Under the pieces are notes generated by a model, which saw only the letters and a program-made list of their open reading frames with translations, searched no databases and had not been told where the DNA came from. This document shows, piece after piece, positions 1 to 64,000 of a stretch of 64,000 nt of DNA. Origin of the DNA: Lasiodiplodia sp. COLG20 (lineage: Eukaryota; Ascomycota; Dothideomycetes; Botryosphaeriales; Botryosphaeriaceae). Made by a program: the position numbers and the translations under genes. Every line of letters begins with the position of its first letter. Positions within the stretch are counted from its first letter, which is position 1. The stretch lies in NCBI GenBank assembly GCA_009801085.1, contig VNWV01000041.1:32123-96122 (forward strand), in the 5' to 3' direction.

Positions 1-1669
1 AGAAGGGCTGCAGCACGGCCCTTTTGTCGTCCGCGAACCGCTCATCCTGGAGCCAGCGTTCGGGCATGAACGAGTCGGGGAACCTGAAGTTCTCGGCGGA
101 GCGGTACGCGGAATATTGGTGCACACCCACCACCACCCCGCCGGGGACCGGCCGGCCGCACACTCAAGGCAGTCAGCATGGGAGAGAAAAGAAGCGGAGA
201 GAGGATTTTACGCACCGATGGCGTAGGGAGCAGGGGTCACGCGCGGCAGCGAGGCTGGGACGGGCATGAACATGCGTAGGGACTCGTCGATGACGGCGTT
301 TAGGTAGGGGATTTGAGCGAGGTTCGTGAGGTCCATGGCCCCTTCGGCTTCGTACGTGTCGCGAACGACGGATGTAAGCTGCTCCAGGGCAGCACGGTTC
401 TTGAGCAGGTAGAAGAGACAGCCTTAGTGAGGCACATGTTAGACGATTGACCTCACGTCACGCTGCAGTTGCTCACCGGAAAGCATGGAGGCAGTGGTCT
501 CAGAGCCTGCATCTATGAAGAGAGCGCTATTGGTCGTGATCTCTGTCGGGGTCATTTCTTTTGCAGTTTCGTTTGCTCTGAGGATATAGGACACTGAGTG
601 GCTGTGAATACCTGGAATGGAAGAGAAAAAGCAGGGGAAGACTCACTGAAATCACGCGCATCCCCGTTGTCGGTTTCCATGCGCGTCGTCGCCTTCTCCA
701 CCGATGCCTCGAAGTTACGCCTGCGCGCGCCGCCAAAGAGCAGCAGCAGTACCTTTAGGACAAAGCGTTTGGCAGCCACGTAGCGAAGTATTTCGATGAG
801 CCCAACTCCCTCGCGGATGCCTTCGAAGACGGCACGGGCCTGTGGATGCCAGGTGTTCCAATCGAGCGAGCCGACACGCTGTCCCAGCGCCAGATGCACG
901 ATCACGTCGTAGGTGAGATGGTGCATCCAGCGCACTGCATCCGTAGCTGTTCCATCAGTCTCTCGAAGCCGGTATATGAGCTTGTCAACGTGCTCCGTGA
1001 TTGTCGCCTGCTGATTTTGGATGGCCCGGTCCGAAAAGGCGTGTGAAAGCACACTACGTATCCGGCTGTGGTCGACATCGTCGGCTGCACCCTGCACGCT
1101 CACAATGTTTAGCAAATACCTTCGCTGCATCATGGTGGACCAACCAAGTTCTTCTGGCCATTCGGCGCTTCGGCGCCCATGTAAAAATGCGGATCTTTTC
1201 TGCTCGCGTCGTGAGCTCAGTGCATCTGAGAGCATGTGAAGCCACATACGCAAAGTTGGGCGTCTGACGCCTCTTCGTCTTGAGCCCGTATATTTCTTCC
1301 CAAGCAGTCCCACCGTTGAAGCTTACTGCAGTAACATCATGAACTCATGACAGCGAAAAGGCAGATAGCGTAACTCACACTCGTTTGGCGCAACACGTAC
1401 AACCAGGCCGTACCGGTCATGGAGCTCCTTGGTCTTGTAATCTAACTTTCCGGACAATCGATAGTACATGTAGTACAACCGAGTCGCTCTGGCAAGCAGT
1501 GGACCCGGATACGACGCCGCTGGGTGGAACCAAACATTGTAGATGGCTTTCGTAGTGACGAGAACAAGTGCCTTCAACCTCTATCAGTGGACTCTGTCAA
1601 CCATTGAACAGTTGGAAATTAGCCTACAGAGCCGCAAAGAAAGACGGCAAGCGAAAAGGATTGCCCCAT
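1..1669 (-). CDS. Cytochrome P450, 3' end cut by the window edge
   Basis: Haem-thiolate monooxygenase, probably ER-anchored. The start is placed at 1669: a short hydrophobic exon (MGQSFSLAVFLCGS) splices to the next exon near 1577, which carries the membrane-proximal FHPAASYPGP proline-rich hinge. Later exons give the C-helix region (DHSRIRSVLSHAFSD), the I-helix oxygen-binding motif AGSETTA (about 500), the K-helix ESLR (about 275) and the PERW motif (about 65). The haem-cysteine exon lies beyond base 1. It is convergent with nothing visible and lies upstream of the terpene synthase on the same strand, so it is likely a tailoring oxidase of that terpenoid cluster. The substrate cannot be told from sequence. 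Confidence 0.88.
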
Positions 1670-2887
1670 TAGGAAACCCATTGCCGTTCTTCTGAATGAA
1701 AGTCCGTCAAGTGTACAGAAGAGGGACTCGACGACTGCGAGCCTAACAGTGGACGATGCTGACGACAGCGGAGGGGTAGCAGCAGCAGCAAGGCGAACCG
1801 ACGATGTGCGCCAATGCCCCGGATCGACACACGGTCAATACGGCAACGCATGATTGAGAAATGCAATGACTCGGCGTACTACTTGGGGTTCCAGCAAAAC
1901 TCCAATCATTGTGGGGAACATTTGGACACCACCACGGTATCCGAGGCTTCCGTGACACGTCGCTGCGCATGTTGGCCAAGATGCACTATGGGAAAATGCG
2001 CCTGATGTGCTCTTGGCGCTGTTGCAGACATTTTCGCTAGCGATTAGCGAAGGTCTTGCAAATACGAGCGTACGCCAATGAGAAGATTCGCATATCATGG
2101 AAGCACGGGGCACGCTACTATATGATGATCTGAGGGATATGTTGTATTCGCGCCATTTCGAGGCAAGTCATCATTTTCTGGGGTATTGGTGGTATCCTAT
2201 TCGACATAATCCTTGATAAAGGAGGCGTAACTCCGTAACTCCTTTTGGTAATTAGCGGCTCCGTGTACCTCCCTAACTCCTTTGGGTAATTCACGGCTCC
2301 GCGTAACTATACGAACTTTTAAACGGATTTTCTTCTTTACTCTTATCGGAGTGGGGTAGAGTTAAACTAGTACTCTTATCTCTTACTACTAGTTATATGA
2401 TCCGTGCGGACTTCCGACCTACCCTTTCCAGCTAGGCGTCGTAGACGTGTACTTCCCGACTTGTACACCTCACAAAGACATCAGACTCCGCCGCTTCAAG
2501 AAACGAGTGCCGACTATTATACGATGCCCTTTAGTGGCATCTCTCAAAGGGCATCGGATTTCCGAGCGAGCCGGGAGAGAGAAAATGAGCAGACAGTTGC
2601 AGCTGAGACATTTCAACTCCGATAATAGTCAGTGCCGAATAAGCGTGCCGAATTGATACAATGATGCTGTGTCTGGCCCAAGAGCACGATTAAAAAAACG
2701 AGGCCTCAACGCCGGTCAGAGGACCGTGATGAACTAGGTATTCGTTTGGGTTGGGTTGATGCGCAGTGCATGCATCATACGTCTCGTAATATTGTAGAAT
2801 TTCCTCGCATCTCAACTATACGCAGCGTGGAAAATGGCGAAGAGTGGAAGAGGTAGTCTAGTTAAGCTTGATGAATAACAAGAGGTA
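1670..2887. other. Intergenic region without a recognisable gene
   Basis: No frame here shows family motifs or a convincing exon chain. The 2200-2400 part is AT-richer and holds the degenerate tandem repeat listed separately. The part next to 2888 is the 3' flank of the terpene synthase, and the part next to 1669 should hold the promoter of the P450. Confidence 0.5.
2222..2309. repeat. Two-copy degenerate tandem repeat
   Basis: Two imperfect copies of a unit of about 40 bases, each with a core reading TAACTCCTTT(T/G)GG(T)AATT followed by CGGCTCCG and then GT-rich sequence. The surrounding AT-rich DNA looks like a decayed mobile-element remnant, but no coding domain is left to identify it. 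Confidence 0.5.
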
Positions 2888-5447
2888 CTACAAATACAGT
2901 GCCTCGACTAGGACGCTCAATTGCGGATTCTTCGACCCGTAAGCGTTCTCCAACCTCCCTATCTCAGCTACAAGTGTTTGGTGTAGCTCTCTAAGCACCT
3001 CCTTAGTGTGTTCCAAACTACCGCACTCTCGCATGGCCTCCAGGATAAGCAACTTGTGCTGGAAGGGCATTTCCCCAGTGGCGTGGCGGGTGGACAGAAT
3101 GTAGGGGATGAGGGTGTTGTCTGTCTGCTCGTGCAGCAGATGGAGAAGCGGGAGCGAGTACTTTCCCTCATCGAGATCCTCGCAAAAGCCCTTCTGGCAT
3201 GCATACTGTAAAATGGAGTCAGACTCAAGAGTTACGGAAGGGGTGAATGAAAGGGAACTGGAAGTATAGTAAGCTCACATCTGCAGAAACAAGATTCTGA
3301 TAGTCATCGCGAATCTGAAACAGTCTGCCTAACAAGAGACAGAAGTTCTCCAGCGAGGCCGAGTCTTGGACCGTCTGCGAGTGAGAGATCATGAGCGTAG
3401 TGATGAGTTGAAATAGAGCTCCGGTCTCTAGCGCACAAATCAGTTCCACTCCGGCTATGTTTATAGGTAATGCCGACTCACTGCTATCAACCATCCGTAT
3501 GTACTCCTCAAAGGTAGGAGGAGCCAAGTTTTGCGTCCAATGTAGCTCGTAGCTTTGCCCCACGAACAAAGTCATGAGGAGCGCTGGGGTCTGAAGTCAG
3601 TGCTGGAGCTCGGTCTTCGATGCTGCGACTTACAGAGTACATTGTTGAAACATGAACGGTCTACGAGATTGTGCATCTGCGACACGGCTTTCATAATGCA
3701 GTAGCTGGACGTGTTCACCGCCTGCCCCTCTCCGAAGATGGTGTGAGTCGCTGCCTTCCCTCTGCGTAATGCGGATCTATCTTGAAAGTCGTCCAGCCTG
3801 TCCGAGCTCTGTTGTCAGTGAACGGCGCTTTACTTTGCTTTTTGACCTCTCTCCAGGGGAGTTGCCAACGCACATGAGAGAAGAATTGTGGAGAGTGTTT
3901 GCAATGCCCTTGATCTGCTCGGCTTCAGCAGCGGGCACCTGCAGCCAGTGGTTCAAGGCGTCAACGAAATCGCTTCTGATTCCCTTGGAGGGGAGCGAGC
4001 AGATATACACGAAAGGACCGAGCGTAACCTTTGATTTGCACAGAGAATCAATAAAGCTGCCTACAGTACCCCAGGGGCTAGAGAAAAGTGCTTGCCTTTG
4101 CGTCGAGCGGGGGAAGGTTCGAGGTCCGAACCAGATCCCAGATCATACTCCCGGGCGTCTCCGTCGCCGGCGGGAGTGAGGTTGGTGCGGTTGAGACGCT
4201 GTAATCCGTCAAGGAGTCGTCCTCCAGCGACCCGGAGCGTGGCGATTCAACCGATGTCGGCACACCCTCGTTGATCCACGCGAGCTGTCTGTCGTTAAAT
4301 TCGACGCCGGGGTTGTATCTCGGACAGGTCAAGCTCCAAACAACGTTGCCCGAGATACTGTACTGCATCGCCTCAACGTACTTGCGGAGGTCTGCGGATA
4401 CGCTCCCATTGTTCTTGGTGTATTGGACGATCTGAACGTATTCCGCGACCACTTCCTTGATAAGCTTGCGGCAGATGCGTTGGGCCTCTGCGGCGTCGCA
4501 GCTGTGCTCTTGCATGAGCACCCAGATGGCGTTGACAACGTGGTCCTTGCCTTGAGACTTCGCGGCTTCGTACTCCTTCGGCCAAGAAAACAGGTCGTTG
4601 GTGAGGCTGGCGGCAATCCACGCCGGCCGCATGAGCTCACGGCACTTGTCGATTTCGTCGTCCTGAATCCGAATCCCCAGGCCGAAGGTCACCACCCCGA
4701 ACCAAAACCTAAGCGTCTGGTGTCAGCGGGTGAAGGCTGGGGAGAGGGAGCTTAGGGCACACACATTTCTCCGACGTCCATGATGCGGTACGGGATATAT
4801 TCGTCCAGGGTGGTGTAGACACGATGCTGCCGGCTCGACCCCACCTCGACGAACTTGGCCCATGCTTTCATGGTGGCGAGTGCGCCTTCGCGGTCAATGG
4901 CGATCATTTCCCGAAGCAACTGGGCCTGGATGTATTTCTTGCCCCTGCGCCTGGTGTCGGGGGTGCTGGCATCGATGGTGCCCGATCTGGCCCCCTCGAG
5001 AAATGCTTTCATCATGTCGTCGTTTTCCACATCGCCCTACTCGGATGGGTTAGTGTAGAACAGCACGTGCATTGCTACGGTATAGGCCAGCTCACCAGCT
5101 CCTGATCGGCATTGTCCGTAATGTCTGTTTTGATCAGCTTCGCTGTGGATGGCGGGGAGGGCCAGCGTACCGTCGTGCAGAAAGGCGAATTCGTTGGCGT
5201 AAGAGATGACCTCCAGCCTCTCGGGAAGACACTCTGGCACAGACACCGTCATGAAGCTCCATCTAGGCCCCAACGTGCCTTTGTAGCCTTTAATCGGGCT
5301 AACGTGCTGGTTCCAGTCTTGGTGAGCTCTAATGGCGCCGCGGTCCTCGCGATCTGTCTCTGTGTGCATCCGCACGTCGATGCCATCGCACAGCCCCTGG
5401 GTCTCATAGAGCGCTGGGTTGACGACTTTTGAATGGCGGTACTCCAT
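2888..5447 (-). CDS. Chimeric terpene synthase (class I cyclase + polyprenyl diphosphate synthase)
   Basis: Bifunctional enzyme of the fusicoccadiene/ophiobolin F synthase type. The C-terminal prenyltransferase makes GGPP or GFPP and the N-terminal class I cyclase cyclises it. Splicing the first intron (about 5125-5170) restores the cyclase Asp-rich motif as DDITD at about residue 92. The NSE motif NDLFSWPKE falls near residue 230 and is followed by the family-typical WSLTCPRYNP. The prenyltransferase domain follows from about 4060 down, with YICSLPSKGIRSDF, first Asp motif DDFQD (about 3765) and second motif DDYQN (about 3310), then KGFCEDLDEGKYSLP. One linker intron appears to use a GC donor (gcaagc). 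Start 5447 gives MEYRHSKV. It is divergent from the P450 at 5987 across about 540 bases. Product size (C20 or C25) cannot be decided by eye. Confidence 0.93.
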
Positions 5448-5724
5448 CTTGGCTGATCAAGCGGCGTAGGATGAGGTATGTGATGAATGCGTAAAGGTGC
5501 ACTATGAGGATGTCGCGCAAGCCAGGCTGGTTCATGCCGTCCGAGAAGCCCGTTGCTTTTCAACTTCTCCGTCGTCTAATATGTCAAACGGTGACTCTCA
5601 CTCTCGCAAACTCGACTAGTTGATTTAATATACCGTGTTCAGCGCCCAGACATCTATCGTGTCAGTCGAAAAGGTGGGTACAGCAGCCCGGGGCCCTGAA
5701 GAAACTGGACACGCAAGGGCAGTA

Positions 5725-5737
5725 AGTTGTTACAACT
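5725..5737. promoter_or_regulatory. Inverted repeat in the divergent terpene synthase / P450 promoter
   Basis: A perfect 6-bp inverted repeat with one central base, AGTTGT-t-ACAACT, lies about 280 bases upstream of the terpene synthase start and 250 bases upstream of the P450 start. It could be an operator for a shared regulator. No regulator gene lies inside this sub-cluster within the window. Confidence 0.35.
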
Positions 5738-5986
5738 GACCCGCAATGCCTGTCGAGAAGGGCACTTGGGTCTGGGCAGTGGTGGGTCCTGATTTGCTCG
5801 TGATCTCAGTGCCAAGATCCGCTGACCTTGGCCGACAACAGGGCCAGAAAACCCGCAATAATTCGGTGGGTAGATGGAGGGAGGCGGAGAGGCCTTCTGG
5901 AGATACGAGTATAAGGCAGTGTTCAAGCCTTTTGCCAATAGCAAGCCTTTTTCCCTCTTGCTCCAAAGCTCTCCCTGACCCTCAGC

Positions 5987-7885
5987 ATGGCGGTGTTGCA
6001 GGTTTTCTCGTCTCCGTGGCACTTGCTCGCTGCTTTCTGCGGGGCTTTGTTCGTCCATCGAATGGGCGTTATCATATATCGCCTCTACTTACACCCTCTC
6101 GCCAAGTTTCCAGGTCCCAAGATCGCTGCCGCAACGCATCTCTACGAGATTGGCTGGGATTATTTCGGCCGCGGGGCGTACCTGTGGGAGATTGAAAGAA
6201 TGCATAGAAAATACGGTACAAGCATTCTCCCGCGCGGTTCCCAGCAGAGCTGATGTTGCAGCAGGACCAATTGTCCGCATCAACCCCCTAGAGCTTTCTA
6301 TCCACGATCCAGAATTCTACAACACCCTGTATGTGGCCGGAGCTGTCAGGCGTACAGAAGCTTTCCCTCACTTTGGAGATGGCATGGACTTCAACGGTAA
6401 GACAAATCTTTACTGCATTCTCGATTCCATACTTATAGAGGCGTCAGGGTCCCACGGAATGACGGTCGACCACGACTTGCACCGCAAGCGCAGGAAGCCA
6501 ATGGAACCCTTCTTCTCCAAGCAGGGTATCAACCGCATCCAGCCGATGCTCGACGAGCTCGTTTTGCTCCTCGTCACGCGGCTGAAGGAGTACGCCGGGA
6601 CGGGCAAGGTGGTGCGCCTCGACCACGTATTTTCCGCGCTGGCGGGAGACGTTATCAGCAACATCTGCATCGATAACCCGGCCTCCTCGATGCTGAAGGA
6701 TCCTGATTTCAACCCTGAGTGGTAAGTGTGCGGCCACTCGTGCCGGACACGAGCCTTTTGCTCATATGCCGCGGACAGGTTCAACCTTTTCGACACGCTG
6801 ATCCGGTCGATGCCGATCTTCATGAACTTTACGTGGCTCATCAAAATCGTCCGGCTGGTGCCGACGCCGCTGCTGATGAAACTGGATCCTCGGAGCCAGC
6901 GGTTCAGGGACTGGAGGATCGTGAGTAGCCACGCCGTGGGGCGAACGCAACGCTGACGAGAAGAACAGATGTCAGAAAAGCACATCGCCGAGGCAAAGGA
7001 GCGGAAGCTGCTGGCGGGTAAGACGGCGGTGGTCAGACGGGCGGGCAGCAGCATCCGATCGGACACGGTCTTCGACCAGCTGGTCAACAGCGACCTGCCC
7101 GAAAGCGAGCTGACGGTCGAGCGGCTCGCATCCGAGGCCCAGGTCCTCATGGGCGCCGGCACGGTGACGACAGCCCGCTCGATGGACCACCTCGCCTTCT
7201 ACATCCTCTCCAGGGAAGACGTGCGGCTGCGGCTGCGCGAGGAGCTGAAGGACGTCATGGCCGATTGGCCCGAGAAGACCCCGTCGTGGCAGACGTTGGA
7301 GAAGCTGCCGTATCTGCAGGCCTGCATCAAGGAGGGACTCCGGTATAATCGATGCGCCCCACTTTGGTTGTCACAGATTCCGCCTTTACTGACTTGCGGC
7401 GCAGGCTGAGCCATGGCATCATGCACCGGCTGCCGCGTTGCTCGCCCGACGTGGCGCTCCAGTACGAGGACTGGACGATACCAAAGGGCACCCCGGTGGG
7501 AATGTCGGCGTACTACATGCACACCGACCCTGAAGTGTACCCGGAGCCATTTGAGTTCCGGCCCGAGCGGTGGCTGGGGAGCGTGGACCCCCGGATGCAC
7601 CGCAACTACGTTCCCTTCACCAAGGGCTCGCGCGGCTGTCTGGGCGTGAAGTGAGTTGGTCCTTTCTTTGGCGACGGGTGAACGGGAGCCTGTGCTGACC
7701 CGCTTGGTGCAATTAGTCTGGCCTATGCGGAAATGTCGCTGGTGATGGCGGCGTTGTTCTGCCCAAGGGGCCCGTGCATGAAGCTGTACGAGACGGACCG
7801 TTCAGATGCAGATCCCGCGTGCTGCTTTCTGCTGCCCCTTCCCCGGCATGACACCAAGGGCATCAGGGTGACGGTGGAGGCGTAG
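5987..7885 (+). CDS. Cytochrome P450 of the terpenoid cluster
   Basis: Multi-exon P450. Exon 1 carries an N-terminal membrane anchor and the hinge [14 protein letters not shown]. Then come the C-helix region ([17 protein letters not shown]), the I-helix GAGTVTTA (about 7155), the K-helix KEGLR (about 7335), FRPERWLG (about 7560) and the haem loop [12 protein letters not shown], split by an intron at about 7652. The overall look resembles the trichodiene-oxygenase/CYP58-like group of fungal terpenoid P450s. It shares a promoter region with the terpene synthase and is followed tail-to-tail by the glycosyltransferase. The natural reading is hydroxylation of the terpene skeleton. The C-terminal segment after the haem loop is short but ends normally. 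Confidence 0.92.
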
Positions 7886-7994
7886 CCGACGTTGTTTCAT
7901 CTCACAGACTTGGAGAATACGACTGACTGGTTTGATAAGCTTGGCATGCTATCTACAATCCATGATCTTCAACTGTGCACTATCTCGCTCTGTC

Positions 7995-9209
7995 TCACTC
8001 GCACGGCTCGAGCAGCCGCTTGGCCCACACGCGGGCCCCGGGCGGTGGCGGGGCCTTGACTGGTTCCAGCGGCCGGGTCTGGTCGAAATGCAAGGCTCCG
8101 TACCGCAGATAGGCGGCAAAGGTGCCGGGAGCGCAGTCGCTGCCGTCGTTCTTGGGGTCGTCGAGAATGTCAGCCAAGCTTGACTCGAGAGCGCCAGCCG
8201 GGCCGTGGCATGTCTTCATGAGCACTGACCCCCTCAGCAGGTCTTGGACGAAGGCGAGGGCCCGGTGCCACTGAGGCGAACGTTCGGCCTCGGGCACGTC
8301 GAAGCGCTCGATCAGGAGGGAGAACTGCGTGGCGCCACTGAAGCCGGTGGCGACCTGGTATTGCCACATCTCGCGCAAGGCGGGGAGCATGTAGATGCGG
8401 CGCTCGAAGCAGTCGCGGCCGTCGAAGCCGTCGGCCGGGTCCTGGATGTCGCGCATGCGCTCCAGGCAGAGCACCTGAGCCCCGTAGTCCATGATGGCCT
8501 CGGCCTCGACGGTCAGCTCGTGGCAGTTGATGTCCGCCGTGGGCGTCAGGTAAGGCCGCAGGTGCCGCAGCAGAGGATGGTGGCAGAAGCCGGTGGCCGA
8601 TGTGGCCCCTTTCCAAACCTCGAGGTAGACGCGGTGCCAGCGCGCGACGACAGAACTGCCGCGGACGGCCACGAGGAAGGGGTTGATGATCGAGTCCTCG
8701 TCCGGGCGGCACGGGTAGGACAGTGCGGCGAGCTCGTATGTGTTTGCGGGGTCCTCGAGCACGGTCCAGACGTCGTCCAGGGATCGCAGCAGCATCGCCC
8801 CGACGTCAATCCACGCTCCCCCGTAGATCTGCAGCAGCGGCAACCGCACCAGGTCCGCCTTGTGCGTGGCCACATAGCGCCCGCTCATGGTGCCCGCATT
8901 GAAGGCTTCGGGGAGCAGCTCCGGGGGCACAAAACGCTCCACGTTGCAGACCGACCCGGGCACGTGGTCGAGCACACGCACCGTCCAAGAAGGACCAAGC
9001 CGTCGGGCCCACCCCACGACGTTGCGCTTCGTCCATCCCGGCATGCTGTCGAATCCGGTGTGCCAGAAAGCCCAGACGTTCTTCTGGCTCTCTGTCACTG
9101 GCGGGCAGGCCCGCACCGTTGCCAAGATTGCCGAGTCGGATCGGCAATCGGCGGGTGGGCCCGAGGCCATTGTCATGCCCTCGGGGATTGGGAATTCCGG
9201 CTTGTTCAT
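7995..9209 (-). CDS. Glycosyltransferase, capsule-polysaccharide-synthesis (GT32-like) type
   Basis: Single-exon protein of 404 residues. It shows the family signature of a nucleotide-sugar transferase with a GT-A fold: an N-terminal VWAFWHTGFDSMPGW strand, the block KADLVRLPLLQIYGGAWIDVG near residue 115-135 containing the DXD-like catalytic Asp (WIDVG), and a later NPFLVAVRGS segment. There is no signal peptide or membrane segment, so a cytosolic location is likely. It sits between the terpenoid P450 and the dioxygenase, which suggests it glycosylates the terpenoid. Fusicoccin-type products are known to carry a sugar. A cell-wall role unrelated to the cluster cannot be excluded. Confidence 0.8.
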   Translation of the reverse strand: MNKPEFPIPEGMTMASGPPADCRSDSAILATVRACPPVTESQKNVWAFWHTGFDSMPGWTKRNVVGWARRLGPSWTVRVLDHVPGSVCNVERFVPPELLPEAFNAGTMSGRYVATHKADLVRLPLLQIYGGAWIDVGAMLLRSLDDVWTVLEDPANTYELAALSYPCRPDEDSIINPFLVAVRGSSVVARWHRVYLEVWKGATSATGFCHHPLLRHLRPYLTPTADINCHELTVEAEAIMDYGAQVLCLERMRDIQDPADGFDGRDCFERRIYMLPALREMWQYQVATGFSGATQFSLLIERFDVPEAERSPQWHRALAFVQDLLRGSVLMKTCHGPAGALESSLADILDDPKNDGSDCAPGTFAAYLRYGALHFDQTRPLEPVKAPPPPGARVWAKRLLEPCE

Positions 9210-9766
9210 TGGACGAGTCTGGGTGAATCCGAGTCAGGACTTCTCTGAATAGACGAAGGTGATGGAAGAAGTGCAATATGGAAACAGGACTAGACTAAAT
9301 ATGCAGCTGGGTAATCAACTTTCTATGAGTAAGTGACTCTATGTTGCGCGCCGTATACCCGAACTCCTTATAGCTAGCTTCATACTCGCCAAGATTTATT
9401 GGCGCAGTTTCGAATGCGTTGATCGTTTCTGAGATCTCCGTGCTATTGTATTGGCTATAATCTCTGGTAAAGCCCCGTCATTGCTCTTGTCGAAGTGAAG
9501 CAAGTGAATGACTTGACTATTATAGATCATATACGAGGTCGGCTAGTAGTAGGCTTCCTGCACTTGAATGATTCGACATATCCCCCGTATATTGTTTATA
9601 CCGGAACTCCTTAAAGACTAGCTTGACGCTTCCGCCATATCCCAACAGACCTTAGAAGTGTCAGATGACAGGGTACTATGCTGGATTGACTCACTATCTC
9701 GAATTCGCCACATTTAATCCATCGGAAGAGCAGCATAGCTACTATCATACTGCACTAGCAAGCAAT
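9210..9766. other. Intergenic region with a dispersed degenerate repeat
   Basis: This lies between the divergent glycosyltransferase and dioxygenase genes and should hold both promoters. Two related segments, near 9350-9390 and 9590-9630, share GAACTCCTTA(T/A)AG followed by CTAGCTT, each preceded by a GTATA-type stretch. No coding exon is visible. Confidence 0.4.
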
Positions 9767-11149
9767 ATGGCATCAACCCGCTCCACCTTCACCATCAAGC
9801 CCATTGACCATGGCACCGGGAAAAAATGCAACGTTGGTGGCTATCTCGTCCCTTCAATTGGGCCTGCAACGGCTAACGGTGCCAAATTAGTTCGGGGCTG
9901 AGATTACAGGCCTAGACCTCAACTGTCTTAGCGAAGAAGACTTGGACAGACTCCGGAACGCTATTTGGACGCACAAAGTCATCGTTGTCAAGAGCCAGCA
10001 TGGCCTGCAGCCATCGCGTAATTGGGAGCTGCTCGAGCGCCTCGATCCAGATTTTCCTCGATTGACCCACGAGGAATTCGGCACCATGTTCCATCCTACC
10101 GGCGAGGGAATCATTGTGCGTCTTCCCTACGGTGCACGAACCCTTAGAGAAGTAGGACTCAGTTAACATCTTGCAGCAAAAACTCAGGCTCGCCACCCTG
10201 CCCAACGCTGGCCTCTTACACCTGATGGGCAAGGGCTATCAAGGTGATGACCACTACGGTATCAAGGGCTTGGACATTGGCGAGGCCTACTCTTTCGACT
10301 TCTATGCCGAGCCTTTATCTGTCGAAGACTTCATGAAGGGGCATACACGCTTCCAGTCGTGGCACATGGATGGCCCCGCCTACAAGATGGACCCGCCCAT
10401 GTACAGTTCCTTCCGGAACGTCAAGATGCCTGGTGGCTCTGCTGGTGAGTCTGCACCAAAGCAGCAAGTCGACTGGGCCGACGGTTCGGGGCTGAGCATG
10501 GAAGTGGACCCGGGCCGCACCGCCTTTGTCAGCTCCACGCAGTTGTACGACATGCTCAGTGAGGATGAGAAGCGCATGGCCGACCACAGTTGGTTCGAAT
10601 ACATGTATTATCCTTACCAGTGGCTCAAAGAAACTCACGGTAACCCCAATGGCTTGGGAAACGCGAACGAGCGGCTTGAACTACCCGATGAGACTATGGA
10701 GAAGATGACCCCGAGGAAGCCTGAGTGGCAAAAGAAGGTACGACGACAAAAGGTTCCCCCAAAAAAGCACAGTGGCTAAAGTCAAGCTCTTCCATTAGTA
10801 CCCGATGGTCATCGTTAACCCGGTCACGGGCGAGAAGGCATTCCAGGTGCAGCAGAACTGCGTCCGGAGGCTGTTCATCCGGCACGGGCCCAACGAGAAG
10901 CCTACAGTGATCGACGACATCGTGGTGGTGCGCAAGTTCCTGGCAGACATACAGTCCCGCATTATCAGGCCCGAGTACATCTGGGCCGGGCCGGCTGAGG
11001 AAGGTGATCATCTGTTATGGGCGAACTGGACCGTGATGCATACCAAAATCGACTACCCTGTTGAGTGGGGCGTGAGAACCGCCCATCAGGGCTGGATCCC
11101 TTCGAAGTATCCTCCTACCGGGCCCGTGCCCATTCCGGCAGCCTTGTAA
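9767..11149 (+). CDS. TauD/TfdA-type 2-oxoglutarate-dependent dioxygenase
   Basis: Non-haem Fe(II)/2OG dioxygenase resembling the fungal XanA-like branch. Start at 9767 (MASTRSTF); an in-frame upstream ATG at 9665 is less likely. Exon 2 begins FGAEITGLDL after an intron with a good branch site (GCTAAC) and TTAG acceptor but a weak donor (GTTGGT). Iron ligands are visible: WHMDGP gives the HxD pair, and the distal His lies in LLWANWTVMHT. Later introns at about 10116-10173 and 10738-10799 are standard. Dioxygenases of this kind act in fusicoccin and brassicicene biosynthesis beside a chimeric diterpene synthase, so its position here supports a fusicoccane-type pathway. The exact oxidation is unknown. 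Confidence 0.88.
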
Positions 11150-11898
11150 ACAGTAGAGAATGGTAGACTTTCATAATAATGCAAGCTATTCTACCTCAAA
11201 TTTTACTTATTTTCGGCGTTATTACGTTTGTTATGTGATGACGGTCTTATCGTCGTCCTCAAGGCCATTCGGATCGGGCGTCTCGTGGTTTTCCACAAGT
11301 GTGGAGCGGTTACACTCAGCGCACAGCAGCGGAATGATGGGGAGTCGCTAGACGCTTCTCTCGTTTTTGGACGGACCCGTGTCATTGTTGAGGATGTTAA
11401 ATAAGTTCCACATACCGTTGATGAGGTTCACGGATGAATGCCTCGTCTGAGCGTTGGGGCTGTAACGTTGTAACCCATAATAAAGGCCAGTAAGATCAGT
11501 CGGACGAGTTTTCTCAGTCCAATAATACGGGTAGAAGAGTCAACCAAGCGGATGTAGAGAACAAACAAATCCCGTTGCGCTCAACTACAAGCGCGTTGAG
11601 AGATGGCGCAGGCTGTTGGAAGACAAAGATGGATTTACAGACACGGCTTCGAACTTAAGACAAGTGGCTCAGGACGGATGAATACTTCTGTCTGGCTCTA
11701 TAAAGAAGATGAAAGGGTGAGTGTCCCCTATTAAGAAGCCGGCAGGGGAGAATCGATCAAGGGATGTACACCATCACAGTATCGGCGACGCAGCTTTAGT
11801 GAAGCATACTACAGGCTGGGATTCAGCACCAAATTTGCAGTCGTATTCTTCAAATCCCAATTCTGTCCGTCACCCCGACGGTCGCTCTCTCACCAAGT
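11150..11898. other. Intergenic region, nothing recognised
   Basis: This lies between the 3' end of the dioxygenase and the 3' end of a minus-strand P450, so it should hold two terminator regions and no promoter. No exon chain or RNA gene was recognised. It is a plausible boundary between the terpenoid genes and the aromatic-catabolism island. Confidence 0.45.
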
Positions 11899-13702
11899 TC
11901 ATCGTTGTTTAAAGCGAGCAATGAAGTTGGTTTGCTTGCTAAACCAGAACGTTTCCACGGTCCAGTCGTCCGCCGTGGAAGCCCATTCAATATCAAAGGT
12001 CCGTAAGATACGCGGAACGAGCTTTCCCATTTCCATAATGGAAATATTCTTTCCTATGCACGTTCGCGAACCAGCACCAAACTGGTGATACAGACTGATT
12101 AGCTCACTAGCCCGTAAACGAGTTGGTAATGTTGCTACTCACGGAAAGGAAACAACGTTCCATCAATCTCAGCTGCTCAGGAGTTCCCTCAAGCCACCGT
12201 TCAGGGCGGAAGATGTCGGCATCGTCCCCGAAGACGGTGCGGTCGTGGTGGATAACCCATGCGTTCATGCCAACAACCGTACCTCCTGGAATATCAATGT
12301 CACAGAGCGTGTCGCCCTGCGCTGGTACAACTCGCTCTAGGGGAAACCCAACGCCAGGGTGCATGCGCATGGCCTCTTTCATCACAGCTTGCCTAGTTAA
12401 GACGGTGAGTAGACGCTCAAGAATACATGTAGACGTAGTAAAGGATCTACTCACAAATAGGGAAGCTTTAGGGACTCCTCCAGAGTAATCTTGTCCGATA
12501 TTCTCCCATCTTGTTCGGCTTCTGCGAGCTCTGCGAGTAGTTTCTGATGAGCCTTTGGTGTTTTGATAATGTAATATAATATAGCTCTTAGTGAGATAGC
12601 CGTGGTATCGCTTCCAGCAAGCCTGTATCCTAGTCAGAGGTGAAATATACGAGGATGCTAAGCAAGAGAACTTGCAAATTGTTCATTAGGTGGTTGACGA
12701 GGTCTCTTTCACTCATTCGGGCTTCGTTCTTGACCTGCTCTCTTCGAAACTGGGCTAGAAAATCCTGTGCCCCACCATCACCGGATTCTCCATCATATTT
12801 CTCCATGGCGTCCTTGAGAACCTGAGGTACGGTGTCAATGATCATATCCGACGCAGAAGTCAGATCCACTTACTCTGGTAATCTTTGGAATGGGATGAAC
12901 CGCTCGAAGAGCAGGGACTCGGTCCAGCAGGTTCATCACCCACTGCTGGCCAAGCAGGATCCCATGAAGCCCCGGGACCTGGCCGACGAGTGCTCCGTAC
13001 CACAGTCCCGTTTCTATGCCGGAAATCATGTTTTCCACGTCCTGGCGCTTCTCCATGAAACCAAAGCGTTGTCGGAATGTGATGGCCCCGATGACGTCGA
13101 ATGCATACCATTGCAGCCACTCTCCGAGGTTGACGGGTGTGCCGGCCAGGTCTCGCATGGCGTCCAGAAAGATGTCCGAACACTCGTCAACGAAAGGCTC
13201 CATATTCCGTAGTGACGTCAAGGAGAACTTGGAGGCGACGGCCGTCTTTAGGTGCTTGTGTTCTGCTGGCGACCGTGTTGAGAACATGCTCGTCATGGCT
13301 TTACCGTCGTAGGGAGTGTCGAAGGCGTCATAGAAGTTCGACTGAGGTGGCCTGTTAGCTCGTAATAATTAGTGTAGTACGGTTGCCTACCTTTAGGTAG
13401 CTGCTTCCGATGCCGTAGATCTTTTGTATGACCTCCGGGTCTGCGATCGAGACGTGGTTTGGCCCAATCCGAACGATTTTACCGTACTCATCGTGAAGTC
13501 CTCGAAAGAATTCCGGCGCGTTGCCATGGGAAAGTTTAGCTAGCCTCCACAAATTTGTGACGGCTGCCAGGCGTGGGCCCTTGATTTTGCGCAGCTTGGG
13601 ATGGACGGCGGCATGGAGGAACGACAGAGTTGTGTAGAACAATAGACCAACAACTAGATACAACACCAAGGATGACGGATCGCCCAAGACGGAAGGAGAC
13701 AT
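11899..13702 (-). CDS. Cytochrome P450, pisatin-demethylase-like
   Basis: Starts MSPSVLGDP at 13702 with a hydrophobic anchor, then the KIKGPRLAAVTNLWRL hinge and YGKIVRIGPNHVSI. Further exons give QWYAFDVIGAITF, the I-helix LAGSDTTA (about 12620), KEAMRMHP, FRPERWLEG (about 12200) and the haem loop FGAGSRTCIGKN (about 12060). It ends with FIARFKQR at 11899. The AGSDTT / GSRTCIGKNIS combination and YAFDVIG block are those of the pisatin demethylase (CYP57)-like group, whose members remove O-methyl groups from plant phenolics. Its promoter carries the CGGAGGA-type elements shared with the ring-cleavage genes, which ties it to that island rather than to the terpenoid genes. Confidence 0.9.
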
Positions 13703-13847
13703 GGCTGTTCTCGGATGGCAAAAAAATTAAGAGTTGGCAATGTATGCTTTGCAGTACTAGGCACACGTATATTTATGGATATTCTCAACGAGACGAGGGA
13801 TTGCCTTTCCGTTGATAGCCGGGTTCGGGTATTTACGTCCGACGGGG

Positions 13848-13883
13848 TTCCTCCGCGAAGATCCTCCAGATCAATTCCTCCGC
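13848..13883. promoter_or_regulatory. Cluster of TCCTCCG (CGGAGGA) elements upstream of the P450
   Basis: Three closely spaced copies (TTCCTCCGCG, GATCCTCC, ATTCCTCCGC) lie 146-181 bases upstream of the P450 start at 13702. The same heptamer recurs upstream of the FAH hydrolase and between the dioxygenase and FAD-monooxygenase genes. CGG-containing sites of this kind are typical Zn2Cys6 regulator targets. Confidence 0.5.
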
Positions 13884-14428
13884 TCCGCCCGACCCGTCCC
13901 CGCTTCTGCGACAGACTTGGCCGCTCTCGCAACTTGCCCGAGACCCCGACAACTCGCCATGCTGGATCCGGCGTTGTAATTACGTTGAATCTATAGCGTG
14001 CAAGACAATCAGTGCATTATTTATTGACCCGGGAGGTCACCTTCCAAGATAGAAAAAGATGAACTTCGGGGCCTATGCCTATGGTGTAACTAAAACTGGA
14101 TCCAACCCCCACCGAGAAAACTTCTGCATCTCCCAGCTGGGGTTCTTGATAGCTGGCCCCACTCGGCCGAACATTGCGAATACTTCCGGCCAACAATCGG
14201 GCCTGGTGCAGCTGATCGTTACAGACAGTGGTTATCAAGCTACGACAACGCCTGATGTCAGTAGGGACTGTCTCTACATTAAACATACTACACAGAAGTT
14301 GACCTCTTTTCTCGCGCCATTCAACACTTTCCCATTCGGCTCTCTCTGTTGACATCGAAAACTAGATAAAAAGGAAAAGCATGCGCAGTAAGGAAATCAA
14401 CCTCTATTCTCGAATCTCTATTCGTTGT

Positions 14429-15948
14429 CTAGAACCAGTCACCCTCATCTGCGATAGTCTCACCTCGCTCAGAGGCTTGAATGAGCTGGGTGATGTCCCA
14501 AGGCTCATATTTGTACCCGGGAACCGAGTTCGTGTTCTTGAACGGCGTTCCTCCAGCCAGGCTGTCTGCCGCCTTTTCGTAGTTCTCGTAAACATATTGC
14601 TCCGCATCGTGTTTGAAAATCCACTTCCCCACAATCCGGCCAATGTCTGACTGGTCTTCAGCCATGTCCCAATCCTTGTTATGCCACCGCTCCCGGTTTT
14701 TGAAACCCGTCTTTTGGGCGCAAGCTGTGCGCTCGAATCTGGGTATTCTCTTTGTTAGCCAACGCTGCCGCTCATCACAGTGAAATAGCGTATGAGACAA
14801 ACCTCAGTAGAGTGTGCACTTTGACTGCCTGTGGAATGTTGCTCTTTCCGCTAATAGCAAGGCATCCAGCGATAGAGAAGGCATCTTCCCAAGCCATGGT
14901 TGCGCCACTATTAGAAGATGGGAGGAATGCGTGAGCCGCATCTCCGATCTGGAGAACTCGGCCGTTAGGGGAGTACCACTGGGACTGCGGGTTGCGCCAC
15001 AGAATCCTCCAAATAAGAGCAACTTTGGCCGGGGTGAATTTGACAAGCTCGGTAAGGAAGGGTGACCAGCCCTGTATGTGGTTCAAAGCCTCGTCCACCG
15101 GCGCAGTGGCCCCCTCGTCCTTTGACAGATCACCCTACCGTGCGGTCAGTGGCGTACTTGCTAATGATCAGAAGGTTCTTGAATATACCTTGAAGGTTAT
15201 GTACCAACTGACGTCAGTCTCAGTCTTCCCGACCACGACGTGAATATCAGGACCCAGGTGAAGGGAAATGCGGGTCTTTGATCCCTCCAATTCCTTGGCG
15301 ATAATCGGATTCTGCAGAGCGGCCGCAAGGGGGAGGGTGGCTCGATAGATGGCGTAGCCACTGCTAGCTGGCGGATCATTCCGGCCGGTCACAAGACTCG
15401 AGGATTTTGATCCAACGCCATCTGCAGCGATGACAAGATCGGCATCAATCTCGCGCCCATCAGAAGTAACCACACTTCCTTTATCGTGCGTCTCGCGGTA
15501 CTGTACCACGCGGACACCAAATTCGACTGGAATTCCTAATTCTGTTGCGTATGCGTAGAGGTCACGTTGGAGAACTCCATGAGTAGTTGGTAGAGATGGA
15601 TATCCGGGCTCACCAAGGGGAAATTCACCCATAAAGTCACCATCGTACCTGTAGAACTGGCACGTTGGCTTATAGCAATGCTTTCTTGCTTCTTCAAGGA
15701 AGCCGGGCCACTTTTCAGGCGTGTGCAACGCGCTCGACCCGATATTTATCATACCTCCTGATGCATATTAGCAATCAATGATTTTTCATCATCCAAAAAC
15801 CCCACATACCATGTTCATTGAAGTCAGGGCGCCACTCAAGAACACGCACCTTGTGTCCCTTGCGGTGGCTTTCAATTGCGCAAGCAAGTCCGGCAAGCCC
15901 GCCTCCGCATATGAGGATAGATATACCTGAGGATGGAGATGTTTCCAT
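14429..15948 (-). CDS. FAD-dependent aromatic hydroxylase (salicylate-hydroxylase-like)
   Basis: Class A flavoprotein monooxygenase. The start is taken at 15948 (METSPSSG), because this leads directly into the dinucleotide-binding motif ILICGGGLAGLACAIE. An intron at about 15760-15812 joins NEHG to GGMINIGSSAL. The DG motif LVIAADGVGSKS lies near 15410, and the GD motif VLQIGDAAHAFLP with the following NSGATMAWEDA near 14930. The C-terminal exon ends EGDWF at 14429. Enzymes of this family hydroxylate, and sometimes decarboxylate, phenolic acids using NAD(P)H and oxygen. It is divergent from the P450 at 16405 across about 450 bases, consistent with joint regulation. The substrate is unknown. 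Confidence 0.88.
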
Positions 15949-16404
15949 GGCGATGAGAGCAGTGTTGTGATAGTGCTTTGTGGTAGTGATTGAAAATTGC
16001 AGATAAGTAACTCTATGGACGAAAATATACATTTATATTTCGACCTAGTTAAGCGTTACATCTCCGACCACGCCGAGGAAAGTGCTCCAGCTTGAGCCCC
16101 TTTTCTCGGTGGCGGGATATCTTAGTTGTTCCGCAGTCTCAGAATTGTTAAGCTAGACCCACTTAACGCCGCCGCGCTTCATCCTCAAGATTCGCCGCAC
16201 CCGACGCATAGCCTCACCCAGCATTAATGTTTCAAATTATAAATTCGGGGTCAGATATTGGCTTCTTGCACTGAAAACTGCCGAACCAAAGGTCTGCGAT
16301 CCTACCGCAGTAATTTTGCTAAGGTTTGCTTCAAGACACATACATCTGAATCCCCTGCCCGAACTTTGAAACCCCACCAGTCTCAGCACCATTGAATCTT
16401 CATC
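15949..16404. promoter_or_regulatory. Divergent promoter region between FAD hydroxylase and P450
   Basis: About 456 bases separate two divergent starts. No CGGAGGA element was seen here, unlike the other promoters of the island. The strand toward the P450 is pyrimidine-rich with several CCGC/CGG half-sites. No coding potential was recognised. Confidence 0.4.
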
Positions 16405-18279
16405 ATGGCTTTCACCAATGAGCTAACGGGGATCACTCACCATTGTCTTGCACTTGCTCTTTGCCTTGTAGTTTTTCTTTGTGTTCGCTCATTGATTCGC
16501 GCACTGTTCTCTCCGCTCCGCTCCGTGCCCGGTCCTTTCCTTGCTCGCTTCACTAGGCTCTGGTACCTCTGGAAAGTTTGGCGTGGCGACTTCCAGAAAA
16601 CCAACATCGAATTGCATCGCAAGTACGGTAAGACATAAACCCGAACAGCAACCTTGAAAATCTGACCGGCTGTACTCACACTTTACAGGGCCTGTTGTCC
16701 GCATTTCTCCTTACGACTACTCCATCGACGATCCGTCCGCAGTCAAGCCCATCTACGGCCACGGTACTGCCTTCACGAAGGGCCCGTGGTATGATGCCAG
16801 TCGAAATCTCGATGCCGTTGCGAGGGACTTGTTCACGGATAGAGACCCAAAGAGACACGCTGCGAACAGACGCAAAGTAGCGTCATTGTATTCGATGTCA
16901 TCGTTGCTAAAAATGGAAGAGGCAGTGAATGACTGTGTCGGACTGGTTGAAGAGAAATTCCGCGAGATTGCGCGGTAGGTTCCTGAGCATCTCTCAACGA
17001 TTGCTTCCCTGACTTCGTTCTAGATCCGGGAGAGCAATCGACCTGCAGTGGTGGTTGCAGTGCTACGCCTTTGATGTCATCGGTGCAATTACGGTACGTC
17101 ACTGAACTGAAAAGGTTGATTTTGGACTGAAAATCTCAATGTGCAGGTCGCAAAACGATTTGGTTTCCTCGACAGAGGAGAAGATCCGTTTGGCCTTATT
17201 CGCGGTCTGGAAGGTTTCTTGAAATACATGGCTAATGTTGGGATCTATTCGGAGATCCATCCGATCCTTTGCAAACTGACTCGCTCATCCGCAAATGCTG
17301 GGCTTCCGCGAGCATTTGCCTTTGCGAACAAAAATATACAAGAGCGCGTGGAAAGCAACAAAACGGAGAAGGGGCCAGAAAGCGACGACTTCTTGACGAA
17401 AGTGCTTCGCTTGCACGAGGAACAACCGCAAAGCTTCGGAATGGAAGATGTTCTGATGACATGCAGTGCCAACGTCGTAGCGGGCAGTGACACGACAAGC
17501 ATCAGTCTTAGTGCTATTATGTGGGGTCTGATTAAGAACCCAGAGGCTATGAAAAAGGTACGGTGTGCCTAGATTTTGCAAAGTCAACGATGGCTGATTT
17601 TCCCTTTCTCAAAGCTACGCACTGAAGTCGACGAGAAACTTGCAAAGGGCGAGATTTCAGATCCCATCACATTTGCCGACACCCAGAAGATGTCTTACCT
17701 TCAAGCAGTAATTCAGGAGGGCCTTAGAACACATCCCGCAACCGGCCTTCCATTGGGTAGGGTCGTACCAGAAGGAGGCGTCAGAATCGCTGAACGGTTC
17801 TTCCCTGAAGGGGTGAGTGCTCTTGTCTGGGGAAATTTCAATTATATCGCATCAGGGAAGCTAATGACACATCGAAATAGACTGTTTTAGGAATTAATTC
17901 ATGGGTGGCTCATTACAACAAAGACATTTTTGGAGACGATGCCGATCTGTTCAGGCCGGAGCGCTGGCTCGCTGTTAAGGAGACGGTGCAGAAGATGGGA
18001 GCATACTTTCTTCCGGTGAGTAACTCGAAAAGAAAGAAAAATCCTCTTGTCTCCGTGTTATGGTGAATCTTCTTGTTGATCAAAACTTAGTTCGGCCACG
18101 GGTCCAGGACATGCATAGGCAAAAATATCAGCTTGATGGAGATGTCAAAGTTGATCCCACAACTGGTTCGAAACTTCGATTTCCACCTCGATGATCTGTA
18201 TGCGGAGATGCAATTACACAACGCTTGGTTTGTAAAGCAAAAGAACTTCATGGTCAGAGTTACGGAGAGGAAAGTCTAA
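16405..18279 (+). CDS. Cytochrome P450, pisatin-demethylase-like (second copy)
   Basis: Starts MAFTNELTG with an N-terminal anchor and PLRSVPGPFLARFTRLWYLW. Seven or so exons follow: VVRISPYDYSIDDP, QWWLQCYAFDVIGAIT, I-helix VVAGSDTTSISLSA (about 17480), QEGLRTHP (about 17720), LFRPERWLA (about 17950) and haem loop FGHGSRTCIGKN (about 18090). It ends VTERKV at 18279. It belongs to the same CYP57-like group as the P450 at 11899-13702, although the two are clearly divergent. In this setting oxidative O-demethylation or hydroxylation of a plant phenolic is the likely job, preparing a substrate for the flavin hydroxylases. Confidence 0.9.
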
Positions 18280-19079
18280 AAGCGTATCTGAACGCAAAAT
18301 GTTTAGAGCTACTGCCAGTATCGGGTTTACGGGTTCGTCATTCAGCTTACTTAGCAGGTGATCCACACACGCACCTATGTCCTTTGTACGTATGGCTATA
18401 GGTAGAAGGAATTGGACGTCTGCTTTCAGACCGCTGTGCACCAACTATATTTCAACATAACTCGCAACCGAATACCCCGCACAGATGAAAAAAGTGAGGC
18501 GGATCCGGATACCACCGGTTTCTCGCGGCTTGTAAGCAAAGTCTCCTATTGGAGGCCGAAAAGTCCACGTATTCCGGTCGAATGCAGATCACGCTCCGCT
18601 CGTAATGGAAACCAGGGGCATGTCCCAGAGATTTTGAGCTCCTCCACGTCATTGCGAAGCTTGTAGTGCTCCAGCTGGATGATGTTCTCCCTGTGTTTGT
18701 GGGTTCGCCATAAGCTCTGATTAGTGGATTAGCGTTAAGATCTGGCGGCTAAACGATGTAAGGTAGCTTTCGTGCACCCTCTCAATTGTCTCGCATCACT
18801 TTTTGGCCAGGAGGAGCCCTTATGGGAGGACTGAAGCAACGTGGATTACAGCGCTGTCTGCTTCATGTTGTGTGGCCGGTGTGGCTAAGTTCTATTGACT
18901 GGGCAACCCCTGTCATTGCTCGGGAAAGGCGCGCGGGGCTAGAGAGCACGGAGCAGCGGTGCCCGGCCCGATAACGCCTTCTCCATCTCGTATTATTTAA
19001 GGTGTCCTGCAGCGACTACCACTCTCAGGACACAACCATCATAGGCAACGGGAATAGCACCAACACTCTCACAACAGGC
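18280..19079. other. Intergenic region upstream of a regulator gene
   Basis: Small open frames here start at non-ATG codons or lack any recognisable domain. It should contain the promoter and 5' leader of the regulator starting at 19080. No repeats of note were seen. Confidence 0.4.
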
Positions 19080-21379
19080 ATGGATGCTGACTTGGAGGCA
19101 TTGATGGCATCACACGCAGCCGAAATTCCATCAGACCTATCCAGTATCTCAACCACCTCAAGGGCCCTGTTGATGCAGACGGAAACCACCGGAAGTGCCA
19201 AGCCAGATCAGGCTTGTGAGAACTGCAGAAGGTACGGTTTTCCCCATGCCCTGTTCTTAGACTGTCATTTATTGACACGCCCATGTTGTCTTCCTGAAGG
19301 GTGAAGAGAAAATGTACGTCCCTGAATTACGTCAAGTGTTACATGCTCATTCGAAAGGTACTTTGGAGAAACCCTCATGCTCCAACTGTCGTAACCACAA
19401 ACTCGAATGCGTTTATAGCGGTAAGCGTCGAAAGCCTGGCCCACAGAAGGGAGCGAAGAGCCGTCGGAGATGTGCACTGCTCTCCCGGATTGGTATGTCT
19501 GATTGTCGATTGGGAAACCAAAGCATGGCTGGATCCGAGTACGCTGATGCATTCGCAGCCAACTTGGAGTCAATGATTTCTTCTAATAACGCTCCTCTCA
19601 CACGACCTCAAGTCTTTCAGCATGGAGGTAAATTTGGCGTGGAGACCGTCACATCGGATGTGGTTGCTTCGGACAGTTCAAGTGCTACGGAAGGCACTCC
19701 ACGGCTAACGAGCTTTTTTCCCAATCCAACAATGCCGTATATGGATAGGACAAGCCCGATGTTCCCGGGCCCCAGTGATTTTAACTTGACAATACCAACA
19801 GAAAAAAGGACTATCAACCAAGCAGACCTGGACCAACTGTAAGTGTCCCCCCTTCGGTTCCCTCCACTGCTAATCCTCTAAAGGGTTTCGTTGTACTTCT
19901 CCCATATCCAACCAATGTTCCCGCTTTTCCGCGAGCCGGTGTTCTATCAAGACATCATCTGTGGCAGAATTCCAACAGAGCTTCTTGCCATCATGCTAGC
20001 CCTTGCAGCCAGATTCTCTCCGAACACAATGTTGGCTCAGCACACGGACTTCCACCATTGGCACGCCATTTTATCCCAGTCGGAGCCCCGCTGTGAGAAA
20101 AAGACGTCAACTAGGCCTGGTACGATTGACCTGAATGCTGCAAAGAAAGAGTGCCTTCTTGCCGTCTACGAATATATACAATTTCCTGGCCACGAAGCTT
20201 GGTCCCAGGCAGGACGTATGACTCGCACAGCGATCGGCTGCGGCATACATCAGATAGACAGCCCGAAGATGAAACATCACATGACAGAAGAAGAGCGAGA
20301 AGAGTGTCGTTTTGTTTGGTGGACAATCTACAAACTTGACACTTGCTTCAACGGTATCGCGCTCACTCAGCTGGGGATCAACGACAACCTTATCTGCACA
20401 TTCCTCCCATCCACGTCCATCGAGGATTTCACTGCAAATTCATTATGCCCCTCGTCTAAAGAGTGCTTACAGACTGGTCCTCGGGGGTTTGAGCAGGTTC
20501 TGAGGCGCGAGGGGCCGGATCAAGATGTTGACTGCGAAAGGCTCTACATTCGCCTTACCGCTCTATTGAGAGAATCACATGTTCTCCGCAGCCTCTTGGG
20601 GCTCAAGTACAGGGCTGAACATCGCGACGAGCTCAACAATATTGCCTCCGTCTGTCGTTTCATACAGAGCTCATTACCGGGGTGGTTTCACAGCCCGGCT
20701 CCCAGGATTGAACCGCATGAAGCACCGCACCAGCACCGAAGGCGACTGGAGATGCTATTGCAATTCAATGTGTAAGGCTCTACGTCTGGTTTGATTGCTC
20801 ACTTCTGGTTGACAATGTCTTTTTGCGACAGCCTTCGCCTTCAAAGTGAACTTCCCATCTTTCAAATGAATGAAGACGATCCCGAGGAGCTTGACATTGA
20901 AAGATGGCAGAACTGCGTGGGATATGCCGAGGAAATCAGTTCCGTTTTCAAGCATTGGGATGAATCGTACTACGAAGTTGTCAATCCGATCACCAGCTAT
21001 TTAATCTGGTATGCCGGTACGGTACTCCTGACTCAAGCTATGTCGATCCCCTTGGAGCTCGCCACTTCCGAACCTGAAACAAGCCGCTTGGACACTGCCG
21101 TCAATGTCATCTATACGTCGCTCTGCCGGTTTTCCACGTGGTGGCCAGTAGCATCTAAACTTACAGGTATGTAAAGTCATCGCTCTCCTCTATCTGTATT
21201 AACAGCCCTGCATAGAGTCCATCGATGAGCTTCGACTTTGGATGTGGCTTCACCTAAGTTGGCCAGAGTTAAAGATTCTCGTTGATCAATTGCATGTTCT
21301 TCTCGACCCGAAAGACCACGGCTGCATGAACATACATGTACACATCTTGGAACCGCCAGGATCCTCGCAGCTAGTATAA
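19080..21379 (+). CDS. Zn(II)2Cys6 transcription factor with fungal-specific TF domain
   Basis: Start at 19080 (MDADLEAL). Two introns split the DNA-binding domain; after splicing, the cysteines follow CENCRRVKRKC-x6-CSNCRNHKLEC, a perfect C-x2-C-x6-C-x6-C-x2-C-x6-C cluster, followed by a basic linker (KRRKPGPQKGAKSR). The middle-homology region begins LYFSHIQPMFPLFREP and includes FVWWTIYKLDTCFNG. A last intron after 21170 leads to a short exon ending at 21379. It is nuclear by family. It lies inside the aromatic-catabolism genes and resembles the regulator at 27679-29920 in layout, so it likely controls this island. Confidence 0.9.
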
Positions 21380-21667
21380 AGGGAAAAAGTCTATTCTGTT
21401 GATCCGCTTCTGAAAGCGATAGATAAACATCGATAAATTGATGTCATTGACCGAGGAAGGTTGCCAGTTTTAACAACAGCAAGAGAATTTCCATTTATCT
21501 ATTAGGGACGTTCGCCGACGCCCCTATAAAGCATGCTCCCCAAATCCAACTCTGTGCCCTCTCAGGCTCGGTCTTCCTCCAACTGGACTCAATGCATCTA
21601 TGATTACAATAGTGCATTTCTTATAGTTGGTGCCTTTCATCACAAATCCCTGGCGGCCCACAGACGG

Positions 21668-22843
21668 CTACTCGAACACTACAGTATTCTCCAGGACACC
21701 AATTGAGGATATTTCAATCTCTACAACGTCTCCATTCTTGAGGCTGTACTTTGGGTCCTGGAAGTACCCAATGCCAGGGGGAGAGCCAGTCAAGATCACA
21801 GATCCTGCGGGTAGAGTTGTACCTGCCACGCCCAGTGTATCAGTCGAACGAACCAAAGATAGTAAGGTTATCAATCAGAAACAGTCTTACCGCGAGAGAG
21901 AAAACTGATCAAAGCAGCCGGCCCATGAATCAGATCACATGTGCTGTTCTGGAAAACCTTTCCGTTGACTTTGGTCGTGATTCGCTGTTCATCCACACTG
22001 CCGATGACGGCCTGACTGGTGAGAACTGGACCGATCGGGGCAAACTTATCGAAGGCTTTGCACCGAGTGAACTGTCCTCCAGCGCGCTTCGGGTCCTGAT
22101 ACATTCGTGCAGTCAAGTCGTTGCCAACAGTATACCCCAGAATGTAGTTTGGGGCATCCTCGATGCTCACGTCGCGAGCATCTTTGGATGTAACGATTGT
22201 CAGCTCTCCCTGTAAAGTTCGTTAGTCGGGTTTGAGAGTCCCTTGGAACAAAGATTGTGCCATGAAAACCTGAAGACAGGCAGGATTTAGAAGAAATTGC
22301 CATACCTCAAAGTCGAGAAAGGCTTCTGCAGCACATTTCGGGATGGGGATACTCCCAGGTCCGGCAAGCGCCCTCTTCGGCTTGTACCACATCACAGGAT
22401 CAAGCGGGACCGTAAGCTATAAATTTGAGCATGTCGAAATGCATCAGTAAAATGACTTTCGAAAGACGGCGCCGCGGAGGCATCGGAGAATCTGAAGGGG
22501 TACCTTACGTTTGCCTCCTCTGCATGTTCGCGATAATTCACACCGATGCAGATGATTTCCATGTCATTGTATGGCACTGGCGCCAGCACCTGTAAGATTC
22601 GACAAGAACTTGGTCAGTATGAGAAGATGAGAACCCGAGGCGAAATTCAACCATCGTGTCAATCCTTACCTCTTTTACAGTGACTTGTTGCTCCTTCGTT
22701 TGATTTTGAAGATCCTCAAAGGAAGGGAACCCAGTCACGGAAAGGTGCGCTATCTCGGAGGTCTTCTTTGGTGCATCAATTGAAGCGAAATAAATCTTCC
22801 CATCAGTCGCCTTGAAGCGGATCAGATGATTCCAAGAAGTCAT
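21668..22843 (-). CDS. Fumarylacetoacetate hydrolase-family hydrolase
   Basis: C-C bond hydrolase of the FAH superfamily, metal-dependent and cytosolic. Start at 22843 ([12 protein letters not shown]). The N-terminal cap is followed by [17 protein letters not shown]. The catalytic core shows FLDFEGELTIV, with the E-x-E metal ligands, and [14 protein letters not shown], then [12 protein letters not shown] and [16 protein letters not shown]. An intron at 21875 joins SFLSRG to TTLPAGS. Members cleave fumarylacetoacetate, fumarylpyruvate or acylpyruvates, the usual last step after ring cleavage. It lies next to the extradiol dioxygenase on the same strand and carries a striking inverted repeat in its promoter. 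Confidence 0.9.
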
Positions 22844-23677
22844 TGTGATGAAGATCGGTAGTTCTTTCGTTTTTGCAAACGAGAAATAATTTTCCAGGTT
22901 TTAGTGGCGCAATTTGCCATGTGCTTGCAAGGCCTATATAACTTGAGCAGACACAGGTATCCATGAGTAGTCGTCAGGTATCTCGCAGCCATCAATCCAT
23001 CCGAGTCGGCGTGATATTTGCTCCGAAGTAGCAAAGCCAAGGGTCTGGGCCGAAGCGCGGGACTCGTTTCTAAGGAGATGTGGGAGTTGCTCCGGAAGCG
23101 CGGAGGATCTTCTCCAAGATCCTCCGAGGACCGTGCTGTTGACTTTCTTTCGTCGGAGCAATCCGCCGGCACGTTCTATAGCACGGAATTCAGCTCTTCA
23201 TCCTAGCTTATCTATTGGCTGCAAATCTCACCTGCAATTAAATGTAGGGCTGGCCTAAGAAGCCGCAGGAGAACATATCCGAGGACGCCGACGAAAGAGA
23301 TAGCTAGGAGACTATCTACCGGATGGTCTGCCGAAGTCGCGCCGCACATTAATTTAGTTGCTAGAGAATTGCACAAGAAATATCTTAAACCATATAAGGT
23401 GTGTCGACTAACATTATATTTCTTTAATATCAGGTACGATGTTCATCTTTAGGTTCGACTTCGACTCCGGTGCCATGTTGGCAAGGTTGCTTTATTTAAA
23501 TTCTGGACAAAGTATTTTAACAATGCGAACGAATATCGATTGGTAAATTCGGCGAGTGGTGGCAATGCCCCATTATCAACCAAGCTAATCTACACCTAAT
23601 CGGGAAGAAAACAAGGCCGTGGTGAAAACAACGAAAGCAATGGAAAAAGGATAACTATAGTACTGTCCGTGATATTC
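22844..23677. other. Intergenic region containing the FAH-gene promoter
   Basis: No gene was recognised in about 830 bases. The proximal half is the FAH hydrolase promoter, with the inverted repeat listed next. The distal half (about 23330-23600) is AT-rich and is the 3' flank of the dioxygenase. Confidence 0.4.
23101..23126. promoter_or_regulatory. Perfect inverted repeat with CGGAGGA half-sites
   Basis: Two perfect 11-bp arms (CGGAGGATCTT and its reverse complement) flank a 4-base spacer, about 258 bases upstream of the FAH-hydrolase start. Arms beginning with CGG and ending with CCG are the form expected for a dimeric Zn2Cys6 regulator. The half-site matches the elements at 13848-13883, 24936-24968 and 25101-25134. 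Confidence 0.6.
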
Positions 23678-24729
23678 TCACATGTCTTTCGGCATTTCTG
23701 GGCCCCAAACGGCCAGCGGGCCTGCTTTAGACCTTTTCGTGCCCGAATGCACGTTGACCAGATCCCCATCAGCGTAATGCTCGACCAAAAATCCACTTGT
23801 GTCCCGCCAATAGTCAAAGATCTGCGAGCCGAGAATATGTCTGCCGACACCCCAAACAGACTCGTAGCCATGCTTCGCTAACCAATAATGGCCAAGAAGC
23901 TGGGTATCGAAGTCCTCTACCTCAAAAGATATGTGGTGCAGAGCATCCGTTCTTTCAGGAGTAGCACGGGCCAGGAAGAACGAGTGATGGTCCGAGAAGC
24001 GTTCCCCCAGGTCAAGATGCATGAATGTAATGACATCAAGGTCCTCATTCTCCGGGTGGTATTCCACGTTCGATGGGACGAAGTTGAAATTGTCCGTGTA
24101 CCACCGGACCTCGTCTTCCCATTTGGAAACGTGGAATCCGTAGTGGCCGAGCTTGTGGACCATTGCGGGTCCCTCATGGAAACGCTGAAATTTGCCTGAG
24201 CATCCAATTAGAAGTCATTCGCTGCAGATAACGGCGGTCCCACAAACTCACCCAGTCTCTGTTTGTAAAAGCTTCCATTGAGCGGTCCAAACTCTTCGAC
24301 CTGCGCAGATGGCACGAAAGCCTCATCTGGTCTCTCCTCCTGGCCGTACACCACATGCATGAGGAAGCCGGACGGCGTTTTCAAAGTGACTCTGCGCCCT
24401 CCGCCAGGGAACGGGGAGAGGTCCGCTACTACCGCTCCCTCCAGGGCGGCGGCCTTGTCGAAATCGGCCTGCGTCTGAGCAAGCCAGGAACCGCCGCCGA
24501 ATGTCGAGGTGCCAGTGGTAGACTGGCGGGCCACGTAGCAATACGGGTCTTTGCCATAGCCGCGGTACACGACTATGTTCTCATCGCGCCAGGCTTCGAC
24601 CAAACCGAAATGTTTGGCAAACGCCTGAAACTTGGCCAGGTCTGCATGCGCGAAGTCGACATGCGATATGCGCTCGAGCTGGATTTTTGAGGGGTTGTTG
24701 TGGATCTCAGGGAGACGCGTAGCCGCCAT
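23678..24729 (-). CDS. Extradiol ring-cleavage dioxygenase (vicinal oxygen chelate fold)
   Basis: Catechol 2,3-dioxygenase-like protein with two VOC modules. Start at 24729 (MAATRLPEIHNN). The N-terminal module shows ISHVDFAHADLAKFQAF and GGGRRVTLKTPSGF. One short intron near 24190-24250 leads to the catalytic module with the expected 2-His-1-Glu iron site: KLGHYGFHV, ALHHISFEV and FLVEHYADGD. The protein ends MPKDM. It would open a catechol-type ring beside the hydroxyl pair (meta cleavage), giving a product that FAH-family hydrolases can break further. It shares a bidirectional promoter with the FAD monooxygenase at 25286. Extradiol cleavage is less common than intradiol cleavage in fungi. 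Confidence 0.88.
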
Positions 24730-24935
24730 GGTTGAAGATGTTCGTTTGGAAAATAGAAAGTGCGAATGGTGATGTTTCCGGATTTGAAATGACTCCACCG
24801 GTGGGTTCGGAGCAATTTATTGAAGTTTACATGTTCTCAGCTTTACTGCAATTATCCAAAGTACCGATACCCATTCGCTCTACTACTGATCATCTGGCGG
24901 AAGAACACTACTGGCTCTTCCGATCCGGGAAGACT

Positions 24936-24968
24936 CCGCGGAGGATCCGCGGAGGATCCGTGGAGGAA
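24936..24968. promoter_or_regulatory. Direct repeats of CCGCGGAGGAT in a bidirectional promoter
   Basis: Two overlapping copies of CCGCGGAGGAT are followed by a variant (CCGTGGAGGAA). They lie about 210 bases upstream of the dioxygenase (minus) and 320 bases upstream of the FAD monooxygenase (plus). This is the same half-site as in the FAH and P450 promoters. Confidence 0.55.
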
Positions 24969-25100
24969 CTGTTGCCGAGGCACTGGGCTTCGTTCTTCTT
25001 TGACAGGACCAGCACCGGAAACACGAGGAAGAGGCAAAGCAATAATTTGCGAACAACTTTAATTGGTTGGCTTTTCCGCTCGGAAATCGTGGGCATGGAT

Positions 25101-25134
25101 GTTCCTCCGGGCCCCGCACTTGGGTCGGAGGAAC
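25101..25134. promoter_or_regulatory. Inverted repeat GTTCCTCCG ... CGGAGGAAC
   Basis: Perfect 9-bp arms with a 16-base spacer lie about 150 bases upstream of the FAD-monooxygenase start. A further half-site (GTTCCTCC) lies at 25175-25182. Together with the repeats at 24936 this promoter carries at least five copies of the element. Confidence 0.55.
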
Positions 25135-25285
25135 ACAGGACCGTCCCAAACTCAGAACACCGTTCCACCGTAGTGTTCCTCCTACGGAACCGGATACAAG
25201 CGGAGTGGAATGCCTGGACCTATTAAAGTTCACGCTTGAAGTACTAAGAGGAAGGAAATGCCCGCCCTGTTGTGATCATCCACCA

Positions 25286-27569
25286 ATGGAAGAAACTACA
25301 GTCATCATCGTCGGAGCCGGCCCGGCCGGTCTTGCTCTCGCTACAGCGCTCTCGAATTGGAAAATCAAAGTCAGCACAATCGAACCTATTACAGCTACTA
25401 TTATAACTGACTGCAAATCATCTCCACAACACAGTCGATAATCCTTGAGAAGAACCTGGATGTATGCGAAGACCCGCGCGCTATTGCGTTTGCCGGCGAC
25501 GTCTTCCGCATACTCGAATTCCTTGGAATCAACCATAGCAATCAGAATAAATTTGGGCAGGGTAAAATTTTCTTGCTTTCCCATTCATGACAATGAGAAC
25601 TTATAACCGCTCCCAGAATTGGTCGCCGTGAATTACCACGCCGGTGCTTGGACGACCAAGCCATTCTTCACCTTGAATCAGCATCGCGACTGGCTTGAGC
25701 AGGTGCACCAGCCAGCAAGTGTTGTCCTGCAGCCGGGTCTGGGTAAGTTCCAACTCTGGATCTGCAAATGACCCCTGAGCTGATCCTCTGCAGAGCGAGC
25801 GTTACGTGAGCAGGTCCGGTTGTCTACATACGCCGAGTTGCGGCTGCAATGCACAGTGACATCGATTCTTGAGGTAGAAGATGGCGTTGTTGTGTCGTAC
25901 ACTCGGCAGGATGGGACCGAGGCCCGTTTAACAGGCGCTTATTTGGTAGGCGCTGATGGCAAGCGTGGCTTTGTGCGTAAAGAATACCTCGAGGCGAAGG
26001 GTATAGAGCAGATACCAGGATTGTATGGAATCCTATATCTGGCATTTCGGTTGTAGCTGGCTGACGAAGGGGCAGGATACACTATGATGCCGAGTGGATA
26101 GCGGCGAATTTGCACGTTACGCTACCAACTCCCACATCACATCCGGGATTCCCGTTATGGAGTCTTGGATACAAGCCTGAAGAGTTGTGGGACTTATTTT
26201 GGCCAGAGGGCTTCCAGTACGTATTCGTTGTGCTTTCTTTCTCGACTTGTAGCTGATCGGCCAACAGTTTCTGCAACCACCCGACAATGCCAGTTGCAAC
26301 CGGAAGATTCGGGCCTGCCAATGGCAAGTACTGGAGGTAAACGATGGTACCTGGAAATGATTGGAAGACCATTAGCTAATAATTGACTAAAGATTCGAGT
26401 ATGAGCTACCTGCAGGTTTCAAACCTGATGATTTGGAACAGCATCTGGAGGAGCAGATGCGTCCACATTTGACTCTTCAGAGGGAGCGACTCAGGTGAGT
26501 GTGCTCCAGGCCATATATGGAACCATTTTTCTGATGATGGCCCAAGACGAAACGGCAAGACGCCCCCCGGTCCGGTACAGTTTCCATGGGACTGTGTTAA
26601 TATCATCCGGTGTGCTCCCGCACAGTAAGTATTTTCATCCTGTGCCCAACTCGAAAAATGCTCGGGTTGACCAGAAATAGCTTCGTCCACAAGGTAGTCA
26701 ATCAGTGGTTCCACAATCGAATCATCCTGATTGGCGATGCAGCCCACGTCTTTCCTCCCTTTGGTGCCCAGGGTATGGCCAGCGGCATCCGCGACGCTTT
26801 CTCATTGTCCTGGCGCCTTGCACTACTGTGCAACGATAAAACGCGCGCTGAAATGTCGCCACGAGCCCATGATTTACTCAGCACCTGGGCACGAGAGCGG
26901 CGTGAAGGGGTTGATCAAGCCATCACGGAGACCATGCGGATGGGCCGCTTTTTGCTGAACAAATCACCCCTTGTCGCCGCAGTTACGAATCTCGTAAGCG
27001 AAATCTTGGAATACGTGCCTTTCTTACGAGATGCCTTGGCTCGAAGGATCTTGACAGATGCAGTTGGCATTACGGGTGTCGATAATGGCTACTTCTTGCC
27101 CAATTGCCGTGGCGGCCTGAAGGTTGCTCAGATCTATGTCAAATCATCGGACGGGGCAATACAGCTTTCAGACTACCTCTTCTGGGGATCTGAAGCCGTG
27201 CTTACCTTATTGATCCTCCACAGCCCCTCTGAGAGGGAAGCCGTGGCCATCAATGAGACTCTCATGTCTTTGAAACTACCTTCGTACTTGTTGGCCAGCG
27301 AGGCGGTGGAGCTCTGCGACGACATAGCGCTTCTTTCTCCTTCATCATCCTTGTTCCCCGCAAGATTTGCCCCCGCTACCCTTGAAGATGTAGCGAAAGC
27401 CGGACTTCCCTCCCTTCCAGGTTATGACGTGGCCTCTTTGCGTAGGCGATTCCACCACGAAACAAAATACGCACTGGTACGCTCGGACTTGATCGTGTTC
27501 TCGGAGGCACATAGGTTGGACCAACTTCACGAACAATTAAACAAGGCGAGGGAACTTTTGGCGGCGTAG
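25286..27569 (+). CDS. FAD-dependent phenol hydroxylase (MhpA-like)
   Basis: Class A flavoprotein monooxygenase resembling 3-(3-hydroxyphenyl)propionate hydroxylase. Start at 25286 (MEETTVIIVGAGPAGLALA, the FAD-binding GxGxxG). At least seven introns are needed. The frame is continuous once an AAG acceptor near 26555 is used, giving PWDCVNIIRC. The DG motif is LVGADGKRGFVRKE (about 25955). The GD motif is ILIGDAAHVFPPFGAQGMASG (about 26730-26790). A C-terminal thioredoxin-like part runs to 27569. Enzymes of this type place a hydroxyl next to an existing one, making the catechol that the neighbouring extradiol dioxygenase would cleave. The shared promoter supports that order. Confidence 0.9.
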
Positions 27570-27678
27570 CGAAACCTGGTCGAAAGTGCATTATGGATGG
27601 CGCAATGGACGGACTTTGAGTTTTCCTCTGTATTATAACATCTCTGAGCTTACATGAGTATAGCAATTTGATTGTCAT

Positions 27679-29920
27679 TTAAAATACGATGCCGTGCCGC
27701 CAGTCAGAGACAAACTCGCCATCAAGATCCAGAGCTCCGAGGAAGTCGCTGTCAAGCTCCGTATTCCCCACCAGCACTCCAAGTTCGAAATCATTCAGGA
27801 AGTTATTGTTAACCGGAGACTGATTGCTGTGATCTGCCCTTCCACCACCGCTCAGAGCTGGATTACTCATCGGGTAAATGAATTGTGACATGAGGTTGAT
27901 AGCTGCCTCATATGTCGTCGGAAGTAAGCTACTCTGCTTCAGATCACGGAGTGAATCTGTTCCAAGTCAGAAACAACGGAGAGGACATAGTTGGCCCATT
28001 CATCATGCAACATACCCGCGAGAAAGCGTCCTATCTCCCAGTACCGTCCAACCCGACCCAGGAACAACGCCAAGAGACTCAGGTGTCCCGAGGAGTATGA
28101 CTGGACAGACTCCACCCCGGCCGAGCGCTGTATTTGGCAATCTATGACGAGAGTAGCGGCCGTGACGTATACGATATACGAGCACATCGGGTCGACGCAC
28201 TCGAAGTATTCCGGCCTCCAGTTCTGCACCACCTGAACCACTTCGCCTGCTTTGGACACGACGCGCTGCCAATGCGTTTGAGGAACGCCGGCGTTATCCG
28301 GCAGCGAAGAGGCGCGTAGGCTGACCTGTGCATTCACAACAGTCACCAGCATGGAAGCGCTGCGATCATGTAAGCACTGTTTTTGCGACTGAGGTGCAGA
28401 AAGAGCAGACGTGCTCACCAACGAAACAAAAGCAACGTGTCCAGCCGACTTCGATGCTCCTTCTCCGCTTCCCCTGCAGCAAAGTTGCGCACAGGATTGG
28501 ACACCCACGGCGGGAGTGCAAACACAGCAGCTGTGCACTCGCTCTCGAACTCCTGCAGCAGAGCTTGCAGAACACGCTGATCGTGTTCGAGCCGTACGCG
28601 CGAACGCAACTCGGTGGCTGCGCGCATCATGTGGCATGCACCGAGGTAGAAGTTCCGGTTGCAGCAGGAGTGCCGGGTGAAAATGTCACTCATGATCTCC
28701 CAGCTTTTGATGCTGGATGCGGAGGAGAGCGGATGGAGCCCGCCGGTAATGGCGTCTGTGCTGGCTTGAAGCGATTCTGTGAAATGAGAGACGGAGAGCG
28801 AGGGCAGCTCGATTCTGCCTGCTGGCGACTGAGCTGGGCTTGCAGGTGAAGTGACTCTACAAACCATTTCATAAGCAGTTCCTCGGGGAGTTTGAGTTAA
28901 ACGTACGTCAGAGTATTGCAGCATGTGTCCAGTGAGTAGATGGACCACCAGACGTTCTTCCACTCCTCTGCATCGCAGTCAGACCCATCACCATCCTCTC
29001 CATCTCCTCCGGCGTTGTCAAATACGAATGCACTCCGCTCCTGAGCCCGCAGCGCATCGTAGAGGTCCGCCATCCGCATGACCCGGCCCACCTCGGCAAT
29101 GGCATTCCAGTCCAGGGGGTTGGACATGGCGTGCACACACAGCAAGAAAGAAGCCTTGATCTCATCCATGTTTAGCTTCGTGCCTTTTCCAAAGCTCTCG
29201 GCGCGCTGGGCAAAGTCCGCGGGCGTCAGGGGGGGCGGGACGGCTGCGAAGCGTGATGAAACGGCGAAGACGGCCATCTTGAGGCGTGGCGGGAGGGTAG
29301 AGGCGGTGCATCGCGGTTTACGGAACAGAGGGTAGATCGGTTGCACGTGATCGAAATAAAGGTCCAGTCTGCAGAGTGTTTAGGCGGATTCCTCTGAAAT
29401 GGGATTGCATGTTTGGTGTACAAGTAGTCTTCAATCTCCGGGCTCAGCCCTGGCATGCAGTCAGATGCGCACGGACTGCCGCTGGGTGGCGCAACTGCGG
29501 GGAAGCCTGACGTGGCGGCGTGTCCCCACGATGCAGACTGTGGCTCGGTTTGGTCGGAAGTAGGCCTCAGAGGTGAACGCCTTTTGGGAGGTCCTATGTG
29601 CATTCCATGTCAATGATTGGCTTGACACAGTAGAATCGACCCTACCTGGCTTTCGTCTCCGTTGGCTATAGATACAGCCCAGGCCACGCATACGGCAGCT
29701 GTCGCAGCTTGGACGCTTCATGTCGCCTTACAAATTAAATAGGCGTCAGAGAGCAACTGTAAGAACGCCAGCCACACTTACATCTTGTCTTTTTGCTTTT
29801 TACACGTTGTTAACCTCATGAGTCCAGCAACAGGCAGTATCGACAAACTCACATTCTGCAGTTGTCGCACACCCGGAATTTCGCGATCTCGGTTGCAGAA
29901 ATCCCCGATGGAGCCGCCAT
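27679..29920 (-). CDS. Zn(II)2Cys6 transcription factor with fungal-specific TF domain
   Basis: Start at 29920 (MAAPSGISATEIAKF). Two introns interrupt the zinc cluster; after splicing the cysteines read CDNCRIKKTRC-x6-CDSCRMRGLGC, a complete Zn2Cys6 motif followed by a basic stretch (QRRRKPGR). The TF domain shows HVQPIYPLFRKP, FLLCVHAMSNPLDW and VWWSIYSLDTCCN. The gene ends DWRHGIVF at 27679. Intron positions and linker resemble the regulator at 19080, so the two may be old paralogues. Together they bracket the ring-cleavage genes, and either could bind the CGGAGGA elements. Confidence 0.87.
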
Positions 29921-31188
29921 GTCAATTGATATCTCAAGGAGGCCGAAATTGAGATTGGAAATGCGGTTGAGGTGGAAGTTGCAATGTGGGGTCAGGTGTA
30001 GAACTTTAAATAGCTTCTCCATAATGGGGACGTGCTGGTCCATCCGCCTCGACCAGGGTACCCCTAATTAGACCCGGGCAGCCGAAAAATCGCGCATTCT
30101 TGTCCATCTGCGCGTAGAATATTTTAAAGCAGTCTAAACGCAGCTAACCATATTCTCTACACCTTAAACACCTCTTAGTTAAAACTAGGGCGTCCTCTTC
30201 GCTTCTTACATTCTCGAACGTATAAATAGCTTTAGGGAATGAAGATAGAATCGTGCCTTTGTAAAGTATGATGTCGCCTTAGATATCTGCTTAGTAGACT
30301 ACAACGTAACTTAATAGACATTGTTCGCAAATTAGGGTGATACTTGACTTTGGCGCGCGAGTCGTGTAAGACCAGGCAAGAACAGAGATTACCGCAACAA
30401 TCGAATCAGACCCTTCATTATTTTTCAAACCACTAGACACACCGGGTCCACTTGGACATGTCTAGCGCATGCTTTCCAATATACCGGGCGAGAGCCGCCT
30501 AAAGCGTCCGCGAAGACGTATGCGGGCATCGCGCACGAGCGAATTGTTGATAGCTTGTATTTCCTTTCTCATATTGCTGACGAGGTGGGTGTTGATCAAC
30601 AGGCCAGAACGGGCGCCACCCAGCCTGTTACCCCACTGGCGCGGGGAGTAGACCTCCGGTGGCTCTTCGTACGGAGAAGATGATTGCACGGCCGCCTGCA
30701 GAATCACGTCAGCTGAGCTGGGCTGGCTTACATGCCGAGACTTCCCCTCATACTCAATCCTGCTGGTGGGAGCAGACAAGGGTGTTATGCAAGCTAGCTT
30801 TCTCTGATTGGCAGACGTAAGGAGATATCGCAGCCCCCAATTCCTCTCCACAGCTTACATATTGACGAGGCGCAGTCAGTGGAATGCAAAGTTTTCGTAC
30901 CCACCATTTTCTTGCAGCGAGGCACGCGAGGCTGAAAACCTGCTTCGTAGCTCACGGGCCTTGATAACAAACCTTGCACCCCCTCATCGCCAACTCGGTG
31001 TTATGCTCCCCAACATTGATACTCTGGTCCACAGTTGACAGTTCAGCCAGGAATACCATTTCGACAATATTACCCGCAAGGTGCGGCTGGCGGTCTGGCT
31101 GGGACAGAAAGAATGCAAGCCTCGATTTGAAACACCAGGATACAAGACCAAGGCCGAAACAACCCGTGCAGGCTTGCGTACCAGAAGC
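29921..31188. other. Intergenic region, partly RIP-like AT-rich
   Basis: About 30060-30430 is TA-rich and gene-free. A minus-strand open frame of 129 codons at 30462-30851 has no ATG-anchored exon chain or domain I recognise. The part near 31000-31188 should hold the promoter of the HET gene. Confidence 0.4.
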
Positions 31189-33792
31189 ATGTCTGTAAAC
31201 GTCCGATATCCTCCGCAGCACCGTCACAAGTACAAGTGTTGTGAAGGACTGATCCTGGACATCGGTCCATCTAAGCTCCGGAAAGATGCAAGCACAGAAC
31301 GAGACTGGTTTCACAAGCCTTGTGAAAATTGCGACACATCTGATAACGGCTTCGGTGGAGAATGCTCTTTCTGTAAACACCTCCGACTTGGTCACCTGGT
31401 GAATTGTGTTTTGCCAACTCTCGATGACGACAACGATCTCCTCGAAAGCTCCTCACGAGTCATAGAAATCGAGATTAACGCCAAGTGGTACTGGAAAGAT
31501 GAAGAGGAACAAGCTTGCTGCAGCTTATGCAAACTTATGAAAGGTTCCATTTCGGACTTGCGTGGGCTTATCTACACGCAGTTTCGACTAGAAATGCAGA
31601 GTACCGCGAGAGTGTTCCCCGCATTCGAGGAGACTGGAAACGAAGGAGCCCTGGAGAGCCTTGGAGATAAGAGCAGAGTGTTCAGCTTGGTGATTCTAAC
31701 TCGACGCCGGTCTGATTCCGGTATATCCTTCCACGACCTCGAAATTGCACCAACCGAACAGCCATCATTCAAACCATATCGGTATGTTGATTGGGAACTG
31801 ATCAGAAGCTGGGAGCTTACGTCGATCGAAACTTTAAATCTACCGTCCGAGTTCAGGGTCATCGATGTGGCTCAGAGTTGTATTGTTAGCCCACCACGGC
31901 CTTGTTGGTACGTAGCCCTGAGTTATGTTTGGGGTGAACGTATCGACAAGGAGCTGGAAGCGACGGTGGAAAACATTCAGTCTCTAGAGGTGGTTGGAAG
32001 CCTGTCTAACTCGATGCTTCCAACTACTATAAGGGATGCCATAATTGTCTGTCAAGAACTGGGTTATCCGTACCTCTGGGTGGATCGTCTATGCATATTG
32101 CAGGATGGCGGAACACATAAACAACATCAGATCAGCAGTATGGACCGCATTTATGCGGAATCGGCTATCACAATAGTCGACGCGACTGGAGAACACGCCA
32201 GAAACGGGCTATCGGGTGTTACTCGGGAAAGGAAACTTCCTCAGATGATTCCAAGCTGGGAGGGACTGGAGCTGGTACCACCTCATCCACCCATACATGA
32301 GATTTTGGCGCACTCACCCTGGGCTAAAAGAGGCTGGACACTTCAAGAAGAAATTTGCGCAAACAAAGTTGTGTATTTCACCGACCACGGGGTGTTTTTA
32401 GTCAACAAGCACGGCAGCAATCCCCATCGCGCAAATTCCGAACGTCGTGCGAGGACGAACCTTGTTACAACCTCTCCAGATTACTTTTCCTTGGTGGAAC
32501 AGTATACCAAGCGAAGTTTAAGTTGTCAAACCGACATTTTAGACGCATTCATGGGTGTGGTTAACTGGCTCGAACCAGACTATGGTGATGCGCACATGTA
32601 CGGAATTCCATTAGAGGTTTTTGATGAGGGCATCCTGTGGCAACAGAATGATGGAATCCAGGGACAGCGACTATCAGATCCGTCTAAATGGTCTTCTTTT
32701 GGCCGACTGCATCATTCTGGGTCCTCCCCGCAGCTCATGGAAGGCCATCTGGAAGATTTCCCCAGTTGGTCTTGGTGCTCTCTTGCTGGTCCGGTAAATT
32801 ACGACTTGGGCCGCATTGTTATCTCTCTTGCCCGATGGGCATTTCCTTTTTCTTCTCCGTCTTCAAACTTTCAAACTCTGGTACCTGTACCCTTCAGACC
32901 GGCTCTCAAGGATATGCCAAATTTTAATGCTTTTATACGCCAGATTGAGATCTGGGAGATCTCCGCCGTGGCATATGCTTGGAAAGCAGGATTTTGGAGA
33001 AAAGAGCACTTCACGGTCGGACCGGACGCTCCACACCCGGGGGAGCTTGATGGCTCTACAGGTGTGCCCAAAAAGTTTTACTGGAAGGACCCATACAGCC
33101 TGAAAGACTTGGCCATACGTGAAGGGGTGCGCCCCACCAAAAAAGGGCGTGTCACTTTTCTGGACGAGTTCACGCCGGAAGACCATGCTACAGCCTTCGC
33201 AAAGCACGGTCGCATCCTCGTGTTTACTGAAGCTGCTTTGTTGGACCTTCAATTCTATGGACATCTCGAATCACGGCACCTTTTTGTTCTTCTGCTACCG
33301 AACGGTACCTGGGCCGGAATAATTATGCTTGATCCACGTATATCGACCAATCTTGTTGGGTCTATCCCACCGAAGGGTGTGCAGCGCATGGAATTTCTGG
33401 GTCTTTCAATTACTCTGGACAAAGACCTTATTCAGGAAACCATAAACGCAATGGGAATCGAGCTACAAGCGGGCTACAACGATACTTGGCGGCCTGTGAC
33501 GGGTTCAAATTCTGAGGAGGAAGAAGCATGTGACCAGGACTCTTCCGTGTCGGTAAACAATGGAATGGAGCATGACTTTTGGAGGATTCACGACGAAGAA
33601 GTCAATGTTCTTACCGAAGATGGGTCTCTACGTCGTTACGAAGATGGAGCTGAGACATGGACTTCAGCCAGAATAAACGTCATGTTTATATGTCGACGTA
33701 ACGGCGTGGCAAGCCGCTTGGGAATTGGCCAGGTGTACATGAAGAGATGGAAAGAAGCAAACAGAAGCTTCTGTACAACCGTATTAGAGTAG
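31189..33792 (+). CDS. Heterokaryon-incompatibility (HET) domain protein
   Basis: Single-exon protein of about 867 residues if it starts at the ATG at 31189 (MSVNVRYPPQ). The HET domain, in the middle of the protein, shows all three blocks: ALSYVWGE (about 31920), YLWVDRLCILQD (about 32070) and WAKRGWTLQEE (about 32330). The N-terminal part has a cysteine-rich segment (PCENCDTSDNGFGGECSFC) of the kind often preceding HET domains in large HET proteins. These proteins act in non-self recognition and programmed cell death and are enriched in subtelomeric and accessory DNA. No partner (NLR or NACHT gene) is adjacent. Base usage is ordinary and the frame is intact. Confidence 0.9.
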   Translation: MSVNVRYPPQHRHKYKCCEGLILDIGPSKLRKDASTERDWFHKPCENCDTSDNGFGGECSFCKHLRLGHLVNCVLPTLDDDNDLLESSSRVIEIEINAKWYWKDEEEQACCSLCKLMKGSISDLRGLIYTQFRLEMQSTARVFPAFEETGNEGALESLGDKSRVFSLVILTRRRSDSGISFHDLEIAPTEQPSFKPYRYVDWELIRSWELTSIETLNLPSEFRVIDVAQSCIVSPPRPCWYVALSYVWGERIDKELEATVENIQSLEVVGSLSNSMLPTTIRDAIIVCQELGYPYLWVDRLCILQDGGTHKQHQISSMDRIYAESAITIVDATGEHARNGLSGVTRERKLPQMIPSWEGLELVPPHPPIHEILAHSPWAKRGWTLQEEICANKVVYFTDHGVFLVNKHGSNPHRANSERRARTNLVTTSPDYFSLVEQYTKRSLSCQTDILDAFMGVVNWLEPDYGDAHMYGIPLEVFDEGILWQQNDGIQGQRLSDPSKWSSFGRLHHSGSSPQLMEGHLEDFPSWSWCSLAGPVNYDLGRIVISLARWAFPFSSPSSNFQTLVPVPFRPALKDMPNFNAFIRQIEIWEISAVAYAWKAGFWRKEHFTVGPDAPHPGELDGSTGVPKKFYWKDPYSLKDLAIREGVRPTKKGRVTFLDEFTPEDHATAFAKHGRILVFTEAALLDLQFYGHLESRHLFVLLLPNGTWAGIIMLDPRISTNLVGSIPPKGVQRMEFLGLSITLDKDLIQETINAMGIELQAGYNDTWRPVTGSNSEEEEACDQDSSVSVNNGMEHDFWRIHDEEVNVLTEDGSLRRYEDGAETWTSARINVMFICRRNGVASRLGIGQVYMKRWKEANRSFCTTVLE

Positions 33793-34519
33793 AAATCAAG
33801 CTCGCTCCTTCTTGTTTCGTTATGCAGCGATGAATCTGACTTAGATTTGTCTATGGTTCCATACAAATCAAAAGTAGCCTCCGCATTTCAAATCAAATTC
33901 ATTTGTTTATAGCCAAACCCGCCTCTAATATCGAGAGGAGCTCAACTAAGAGAAAACATGGATGGAGCAGTTAATAACTGTCACGGATTATTGATGAGTG
34001 ACAATCTATCTTCTATAGCGTTGAAGCCATATACTACAACACATGCGTAAAAATCATCTTCGTTGTAAAGCTGCCATAGGAAATTTGCGTTACCAGCAAC
34101 GATTTATCGACAGCATTCGTAGATGACTGTTATTGGGCGACGGAAGAGGAAAAAGTAAATGTGCTTTAGGGTAGAGGTAGAAACGGAATAAGAAATAGTA
34201 AGCATGCTGTAGGGTAGAAGTAGGGACGGAATAGGGAAGAGTAACATACTTTAGGGTCGAAGAAGTAATCAGGCTAGGAATAAATATAAGCGCTTGCGCC
34301 TCGAAGGATTCACGAAATCTCTACATTCGGCAAAGATTTGCCGTGCCTGCATGGATGAACACGCAGCCCCCACAAACCGGAAGATGCCTTCTCGGCTAAC
34401 CTTACGAAGCCGATGCTGCCAGGGTATTATAAAACGGCTGCCTAGAAACCTCGCGATGTTGTTCAAAGCCAACCCCTTATTCTTCCTTTTCTACCACTGT
34501 CCAATTCTTCATCATCAAG
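33793..34519. other. Intergenic region with a minisatellite
   Basis: 3' flank of the HET gene and 5' flank of the asparagine-synthetase-like gene. It is AT-rich, with the tandem repeat listed next. No exon was recognised. Confidence 0.4.
34150..34268. repeat. Degenerate minisatellite, about 2.5 copies
   Basis: Imperfect tandem units of about 43-46 bases, each containing GTA(A)...TTTAGGGTAGA(A/G)GTAG followed by GACGGAATA(A/G)G. The third unit is partial (CTTTAGGGTCGAAGAAG). The TTAGGG runs inside the units are not telomeric arrays. Confidence 0.5.
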
Positions 34520-36663
34520 ATGTGCGGTATCACAGCGTCTGTCGCCCTATCCAGTGGGCTCGCGAATGGCTATTCTAATGGCCATACCGATGACGGCACA
34601 GCAACCAAAGTGCTCGCAGAACAACTACAAAAGTCACTCCACGTCATCAGTCACCGCGGACCAGACGACTCGGGCACGTGGCTGAGCCCAGACGGCCGCA
34701 TCGGGCTCGGACACTGCCGGCTTTCGATCAACGACATCACGCCGTCGGGCCACCAGCCGCTGCACAGCGACTGCGGCCAGCTGCACGCCGTCGTCAACGG
34801 CGAGATCTACGACCACGACCGCCTGCGCGCCGAGTGCGCGACCCAGCACGGCTACGCTTTCACCGGCGAGAGCGACAGCGAGCTCGTGCTTGCCCTGTAC
34901 AAGATACACGGCGCGCCTGGCATGTTCGAGCACCTGCGTGGCGAGTTCGCCTTTGTGCTGGTCGACACTCGCGAGGGCTGCCGCCGCGTCGTAGTCGGCC
35001 GTGACCGCTTCGGCATCAAGCCCCTGATGTGGACGGTCGTTGCGGGCCGCTTGCTCCTGGCGGCTGAGGCGAAGGCCTTCCTGCCCATGGGATGGAAGCC
35101 TGAGTGGGATGTTGCCGGCATTGTGGAATGTGGATGGGCTCTGGATGACAGGACGCTGTTCAAGGACTTGCGGAAGCTGCTGCCGGGCCATTGGATGGAG
35201 GTGACTGAGGAACGCGGCATAGAGATGCACAGATACTGGGACGCTGAGTATGCTGACAAGGTGAGCCGTCATTTCTTTATCTGTAACTAAGTGCTGATGA
35301 AAAACAGACCAAAGTCGAGACTCGCAGCGTCGAGGAGATGATACTAGGAGTGCGTGAGCGGCTAGTCGAAGCCATCCGGCTGAGGCTCAGAGCCGACGTC
35401 CCCGTGGGCGTTTACCTCTCTGGTGGAATTGACTCGTCGGCAGTGGCAGGCATCGTGACGCAGCTGGCTCGCGAGGAGCACGTCAAGCTCGGAAGCCAGG
35501 AAGCCACGCGAGTGGCATGTTTCAGTGTTCAATTCCCCAAGGCGTCAGGATACGATGAGTCAAGTATCGCGGAGCGTACTGCTGAATGGCTTGGTGTCGA
35601 GGTGATCAAGAAGGATGTTGACGAAGCAACGCTGGCGCGGGACTTTGCCGACACTGCCTACCACAGCGAGCACCACCATTTCGACATGAACAGCGTCGCC
35701 AAATTCGCTCTGTCTTCCCTCACTCGAGAACGAGGATTCAAGGTTGTACTCACCGGAGAGGGTGCTGATGAGCATTTCGCCGGCTATCCCTTTTTCCCGG
35801 CAGAGTTCCTACGTGAGCCTGACCTGGCCTTGCCAGACTCGGTTCTCGCCACCGACCACGAGCTACGAGAGGGAATGCAGCGTAAAGCGGATGCTGAGCT
35901 TCAGGCCATCATGCGTATGCTCGGAGCCAATACCGAGGGCAGCAACTTTGCCGGCACCCTCCTGGTTGGGCACCCACCCCTCGAGTCCTTCAGCCCGTGG
36001 GTACGCGAGCAACACGCCAGTCTTGACCGCCACTCGGTTATCATGAACTCGCACTCCCCCGAGGTCCTCGACAAAATGCACAACCGCTGGCATCCGCTGC
36101 ACTCGGCGCTCTACATGTGGACCAAGAGCACCTTCCCCAACGTCCTGCTGGCATGCCTGGGCGACCGCACCGACATGGCCCACAGCATCGAGTCCCGCAC
36201 TCCCTTCCTCGACCACCACCTGGCTGAATACGTCAATGCTCTGCCTCCCAGCCTCAAAATTGCCTACAACCCTCCTGCCGAGGGAGACCACGATGACATC
36301 GAGAGCCATGGCCCCGTTTGGAAGGCGTCCGGCAAAGCTCTCCAGTCTCTCTCGGCCAAGTGGATCCTGCGCGAGGCCGTGCGTCCCTACATCACCGACG
36401 AGCTGTACCGCCGCAAGAAAGTTCCCTTCTTGGCCCCGAGCAAGTGGCCCAAGGGAGGCCCCCTGCACCGCATGTTTAAAGACATGTTAACTCGCGATGC
36501 CGTCGAGCAGCTGGGCTTCTTCGAGTATTCCGTTGTTGAGGATGCGCTGCGCCGCGCTTTCGGCGAGGATCCTGACCCGCTGGCGTTCCGGACCCTGGCG
36601 TACGTTGGTGCGTGGGTGACACTGTCGAAGAGGTTCGGCGTGAAGAAGGCTGGTGTGTGTTAA
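34520..36663 (+). CDS. Asparagine-synthetase-like glutamine amidotransferase
   Basis: Two exons (34520-35260 and 35308-36663), about 698 residues. The N-terminal class II glutaminase starts with the required nucleophile Cys2 (MCGITASV) and shows HRGPDDSGTW, VVNGEIYDH, GESDSELVL and GRDRFGIKPL. The C-terminal synthetase domain has the ATP-binding PP-loop VYLSGGIDSSAVAG, then VLTGEGADEHFAGY and SIESRTPFLDHHLAEY. It would take ammonia from glutamine and form an amide from an adenylated carboxylate. It is longer than house-keeping asparagine synthetase and sits in accessory DNA, so it may amidate a metabolite rather than aspartate. Next to it is a metallo-beta-lactamase-fold gene in the same direction. 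Confidence 0.92.
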
Positions 36664-37044
36664 CTCTTGTCTGCGAGAAGAAGAAGGGAAAAGAAAATAG
36701 ACACGGCTACAAATGTCTCGCTCATCATACTCAAGACGTGATGAACAGTGTATCATTGCTGCATTCATTGATAATGTCCGCGCATCGTTATATTTCTAGT
36801 CGTGGAAGGAATGGAAATGTTTACAGTCCCATCTACCTCTCGTTTACATATATCAATTTCTGATGTAAATCAATTTCCTCGATGATTTCGTGCTTGAGAC
36901 AGTCGTGTGCTTCATGATGACGTCACAATGTGGTTGTAATGACACTGCATTTCTGCACACCACGCCCTTAGCATTTAACGATCCGCTGACCCTGCTAACA
37001 ACTTTCACAGTTCTGCTGCCATCTACTCGTACATTGAGATCAAG

Positions 37045-38181
37045 ATGAAACACTCCAGTCTCGTGCTCGACCCTTCGAAGACGCAGCCTCCGATTCGGAA
37101 TGCTGTAGCTGGTTCCGTACCGGTGTCTCTCCCTTCTCCCAAAGAAGTAAAAGTAGCCTCCACTGATGCTGGAGGCGAGAACTCCAGTATCTACTTTATC
37201 GGAACTGCCACGACTATTTTGGAATGGGAAGGTGCTCGGATTATGACAGACCCTAACTTCTTGCACGCTGGCGACCATGTCCACCTCGGTCCAGGTGTTG
37301 AGGGAACGCGACAGACGAACCCTGCAATCGACCTGCCACAGCTTCCACACATCGATGCAGTTCTACTTTCGCACTACCATGCCGACCACTTTGACCAGGA
37401 AGTGGAAGCGTCTCTGCGGAGGTCGCTGCCCATCATCACAACACCGCATGCGAAAAGTCATCTGACCAACAAAGGTGATAACGAGAGGTTTAGTCAAGTG
37501 TTTGATTTGGATTTTTTTGAGGGCATGTTCCTCGATATCAAGCGCCCTTCAGAGGATGGCCGTATTCCCGCTATGAAAATCACCGGCATGCCTGGAAAAC
37601 ATGTACCACCCGGTCCGGCAGGAGCATTGAAGGCAGCCAACGAACTACTCCAGGCGGTGCCTCCGACAAATGGCTGGATGGTTGAGCTTGGATTCAAGGA
37701 CACGGCCGAGGAAGATGCATCATTCAACTGCGGCTACCGGTGAGTTGAGAAAACTGACGGTGGTACAGTCGGCTGACTTAAGCCTAGCATCTACATATCA
37801 GGCGATACGCTTATGGTTGATGAGCTCAAGGAAATTCCAGAGAGATACAAATATCAGAACATTGACTTGATGCTAATACATCTTGGCGGCACCACAATTC
37901 CCGGGCCGAAAATGCCACTGCTGATGGTGACGATGGATGCGAAACAAGGCGTCGAGCTCGTCAGGTTGATTGACCCAGGGTTGACTATTCCGATCCACTT
38001 CGAGTATGTAATGTTGCCACGTTCAAAATTAGTGCACATGCTGACTCTGAGCAACAGCGATTACGATGTTTTCTTGTCCCCCTTATCCGACTTCAAGAAC
38101 GCCATCGAGGAAGCTGGGTTCAGCAACAGAGTACTATATCTGGACCGCAAAGACCAGTTCAAGTTCGTAGTGAAGCGTTAG
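37045..38181 (+). CDS. Metallo-beta-lactamase-fold hydrolase
   Basis: Start at 37045 (MKHSSLVLDP). One intron at about 37740 joins NCGYR to IYISGDT. The metal-binding signature is clear: AVLLSHYHADHFDQ (HxHxDH), preceded by YFIGTATTILEWEGARIMTDPNF and followed by the ligand blocks GDT and IHLGGTT. The terminal IPIHFEYVMLP supplies another His. The fold matches UlaG-like or RNase-Z-like soluble hydrolases, with no signal peptide. It follows the amidotransferase by about 380 bases in the same orientation. The substrate is unknown; lactone, lactam or phosphoester hydrolysis are all possible for this fold. Confidence 0.87.
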
Positions 38182-38650
38182 CCGTATCGCTTGCACTATG
38201 TCTCGTTGGAAGCCCTGCTTGCCGTATTTTCCAGAACGCGAAGCTCACCAGATGTAATATAGTACTGTAGAGCTCGATAAATATGATCACGTGGTCCAAT
38301 ATACTTTCGAATTGCAACCCTTCAAAGTCTTCTAACACCCGCAGGGATCTATGGAAAGAAAAGACAAAACAAGACTCTATCATGTAGCAAAACACCTTGC
38401 AAAATGGGGGCTGTTACACAGTCCGCATTTTAGCGCGAGAATCTATCTCAATTCTCCGTTTTCCGGCCGTGACTTTAAATCTCCCTTTCCGGGTTGTCCG
38501 CCATGCATCATGCCCCTGACCATGGTTACACACGGGCGGAGATGGAGGATGTAGATCTCCGGGTAATAGGAAAGCCGCACTGAGTCGCTAGACCGCTTTT
38601 TTGAAACATCAAAAATTATCCACTTCGCATTCCCATGGTGCACCGCAAAA

Positions 38651-39999
38651 ATGTCGAGCCAGCAGGTTACCGTCACCACTTCTGACGGTGTCGACATTAC
38701 AACTGGTGTGTAGATGCTCACGTGCGCCGTATTGTTCCACGGCATCATCGGCTGACAGTAAACCAGAGCGACAGGTTGCCGAGGTCTCCATCCTCATCAA
38801 AAATCTCCTCTCGGACTTTGGATTCCAGTCTGATGACTTGATACCAGTTATTCCAATACCCAATGCACGTGCCGACTTGACGTCCTGAATGATGATTTAC
38901 TAACACGGAGGAAAAGGTCAACGAGCGGGTAATGCACAAGGTGCTTGAGTGGTGTAAGCGCTACAGGACCGATGGTGCGACCGACAACCATGATTGCAGC
39001 ACCTGGAATGAAGAATTCATTCAGGTCGACGACTTCATGCTCATTGAGATCATCCGGGTAACCCGTCCTGTTCTGAGAAATCGTTTCACTTTTCCTCAGT
39101 GAGATCGCTGATCAAGGTGTTGTAATTCGCAGGCCTCGAACTACTTGGACATCGATGCGCTTCTTGACCTCAGTTGGAAAATAGCGGCAAGCAGAATATC
39201 AGCAAAATCCCTCGCAGGAATCAAAAACATGTTCAAAATCGGAGATTATCGGATTCCGCGGCATAGTGGTCTCGGCTCTTCTGGATATCCCGAGACGCGT
39301 GATATTCTCCCATTTGTCACCACCTTCCAACCTACCCTCACTGGCACCTTGCTCGTAAGTCAGTGTTTCGAATGCGCTCTTCCGGCTGAGCTGGTGAATC
39401 CAATCGTGTCTCTTGGCTACAGCCCGTGGATGGTGAAACGCAAAGTGGAGGATGCCGACTACTACGCCGACGACGCGGTCGATGGAAGCATGGCTGGACT
39501 TTACCTCGTCACCGAGTCGATCCCCTACCCGGATCCATCGATTGGAATTCATCGAGTTGTCCCGAAACGGATTATCTTTCAAACCAGAGCAGCGGATCAG
39601 GGAGTGGCTCTTGGCCCAAATGAAACCACTGCAGATATCGACTCGTGGTTTGAAGCCAGTATTCTACGACCTTTGCCTGGAAGCCTTAAAGGCGATGACT
39701 TGAACGCAGCCCTTAAGGAGAGCGAAGATGGCGAAGATGGGTTTCCAGAACATTACAACTCTGTTAGCAACGCAGCTGAGGATCTGAAAGAGAAAGGCTG
39801 GGAATTTGTGAAGACCGATGACGGGGAGGTCTCTTGGAGGGTATGCAACAATATCAAGGAGAGGAAAAAAATCCGTGACTACAGAGTTGAATGGAGCAGC
39901 GGAGTTAAAACAGAAGTAGAGAAGAGAAGAGGGGTAGAGAAAGGAGAAGGTGAGGAATTTTTAGAAAAGTTGAAGCCGGGATCCATCGTTGTACTCTAG
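38651..39999 (+). CDS. SKP1-domain protein fused to an unrecognised C-terminal domain
   Basis: The spliced N-terminal half is a SKP1 homologue: MSSQQVTVTTSDGVDITT, then ERQVAEVSILIKNLLSDFG, IPIPN, RVMHKVLEWCKRY, FIQVDDFMLIEII and ASNYLDIDALLDLSWK. The introns need an acceptor at 38768 and apparently a GC donor near 38870. The SKP1 C-terminal helix region ends at about FKIG (39240), where normal SKP1 would finish soon after. Here the frame stays open for about 250 more codons to 39999, with blocks such as GYSPWMVKRKVEDADYYADD and FQTRAADQG-x-SWFEASILRP and a charged tail. I do not recognise that domain. The protein could tie a binding domain directly to a cullin scaffold. A missed intron or stop is the main alternative. 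Confidence 0.7.
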
Positions 40000-40420
40000 G
40001 CGAGGGCTGAGGTAAGCAACTTGCAATACTTTTGTGTCTTTAACGAAAATACCTCTGACTGGTTAGTAGGAAGAAGGCTCTATCAATTTTGTAAGAGCGG
40101 CGGCAATCGAGATCGAATTCGAGGTGCCGTGAATGTTGTTTGGATAAGTCGTACATCCAATTCTATAGAGTTTCTTTGTTCATACGGAGTACATATCATT
40201 GAGTAAGCAACGATGGGTAATCTCTAGCTTTCTGGGCACCTTTAGCTATTTCTGATTGGGCTTAAAATTTCGGATTGCGTGGACGTAAATATTGACATAT
40301 CTATATGCGTGTAGTAATTACATCGGATGAAGCACCATTGAAATTGAGACCCGAGAATTTACAGCATCATTTAGTGGATATTATTCTTCGAGACAAAAGA
40401 TGCATTTATCGATGAAATTT
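40000..40420. other. Intergenic region, nothing recognised
   Basis: 3' flanks of the SKP1-fusion gene and of the S33 peptidase, AT-rich. No gene, repeat or RNA was recognised. Confidence 0.4.
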
Positions 40421-42228
40421 TCAAAGCAGGACATCTTGCCAAGTCTTGTTTGAAAACAGAGGGACATCCGCCTCACAAACGGTTCCCGGATCGGGTAGCG
40501 TGCCATTCAGCAAGTACGCCTGAACAGCCTTGGTAGTGCATAGAGAAACCTGCGCCGGAGAGGTATGCTGTGAAGAGAGAACCTGAAGTTAGCATTGAAC
40601 GACTAAACATCAGGGAATGTAGCACTTACCCCGAACCCGTTATGCTGCAACGCCACACTCCCTTCGAATCCCTCACTGACATTCTTTGCCGAAGCCAACG
40701 GTGTGACGGGATCATACACACTCCCAATAAGCAGGATAGGATGCTTCGTTTTTACGTTGAAATCACCCGTGTATCGCTCCTTCGCCTGCGTCCGCCATCG
40801 GCCGCAAGTGGCAGAGAGGCCCGCCGAAGTATCACCTGCCAACCGACTTCTCTCGTTGAGCGCTTCCATTGCCGGCAGGATCGTCTTGTCGAACCCGTTC
40901 CTTGCCGGGTCTGCCCACGCAGACACGTCACCACCTTTGTCGCCACACTGGATGCCTTTCTGCGCGTCTGTGCCCGCGGATGCTGTGACTGATTCTGAAC
41001 CTGCCATCGCTTCTGTGATCACGGTATGGTTTTTGCTCAAAAGACCATCTAGTAGAGCCATGATTGATGGGTAGTTGATCGGGTTGTACAGGCCGAGGAG
41101 AATGTAGCCGCGGACCAGGTGGTAGTCGATGAGGATGCCACTCAAGGAGATGGGGCGTTGTTTGAGTTCCTCCATAAGCGAGTAGACGTCCTTTTCCAGG
41201 GATTCAGCGGTTTTGTTCGAGCCGGCGAGAGCGCAGCGCTCGGGGCCTGCCTCCACGCAGGCGGACAGGACGCCGGCGAAGGTTTTGTCAGTGTCGGTGA
41301 ACATCTCGATATCACTTGAGAGAGTGGTATTAGTATGGGCTTGGAATAGTTTGTAAAGACGGAGAACCTACTGGCCGTGGTAGTATTCGTGCGGATTTTG
41401 GACGCCATCCAGAATGACCCGGTCCATCCTGTCTGGGAACATCGCGGCAACCGTTGCGCCGAGCGTGGTACCATACGAGAGCCCTGAAGCTCGTAATTAG
41501 TATCACTATCTGCTGTAGTGACCAGTTTGTCCTCACCAATATATCTGAGCAACCCGTCCTCTCCAAGTGCGTCGACGATGCGCATCATGTCTCTTGCCAC
41601 GAATGCTGTTCCGATAAGGCTCCCCGTATCCTTGTTATTGGCCTCGCAGCTCTCCACCAGGAGGTCCGCAAGGCCCCAGAGCCGTCCAGGCATGACATCG
41701 GAGGCATTTCCAGAAAGCATCTGGATTGTCACTCCGGCTGCCAGCCTCTCAGCGTCGTTCTTGTAGCACGAATACGGCAACGCATTCCCGGTCCCTCTGC
41801 ATTGACATCTCGTGTCAGTACATCCGTCAATGTTCAACGGAAAGGACATCTCGTTACCTTGGATCGAACGTAATGAGGTCATGGTATCCTCCAGTAATAG
41901 CTTGGAGCTTCTGTGCACCGCTTGCCAGAGTATCACGTCCAGTGAATCCGGGACCGCCAAAGTTCAGCAGCACGCTACCCTTTGATGGCGTCTTTGCGGC
42001 CGGCACTTTCAGGAGCTCGAGGGTGAGCGTTTCGGTTGAGTTTGGAGATGAATAATCCAGCGGCACAGTGAAATTCGCACACTCAATTGGTAGGGTACCG
42101 TTCAAAGTGCAAGAACCCCATTGGATCCCCTGGTCCCGGGCCTGGGTAGGGTGGCTTGGTTGAATAATAGCACAAACAGCGCTGGCTTGAAGCAAGAATG
42201 TATAAAGCAAATGAGGTTTGGACAACAT
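40421..42228 (-). CDS. Secreted S33-family (TAP-like) peptidase/hydrolase
   Basis: Alpha/beta-hydrolase of the tripeptidyl-aminopeptidase type. Start at 42228 (MLSKPHLLYTFLLQASAVCA), giving a clear signal peptide, so it is secreted. The first block is IQWGSCTLNGTLPIECANFTVPLDY, with LLNFGGPGFTG as the oxyanion region. The nucleophile elbow GLSYGTTLGA is near 41480, the acid in IGSVYDPVTPLASA near 40720, and the catalytic His in QHNGFGH is split by the last intron. The C-terminal TAP-like part (AVQAYLLNGTLPDPGT) ends at 40421. A TATATAA box lies about 70 bases upstream (42296-42305). It probably releases short peptides or small acyl groups outside the cell. Confidence 0.9.
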
Positions 42229-42295
42229 GTTGGAAGTGGAGGAGTATGTCGGGCTGAGGATGAAAGTGAGAGGCTCTTTGTTGCGCTTACAGTCC

Positions 42296-42305
42296 GTTAT
42301 ATACC
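42296..42305 (-). promoter_or_regulatory. TATA box of the S33 peptidase gene
   Basis: The minus strand reads GGTATATAAC, 68-77 bases upstream of the ATG at 42228. Spacing and sequence suit a fungal TATA element. Confidence 0.45.
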
Positions 42306-43532
42306 TTGCTGTTATTTCTTTCGATGCGCGACAGAGACTGCCAGCCGTTATTCTTAGCAGTGTCAAAGGAGGCTTAGAGGATCATCAAGCAAGGCGATTT
42401 ACACGCGTGTACAAAAAAGGAAATGCCAAGCAGAAAGAAAAAAATAAAATGAGCGGACTCCGATGGGTTAGGCTCGAAGATGACGTCACAATACCTATCG
42501 ACGGCGAAACGATTGCGAAGGAGGCTTCAGCTGTCGCGTTTCCCGTGGGGAAACACCGCCACCGCAAGACTCACGGGCCACGGCACAGCCTTGTGTAAAA
42601 TACGCGTGTTGGCATTTGTCAGCGCTAAGGAACATATTCGGCTCGGCGCGCTGTCGCCAAGCCTTCTAGTTCTTACGTGCAGATACGCGTATACGGAGGA
42701 TTCATACTAAAAATCCCGTTCGCCGATCGCTGCCAAATTCCACGCCGGGGCGGAAGAGACTTTCAGAAAAACGATCAGCATTAAAGACAAAAGAAAAAGC
42801 ATTTCCTCTGACACACGTGTTAATTTTCCCTTGGACAAATACTTTCAGATAAATATATCGGTTCCCTACTAGAAATTCTTTCTGGCTCGGAACATGACAC
42901 CAGTTTCTGCATGGCAATCATTAAAATTAAAAGGAGGAATGTCGCACCGTTCTTTATGGAACAGGGCACGGGTGGCAGGCGGATTACTCACACACAGAAA
43001 TACAAGAAGGAAGAAATAGCGCCTAGAGAATTTGCGGATTCGTCTCATGGACCAGAACTAGAATCGATCACGGCGGGGTTTGAAATTGTAGGTGAAGAGG
43101 GTGTACTTGACTAGGAGTTTAGTGGTGCAGGAGATAGCGCAATAAATTACGATTGTTTGCGGTCGAAATCTTGGGAACATTCAACAATAATTATCGGAGA
43201 TTTCTTCAAGAATGCTATAAATATGACATTTGACCATCTGTTCAATGAGGCTTCGGGCTGCGTATGCGAGTGGTTGCACTAGCATCATCTGGGCACATTG
43301 CCGCGGGCCTTGCTACTGCCGCGGGCCTTGCTACTGCAGCGGGTTGAGCGGGGCAGCCCAACCGAGTTTGTTTACACTCAAGTGCAACATGTAATTGAGG
43401 CAAGCAGTGAAGGGAGTGGGAGGTCGGAGCAGGCGCAGACCACTGTGATTTGAAACGTGCTACCCGTTCATTGATTTCCCTTCCTTTACGGCGACGTACA
43501 TGCGAAGCGGTCTGTTAAAGACCCCAGGCTGC
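42306..43532. other. Intergenic region with a short tandem repeat
   Basis: Upstream flank of the peptidase and 3' flank of the arrestin-like gene. A 67-codon frame at 42911-43114 has no recognisable domain. The 18-bp tandem repeat is listed separately. Confidence 0.4.
43300..43343. repeat. 18-bp tandem repeat, about 2.4 copies
   Basis: Two perfect copies of GCCGCGGGCCTTGCTACT (43300-43317 and 43318-43335), then a partial, one-base-changed copy. It is GC-rich inside an AT-rich spacer. Confidence 0.75.
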
Positions 43533-44951
43533 TCAAGTTTGATACACTGGCAATTCAGGTTCCACATACTCCTCGGCGCCATATATCTCGTCGAAGACAT
43601 GATCCCCATACGGAGGTGGTGTGATGGCTCCATCTGGACCTTCAAACTGTTGCCCAACCGCTTCCACGTGGTTTATGGAGGCGCAGAGTCTCGGATGAAA
43701 CTCCACTATCAGCTGTACTCAGTTAACAGAGAATTGCTTGGATGCAGAAATGACAGGGATGGAGTGTCGTGAAGGGAAAGACTAACTTTACTGATGTGAC
43801 CTTCTGGGTTTAGTAGATCTACGCAGACCTTCAGTGCGTGACGAATCTTAATCTTCTCATCTTCCACAGTTTGCATAAGCCTATGTCTAGCTGCATCAAC
43901 ATGTAATATGACAGGAAAGCGTAGCGCCTCATCCCGCATCTCCAACTCGCCAATCGGATTTGGGTGCCCTGATGCATGAGATTCCTTGTCATGTGAATGA
44001 GCTGATGACACAGTTGATGCAATGGTTGTAGAAGACTTGTCTTCACACCATGACCGTCCGTCCTTAGTTGCAATAAGAATACGTGTTTGAATGAGCTCAA
44101 CGTGAATCTTGCCGATACGCATATCACGCTTCAACGGGGTCAACGCGAAGTTGATAACCATATCCCTCTCGTGGGCTTGATACAATTTCTGTGAGGAGAC
44201 CTGATAGCTCAACTTGTTCGGCCAAATGTCTGTCGTCTAATACATTATCCTGTGAGTTGAAAAGTCCATGAGTTGGGGAGGAATTATATTATTACCTGCT
44301 CGAGAAGATGGATGTCATCAGCCCAGAATCCCGGGGACTTGGTGACATAAATGTTTTGAGCAGATCGGTAAATCTTTTTCCATCCTCCAGTAGATATTTC
44401 TGCCGTAAGAGAGTATTGTATGTATGAGGATTGAAGACCGTCCACCGTTTCAGGGATGTGTGAACTCAGAGCGATGCTGAACGGCCAGGTGCGAATTCCG
44501 CATATACTTTCCCGGTCAGAGTCCGTATTGTGGCTGGAAGAATGGAGCTGAGTTTCCGTGGACAGTATGCAATCTTCCTGCTGTATCAACTGCTCGTGAG
44601 GATTGTTTGCATTCAACCTGCCTGGGTTGTTATGGTGTTGCCCTCCATCGTTGAAAGAATCAGTAAATTGCCGGACGACGTACACTACTTTTCGAAATCC
44701 TTTGTGGATAATTTTAACATCTTTTACCAGCAAAGGCGTGTGTGTTTCAAGTTCCACCCATCCCGTGAGGTTGAATGGCTCTTCATAGCGGTGGCTCGCT
44801 CGAAAAACGACGTTTGGATTTTCAACGCTGACAATTAAAGCTTGTGTTAGCAAAATTAATAAACGGAGTATGCTGGGACTTACTTCAATTTAATTGTTGG
44901 TTTATAGCGCGAGAAGATTTCAGCTGGAATCGAGGGTCTGAAGCTTAACAT
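43533..44951 (-). CDS. Arrestin-like ubiquitin-ligase adaptor
   Basis: Start at 44951 (MLSFRPSIPAEIFSRYKPTIKL). A short intron leads to NVENPNVVFRASHRYEEPFNLTG, the opening strands of an arrestin-N domain. Next come LLVKDVKIIHKGFRK and the WPFSIALSSHIPETVDG block. The arrestin-C domain follows the intron near 44225-44295 (SYQVSSQKLYQAHERDMVINF). The last exon contains a PPPYGDHVFDEIY motif near the C-terminus. A PPxY motif recruits WW domains of Nedd4/Rsp5-type ligases, and arrestin-related trafficking adaptors use it to direct membrane transporters to endocytosis. A TATA box lies about 80 bases upstream. Intact and ordinary for the family, though rather short. Confidence 0.88.
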
Positions 44952-45030
44952 GTTGCACTGCGAAAATATGAAGTCAGATGAGAAATGCTCGGAGCAGGAC
45001 TTCTTAGTCATGCGTGCATATTGCTCACGT

Positions 45031-45040
45031 CTTTTTATAC
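45031..45040 (-). promoter_or_regulatory. TATA box of the arrestin-like gene
   Basis: The minus strand reads GTATAAAAAG, 80-89 bases upstream of the ATG at 44951, in the expected fungal range. Confidence 0.5.
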
Positions 45041-45246
45041 CCCTTATCGGACTGTTTCCACATGGCGCGTTCTTCAGACGGACCGAATTCCACATGGGGA
45101 AACTCCGCGCAGCCGGCTGCTGACCTGGATTTCACTGGCGATTTCTTTTGCAATTCACCGCAAATGACACTAGCCTTGGCAGCATCTGTGAGTCAAGCGT
45201 GTTCACGACAATTATTCTTTGCGGGCAGGGCTGCTCCAACAAAAGA

Positions 45247-47176
45247 TTAAATGATCAGTTCGAAGTCTCTATCAAAATGCGCAAAGATATCGAGGTCCGG
45301 CATGGTCTCAAAGATCATTTGGTCAAAGTTGTCAGCAACGCCAATCGCTCGTGGATTTCCCAGGTTCCCCTGTCCATAAATCAATCCAGACTCGTTCCCT
45401 GCATCTCCTACAACGTCCGTAGAGCTTTGACTCTGTAGTGCTGAGTTGATGCTGTTGGAAGTAGAGGCGGCCTCTACAGTATGCTGGTCTGGCCAAAGAG
45501 GCTCTATAGCTGGCATTTTATCGACCTCCCGCACGGTCTCCTCCGCCAAATTTGCCATGTTCACTGCTGAAGCAAACGTTGTCCCCAGTCTCCGGAGGAC
45601 GCTGCAGCTGAAAAGAATCTCTCTTCTAGCTCTCGTCCGAAAGATAGTGGCCTTGCTGGATCGGAAGTCCCGGTAAAATACTCTTAACGACAGTGACACG
45701 GCATATGGAATCGTCGGAAGCAGCGCTATATCCTCGCTTAATTCTTCGCGCACAATGGCAGAAATGCGACCGGCGGAAAGGCTTTGTCGGACATGTGATG
45801 CCGGCGATCTTGTTCTACATGCCAGAATGCCCACGGCGTGATACAAGATTTCGATTGTTGCTGAGAAAGTTAGCATTTGATGTATTAAAATATCAGCAGA
45901 GCGGAGATACCCATTAAACGAGAGCTGACAGAACTCGCATTGGACAAGTACACAATCTCCTCGAAGTCTGGAAACTCCGCATTTATGAAATCATCAGAGC
46001 TCCTCTCAACCATCCCTGGGCGATAGAGATTGATGGTTTGGTCCAGGAGCTTCACGGTCCTTAAGAAGACCCTAAAGCACGGATCCTGCTGACTGATGTA
46101 CAGATCCAGCTCCTGGCGGAGATCTCTTTCATGGATGAGCGTGGGTCGCCCACGAATTGCAGAGTTGAGCCGGTCTAATGCCCAGACGCAACAAAATAGT
46201 CTAGTCGCATTGGCAGTACACTTTCTGCCTGATCCTTGGTAAAGGTGCAGGCCCAGTGTCTGAGCGTAACTGACAACTCTTGCTGTAAGTTCGGCAGAGA
46301 AGTGGCGGTCGTAGGAGAGCTGGTTGAAAAGAGAGAGTAAGGTCAAGACTTGAATAATTACCGACTTGTCATTGACAGCTCCGAGGTTGATTGTGGTCAA
46401 TATGGCCAGCGACAACTGCTGAGCAAATTGATTGGGCTGCAACGGTGAGGAAGGATCGGACGAGAGTCGAAGGGAATTGTTCTGTTGTAAAGTGGCACTG
46501 GCGGCAAGGCAAATGGCCTGGGCCATGATCAATCTGATCGGAGAGTCTTCGGGAAGCTTATTAAATACATCCAAATCCAGTACGGGAAAGACAGGATGGA
46601 TGTCTCTTAAATAGATTGCCCGCAAAACATTAAAGTCGACGGGACTCGGGAGCAGAGAGAGGCATTGCTGCTCGAGATACGGAAGAAACAACTTTGATAT
46701 CAATGTGTCCGGGCTGTAGATGTAGTTAGACCGTGATTGTTGTGTCGGACAGGAGCTGGGCCTGTGAGATAGCCAGATGCCGAATTTATCTGGGTCGATG
46801 ACGCCATCGTTTCTTGATGGGGCTGCACCGGCCAGAAAGGTCGACTCGGGATTCATCTCACCCACATGGTATTGGTCCATGCGAGCTTCAGTCCCTTCGG
46901 CAGACCTGGGCGTTTCTGTCATAGTTGGTGGCGAACTACTTTGTTGACTGACAGAATTGACGGTCGACGCATTGGGCTCCTCCGCAGCTGGGCGTGGCGC
47001 TGGGGACAAAGCCGTAGGCGATGACACTGTGTCTTTGCCAGGTGTCTGATGGTCACATCGCTTCTAAGATTCAATCAGCGATGGATGCCGGCGCCAAGCA
47101 GGGAGCGACTAGCCTTGCGTTTGCGACATGCGTCACAGGCACGCGCACTGTTTGCGCTTTTGAGGCAATCCGCCAG
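45247..47176 (-). CDS. Fungal transcription factor with an incomplete Zn2Cys6 cluster (possibly decayed)
   Basis: The TF middle-homology region is well preserved: AIYLRDIHPVFPVLDLDVFNKLP, then SYAQTLGLHLYQGSG, LFCCVWALDRLNSAIRGRP and LYRPGM. One intron near 45880 leads to a C-terminal exon ending at 45247. The DNA-binding part is odd. The half motif CDACRKRK is readable at about 47114-47140 with a KRC continuation after a possible GC-donor intron. The next residues (DHQTPGK) lack the fourth, fifth and sixth cysteines, and no ATG precedes the half motif before an in-frame stop. The first in-frame ATG downstream is at 46922 (MTETPRSAEG), which would give a regulator with no zinc cluster. Either the gene is decaying or splicing is unusual. 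Confidence 0.65.
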
Positions 47177-47466
47177 GTGTGCTCTCGACAAAGTGGATCA
47201 TTGCGGGAGGAAGAGATAAGAGCCGGAGTTGGCACAAGGTGGGAATGAGACGCGGAGACGGAGTTTGTCGGCAGCTTGCGGAGATGAATGGAGGCACTGC
47301 GGAGTGGAGGCGGAGTTTCCATATCGGGAAATCGGCCCGCTTTCGCCGCTTGGACACCCATTCTTACCGTTCCTGTCACTTGCTATGCACCTTTTGCCTA
47401 CCGGAATGGCTTTTCTATTGCTTAAACAGCTGACTAAATAATACTACGCATTTCATTTTTGCTCCC

Positions 47467-49004
47467 TCAAGCTCCGATCCGCTTCTTGCACCTCATCACA
47501 AGTTCGTCGGGATTTGAGTTGAAGCGCTCCAGCGTCCGCAGCTCAAAGTCTGGGGAAAGAAACTCAAAATCAAAACGCCGAACCAAGGTTGAAATGACCA
47601 ATGTCTGCTCAAAGTAGGCAATGTTTCGCCCAATGCAAGCTCGTGGGCCGGTGCTGAAAGGAAAGTGCCCCTTGCTCATTCGTTCCTTATCTCCATCAAT
47701 CCACCGCTGCGGCCAGAACTTGTATGGTTGTTCGAAAATGTCTTCATTGTGCAGCAGCGTGTACGTTGGAACAGAAACAGTGACTCCTTCGGCGATGAAG
47801 CGTCCTACAATTTCACGCCCACCGCTTGGCACCAGACGAGGCAGACCAAAGGTACTTGCGGGTCGGAGGCGCAGTGATTCCTCAATGCATGCCCGCAGAA
47901 ATGGAAGCCGCGACACTACTTCGTAGCGAGGAAGCTCCTCAGGGCCAAACGCCGGGTCAAGCTCTTCGCGCAGCTTGGCCAGCACCTCAGGGTGCTTGTA
48001 GAGTAGGTAAATGGTGTTGGTCATTGCTGCCGTTGTCGTATCAGTGCCACCGTTCATCATGACGGCGCACTCGGACAGGATGGCTCCCAGCGGAAGGTTG
48101 TTCAATTCGCCTTTGCTGTTCGTAAGGAGCTTCGAGAAAATATCGTCACCTGCGTCGCCTTCTTGCAGTCGCTTCTTCGTGTTGTGGTAAATCATGTTGC
48201 CCCAGTCGTCGCCCGATCTCGTGTACGGGTGATAGGCGGCCAACTTCTTCGTAATCTTGAGCAGCGGCGCCTCGAAGCTCAGAAGGGTGTTGATGATGGT
48301 TGCATCATGCAGCGCCTTGATGAAATCGACCGTGTACAGTTTGCCCTCTGTCGTCTCTGCACACACGACATCATTGCCGCGCTCAAGGCAGCCCTGGGTC
48401 CATCCCCACACGAGCCTGGAGAAGAAGTCGATGGTGAAGTAGTTGAGATAGCGCCGGATGTTGATGTCCCGCCCTTCTACGGCGTGCATGTCGACCTGCT
48501 TCGCGAGCGTTGCTACTGTCTCAGCAACAATGGGCTCCAGCTGCACAATTGTCTTCTGCGCAAAGACATGGGCAAGCATCTTGCGCCTCTCTTGGTGCTG
48601 GGCCTTGTCCCTGGCGTCAGAGATGTTCCTGAATTCGCCAGCACCTCCATCGTACCAGCCATCCTTGAGAAAATTCGCGCCATGGCCGTAGATTTGCTGC
48701 ATAGCAGCAGGATCTGAGATTGAGATATGATTTGGTGCGATGCGTACATGCGTTCCCAGGTCTTGGTGCGCTTTGTCAATGGCCCGGTAGTGGTTGAGAC
48801 GCAGGTTGTGTGAGATGCGCCAAAGTGAAGAAACCCCTGCAAATGATGGCGAGGGGAATTGCCGGAGGTTCTTCCTGTCAATAAAGTAGCTGAAAAATGG
48901 GTGGATGAATATGAGGTATGCGCCGAAGGCCGCAACAACTGGTGCCGTGTCAGATTACCTGCCTACTCTGGGAATCAAATAAATCACTTACGTTGCAGAA
49001 TCAT
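47467..49004 (-). CDS. Cytochrome P450, benzoate-4-hydroxylase (CYP53)-like
   Basis: Start at 49004 (MILQ, then intron, then LVAAFGAYLIFIHPFFSYF as membrane anchor). It continues with LRQFPSPSFAGVSSLWRISHN and DLGTHVRIAPNHISISDPAAM. The rest is one long exon: I-helix MNGGTDTTTAAMT, EESLRLRPAS, FGLPRLVPSGG, FWPQRWIDG and haem loop FSTGPRACIGRN. The RLVPSGG and GTDTT features fit the CYP53/benzoate para-hydroxylase-like group. It lies between the damaged regulator and the first UstYa-like gene. It may therefore belong to the peptide cluster, to aromatic metabolism, or to neither. An inverted repeat lies 140-175 bases upstream. Confidence 0.9.
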
Positions 49005-49143
49005 CTTGGGTTGTTCTCGTAGTAATTTCTTGTTGTGAATTGCCTACCCGGCTTTGACTTCCACAATCCAGACCTTGCGGACTCTTAAATCAATCACCAC
49101 TGCACGTGAGTATGCAATGTTGCCTCATGGCTAGTGACATGTC

Positions 49144-49178
49144 AGAGGCGGAGATGCTGGTTTAGGAAGTCCGCCTCT
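49144..49178. promoter_or_regulatory. Inverted repeat upstream of the CYP53-like gene
   Basis: Perfect 9-bp arms (AGAGGCGGA and TCCGCCTCT) with a 17-base spacer lie in the short region between the P450 start (49004) and the 3' end of the UstYa-like gene (49362). CGG/CCG half-sites point to a Zn2Cys6 regulator. Confidence 0.5.
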
Positions 49179-49361
49179 CCGACATGACCCCGCTTAATCC
49201 GTCCATGCTGCCACTTCTACCCGCTCTAGCACCCACTATTCTTCCGTTGGCTCCACTTTCCGTAGCTGCCCCAGTTTTCACTACCGCCCCAGCCTCTTCT
49301 ATGACTACCAATAGCAAAAAGAGAAACAGTCAGAATGTAGCTGACATATCCTGGCCGCTGT

Positions 49362-50144
49362 TCAATCCAGCGTAACGCATCGAGCGAACAGCATGTCTAC
49401 CCTGGTATTGATGTGCTTGAAATCTGAGTACTTGGGGGCTGAGATCATGTCGACACAGTGCTGGGTGTGTGCGAGCGGGATGGCCTCGTCGGTGACAAGG
49501 TGGCGGGACATGCCGGCGAGGTGGAGCAGCTTGAAAATGTACAGGCAGTGCACGACGTGGTAGCCCTGCTCCGTGTAGACGCGGGGGGTGCTGGTGAGGG
49601 CGTCATCGGGAATCTCTTGGGTGGCGTTGAGGTCGTAGTACCACTTCCAGGGCCCATGCTTCTCCATCCACTGCCGCGATTCATCTGGGTTGTAGCACCG
49701 CGGGTGGATCCACCCAAAGCTCATTAAGTCCCACACGCAGCCCAGCGCCTGTGCCTCCTCGGGAGAGTTTCCGCAGTGCTCGACCACGTGCGACCCGCCC
49801 TGGTATGTGGGCCAGATGGGCACAAGCGAGCCTGCCTGCCGCCGCTGCGCGATAATGAGTACCAACGAGAGCACCCCGAGCGTCACGATGACGGATAGTA
49901 GGATGAGCGCCGAACAAAGCTTTGAGCGTGTCGAGTTGCGGTTGCGGTTCCAGTCGAGCTTCTCGCCTGCGATGAATGGCTGGTGCTCTTCTCCTTCGCC
50001 GGGACTAACAGGTAGGTCTTGGTAGGCCGCGTCGGTCGATGAACTAGCCCCTGAGGAACAGAACATCAGTCAGCGCAACCGCAGAAATGCTCACAGATGG
50101 TGGAACTCACACGTCGCCATGTTCTTTGCCAGTTTGGAAAACAT
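49362..50144 (-). CDS. Divergent UstYa-like (DUF3328-related) membrane protein A
   Basis: The start is taken at 50144 (MFSKLAKNMATW) with an intron after ATW. An in-frame ATG at 50120 is also possible. It has one membrane segment (LCSALILLSVIVTLGVLSLVLII, near residue 60) typical of type II proteins. The lumenal domain has CGNSPEEAQALGCVWDLM and WIHPRCYN. Two HxxHC motifs (YHVVHCLYIF and AHTQHCVDMI) match the paired motif thought to be catalytic in UstYa proteins. UstYa-family oxidases modify RiPP cores in the secretory pathway. It is paired divergently with the GNAT gene at 50410, with about 265 bases between them. Confidence 0.78.
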
Positions 50145-50409
50145 TGCAGATGACCATAATTCGATGTGTAATTGACGCAACTATTATATTTCAAGTGAGA
50201 TGTAGAAGGACCCACATGTAAAACATGAAATTGCGTTCCCCTACTGTCCGGCCGATGGTTGCAGCATTTCCCGGAGGTGGCGCAAGAATGTTCGGAGCCG
50301 AAGAATTTCGGCACTGGCTGACTTTCGGAGGCACGGAGCCTGCACCTCGAACGAACTTCCACTGAAGAATGCAAACTTGAGAAACAACCACGACAATCAA
50401 TACGGCGCC

Positions 50410-51211
50410 ATGATCAGTCCGTCAGCTCATCAGCAAAGTACTCAGAAGTACGTCATACAGCCAGTTTCGCCTGCCCAAGATGCGGAGGACCTTGCCGAGA
50501 CCATGGTGCGCGCCTTCTACCAGGATCTGCATTGGGCTTCGCTCTGGAAAAACACGACCCTGGATGAAATCATCGAAGACTGCAAACGACGGCTTCCGCG
50601 GAACCTGATCGGCGACCTCTGCATCAAGCGGCACCAGAAAGTAGTGGAACTTGCAACAGGCAAGGCGGTGGGATATGCTCGCTGGCTACTGCCGGGAGAA
50701 GCAGCCGAAGAGGAGCGCTGGGCCGATGCTGCGGTGCCGACAGTCGACGACTCGACGCGACGACACTTTGAACAGTTGTTTGAGAGCGTCACCCACGACG
50801 GCGGCAAGATCCGCCATCTCGACGATGCCATGGTAAGCGAGCTGAGCCTCGCCATCGAAGTGGCTGAAGACCATGTGCGGCGCGGGGATGCCGACTTTCT
50901 CAGTAAGCTGCCACCCCCTTACCTATGCGGCAGATTGCTGATCATCCTTGCAACAAGCACTCGATTATTTGGCCACACATCCTGACCACCAGCGGCGTGG
51001 TGTAGGAAGCATGCTTCTGCGGAGCGGCCTTGCTTACGCGGACGAGAAGCGTCTGAAGGTGTTGGTTGTTGCCAAAACGCCGGGGGTAAAGCTGTACGAA
51101 CATCACGGGTTCTGCATTGTAGAGGTGGTAGAACAGGAGCGTCCGCAATATGGCTGGTCCACACCGTATAGGACAACTATTCTCGTACGACATCCCAGGC
51201 CAACGATGTGA
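50410..51211 (+). CDS. GNAT-family N-acetyltransferase
   Basis: Start at 50410 (MISPSAHQQSTQKYVIQP). The N-terminal part has AEDLAETMVRAFYQD. An intron (about 50902-50963) joins ADFLS to LDYLATHPDHQRRGVGSML, which is the acetyl-CoA-binding motif A (Q/RxxGxG/A). KLYEHHGFCIVE follows as motif B. There is no signal peptide. In fungal clusters such proteins acetylate amines or give self-protection. Here the predicted peptide has two lysines and an N-terminal amine per unit, so N-acetylation is possible but unproven. A detoxification role is equally possible. Confidence 0.85.
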
Positions 51212-51425
51212 CCCATTACTTTCCATGGAGAAACCATCCCGTGTAGGAAGAGAGGAGTAGGAATCAGCACAATTAATAGCCAGAATAAATCTTTAAAGAG
51301 TAGACACGTCTGGATTCTTACATCGTTTATATGCATTCATCTGAGCTACGTAAAGTGATCCATTATTCGTAACTAAACACTAAATGCAAGCTGATATAGG
51401 GTGAATCATCATACCATGTCTATCA

Positions 51426-52847
51426 TTACAAACCAAGCGTGCTCCAGGACTTTGCCAGTGCTGTCAGGAATTCCGCTTGCACGGCTACAAAAAGAGGTCC
51501 AGGGGTGGAATCAAGATCCTGCAGAGTCCCCAATCCCGCAAGAAGCATGGCGGCGCGCCGTTTCACCCTCGACAGCCCCTCCTGCACCTGGACTCTGGGG
51601 GATCCAGGGGGTTGACTTGATGGCGAAGTTATCTCGTTGAGGCTTACGGAGACGACTTTGTTTAGCAACTCGTATGCGCTGCTCAGAAGCAGGCAGCATT
51701 TTGTTACTACCAAAGCCGGCACGCAAATGGCGCACAAAGCCATCTCTTCGGCCGTTCCAAGAGCGTGTTGTACGGCTTCGAGAGACGAAATGTATTGCAT
51801 GTCCTCGCGTGCAGCGGAGAGCCGATCTAGAGAGCTCAATGCGGCCTGGGAGCAGCTGCATTGGAGCTTGTCCTGTCGCCCACAATGAACTGCTCGGGCT
51901 CCACATTTCAACCTGCGGTAGATTTCAACTTGTAAGCTACTATTGCAAATTAAATAGTAGCTGATGGTCTACTTACGAGTCATTTCTGGGCTCAGCCGGC
52001 GTCGACTGAAACGCCCGACTACATTGACACATTTGAGGCGCCGAAACCGCTCTTGCATCAGGGTCGTCCGTATTGTCTTGGCACCTTGACTTTTCCCGGT
52101 CAGCGTCTGCTTCTCAGCTCAATGGCATCCAAATCCTGCTTCAACTTACGAGTAGCTGGCTAAAACCTATGAGGTCCTCCGCTTGATCCGGCCTGATTGA
52201 TGAAAAATTTGCAGTCGAACCTCCGTCTTTGACACCTGTTGCCCCAGTAACAATTCCCCCTCCATCTGGTACCAGGATATTGTTCAGCAAGAGGATCTCA
52301 TGTGCGGAAGAGGAAAATCCACCATTTACAGCGGGCCAGTCTGCCAAGTCATCCATCTGCAGCGGTACGAGGCAATGTGCGGAATTGATTCCCATCGTTG
52401 ATGGCGAAAACATGTCCCAAAGGTCGGGCGAATTGTTAGGGGTTGGAGGGCCTTGGTACTGCTTTTCTGCAGATGTCGAGTCAGTGGGTGAGCAGTCTGA
52501 CAAGGCGAGCCATGCATACCAGAACCACAACGTCCTTCGTTGCCTTCATCATCGTCGCCGTCGTCGTTGTCAGCATTCTCCACAGATGAGATGCTTCTGG
52601 CTCGCTGGTGCAACTTCCTACCCTCCATAACGTCCGACACTTCTCTCCGCATCCAGGCTGATGATGGTCGGCGGGTCCTCGATTTCTTCGGCCGGCCCAT
52701 CCACTTGCCAAGGCTGTAGGTGCATACGCTCTTGGTCATCCGACAGCGGGCGCAACCCGACTGCTCCATTGTGCACTTGACCTTGCACCGATAGCATTGG
52801 TCGCATGCTTTTGAGTTGCCCTTCCCCGAATCCATGGACGACTGCAT
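51426..52847 (-). CDS. AflR-like Zn(II)2Cys6 cluster regulator
   Basis: Start at 52847 (MQSSMDSGKGNSKACDQC). The zinc cluster is complete: CDQCYRCKVKC-x6-CARCRMTKSVC, followed by a basic RPKKSRTRRPSS stretch. An intron near 52472-52522 leads to EKQYQGPPTPNNSPDLWDMFSPS. The C-terminal exon (51426-51911) has the helix-rich AflR-type tail (SSLEAVQHALGTAEEMALCA-x-VVTKCCLLLSSAYELL). This architecture is typical of pathway-specific regulators. It sits between the GNAT/UstYa-like pair and the UstYa gene and is the obvious candidate to control the peptide cluster. Confidence 0.88.
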
Positions 52848-54035
52848 TGGACGTGGTGGTGCATACGACAGGGAGTTGGAAGGGATTCCCTCTTACGTTT
52901 TCCTCACTCACTCTCGTTGCTTTTGCAGACCTCGTCCGTTCTGCAGGGCGGTAAGCCAGAGGCTTATAAGGTTTACGCCTACTATTTTCAGTCCAACAAG
53001 TACTTCTATCTACCACCTTGTACGAGGCGTACCGACTCGCCGCACAGCTGCGTACTATGCTAAGCATGACGATCGTGGCCGCAATAGCCATACGGTGAGC
53101 AACGTGAGGTGTCGCAATCGCGCTACCACGTGTACTGTAGCCCGAGGGTAGCTCTTGCTAGCGTGCTTCACTGCAACAAGGGCTAAAAACAGGTTTTGTG
53201 AAGCGGTTCAGCCAGTAGGACATCACTGAAAAACACCTTAAATTCAAAGATCTACATCAGGTCCGCGCTAGAGATAATATGTCCTCCTCTTATTACAGTA
53301 TCTCATGGATGATACGGTGTCTGGCTTACGAGTCAGCAAGTCGTATTGGTCCGCAAGTCATGAATTTCCGATGCTTTTCTGAGTGGCAACAAATCTCTAA
53401 GCAACTCCCGCCAGGAAGAGTTGTCCCTTCAGCCGTTGGGTTGCAGCCATACTATACACACCGGGTTAGCGTTTGCACCAAATACGAGATTCGACACAAC
53501 CTCGTATTTGATGCGAAGATGATAGGGCGGCGATGCGCCCGGTTACAAAGTTAAATATTCTCAGAAACAGCCGCAGGGCTACGAATGCTTACTTTAACCA
53601 AGGCTTATCTCAGCGCCCTATTCTATACTAGAGCGCCGCTCTAGAAATAGCTTAACAGACCGCCTTTTCTAATGTCCGTTGGGCTACGACGCTATAACTC
53701 TATCTATGAAAAAGGACTAACACGTCGATTACGAAAATCGCATCCGAGCAGTGCCGTAGTCTTTTGACATCATCATACATGTAAATTTACATCAACTCTC
53801 TCCTGCATATAACAGATGCCAAGTGTCCCAGTTCCGGGAAATGCGTTGAGTTCGGAGTTACAGGCTCAACTTTCCGGCGGCTCCGCAAGCCGGCCACTTC
53901 GACCATTGTGTAAAAAAGAATACGAGATACGAAAATGGAAGGAATAGCTACTCAGTACATTTCTATTAAAATGCTACGATCTGCTTTTTCCATTATCTTT
54001 ATTATTATTTTAAAACAAATATTTGATTGTTACAA
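52848..54035. other. Intergenic region, partly AT-rich; promoter of the UstYa gene
   Basis: No gene recognised. A 91-codon frame at 53279-53554 has no domain and no exon partners. About 53560-53800 looks weakly RIP-like. Near 53874-53893 a CCGGC...GCCGG inverted repeat spans GGCTCCG, about 150 bases before the UstYa start. Confidence 0.4.
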
Positions 54036-55010
54036 ATGTCTTATCCGATTCAAGTAGAGCCACAAGAAGAAGTGCCCTTTTTGTACAATGAAATCCATAC
54101 ATCAATGCAACTTCCAGGATCGAGAGGATTGCCCAGAAGCTCAATTTCGACTGGGAGAGCACAGCGACGGAAGGAGGCAAGACAGAAAGTCAACGACCGA
54201 ATCTGGCCACTGCACCTGCTACACACTGTCGTCTGGCTGGCAACTCTGTTTGCTGTCTTCATTGCAGGCTGGAAGACGTCATCCCAAATGGCATTGGCGA
54301 GAAATTGGAAAGATAAGGCTGCAGTGTCCCGACGATGGATGCCAAATCGAGACTTCGATCCAGTCATGGGACAACGCACAGACGTGAGCGACGCGGCGTG
54401 GGACACGATGCATTCACGTGAGTTGGGTCCCCAGCAGAAAGCAGCAAAGCGAAGCGGAAATGGAAGTGCTCCTTTGCTTTGCCCAATTCCCCGCATTACT
54501 GTCACTGCTGACTTAGGAAGGCTATGTCGGCATCGAAGACCCAGCCAACGAGGGCTATCCTCCGTCATCCTTCGCGCCAGAATACGGGAACGTTAGCGCC
54601 TATGCAGTCTCGGCTTTCCACCAGCTGCACTGTCTGTGAGTCTTGCTACCGAATGGAGAGGCGCACCTCGATGTCACCATGTTGCTGACAGGAATAATAC
54701 CAGACGGACAATCCGCAGCGCCTGGTTTGCAGTTCTCGAGCGAGGTCCATCTGTACTCGACAATCCGTCCGGCGTACCGGGCCACCCATCAACAAAAAAG
54801 GCACTCGGTCCGCACATCACCCACTGCTTCGATTTCATTCGCCAGGCGCTCATGTGTTTTGCTGACTCCACACTTGAGCCGTTTCTTGAAGAGGATGGCG
54901 TCACATTGCAACCCCGCGGATCCAGTGGATGGGGCGTGACACATCAATGCCGGGACTTCAACGCACTCGTCGACTGGGCGGAACAAAGGGCAATTTTCCA
55001 AGGGCTGTGA
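54036..55010 (+). CDS. UstYa-family oxidase (DUF3328), canonical
   Basis: Start at 54036 (MSYPIQVEPQEEVPF). One membrane segment lies near residues 60-82 (LHLLHTVVWLATLFAVFIAGW), making a type II protein. Two introns are needed: one near 54418-54520, using an AAG acceptor to give YVGIEDPANEGYPPSSFAPEY, and one near 54634-54691. Both catalytic-type motifs are present: FHQLHCL and HITHCFDFIRQALMCFADSTLEP, followed by the conserved GWGVTHQCRDF and W near the end. This family performs oxidative cyclisation or other oxidation of RiPP cores (ustiloxin, phomopsin, asperipin-type pathways). It lies about 2 kb from the repeat precursor gene and is intact. Confidence 0.9.
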
Positions 55011-55857
55011 CTGTGAGTAATGGGCTTCTTAGACAGTGCGGGGGCATGAAACGAAGATCAGTGTGTAGTTAACTTTGAGCCTTCGCATATAAAAAGTGAT
55101 TGGGGTGTATGTGTTGTTGGGAGCAGTGGTGGATGACCTCGGAGTTCGCACTTCGGCTGCGGGCTAAAATCTCTATGAGTTGCAAGCTCTGTAGAGGGCA
55201 AGTGTCACCTCAGATAAGCGATGTGCAGAGATAAGTTGATCTGCGTAATCGCCACCAAATCCCCGCATCAACTTTGTTCATATTTTGTCTGAGAATCCTT
55301 ATCCGCAGTTGTCCGGTTCGCCGCAAACACAGGGTGGGGCCGGCCGTCCATCTGCTTCCGTACGTCCGTGGCACTCTTCTATATCATTGGCTACCTGTGC
55401 TGCAACCCGGAGCCCATGCTGCCCGTGTACTAATTTTCTAGACGCGCTGGGTGCCCGATTGTATTTTGCAAATCGCCATCAGGGAGAATCTTAGCCGCAC
55501 TAAGATTCTGTCAGAAAGTCAAGTGTTATAGAGAGCCAGTGGTATTAATCTGATACGTCTTATAAGTAAGGCTGGGTTCAGTAACGTTTGAGCTCCGGTA
55601 TTTACGTCTGAACTGTGTCATTCGGCTCCGGACATTGGAAAGTTCGGATCCGCCTGGACCTTTTTTTCTCCGTACATGTTAGCGGTGCAAGACTACCGAG
55701 AGGGTAGTATCACGTGGAATTCAAATGGAATTGTCGTGCTGAACGGGATGATTGATGGTGTTATTTTTTGGTTGATGTCCTTTCTCACCTTTCGCTTTAG
55801 GTCACCCAGGAATCAAGTCGAGTCCGCAGACAGCCCCAGTTCATCAAGTCCCCAGCC
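55011..55857. other. Intergenic region with promoter of UstYa-like gene B
   Basis: No gene recognised in about 850 bases. A CGGATCCG palindrome (55645-55652) and CGGCTCCG (55623-55630) lie 200-240 bases upstream of the start at 55858 and may be regulator sites. Confidence 0.4.
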
Positions 55858-56586
55858 ATGTATCGGTTTCCATCTCTGCCCAAATATTCTCTTCTTTCCT
55901 CGCCTGACGAGGGAATGGTGGGCGACCAGCGGCCTGTAGCTCACCCTTTATACATACGTAAAATCGTCACGGTCATTGCATTGAGTTTGCTTTCGCTTGC
56001 AGCCACATTTCTTCTCCTTCTCGCTCTTTGCATCACCTTCATCTCTCTCCTCCCACGGCTTCTTGCCAGGTCATCATTGGAAGCCTTGTGCCCTGTCGGG
56101 TCAGGGAGCTCCAAGTTGGTGCAAACTTCCGCCAGCTACAAGGCCGGCACGGCCCAACCGTGCGGCAGCTCGCCCGTCGAAGCGAAAGCGGCCGGGTGTG
56201 TTTTCGACCTGATGACCGTATCATGGCTGCCGCTGGAGTGCTACGACAGTGAGCTGACGGCGCAGTTTATGGAGGAATGGCCGTGGAAATTCTATCTGTC
56301 CAACTCGACATTGCCCGAGGCGCCACCAGAATCACGCGAGGAAATTCCATCGCTGGAAGCCATCAGCAGCACCACTGAGCTCATGTGGACGGACCGCCGC
56401 TTTCACATCTATCACTGTATCTACGGCTGGAAGATGATGCATCGCGCCGTTGAACGCGGCTGGAAGATGGAAAGCTCCTTGACTTCGTACCACCACACCG
56501 AGCATTGCTCCGACACTCTTGCCAACACGACGGTACCCATGGATGCTGTAGTCACCAGGGTCGAGCTTTCATACCCCGCCCGTTGA
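55858..56586 (+). CDS. Divergent UstYa-like (DUF3328-related) membrane protein B
   Basis: Single exon of 242 residues from the ATG at 55858 (MYRFPSLPKYS). One strong membrane segment lies near residues 40-65 (VIALSLLSLAATFLLLLAL). Then come PCGSSPVEAKAAGCVFDLM, SWLPLECYDSEL and WPWKFYL, and the paired motifs FHIYHCIYGWKMMHRA and YHHTEHCSDTL. It is the same type as the protein at 49362-50144, with which it shares the CG-S/N-SP-EA-GC block. It is clearly different from the canonical UstYa at 54036. It is probably lumenal and acts on the same secreted precursor. The gene ends about 450 bases from the convergent precursor gene. Confidence 0.8.
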   Translation: MYRFPSLPKYSLLSSPDEGMVGDQRPVAHPLYIRKIVTVIALSLLSLAATFLLLLALCITFISLLPRLLARSSLEALCPVGSGSSKLVQTSASYKAGTAQPCGSSPVEAKAAGCVFDLMTVSWLPLECYDSELTAQFMEEWPWKFYLSNSTLPEAPPESREEIPSLEAISSTTELMWTDRRFHIYHCIYGWKMMHRAVERGWKMESSLTSYHHTEHCSDTLANTTVPMDAVVTRVELSYPAR

Positions 56587-57036
56587 TCCATGAGATCGGA
56601 CTGATTGGGAACGCGGGAGAATTTCGCGCAGTAGTTTCTTTGCAGGTGTTTCATAGTACAAATATCAAGTCTATTGCAAAGCGTGGGTTGATGTGGTATA
56701 TAACTCCGTGCACTATCTCCTTTTGTTTCTTCTTATACGAAATAGCAATGCCGTGTTTGTAATCAAAGAGCAAATCGAACAAGTAATTGGCAAATCGTTA
56801 ACCTGATGACAATAAATTCCTAGAGGACTGCTCGTCGAAATTAAATAATTAAGTAATCTTAATTTGAATTCATTAAGGGAGAACATAGTTATAAATTTTT
56901 AGTTCCCGAATCACCGAAGCTGTAGCATTCGTGACGTACATATTGCGTCTAATCTCGCATGCACTGAATTTCATTACTGAAACTGTTTACTTGACTGTAG
57001 TTACAGCATGATAGGTAGCATCCCCATAGAGGTTTC
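56587..57036. other. Intergenic region between convergent genes
   Basis: It holds the 3' flanks of UstYa-like gene B and the precursor gene, AT-rich. It may contain both terminators. No gene recognised. Confidence 0.4.
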
Positions 57037-57497
57037 TCAGTCGACCTTGACTTTCTGGGGCTCCGGATCGCGCCTGTCAACCTTGACCTTCTGAGGTTCA
57101 GCTTCGCGCTTGTCGACCTTGACTTTCTGAGGCTCTGGCTCACGCCTGTCCACCTTCACCTTCTGGGGGTCCGGGCCACGCCTGTCCACCTTGACCTTCT
57201 GCGGTTCCGGGTCACGCTTGTCAACTTTGACTTTCTGAGGCTCTGCCTCACGCTTGTCGACCTTGACCTTGTGGGGATCAGCCTCGCGTTTCATGAGCCC
57301 CTCGAGGCCGTTGAAGTTGTTGATGTCATGCTGAGCTGCAATCCGAAGTCCTCTTGTTAGCCCATGCTTGTGCTTTCGAAACATAAATTTGATTGTAGAC
57401 AAATCAAGTAGGAGACTGAAAACCCACCTGGACTCAGCGGGAAGGCGGCAGCTGCAGTGGCCATAACGGCAATGGTGACGACGGAGGAGAACTTCAT
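57037..57497 (-). CDS. Secreted repeat peptide precursor (Kex2-processed, RiPP-like)
   Basis: Two exons (57428-57497 and 57037-57335) encode about 122 residues. Exon 1 starts at 57497 and is a signal peptide (MKFSSVVTIAVMATAAAAF). A short leader (HDINNFNGLEGLM) follows, then seven 12-residue repeats, each a KR or RR pair plus ten residues ending KVKVD; the last KVKVD is directly before the stop. The four residues after each dibasic pair are EADP, EAEP, DPEP, GPDP, EPEP, EAEP and DPEP, always two X-Ala/X-Pro dipeptides. Kex2 cleavage and Ste13-type trimming would leave QKVKVD six times and HKVKVD once. The layout matches dikaritin-type RiPP precursors, and UstYa-family genes lie alongside. There is no Tyr, Phe or Trp in the repeats. 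A pheromone-like secreted signal is the main alternative. Confidence 0.85.
57040..57291 (-). repeat. Seven tandem 36-bp coding repeats
   Basis: Exactly 7 x 36 bases inside exon 2 of the precursor gene. The KVKVD codons differ between units at third positions (for example AAG/AAA, GTC/GTG/GTT) while the five residues never change. The four residues after the dibasic site vary. This pattern suggests selection on the core peptide rather than very recent duplication. Confidence 0.9.
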
Positions 57498-57977
57498 TGT
57501 TAAAGCTCAGGGTGAAGTTGTTGCAGCGCGTTGTGGATATGGCTTTTGCTTTCAAAGAGGATTTTTATCGATGTGCTGGTGGAGGAGAAGCTGAAGCCCC
57601 GGATCTCCACGGATATATACTCTTCGCTTGAAAAGAATCCATATTGGGATGGAACATGGCGATTTCCACTCATCGGTTTCCTTCCAGATGCGATAGGTTC
57701 CGTGCCGAGGAGGCAGGAGGCGCATGCAGTACCGGAGGTTCAGATATCGGCTGGCGAGGGTAAAGCACCGAAAGTTAGTCGCGTTCTCGGAGCTCCGTTA
57801 GTAGAACAACACCACTTCGCTCTCCGGTCTTACACCGGACTTTGAATTTTTTTCGGACGAATTGTTCTCTTGAACTCATGCTATGAGAGATTCAACGTGG
57901 AGGTGCCTCTACGTGGAAAATTGAACCTTGATAAAGCGCAGCATCTTCTCTGTGATACCACCGAGGATTGGCTAACA
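57498..57977. promoter_or_regulatory. Divergent promoter of precursor and transporter genes
   Basis: About 480 bases. On the minus strand a GTATATATCC box at 57611-57620 lies about 115 bases upstream of the precursor ATG. Two CGG/CCG inverted repeats are present: a perfect palindrome CGGAGCTCCG (57788-57797) and TCCGGT-cttac-ACCGGA (57823-57839). These are candidate sites for the AflR-like regulator. Confidence 0.5.
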
Positions 57978-60011
57978 ATGATGGGTAGTATGCCTTGCCA
58001 GTCAATGACAATGCCAGTGATACCGGGAAATGAGCAGCCTGGGGCATGCAATGGATCAGACGGCCCGCACATCGACAGTACCACTCCGTACACGTTTGTC
58101 CGTTGGTGGAAGTTATTGGTCATGGCGCTTCCAAATCTTGGGTGAGTTTTCCAAGCCGCATCTATACTGTAGCAAAGGATTGCTGACTCTGTCATAGTAT
58201 TCAGATGATTTGGCTAGTCGTCATGTCATATGGCACGGTAAGTAAAAGATGAAGATATTGAAGACCACGTCTCTGATCTGAAAACTGCTGTTCAGCCATA
58301 CATGGCGGGGCTCGGAATGCCAACATCTCTCACCGCTCTGATTTGGCTGTCAGGTCCTCTGAGCGGAGCCCTGGTGCAGCCAGTGTTCGCAACCATCTCA
58401 GACCGGACACAACACCCTTGGGGTCGCCGGAAGCCCTACATTGCTGGCGGCGCTAGTTTCGTCTGCCTGTCTCTGCTTGGGCTGGCCTGCGCTGAGGACG
58501 TGTCCAACTGGCTTTCCGGTCTCAAATCATTGAAACACCATGCTTACGCATCGGGTCCACCCCAATCCAGCATGCTGACAAAGCTTCTTGTAGCCTTCTG
58601 GGCGTGCATCCTCAACGTCGCGGTGCAGCCGCTGCAGAACGGGGTACGTTCGCTCACCGTCGATACTTTTCCGCCGCAGCAGCAGAGCCAGGCAGCGGCG
58701 TGGGCCGCGCGATTCAACAGCCTGGGTGCCGTACTCATAGCAAGCTCGGCCATTTCTGACATCTCGGCATGGGCACCACTTCTTGGGGATACCGACTTCA
58801 AGGCTTTGTGCGTGCTGGCCGTCCTCGCGCTGGCGACGACGGTCCTCCCAGCATGTCTCCTGATTGCTGACACTCCAGCCAACTGTCACGAACTCAGTGA
58901 GTCCACAGTCGAGAGACGGAAACGGGGGACGGTAGCAAGGCTCTTTGCTGGTGCGAAGACTCGTTTCTGTTGCTTGCCGCCTGTAACGCGCCAAGTGTGT
59001 AAGGTACAATTCTGTGCGTGGTTGGGCTGGTTTGCCGTGCTTTATTATTCGACCACATATGTCTACGAGATCTGTGAGTACTTCCACATCTACCATTTCT
59101 CATTTCATCTACCATGCACTGAATTACCGCCCTTTTCCTTCCTGTGATCCCGGGCTGCTTCTACACTCTGTCAACCTTCACACTGCACTTTAATAATGAA
59201 GTCCTTAAATAAGCGCTGACAAACACCACACCCAGTCGTTCTCGACCAGCACATCCACCTCGACCCAGAAATCTTTGGCAGCGCAGATCCGCGCCTCATC
59301 GTTATGGGCAAAAAAGCGGGCACACACGCCTCCTTTTACTTCGCCTGCGTGACCCTGGTCTCGGCCATTACCATCCCATGGATTGCCTCTCAATCTTGCT
59401 CCTCCTTGCCGGTCAGCAGCAGCTTAAAAGATGTTAAGCCAAGCAAGCTTCAACGCTTATCCGTCGGACGGGCGTGGCTGCTTGCTCACTGCCTCTTTGC
59501 CACCCTCATGTTTCTCACCACCTTTGTACACACAACGCCTGCGGCCACTGTCATTGTCGCTGTGCTGGGCCTCAGCTGGGGCATCGCGTCGTGGGCGCCG
59601 TACACACTGATCGGTGCCGAGATCGTGGGGCTGCGGGCTGATGTCGCGGCAATTCAGGAACGGCAGCGGCAGCGGCAGCAACGGTATACGGTCTCTGACA
59701 GCCCTTCTGAAGGAGGAAAAGAGCTGTTGGGTGGCGTAAGTGGTGCTGATGGAGGAAGGCGGCGTTTCAGCGATGAGGAGGAAGGCGGCAGCGAGGAAGA
59801 TGGGGAGGAGTATGTGGACACGAACACGGCTAGCATCATGGCTGTGTATAACATGGCCATCTCCATTCCGCAAATCTGTGCGACATTAACGTGCAGTGCT
59901 CTCTATAAAGTTACAGAAGTAGCTAGAAGAGATGATCTAGCTGTATTAGCGTTTAAGCTTACGGGTATTGCTATAGTATTGGCGGCGTGGGTAGGAAGAA
60001 ATTTAAAATAG
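57978..60011 (+). CDS. SLC45/GPH-type sugar-cation symporter-like transporter
   Basis: Twelve-helix-type major facilitator resembling plant and fungal sucrose transporters. The start is taken at the ATG at 57978 (MMGSMPCQSM). Exons join as FVRWWKLLVMALPNLG, IQMIWLVVMSYGT and PYMAGLGMPTSLTALIWLSGPLSGA. The signature loop between helices 2 and 3 is SDRTQHPWGRRKPYI. An intron at about 59074-59236 leads to VLDQHIHLDPEIFG. The C-terminal part holds an acidic and Arg-Gln-rich cytoplasmic loop (RQRQRQQR, EEEGGSEEDGEEY) and then the last helices. It is divergent from the precursor gene, so it may export the peptide, import a nutrient or load the secretory route. The family's usual substrate is a disaccharide. 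Confidence 0.87.
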
Positions 60012-60420
60012 AAATAGTAGTAATTTAAGTAAGCACTCTACGCGATTCGTAATTACTACTAGCTTAGTATAGTAGCGCTCTGGCTTTAAGTAGTACTTTC
60101 GCTTTAAGTAGTACTCCGGCGTCTAGTAGCGCTTCGGTTTCTAGTAGCGTTTCGGTTTTTAGTAACGTTTTAGCGTTAAGTAGTACTTTTACTTTTAGTA
60201 GTATTTTCGTAGCCGTTAGTAGTAGCGCTTCGACGTATAGTAGTAATACCGCTAGTAGTAGTACTTTTACTTCTAGTTAGACCGCCGCGTTTACTAGTAG
60301 TAATATAGCTATATTAGCTAGTAGTAGTACGTCTATATCTAGTAGTAGTCTTATATTTAATAGTAATATCGCCGCCGCCGTTGCTACTAATAGTAATAGA
60401 TAAAGTTCGTAAATAGTAAG
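60012..60420. repeat. Low-complexity TAGTAG-rich degenerate repeat
   Basis: Many imperfect units of about 18-20 bases of the form TAGTAGCG(C/T)TTCGG(T/C)TT(C/T), decaying into TAGTAGTA runs. It begins directly after the transporter stop. It may be a RIP-altered remnant of a serine-rich coding repeat. No intact frame. Confidence 0.55.
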
Positions 60421-63400
60421 ACTAATAACCTACTATAATAGTAAAAGACGTATAGATAGATAACTCTTTCTTTTATTATTTATAAAGATAGACCGGCTAG
60501 CTAAAACTTTAATCTTTTAGATTAAATTTATATACGTATAAAACGTAGATATAAAAGTAATTTTTCTTAAATAGCTTATAATAATAATAATTTACTCTCT
60601 TTTACTTTTATTTATTTAGATCTTATTAGTACTATTTTTTATCTTTAGTCTTTTTATTTTAACGTATTTACTACTACGATTAATTATTTTAGATTTTATT
60701 TAAACGTTTTATTTCTCGTTATATAATATAGCTTTTATAAACGCTTTTTTAAATATTAAAAATAGCTATTATATCGTTTTAAAAGAGCTTAAAAGTAAAA
60801 AAACTACTATTAATAAATATATTAATAGCGAACTATTACGAACTTTAAGAAATATAGACTTTATAACTTTAAAAGTAGAAAGTCTATATAAAAAAGTTCG
60901 TCGTAAGAAATAATAAGTTTCGAGAATAAAAGAGTCGTATAATTTTAGATTTTATACGAAAATTTAAAAAATACGAAATAATAACGCGTACGAAAATACT
61001 AGTAGATAGTAGTTAAAGCCCGTATAAAAGAAACGTTTATAAAAATATAATAACTCTAGAAGTATTACGCTAGAACTAGAATAAAAATAAAATAAAGAGT
61101 ATAAATAGTTATATAGCGTTATATTACGACACGCTTAATAGTAGTAAAAAAGTTAGAATCTTATACGACTTACCATCTACGTAACTAATCTCTTAAATTT
61201 AGTACGATCTATCTAGCTAATTTAGTCGTATTTAAATCTACTAACTTAAGCTACTAAACTCTTTTTATTATTCTAATTACTCTAGTTATCTTAATTACTA
61301 TAAGTAACTAATACTAATTATATTAATTACTCTATATATATAGACTATACTCGTTATAGTAGATAGAATCTTCGTAGTTAATTCTAATTATTATCTTATA
61401 TCTCTCTTATTATCTTCTCTATCTAACTACGATTACTATTCTCTAAGTATAATACTTAGTAATATTTTAGATAGCGGTAGTAAACCTCTTAGCGCTATAT
61501 AACTATTTATATTTTTTATCTTATCTCTATTTTAGTTCTAGCGTAATACTTTAACTACTTTTTTTATAGATATCGAAGATAAGATCTTCGAAAAAAAAAG
61601 TAATTATAATAATTTAGACTACGATTCGCATCTTTCTCTTTAATATAAAGAAGTAGCTCTAAAATATCTATCTAATAATTTCTAAGAAATCTAATATAAA
61701 AATCTATATAACTATATTAAAGATCTATACCGCTAAAATTATCTCTCTAATCCGCGACGTTAGTTAATTTTAAATTTTTTCTAACGCCTCTAAGAACTAT
61801 ACTATAATTTTACTAAAATACTTTATTAGAGAATAGATCTTTTTAGTTAACTATACTACTAGATTTCGAGAGTAATCTTTCGTTATAAAAGTTACTTTCG
61901 CTCTATCTATCTCTATATAAGTATAAAACTCGAAGTTTAAAGTTAAGAAATTTAATATTTTCGACGATATTCGAGAAAAACTAGACGAATTTCTATAATA
62001 ACTATATATCTACTTTTATTTATTTAGTACGGCTTTCTAAAACGATATCTAAAAAATCTTCTTTACTAGATCGTTATTACGAAATTAGAATACGGGTTAA
62101 ACGGCGTAGTAGAACTTATAGACGGACTAAATTATCTTATACTAAAATCTCGGACGTATCTAACTTATTTAGATAGCTAATAGTTTAACTTTACGAAGTA
62201 GATCTTTTTTAGCTACTAGTTATTCTACTATCTATACTAATACTATAGTCTAGTTAACTAGCGGCTAATTATAGTATATAGAATATACTTACTTATAATA
62301 GATAGAACTTTCGTAGTTAATTCTAATTATTATCTTATATTTCTCTTATTATCTTTTCTATCTAACTATAGCTACTATTCTTTAAGTATAGTATCTAGTA
62401 ATATTTTAGATAGCGGTAATAAATCTATTAACGCTATACGACCGTCTATACTTCTTATCTTACTTTCTTTTTAGTTCTAGCGTAATACTTTAACTATCTT
62501 TTATAAGTATCGAAGATAAGATCTCCGAAGAAAAGTAACTATAATAACTTAGATTATAATCCACGTCTCTCTCTCTAACGTGGAGAAGTAGCTCTAAAAT
62601 ATCTATCTAATAATTTTTAGAAAATCTAATATAGAAACTTATATAACTATATCGAAGATCTACGCTACTAAGATTATCTTTCTAATCCGCGACGTTAGCT
62701 AATCTTAAATTTCTTTCGACGTCTTCGAGAACTATATTCTAGTTCTACTAAAATACTTTATTAGAGAATAGATCTTCTTAGTTAACCGTACTATAAGACT
62801 CTAAGAGTAATCTTTCGCTACGAAAACTACTTTCGTCCTATCTACTTTCGTATAGATATAAAATCTAAAGTTTAAAGTTAAAAAGTCTAACGTCTTCGAC
62901 GATATCTAAGAAAAACTAGACGAATTTCTACGATAACTATATATCTACTTCTACTTATTCGGCTCGACTTTCTAAAACGATATCTAAAAAATCTTTTTTA
63001 CTAGGTTATATCTCCGCGAAAGTACCGCTCGATAGTTTAAACCATATTAGAACGACTTCGAAAAAATAGACTAGTATAAGAAAACTATATAACTTTTCTA
63101 TAGCTATAATAACTTTACTAAAACTCTTTAAAAAACGTTTAAGAATAAGAACTAATACTAAAATATAGTATACTAAATCTAAACGCTTAAATAAACTAGC
63201 TTTATCGTAATTTATACTATTTAGTTTCGACTCTATATCTTCTAACTCTAATAGCCCGATAACGTTCTTAAAATATTATATTACGAGAGACTAAAGAACT
63301 ATATTAAAAACGAGTTCGCTAGAATTAAGCTATTTAATTTATACTAGAAGATAGTTCGTATCGCTATCTAACTCGATACTCGGCTATACGACCGTCGTAG

Positions 63401-63850
63401 AAAAGCGATTCGATTAAATCGCTCTATAGTTAACTCTAGCTAAATCTAAAATATAACGAGCTTTAGCGAATTTATAAACCTTAATAGCGTTAGACGTAAC
63501 GGGTCTCTATCTTAAAAAAAAAAAGACCGACGTTGTAAGAAAGATCTATATCTACGCTATAATAAGAAGAAATACTACGTTCGCTAATATAAGAGCGATA
63601 ATAAGATAATACGTTAAATCTTAATTATATAAGTAACGAAAGTAGAGAAATTCTATAATAAGTAGTATTAGATCGATTATACTAACGATAAATACAAAAG
63701 CTATTACGAGCTAAAAGAAATCTATAGATACTAGCCGAAGGTAAAAAACTAAAAAAGTCTCTAATCTAAAGGCGGGTAGAGGCGTAGTCTCTAACGTCTC
63801 TTTAAATAATTATAATAACGACCGGTAATACTAAAGAAAAACTCTCTTAT
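60421..63850. mobile_element. RIP-like, duplicated retroelement (gag-type) relic
   Basis: Extremely AT- and TA-rich DNA without any long open frame. The plus-strand frames around 62890-63060 and the matching part of the upstream copy still show the residue pattern of a retrotransposon gag domain (LDEF, LYIYFYLF, FKPY). Stops fall where C-to-T or G-to-A changes would convert Gln or Trp codons. A possible CCHC zinc-knuckle remnant lies near 63525-63590. TA enrichment and transition-type damage are the marks of repeat-induced point mutation. The element is dead. It cannot be assigned to a named family by eye. Confidence 0.6.
61350..63010. repeat. Two direct copies of about 700 bases, offset about 940
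   Basis: 61350-62070 and 62290-63010 align throughout, for example GATATCTAAAAAATCTT near 62045 and 62985, and TAATCCGCGACGTTAG in both. The copies differ mostly by C/T and A/G changes, as expected if a duplication was followed by RIP. Confidence 0.75.
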
Positions 63851-63855
63851 ACGAG

Positions 63856-64000
63856 TTAGGGTTATTTAGGGTTATTTAGGGTTAGGGTTAGGGTTAGGGT
63901 TAGGGTTAGGGTTAGGGTTAGGGTTAGGGTTAGGGTTAGGGTTAGGGTTAGGGTTAGGGTTAGGGTTAGGGTTAGGGTTAGGGTTAGGGTTAGGGTTAGG
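63856..64000 (+). repeat. Telomeric (TTAGGG)n array, right chromosome end
   Basis: Continuous TTAGGG repeats to the last base, running 5' to 3' toward the end, as expected for a right telomere. The first units at the inner edge are interrupted by TTAT spacers (63856-63880); after that the array is regular. It shows that the whole window is subtelomeric. Confidence 0.97.

What the first reader, a model, noticed from the sequence alone, without database searches (positions are those of the whole stretch)
57037..57497. Repeat precursor whose variable residues obey a double X-Ala/X-Pro rule, predicting one hexapeptide
Seen: seven repeats, each KR/RR plus four variable residues (EADP, EAEP, DPEP, GPDP, EPEP, EAEP, DPEP) plus Q/H-KVKVD. 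Established: Kex2 cuts after KR/RR, and Ste13-type dipeptidyl aminopeptidases remove X-Ala and X-Pro dipeptides, as in alpha-factor maturation. Inference: the two dipeptides are spacers, and the product is QKVKVD (six copies) plus HKVKVD (one). Third-base changes with an invariant core argue for selection. I know of no described fungal RiPP or pheromone with this core.
Basis: partly seen in the sequence, partly recalled or inferred. Interest (0 to 1): 0.93.

Follow-up and report, generated by a model that had tools for sequence, protein, structure and literature searches.

The report
Fungal multi-copy hexapeptide precursor in UstYa cluster
Near a chromosome end, this fungus carries a gene for a secreted-type protein built of seven copies of a six-residue peptide that seems to be cut out like a yeast mating factor, but it sits among genes for peptide-modifying enzymes, so the product may be chemically altered; a close variant of the peptide was listed in 2019 without a function.

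Summary
The double-dipeptide reading is strengthened by relatives: in Stemphylium lycopersici, Colletotrichum shisoi and Clarireedia jacksonii the hexamer stays x-K-[VL]-K-V-D (one of 33 copies ends in Ala), while the spacer is zero, one or two X-P/X-A dipeptides. The claim that the core is undescribed fails: Le Marquer et al. 2019 list QKLKVD as conserved KEP motif 6. The gene lies about 6.4 kb from telomeric repeats. Most likely, Kex2/Kex1/Ste13-type trimming releases QKVKVD and UstYa-type oxidases modify it. Trimming is well supported by sequence; modification rests on one genome's neighbourhood, because the relatives' neighbourhoods could not be read. A core without aromatic residues would be an unusual substrate for these enzymes. 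Real; new variant of a known kind; product and role untested.

The parts
57037..57497 (-). precursor gene: exon 1 57497-57428, intron 57427-57336, exon 2 57335-57037; 122 aa with hydrophobic N-terminus
57040..57291 (-). seven tandem units [KR]R-x[AP]-xP-[QH]KVKVD; last copy ends at D before the stop codon, which marks the C-terminal boundary of the core
55858..56586 (+). UstYa-like membrane protein (242 aa), tail-to-tail with the precursor, two HxxHC motifs; below the Pfam UstYa cut-off (E 1.3); one relative (P0020, 60% identical in the alignment) scores exactly the cut-off
54036..55010 (+). canonical UstYa gene, exons 54036-54417, 54521-54635, 54704-55010 (modelled by hand), 267 aa, HQLHC and HITHC
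   Evidence: PF11807 E 1.7e-30
49362..50069 (-). second UstYa-like protein, 30% identical to 55858-56586, two HxxHC motifs (PF11807 E 0.095, below cut-off)
57978..60011 (+). MFS transporter, divergent from the precursor across about 480 bp; four-exon model by hand, last acceptor uncertain
47467..48954 (-). cytochrome P450, possible cluster member
   Evidence: PF00067 E 1.6e-64
50410..51211 (+). GNAT acetyltransferase, 248 aa (two exons by hand), membership in the cluster uncertain
   Evidence: PF13508 E 9.2e-10
51429..52892 (-). Zn2Cys6-type regulator, exons not fully modelled; Zn_clus just under its cut-off
   Evidence: E 0.0013
45885..47063 (-). fungal transcription factor domain protein, possible cluster edge
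   Evidence: PF04082 E 4e-12
40603..42381 (-). TAP-like alpha/beta hydrolase (peptidase type, by its C-terminal part), membership unknown
   Evidence: PF08386 E 6.8e-9
63876..64000 (+). telomeric TTAGGG array at the end of contig C36

Best explanation
The gene encodes a Kex2-processed repeat precursor. After entry into the secretory path, Kex2 cuts behind KR/RR, a Kex1-type carboxypeptidase removes the basic pair, and a Ste13-type dipeptidyl aminopeptidase peels off two X-Ala/X-Pro dipeptides, giving six QKVKVD and one HKVKVD. The UstYa and the two UstYa-like membrane proteins encoded beside it then most likely oxidise this Lys/Val/Asp peptide (hydroxylation or a side-chain link), and the product is secreted. 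Shown: the sequence pattern, its conservation, genes of the Kex2 and DPPIV families in the genome, and the UstYa neighbours. Inferred: each cut, any modification, and the role. Separate estimates: hexapeptide by dipeptide trimming 0.8; modification by the neighbouring UstYa set 0.5.
For: Relatives with constant hexamer and 0, 1 or 2 dipeptides: of 33 cores in five proteins, 30 follow a KR/RR; 15 of these have two dipeptides, 11 one, 4 none, and no spacer is odd or breaks the X-Ala/X-Pro rule. C. shisoi EP-EKLKVD and bare EKLKVD give the same hexapeptide only if EP is removed. The last copy ends at D before the stop. The genome holds 2 DPPIV_N and 2 P_proprotein matches. UstYa E 1.7e-30 and two UstYa-like genes. 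Only about 0.3% of the genome lies within 5 kb of the 11 other UstYa/UstYa-like loci. C1:4.098-4.105 Mb and C21:27.9-31.4 kb also combine a repeat precursor, a UstYa and UstYa-like genes (the one on C21 recognised by eye only).
Against: The gene neighbourhoods of the three named relatives could not be read, so linkage rests on one genome. In Ascomycota 30.1% of KEP genes have a DUF3328 gene among the 15 nearest (PMC7329392, section 7), so proximity is not rare. Of 22 relatives of 55858-56586, 10 carry an organism name (Botryosphaeriaceae, Pleosporales, Bisporella) and none is S. lycopersici, C. shisoi or C. jacksonii, so this enzyme may not travel with the peptide. The core has no Tyr, Trp, Phe or HH; 65.6% of the repeats of DUF3328-linked KEPs hold Tyr. 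Among the 30 entries given to Pfam (some twice) there was no tyrosinase and no S41 protease; the whole window was not scanned. hhalign links the UstYa-like family to UstYa only weakly (E 0.003, probability 10%). No expression or mass data.
Confidence: 0.55

Rival explanations
1. A linear, unmodified signalling peptide: the hexapeptide is a hormone-like secreted KEP product, and the UstYa genes nearby serve another, unidentified peptide or nothing.
For: Strict alpha-factor-like spacers; Le Marquer et al. propose STE13-signature KEPs as peptidic hormones; Umemura finds almost all pheromone-annotated KEPs without DUF3328 neighbours (abstract); no UstYa-like hit named from the three relatives' species; no aromatic residue in the core.
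Against: UstYa and UstYa-like genes lie beside the precursor, and the repeat filters found no second repeat precursor in the window. The precursor at C34:9.6-10.3 kb also has X-Ala (DA) after KR and canonical UstYa genes 3-8 kb away, so X-Ala after KR does not exclude a UstYa cluster.
Confidence: 0.3
2. A mating pheromone precursor (alpha-type) of this fungus.
For: Same architecture: signal-like N-terminus, KR plus XA/XP, repeated core. No other alpha-pheromone gene was found here by pattern.
Against: The core has neither the two cysteines nor PYGxPxG that Le Marquer et al. give for Dothideomycete pheromones, and the paper lists QKLKVD apart from pheromones. The pattern search was narrow: C-x2-PGQ-x-C gave 21 hits, and in the 16 loci read the matching frame never held more than one copy.
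Confidence: 0.06
3. A structural or surface peptide: alternating Lys/Val hexapeptides assemble into beta-rich coats, in the manner of Rep1-type repellents.
For: Alternating K-V-K-V; seven copies. Resemblance to K/V beta-forming peptides is recalled, not tested.
Against: Six residues is short, and such small peptides are not known to me as hyphal coats (recalled); the UstYa neighbours are not explained.
Confidence: 0.04
4. A decaying or never-expressed array near a chromosome end.
For: Subtelomeric position; AT-rich last 4 kb with GC 0.274; no transcript data.
Against: Open frame across the splice, synonymous-only change in KVKVD, four relatives with the same layout.
Confidence: 0.05

Closest known systems
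KEP motif 6, QKLKVD (Le Marquer et al. 2019, PMC6339444; sections 8, 10, 11 and found passages read)
   Same: Kex2-cut repeat precursor with a hexamer differing by one Leu/Val exchange; S. lycopersici protein P0003 has exactly QKLKVD.
   Different: Here KVKVD, two dipeptides per unit, and UstYa-type genes adjacent. What I read says nothing of neighbours for motif 6; the species list is in a figure and supplement not readable here.
Dikaritins (ustiloxin, phomopsin, asperipin-2a, victorin) (PMC9233826 and PMC12048977: passages; PMC7329392: abstract, section 7, part of section 6, passages)
   Same: Secreted multi-copy precursor, Kex2 sites, UstYa genes with double HxxHC nearby.
   Different: Core without Tyr or Phe; explicit X-Ala/X-Pro spacers, said by Le Marquer et al. 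to be absent from precursors of toxic cyclic tetrapeptides and of epichloecyclins; no tyrosinase among the entries scanned.
Ascomycete alpha-type pheromone precursors
   Same: KR followed by XA/XP dipeptides and a repeated core.
   Different: Core unrelated; UstYa-type neighbours, which almost all pheromone-annotated KEPs lack (PMC7329392 abstract).
UstYa, PF11807
   Same: Membrane anchor and two HxxHC motifs in the two UstYa-like proteins; remote profile match.
   Different: In the 19-row alignment of relatives of 55858-56586 an own conserved block C-G-x-[ST]-x2-EA-x3-[GD]C-x-[FW]-D precedes the HxxHC motifs (read); below the Pfam cut-off.

Membership tests
KEP (Kex2-processed repeat protein) | repeated motifs separated by KR/RR/KK | tested here: met
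KEP (Kex2-processed repeat protein) | N-terminal signal peptide | tested here: inconclusive
   hydrophobic residues 4-19, mean Kyte-Doolittle 1.85, and 1.54-1.96 in three relatives; no signal-peptide predictor at hand
KEP with STE13 signature | XA or XP dipeptides directly after the Kex2 site | tested here: met
   14 of 14 dipeptides in the window
QKLKVD group (motif 6, Le Marquer et al.) | repeat similar to QKLKVD (their groups are by similarity, curated by hand) | tested here: met
   QKVKVD, one Val/Leu exchange; profile search joins the window precursor with P0003, which has QKLKVD exactly
Dikaritin RiPP | UstYa (DUF3328) gene close to the precursor | tested here: met
   54036-55010, PF11807 E 1.7e-30
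Dikaritin RiPP | two HxxHC motifs in the oxidase | tested here: met
   HQLHC and HITHC in the translated model
Dikaritin RiPP (ustiloxin/phomopsin type) | Tyr-containing core (EDYxI) | tested here: not met
   QKVKVD/HKVKVD; so not filed as an ustiloxin/phomopsin-type dikaritin
Dikaritin RiPP | side-chain cyclised product | not testable with these tools
   needs mass spectrometry
Alpha-type mating pheromone | Dothideomycete core with two Cys or PYGxPxG | tested here: not met
UstYa PF11807 (for 55858-56586 and 49362-50069) | score over the Pfam cut-off (25 bits) | tested here: not met
   9.3 and 13.0 bits; relative P0020 25.0 bits, P0014 18.3, P0016 14.4, P0022 13.1

The most novel reading that the evidence does not exclude
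An aromatic-free UstYa-type RiPP: an alpha-factor-style precursor, trimmed by dipeptides to QKVKVD, whose Lys, Val or Asp side chains are oxidised or joined by a UstYa together with two members of a second UstYa-like family that Pfam misses. This would merge the hormone-type (STE13) and toxin-type (UstYa) classes of fungal repeat precursors and make the UstYa-like family a finder for overlooked clusters.
Probability: 0.4. Interest if true: 0.75.

Novelty: new variant of a known kind. Interest (0 to 1): 0.52.

Why it matters
It predicts one short, exactly defined peptide (QKVKVD, [M+H]+ 716.4301; pyroglutamyl form 699.4035), so a motif listed in 2019 without a function becomes directly testable by mass. 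It also joins two features that the surveys read here largely keep apart, STE13-type spacers and UstYa enzymes. And it points to a UstYa-like family below Pfam's cut-off that lies beside a repeat precursor at 3 of the 5 loci where it was seen in this genome (C36, C1, C21; not found at the two C7 loci).

Tried and rejected
Pheromone search by C-x2-PGQ-x-C pattern: 21 hits, 16 loci read, the matching frame never with more than one copy; does not prove absence. Structure of the 55858-56586 protein: mean pLDDT 70.2, 12 PDB matches with E up to 10, none with E up to 0.001. PDB sequence searches: UstYa-like profile none up to E 1, UstYa profile three with lowest E 0.096, unrelated. Search of prokaryote and viral contigs for stray fungal DNA: A3 none in both, A1 none in viral, one in a Nostoc MAG (L046). 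That one is an open frame of 72 codons of heptamer units such as DPQKVKVDPQKLNVD without any dibasic site, on a contig whose other frames look cyanobacterial: dropped as unrelated. In some searches I had translated another frame, which holds stops. The name 'Major facilitator superfamily transporter' on some UstYa-like hits was first taken as a hint of fused neighbours; I recall it as a PANTHER subfamily label and drop it. A Pfam FAM47 hit on the precursor (below cut-off) is low-complexity similarity. P0005 (E 0.039) and P0006 (E 1.7) were left out of the core count: other cores. The UstYa-like alignment used 18 of the 22 hits (P0007, P0015, P0017, P0027 not included). Rows that passed the repeat filter but were Arg- or Lys-rich, antisense to a precursor or otherwise not Kex2-spaced were set aside by eye. 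In one search a 3-kb locus (L030) passed the filter on the antisense frame of another repeat protein; not counted as a precursor.

Not in print, as far as searched: QKVKVD, TKVKVD, QKLKVD, EKLKVD, KRGPEPQKVKVD (one paper, QKLKVD only); KLKVDKR, KVKVDKR, KLKVDAR, LKVDKR, KVKVDRR (none); PTHR35896, SPPHKT, LKVDKREP, KLKVDK (only SPPHKT, same paper). The library holds open-access papers only; supplements of PMC6339444 and PMC7329392 could not be read.

Full report
Observation. The gene is as described: on the minus strand an ATG at 57497, an intron 57427-57336 with GT-AG ends, and a stop ending at 57037 give 122 residues. The N-terminus is hydrophobic, MKFSSVVTIAVMATAAAAFP, and seven units [KR]R-xxxx-[QH]KVKVD follow, the last ending at Asp right before the stop. 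The stop marks the C-terminal boundary of the core without any need for a cut.

Selection. Inside KVKVD, 9 of 9 base deviations from the consensus are third-position synonymous changes; in the spacers 52 of 83 pairwise base differences lie in non-synonymous codon pairs. The naive probability of 5e-7 treats changes as independent, which repeat copies are not. Against P0001, a near relative of unnamed origin, 10 of 122 residues differ: 7 of 38 leader residues, 2 of 28 spacer residues, 0 of 35 KVKVD residues, and the His of copy 1, which is Gln in P0001.

Relatives. The single-sequence search gave 2 proteins at E <= 0.01, the profile search 6 at E <= 10, with only the 7991 candidates sharing most words scored. 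Four are relatives with this core: P0001; P0002 of Clarireedia jacksonii (TKVKVD, last copy TKVKVA, with extra stretches between some copies); P0003 of Stemphylium lycopersici (QKLKVD); P0004 of Colletotrichum shisoi (EKLKVD). P0005 and P0006 have other cores and were left out. With the window, five proteins hold 33 cores. Thirty follow KR or RR through a spacer of two dipeptides (15), one (11) or none (4), every dipeptide ending in Ala or Pro, with no odd spacer (recounted without assuming even length). The other three are first copies after a single Arg, with EP, EP and NA-EP-EP. C. shisoi is telling: EP-EKLKVD and bare EKLKVD stand in one precursor and give one product only if EP is taken off.

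Proteases. The genome has two DPPIV_N matches (open frames of 997 and 817 residues, the second with two stops inside the match, possibly an intron) and two P_proprotein matches. Kex1 was not searched. Calling these Ste13 and Kex2 is by family, not tested.

Setting. The window lies at the end of contig C36 and ends in a TTAGGG array from 63876, about 6.4 kb from the precursor. The genome has no name here; the nearest named relatives of its UstYa-like protein are Lasiodiplodia theobromae (85% identity), Diplodia (71 and 69%) and Neofusicoccum (69%), so it is probably a Lasiodiplodia-like member of the Botryosphaeriaceae (inference). Beside the precursor are a canonical UstYa and two UstYa-like proteins, 30% identical to each other, which Pfam does not accept. 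One relative of the first scores exactly the Pfam cut-off; three others scanned fall below it. In the 19-row alignment the second HxxHC is present in all rows and the first in 18, missing in P0021 through a gap. Profile comparison with eight UstYa segments aligns both motifs but with low probability (10%, E 0.003). So kinship to UstYa is likely, not proven.

Internal replicates. Searches for UstYa and the UstYa-like proteins in the own genome give 12 loci (grouping). Fifteen 10-kb stretches over the 11 other loci were scanned for repeat precursors: 3 of 11 loci hold one (C1:4.098-4.100 Mb with DDQKYAWYNFKR units, C34:9.6-10.3 kb with AYVWASSAKAKR units, C21:27.9-28.8 kb with KRQFMIDAYEELD units). 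The remaining 8 gave none by the two filters used. Five control stretches elsewhere gave none, too few for a test by themselves; Umemura reports 5.25 KEPs per Ascomycota strain (PMC7329392 abstract), so a random 10-kb stretch should rarely hold one. UstYa-like genes are found by search at C36, C1:4.10 Mb, C7:300 kb and C7:208 kb, and an open frame with two HxxHC motifs, seen by eye only, lies beside the C21 precursor. Thus C36, C1 and C21 combine precursor, UstYa and UstYa-like genes; the two C7 loci showed no precursor.

What it most likely does. Trimming to the hexapeptide is well founded. For the next step the neighbourhood suggests oxidation by the UstYa set. Le Marquer et al. state that the STE13 signature is absent from proteins releasing toxic cyclic tetrapeptides and from epichloecyclin precursors, and take it as a mark of candidate hormones; Umemura finds almost all pheromone-annotated KEPs without DUF3328 neighbours. 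The window joins both marks, and the C34 precursor (KRDA) does so too, so the division is not strict. Against modification: no aromatic residue; a base rate of 30.1% of Ascomycota KEPs with a DUF3328 gene among the 15 nearest; no sight of the relatives' neighbourhoods; and no UstYa-like hit named from their species among the 22, of which 10 are named.

Prior art. QKLKVD is motif 6 of Le Marquer et al. 2019 (section 10 read), seen in at least four species by their criterion. No other paper in the library holds the core strings searched. The sections I read give no function for it. In Venturia inaequalis, 10 effector candidates were putative repeat precursors of DUF3328 clusters and 4 of these peaked in mid-late infection (PMC9632046, passages read), a possible parallel.

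Verdict. A real gene-like unit, a known core family in a new variant, and a setting not tied to it in what I could read. The processing claim is strong, the modification claim is open, the role unknown.

Noticed in passing
window 60001-64000: The window ends in a telomeric TTAGGG array (63876 onward); the last 4 kb have GC 0.274 against 0.486-0.575 in the other 4-kb blocks.
   Followed up: partly
L012:5248-6684 (-), C1:4098248-4099684: Repeat precursor with 11 DDQKYAWYNFKR-type units beside three UstYa-like genes and a UstYa.
   Followed up: partly
L014:587-1333 (-), C34:9587-10333: Repeat precursor with AEEAPAYVWASSAKAKRDA units near UstYa genes; resembles the YVW[G/A][G/S] core of Le Marquer et al..
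   Followed up: no
L019:1883-2806 (-) and L019:3420-4640 (+), C21: Repeat precursor with KRQFMIDAYEELD units next to a UstYa and an open frame with two HxxHC motifs.
   Followed up: partly
L030:955-2784 (+), C7 about 215-217 kb: 610-residue frame made largely of APLSLRDA/REA units, about 6 kb from a UstYa-like gene (C7:208567); mostly single Arg, some RR.
   Followed up: no
window 1-30000: Several P450-like pieces, a terpene-synthase-like frame (4081-4722) and FAD monooxygenase-like frames, read by eye: perhaps a second metabolite cluster in the window.
   Followed up: no
window 23681-24816 (-): Two frames resembling an extradiol/glyoxalase-type dioxygenase, read by eye.
   Followed up: no
C34:13.5-17.7 kb and C57:26.7-30.6 kb: Two UstYa groups with the same strand order and closely similar segments (L014:8371-8679 and L017:2299-2607), a likely duplicated cluster.
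   Followed up: no
L046:9995-10210 (+): In a Nostoc MAG, an open 72-codon stretch of tandem heptamers (DPQKVKVD/TQKLNVD type) without dibasic sites; the likeness to the core is probably chance.
   Followed up: partly
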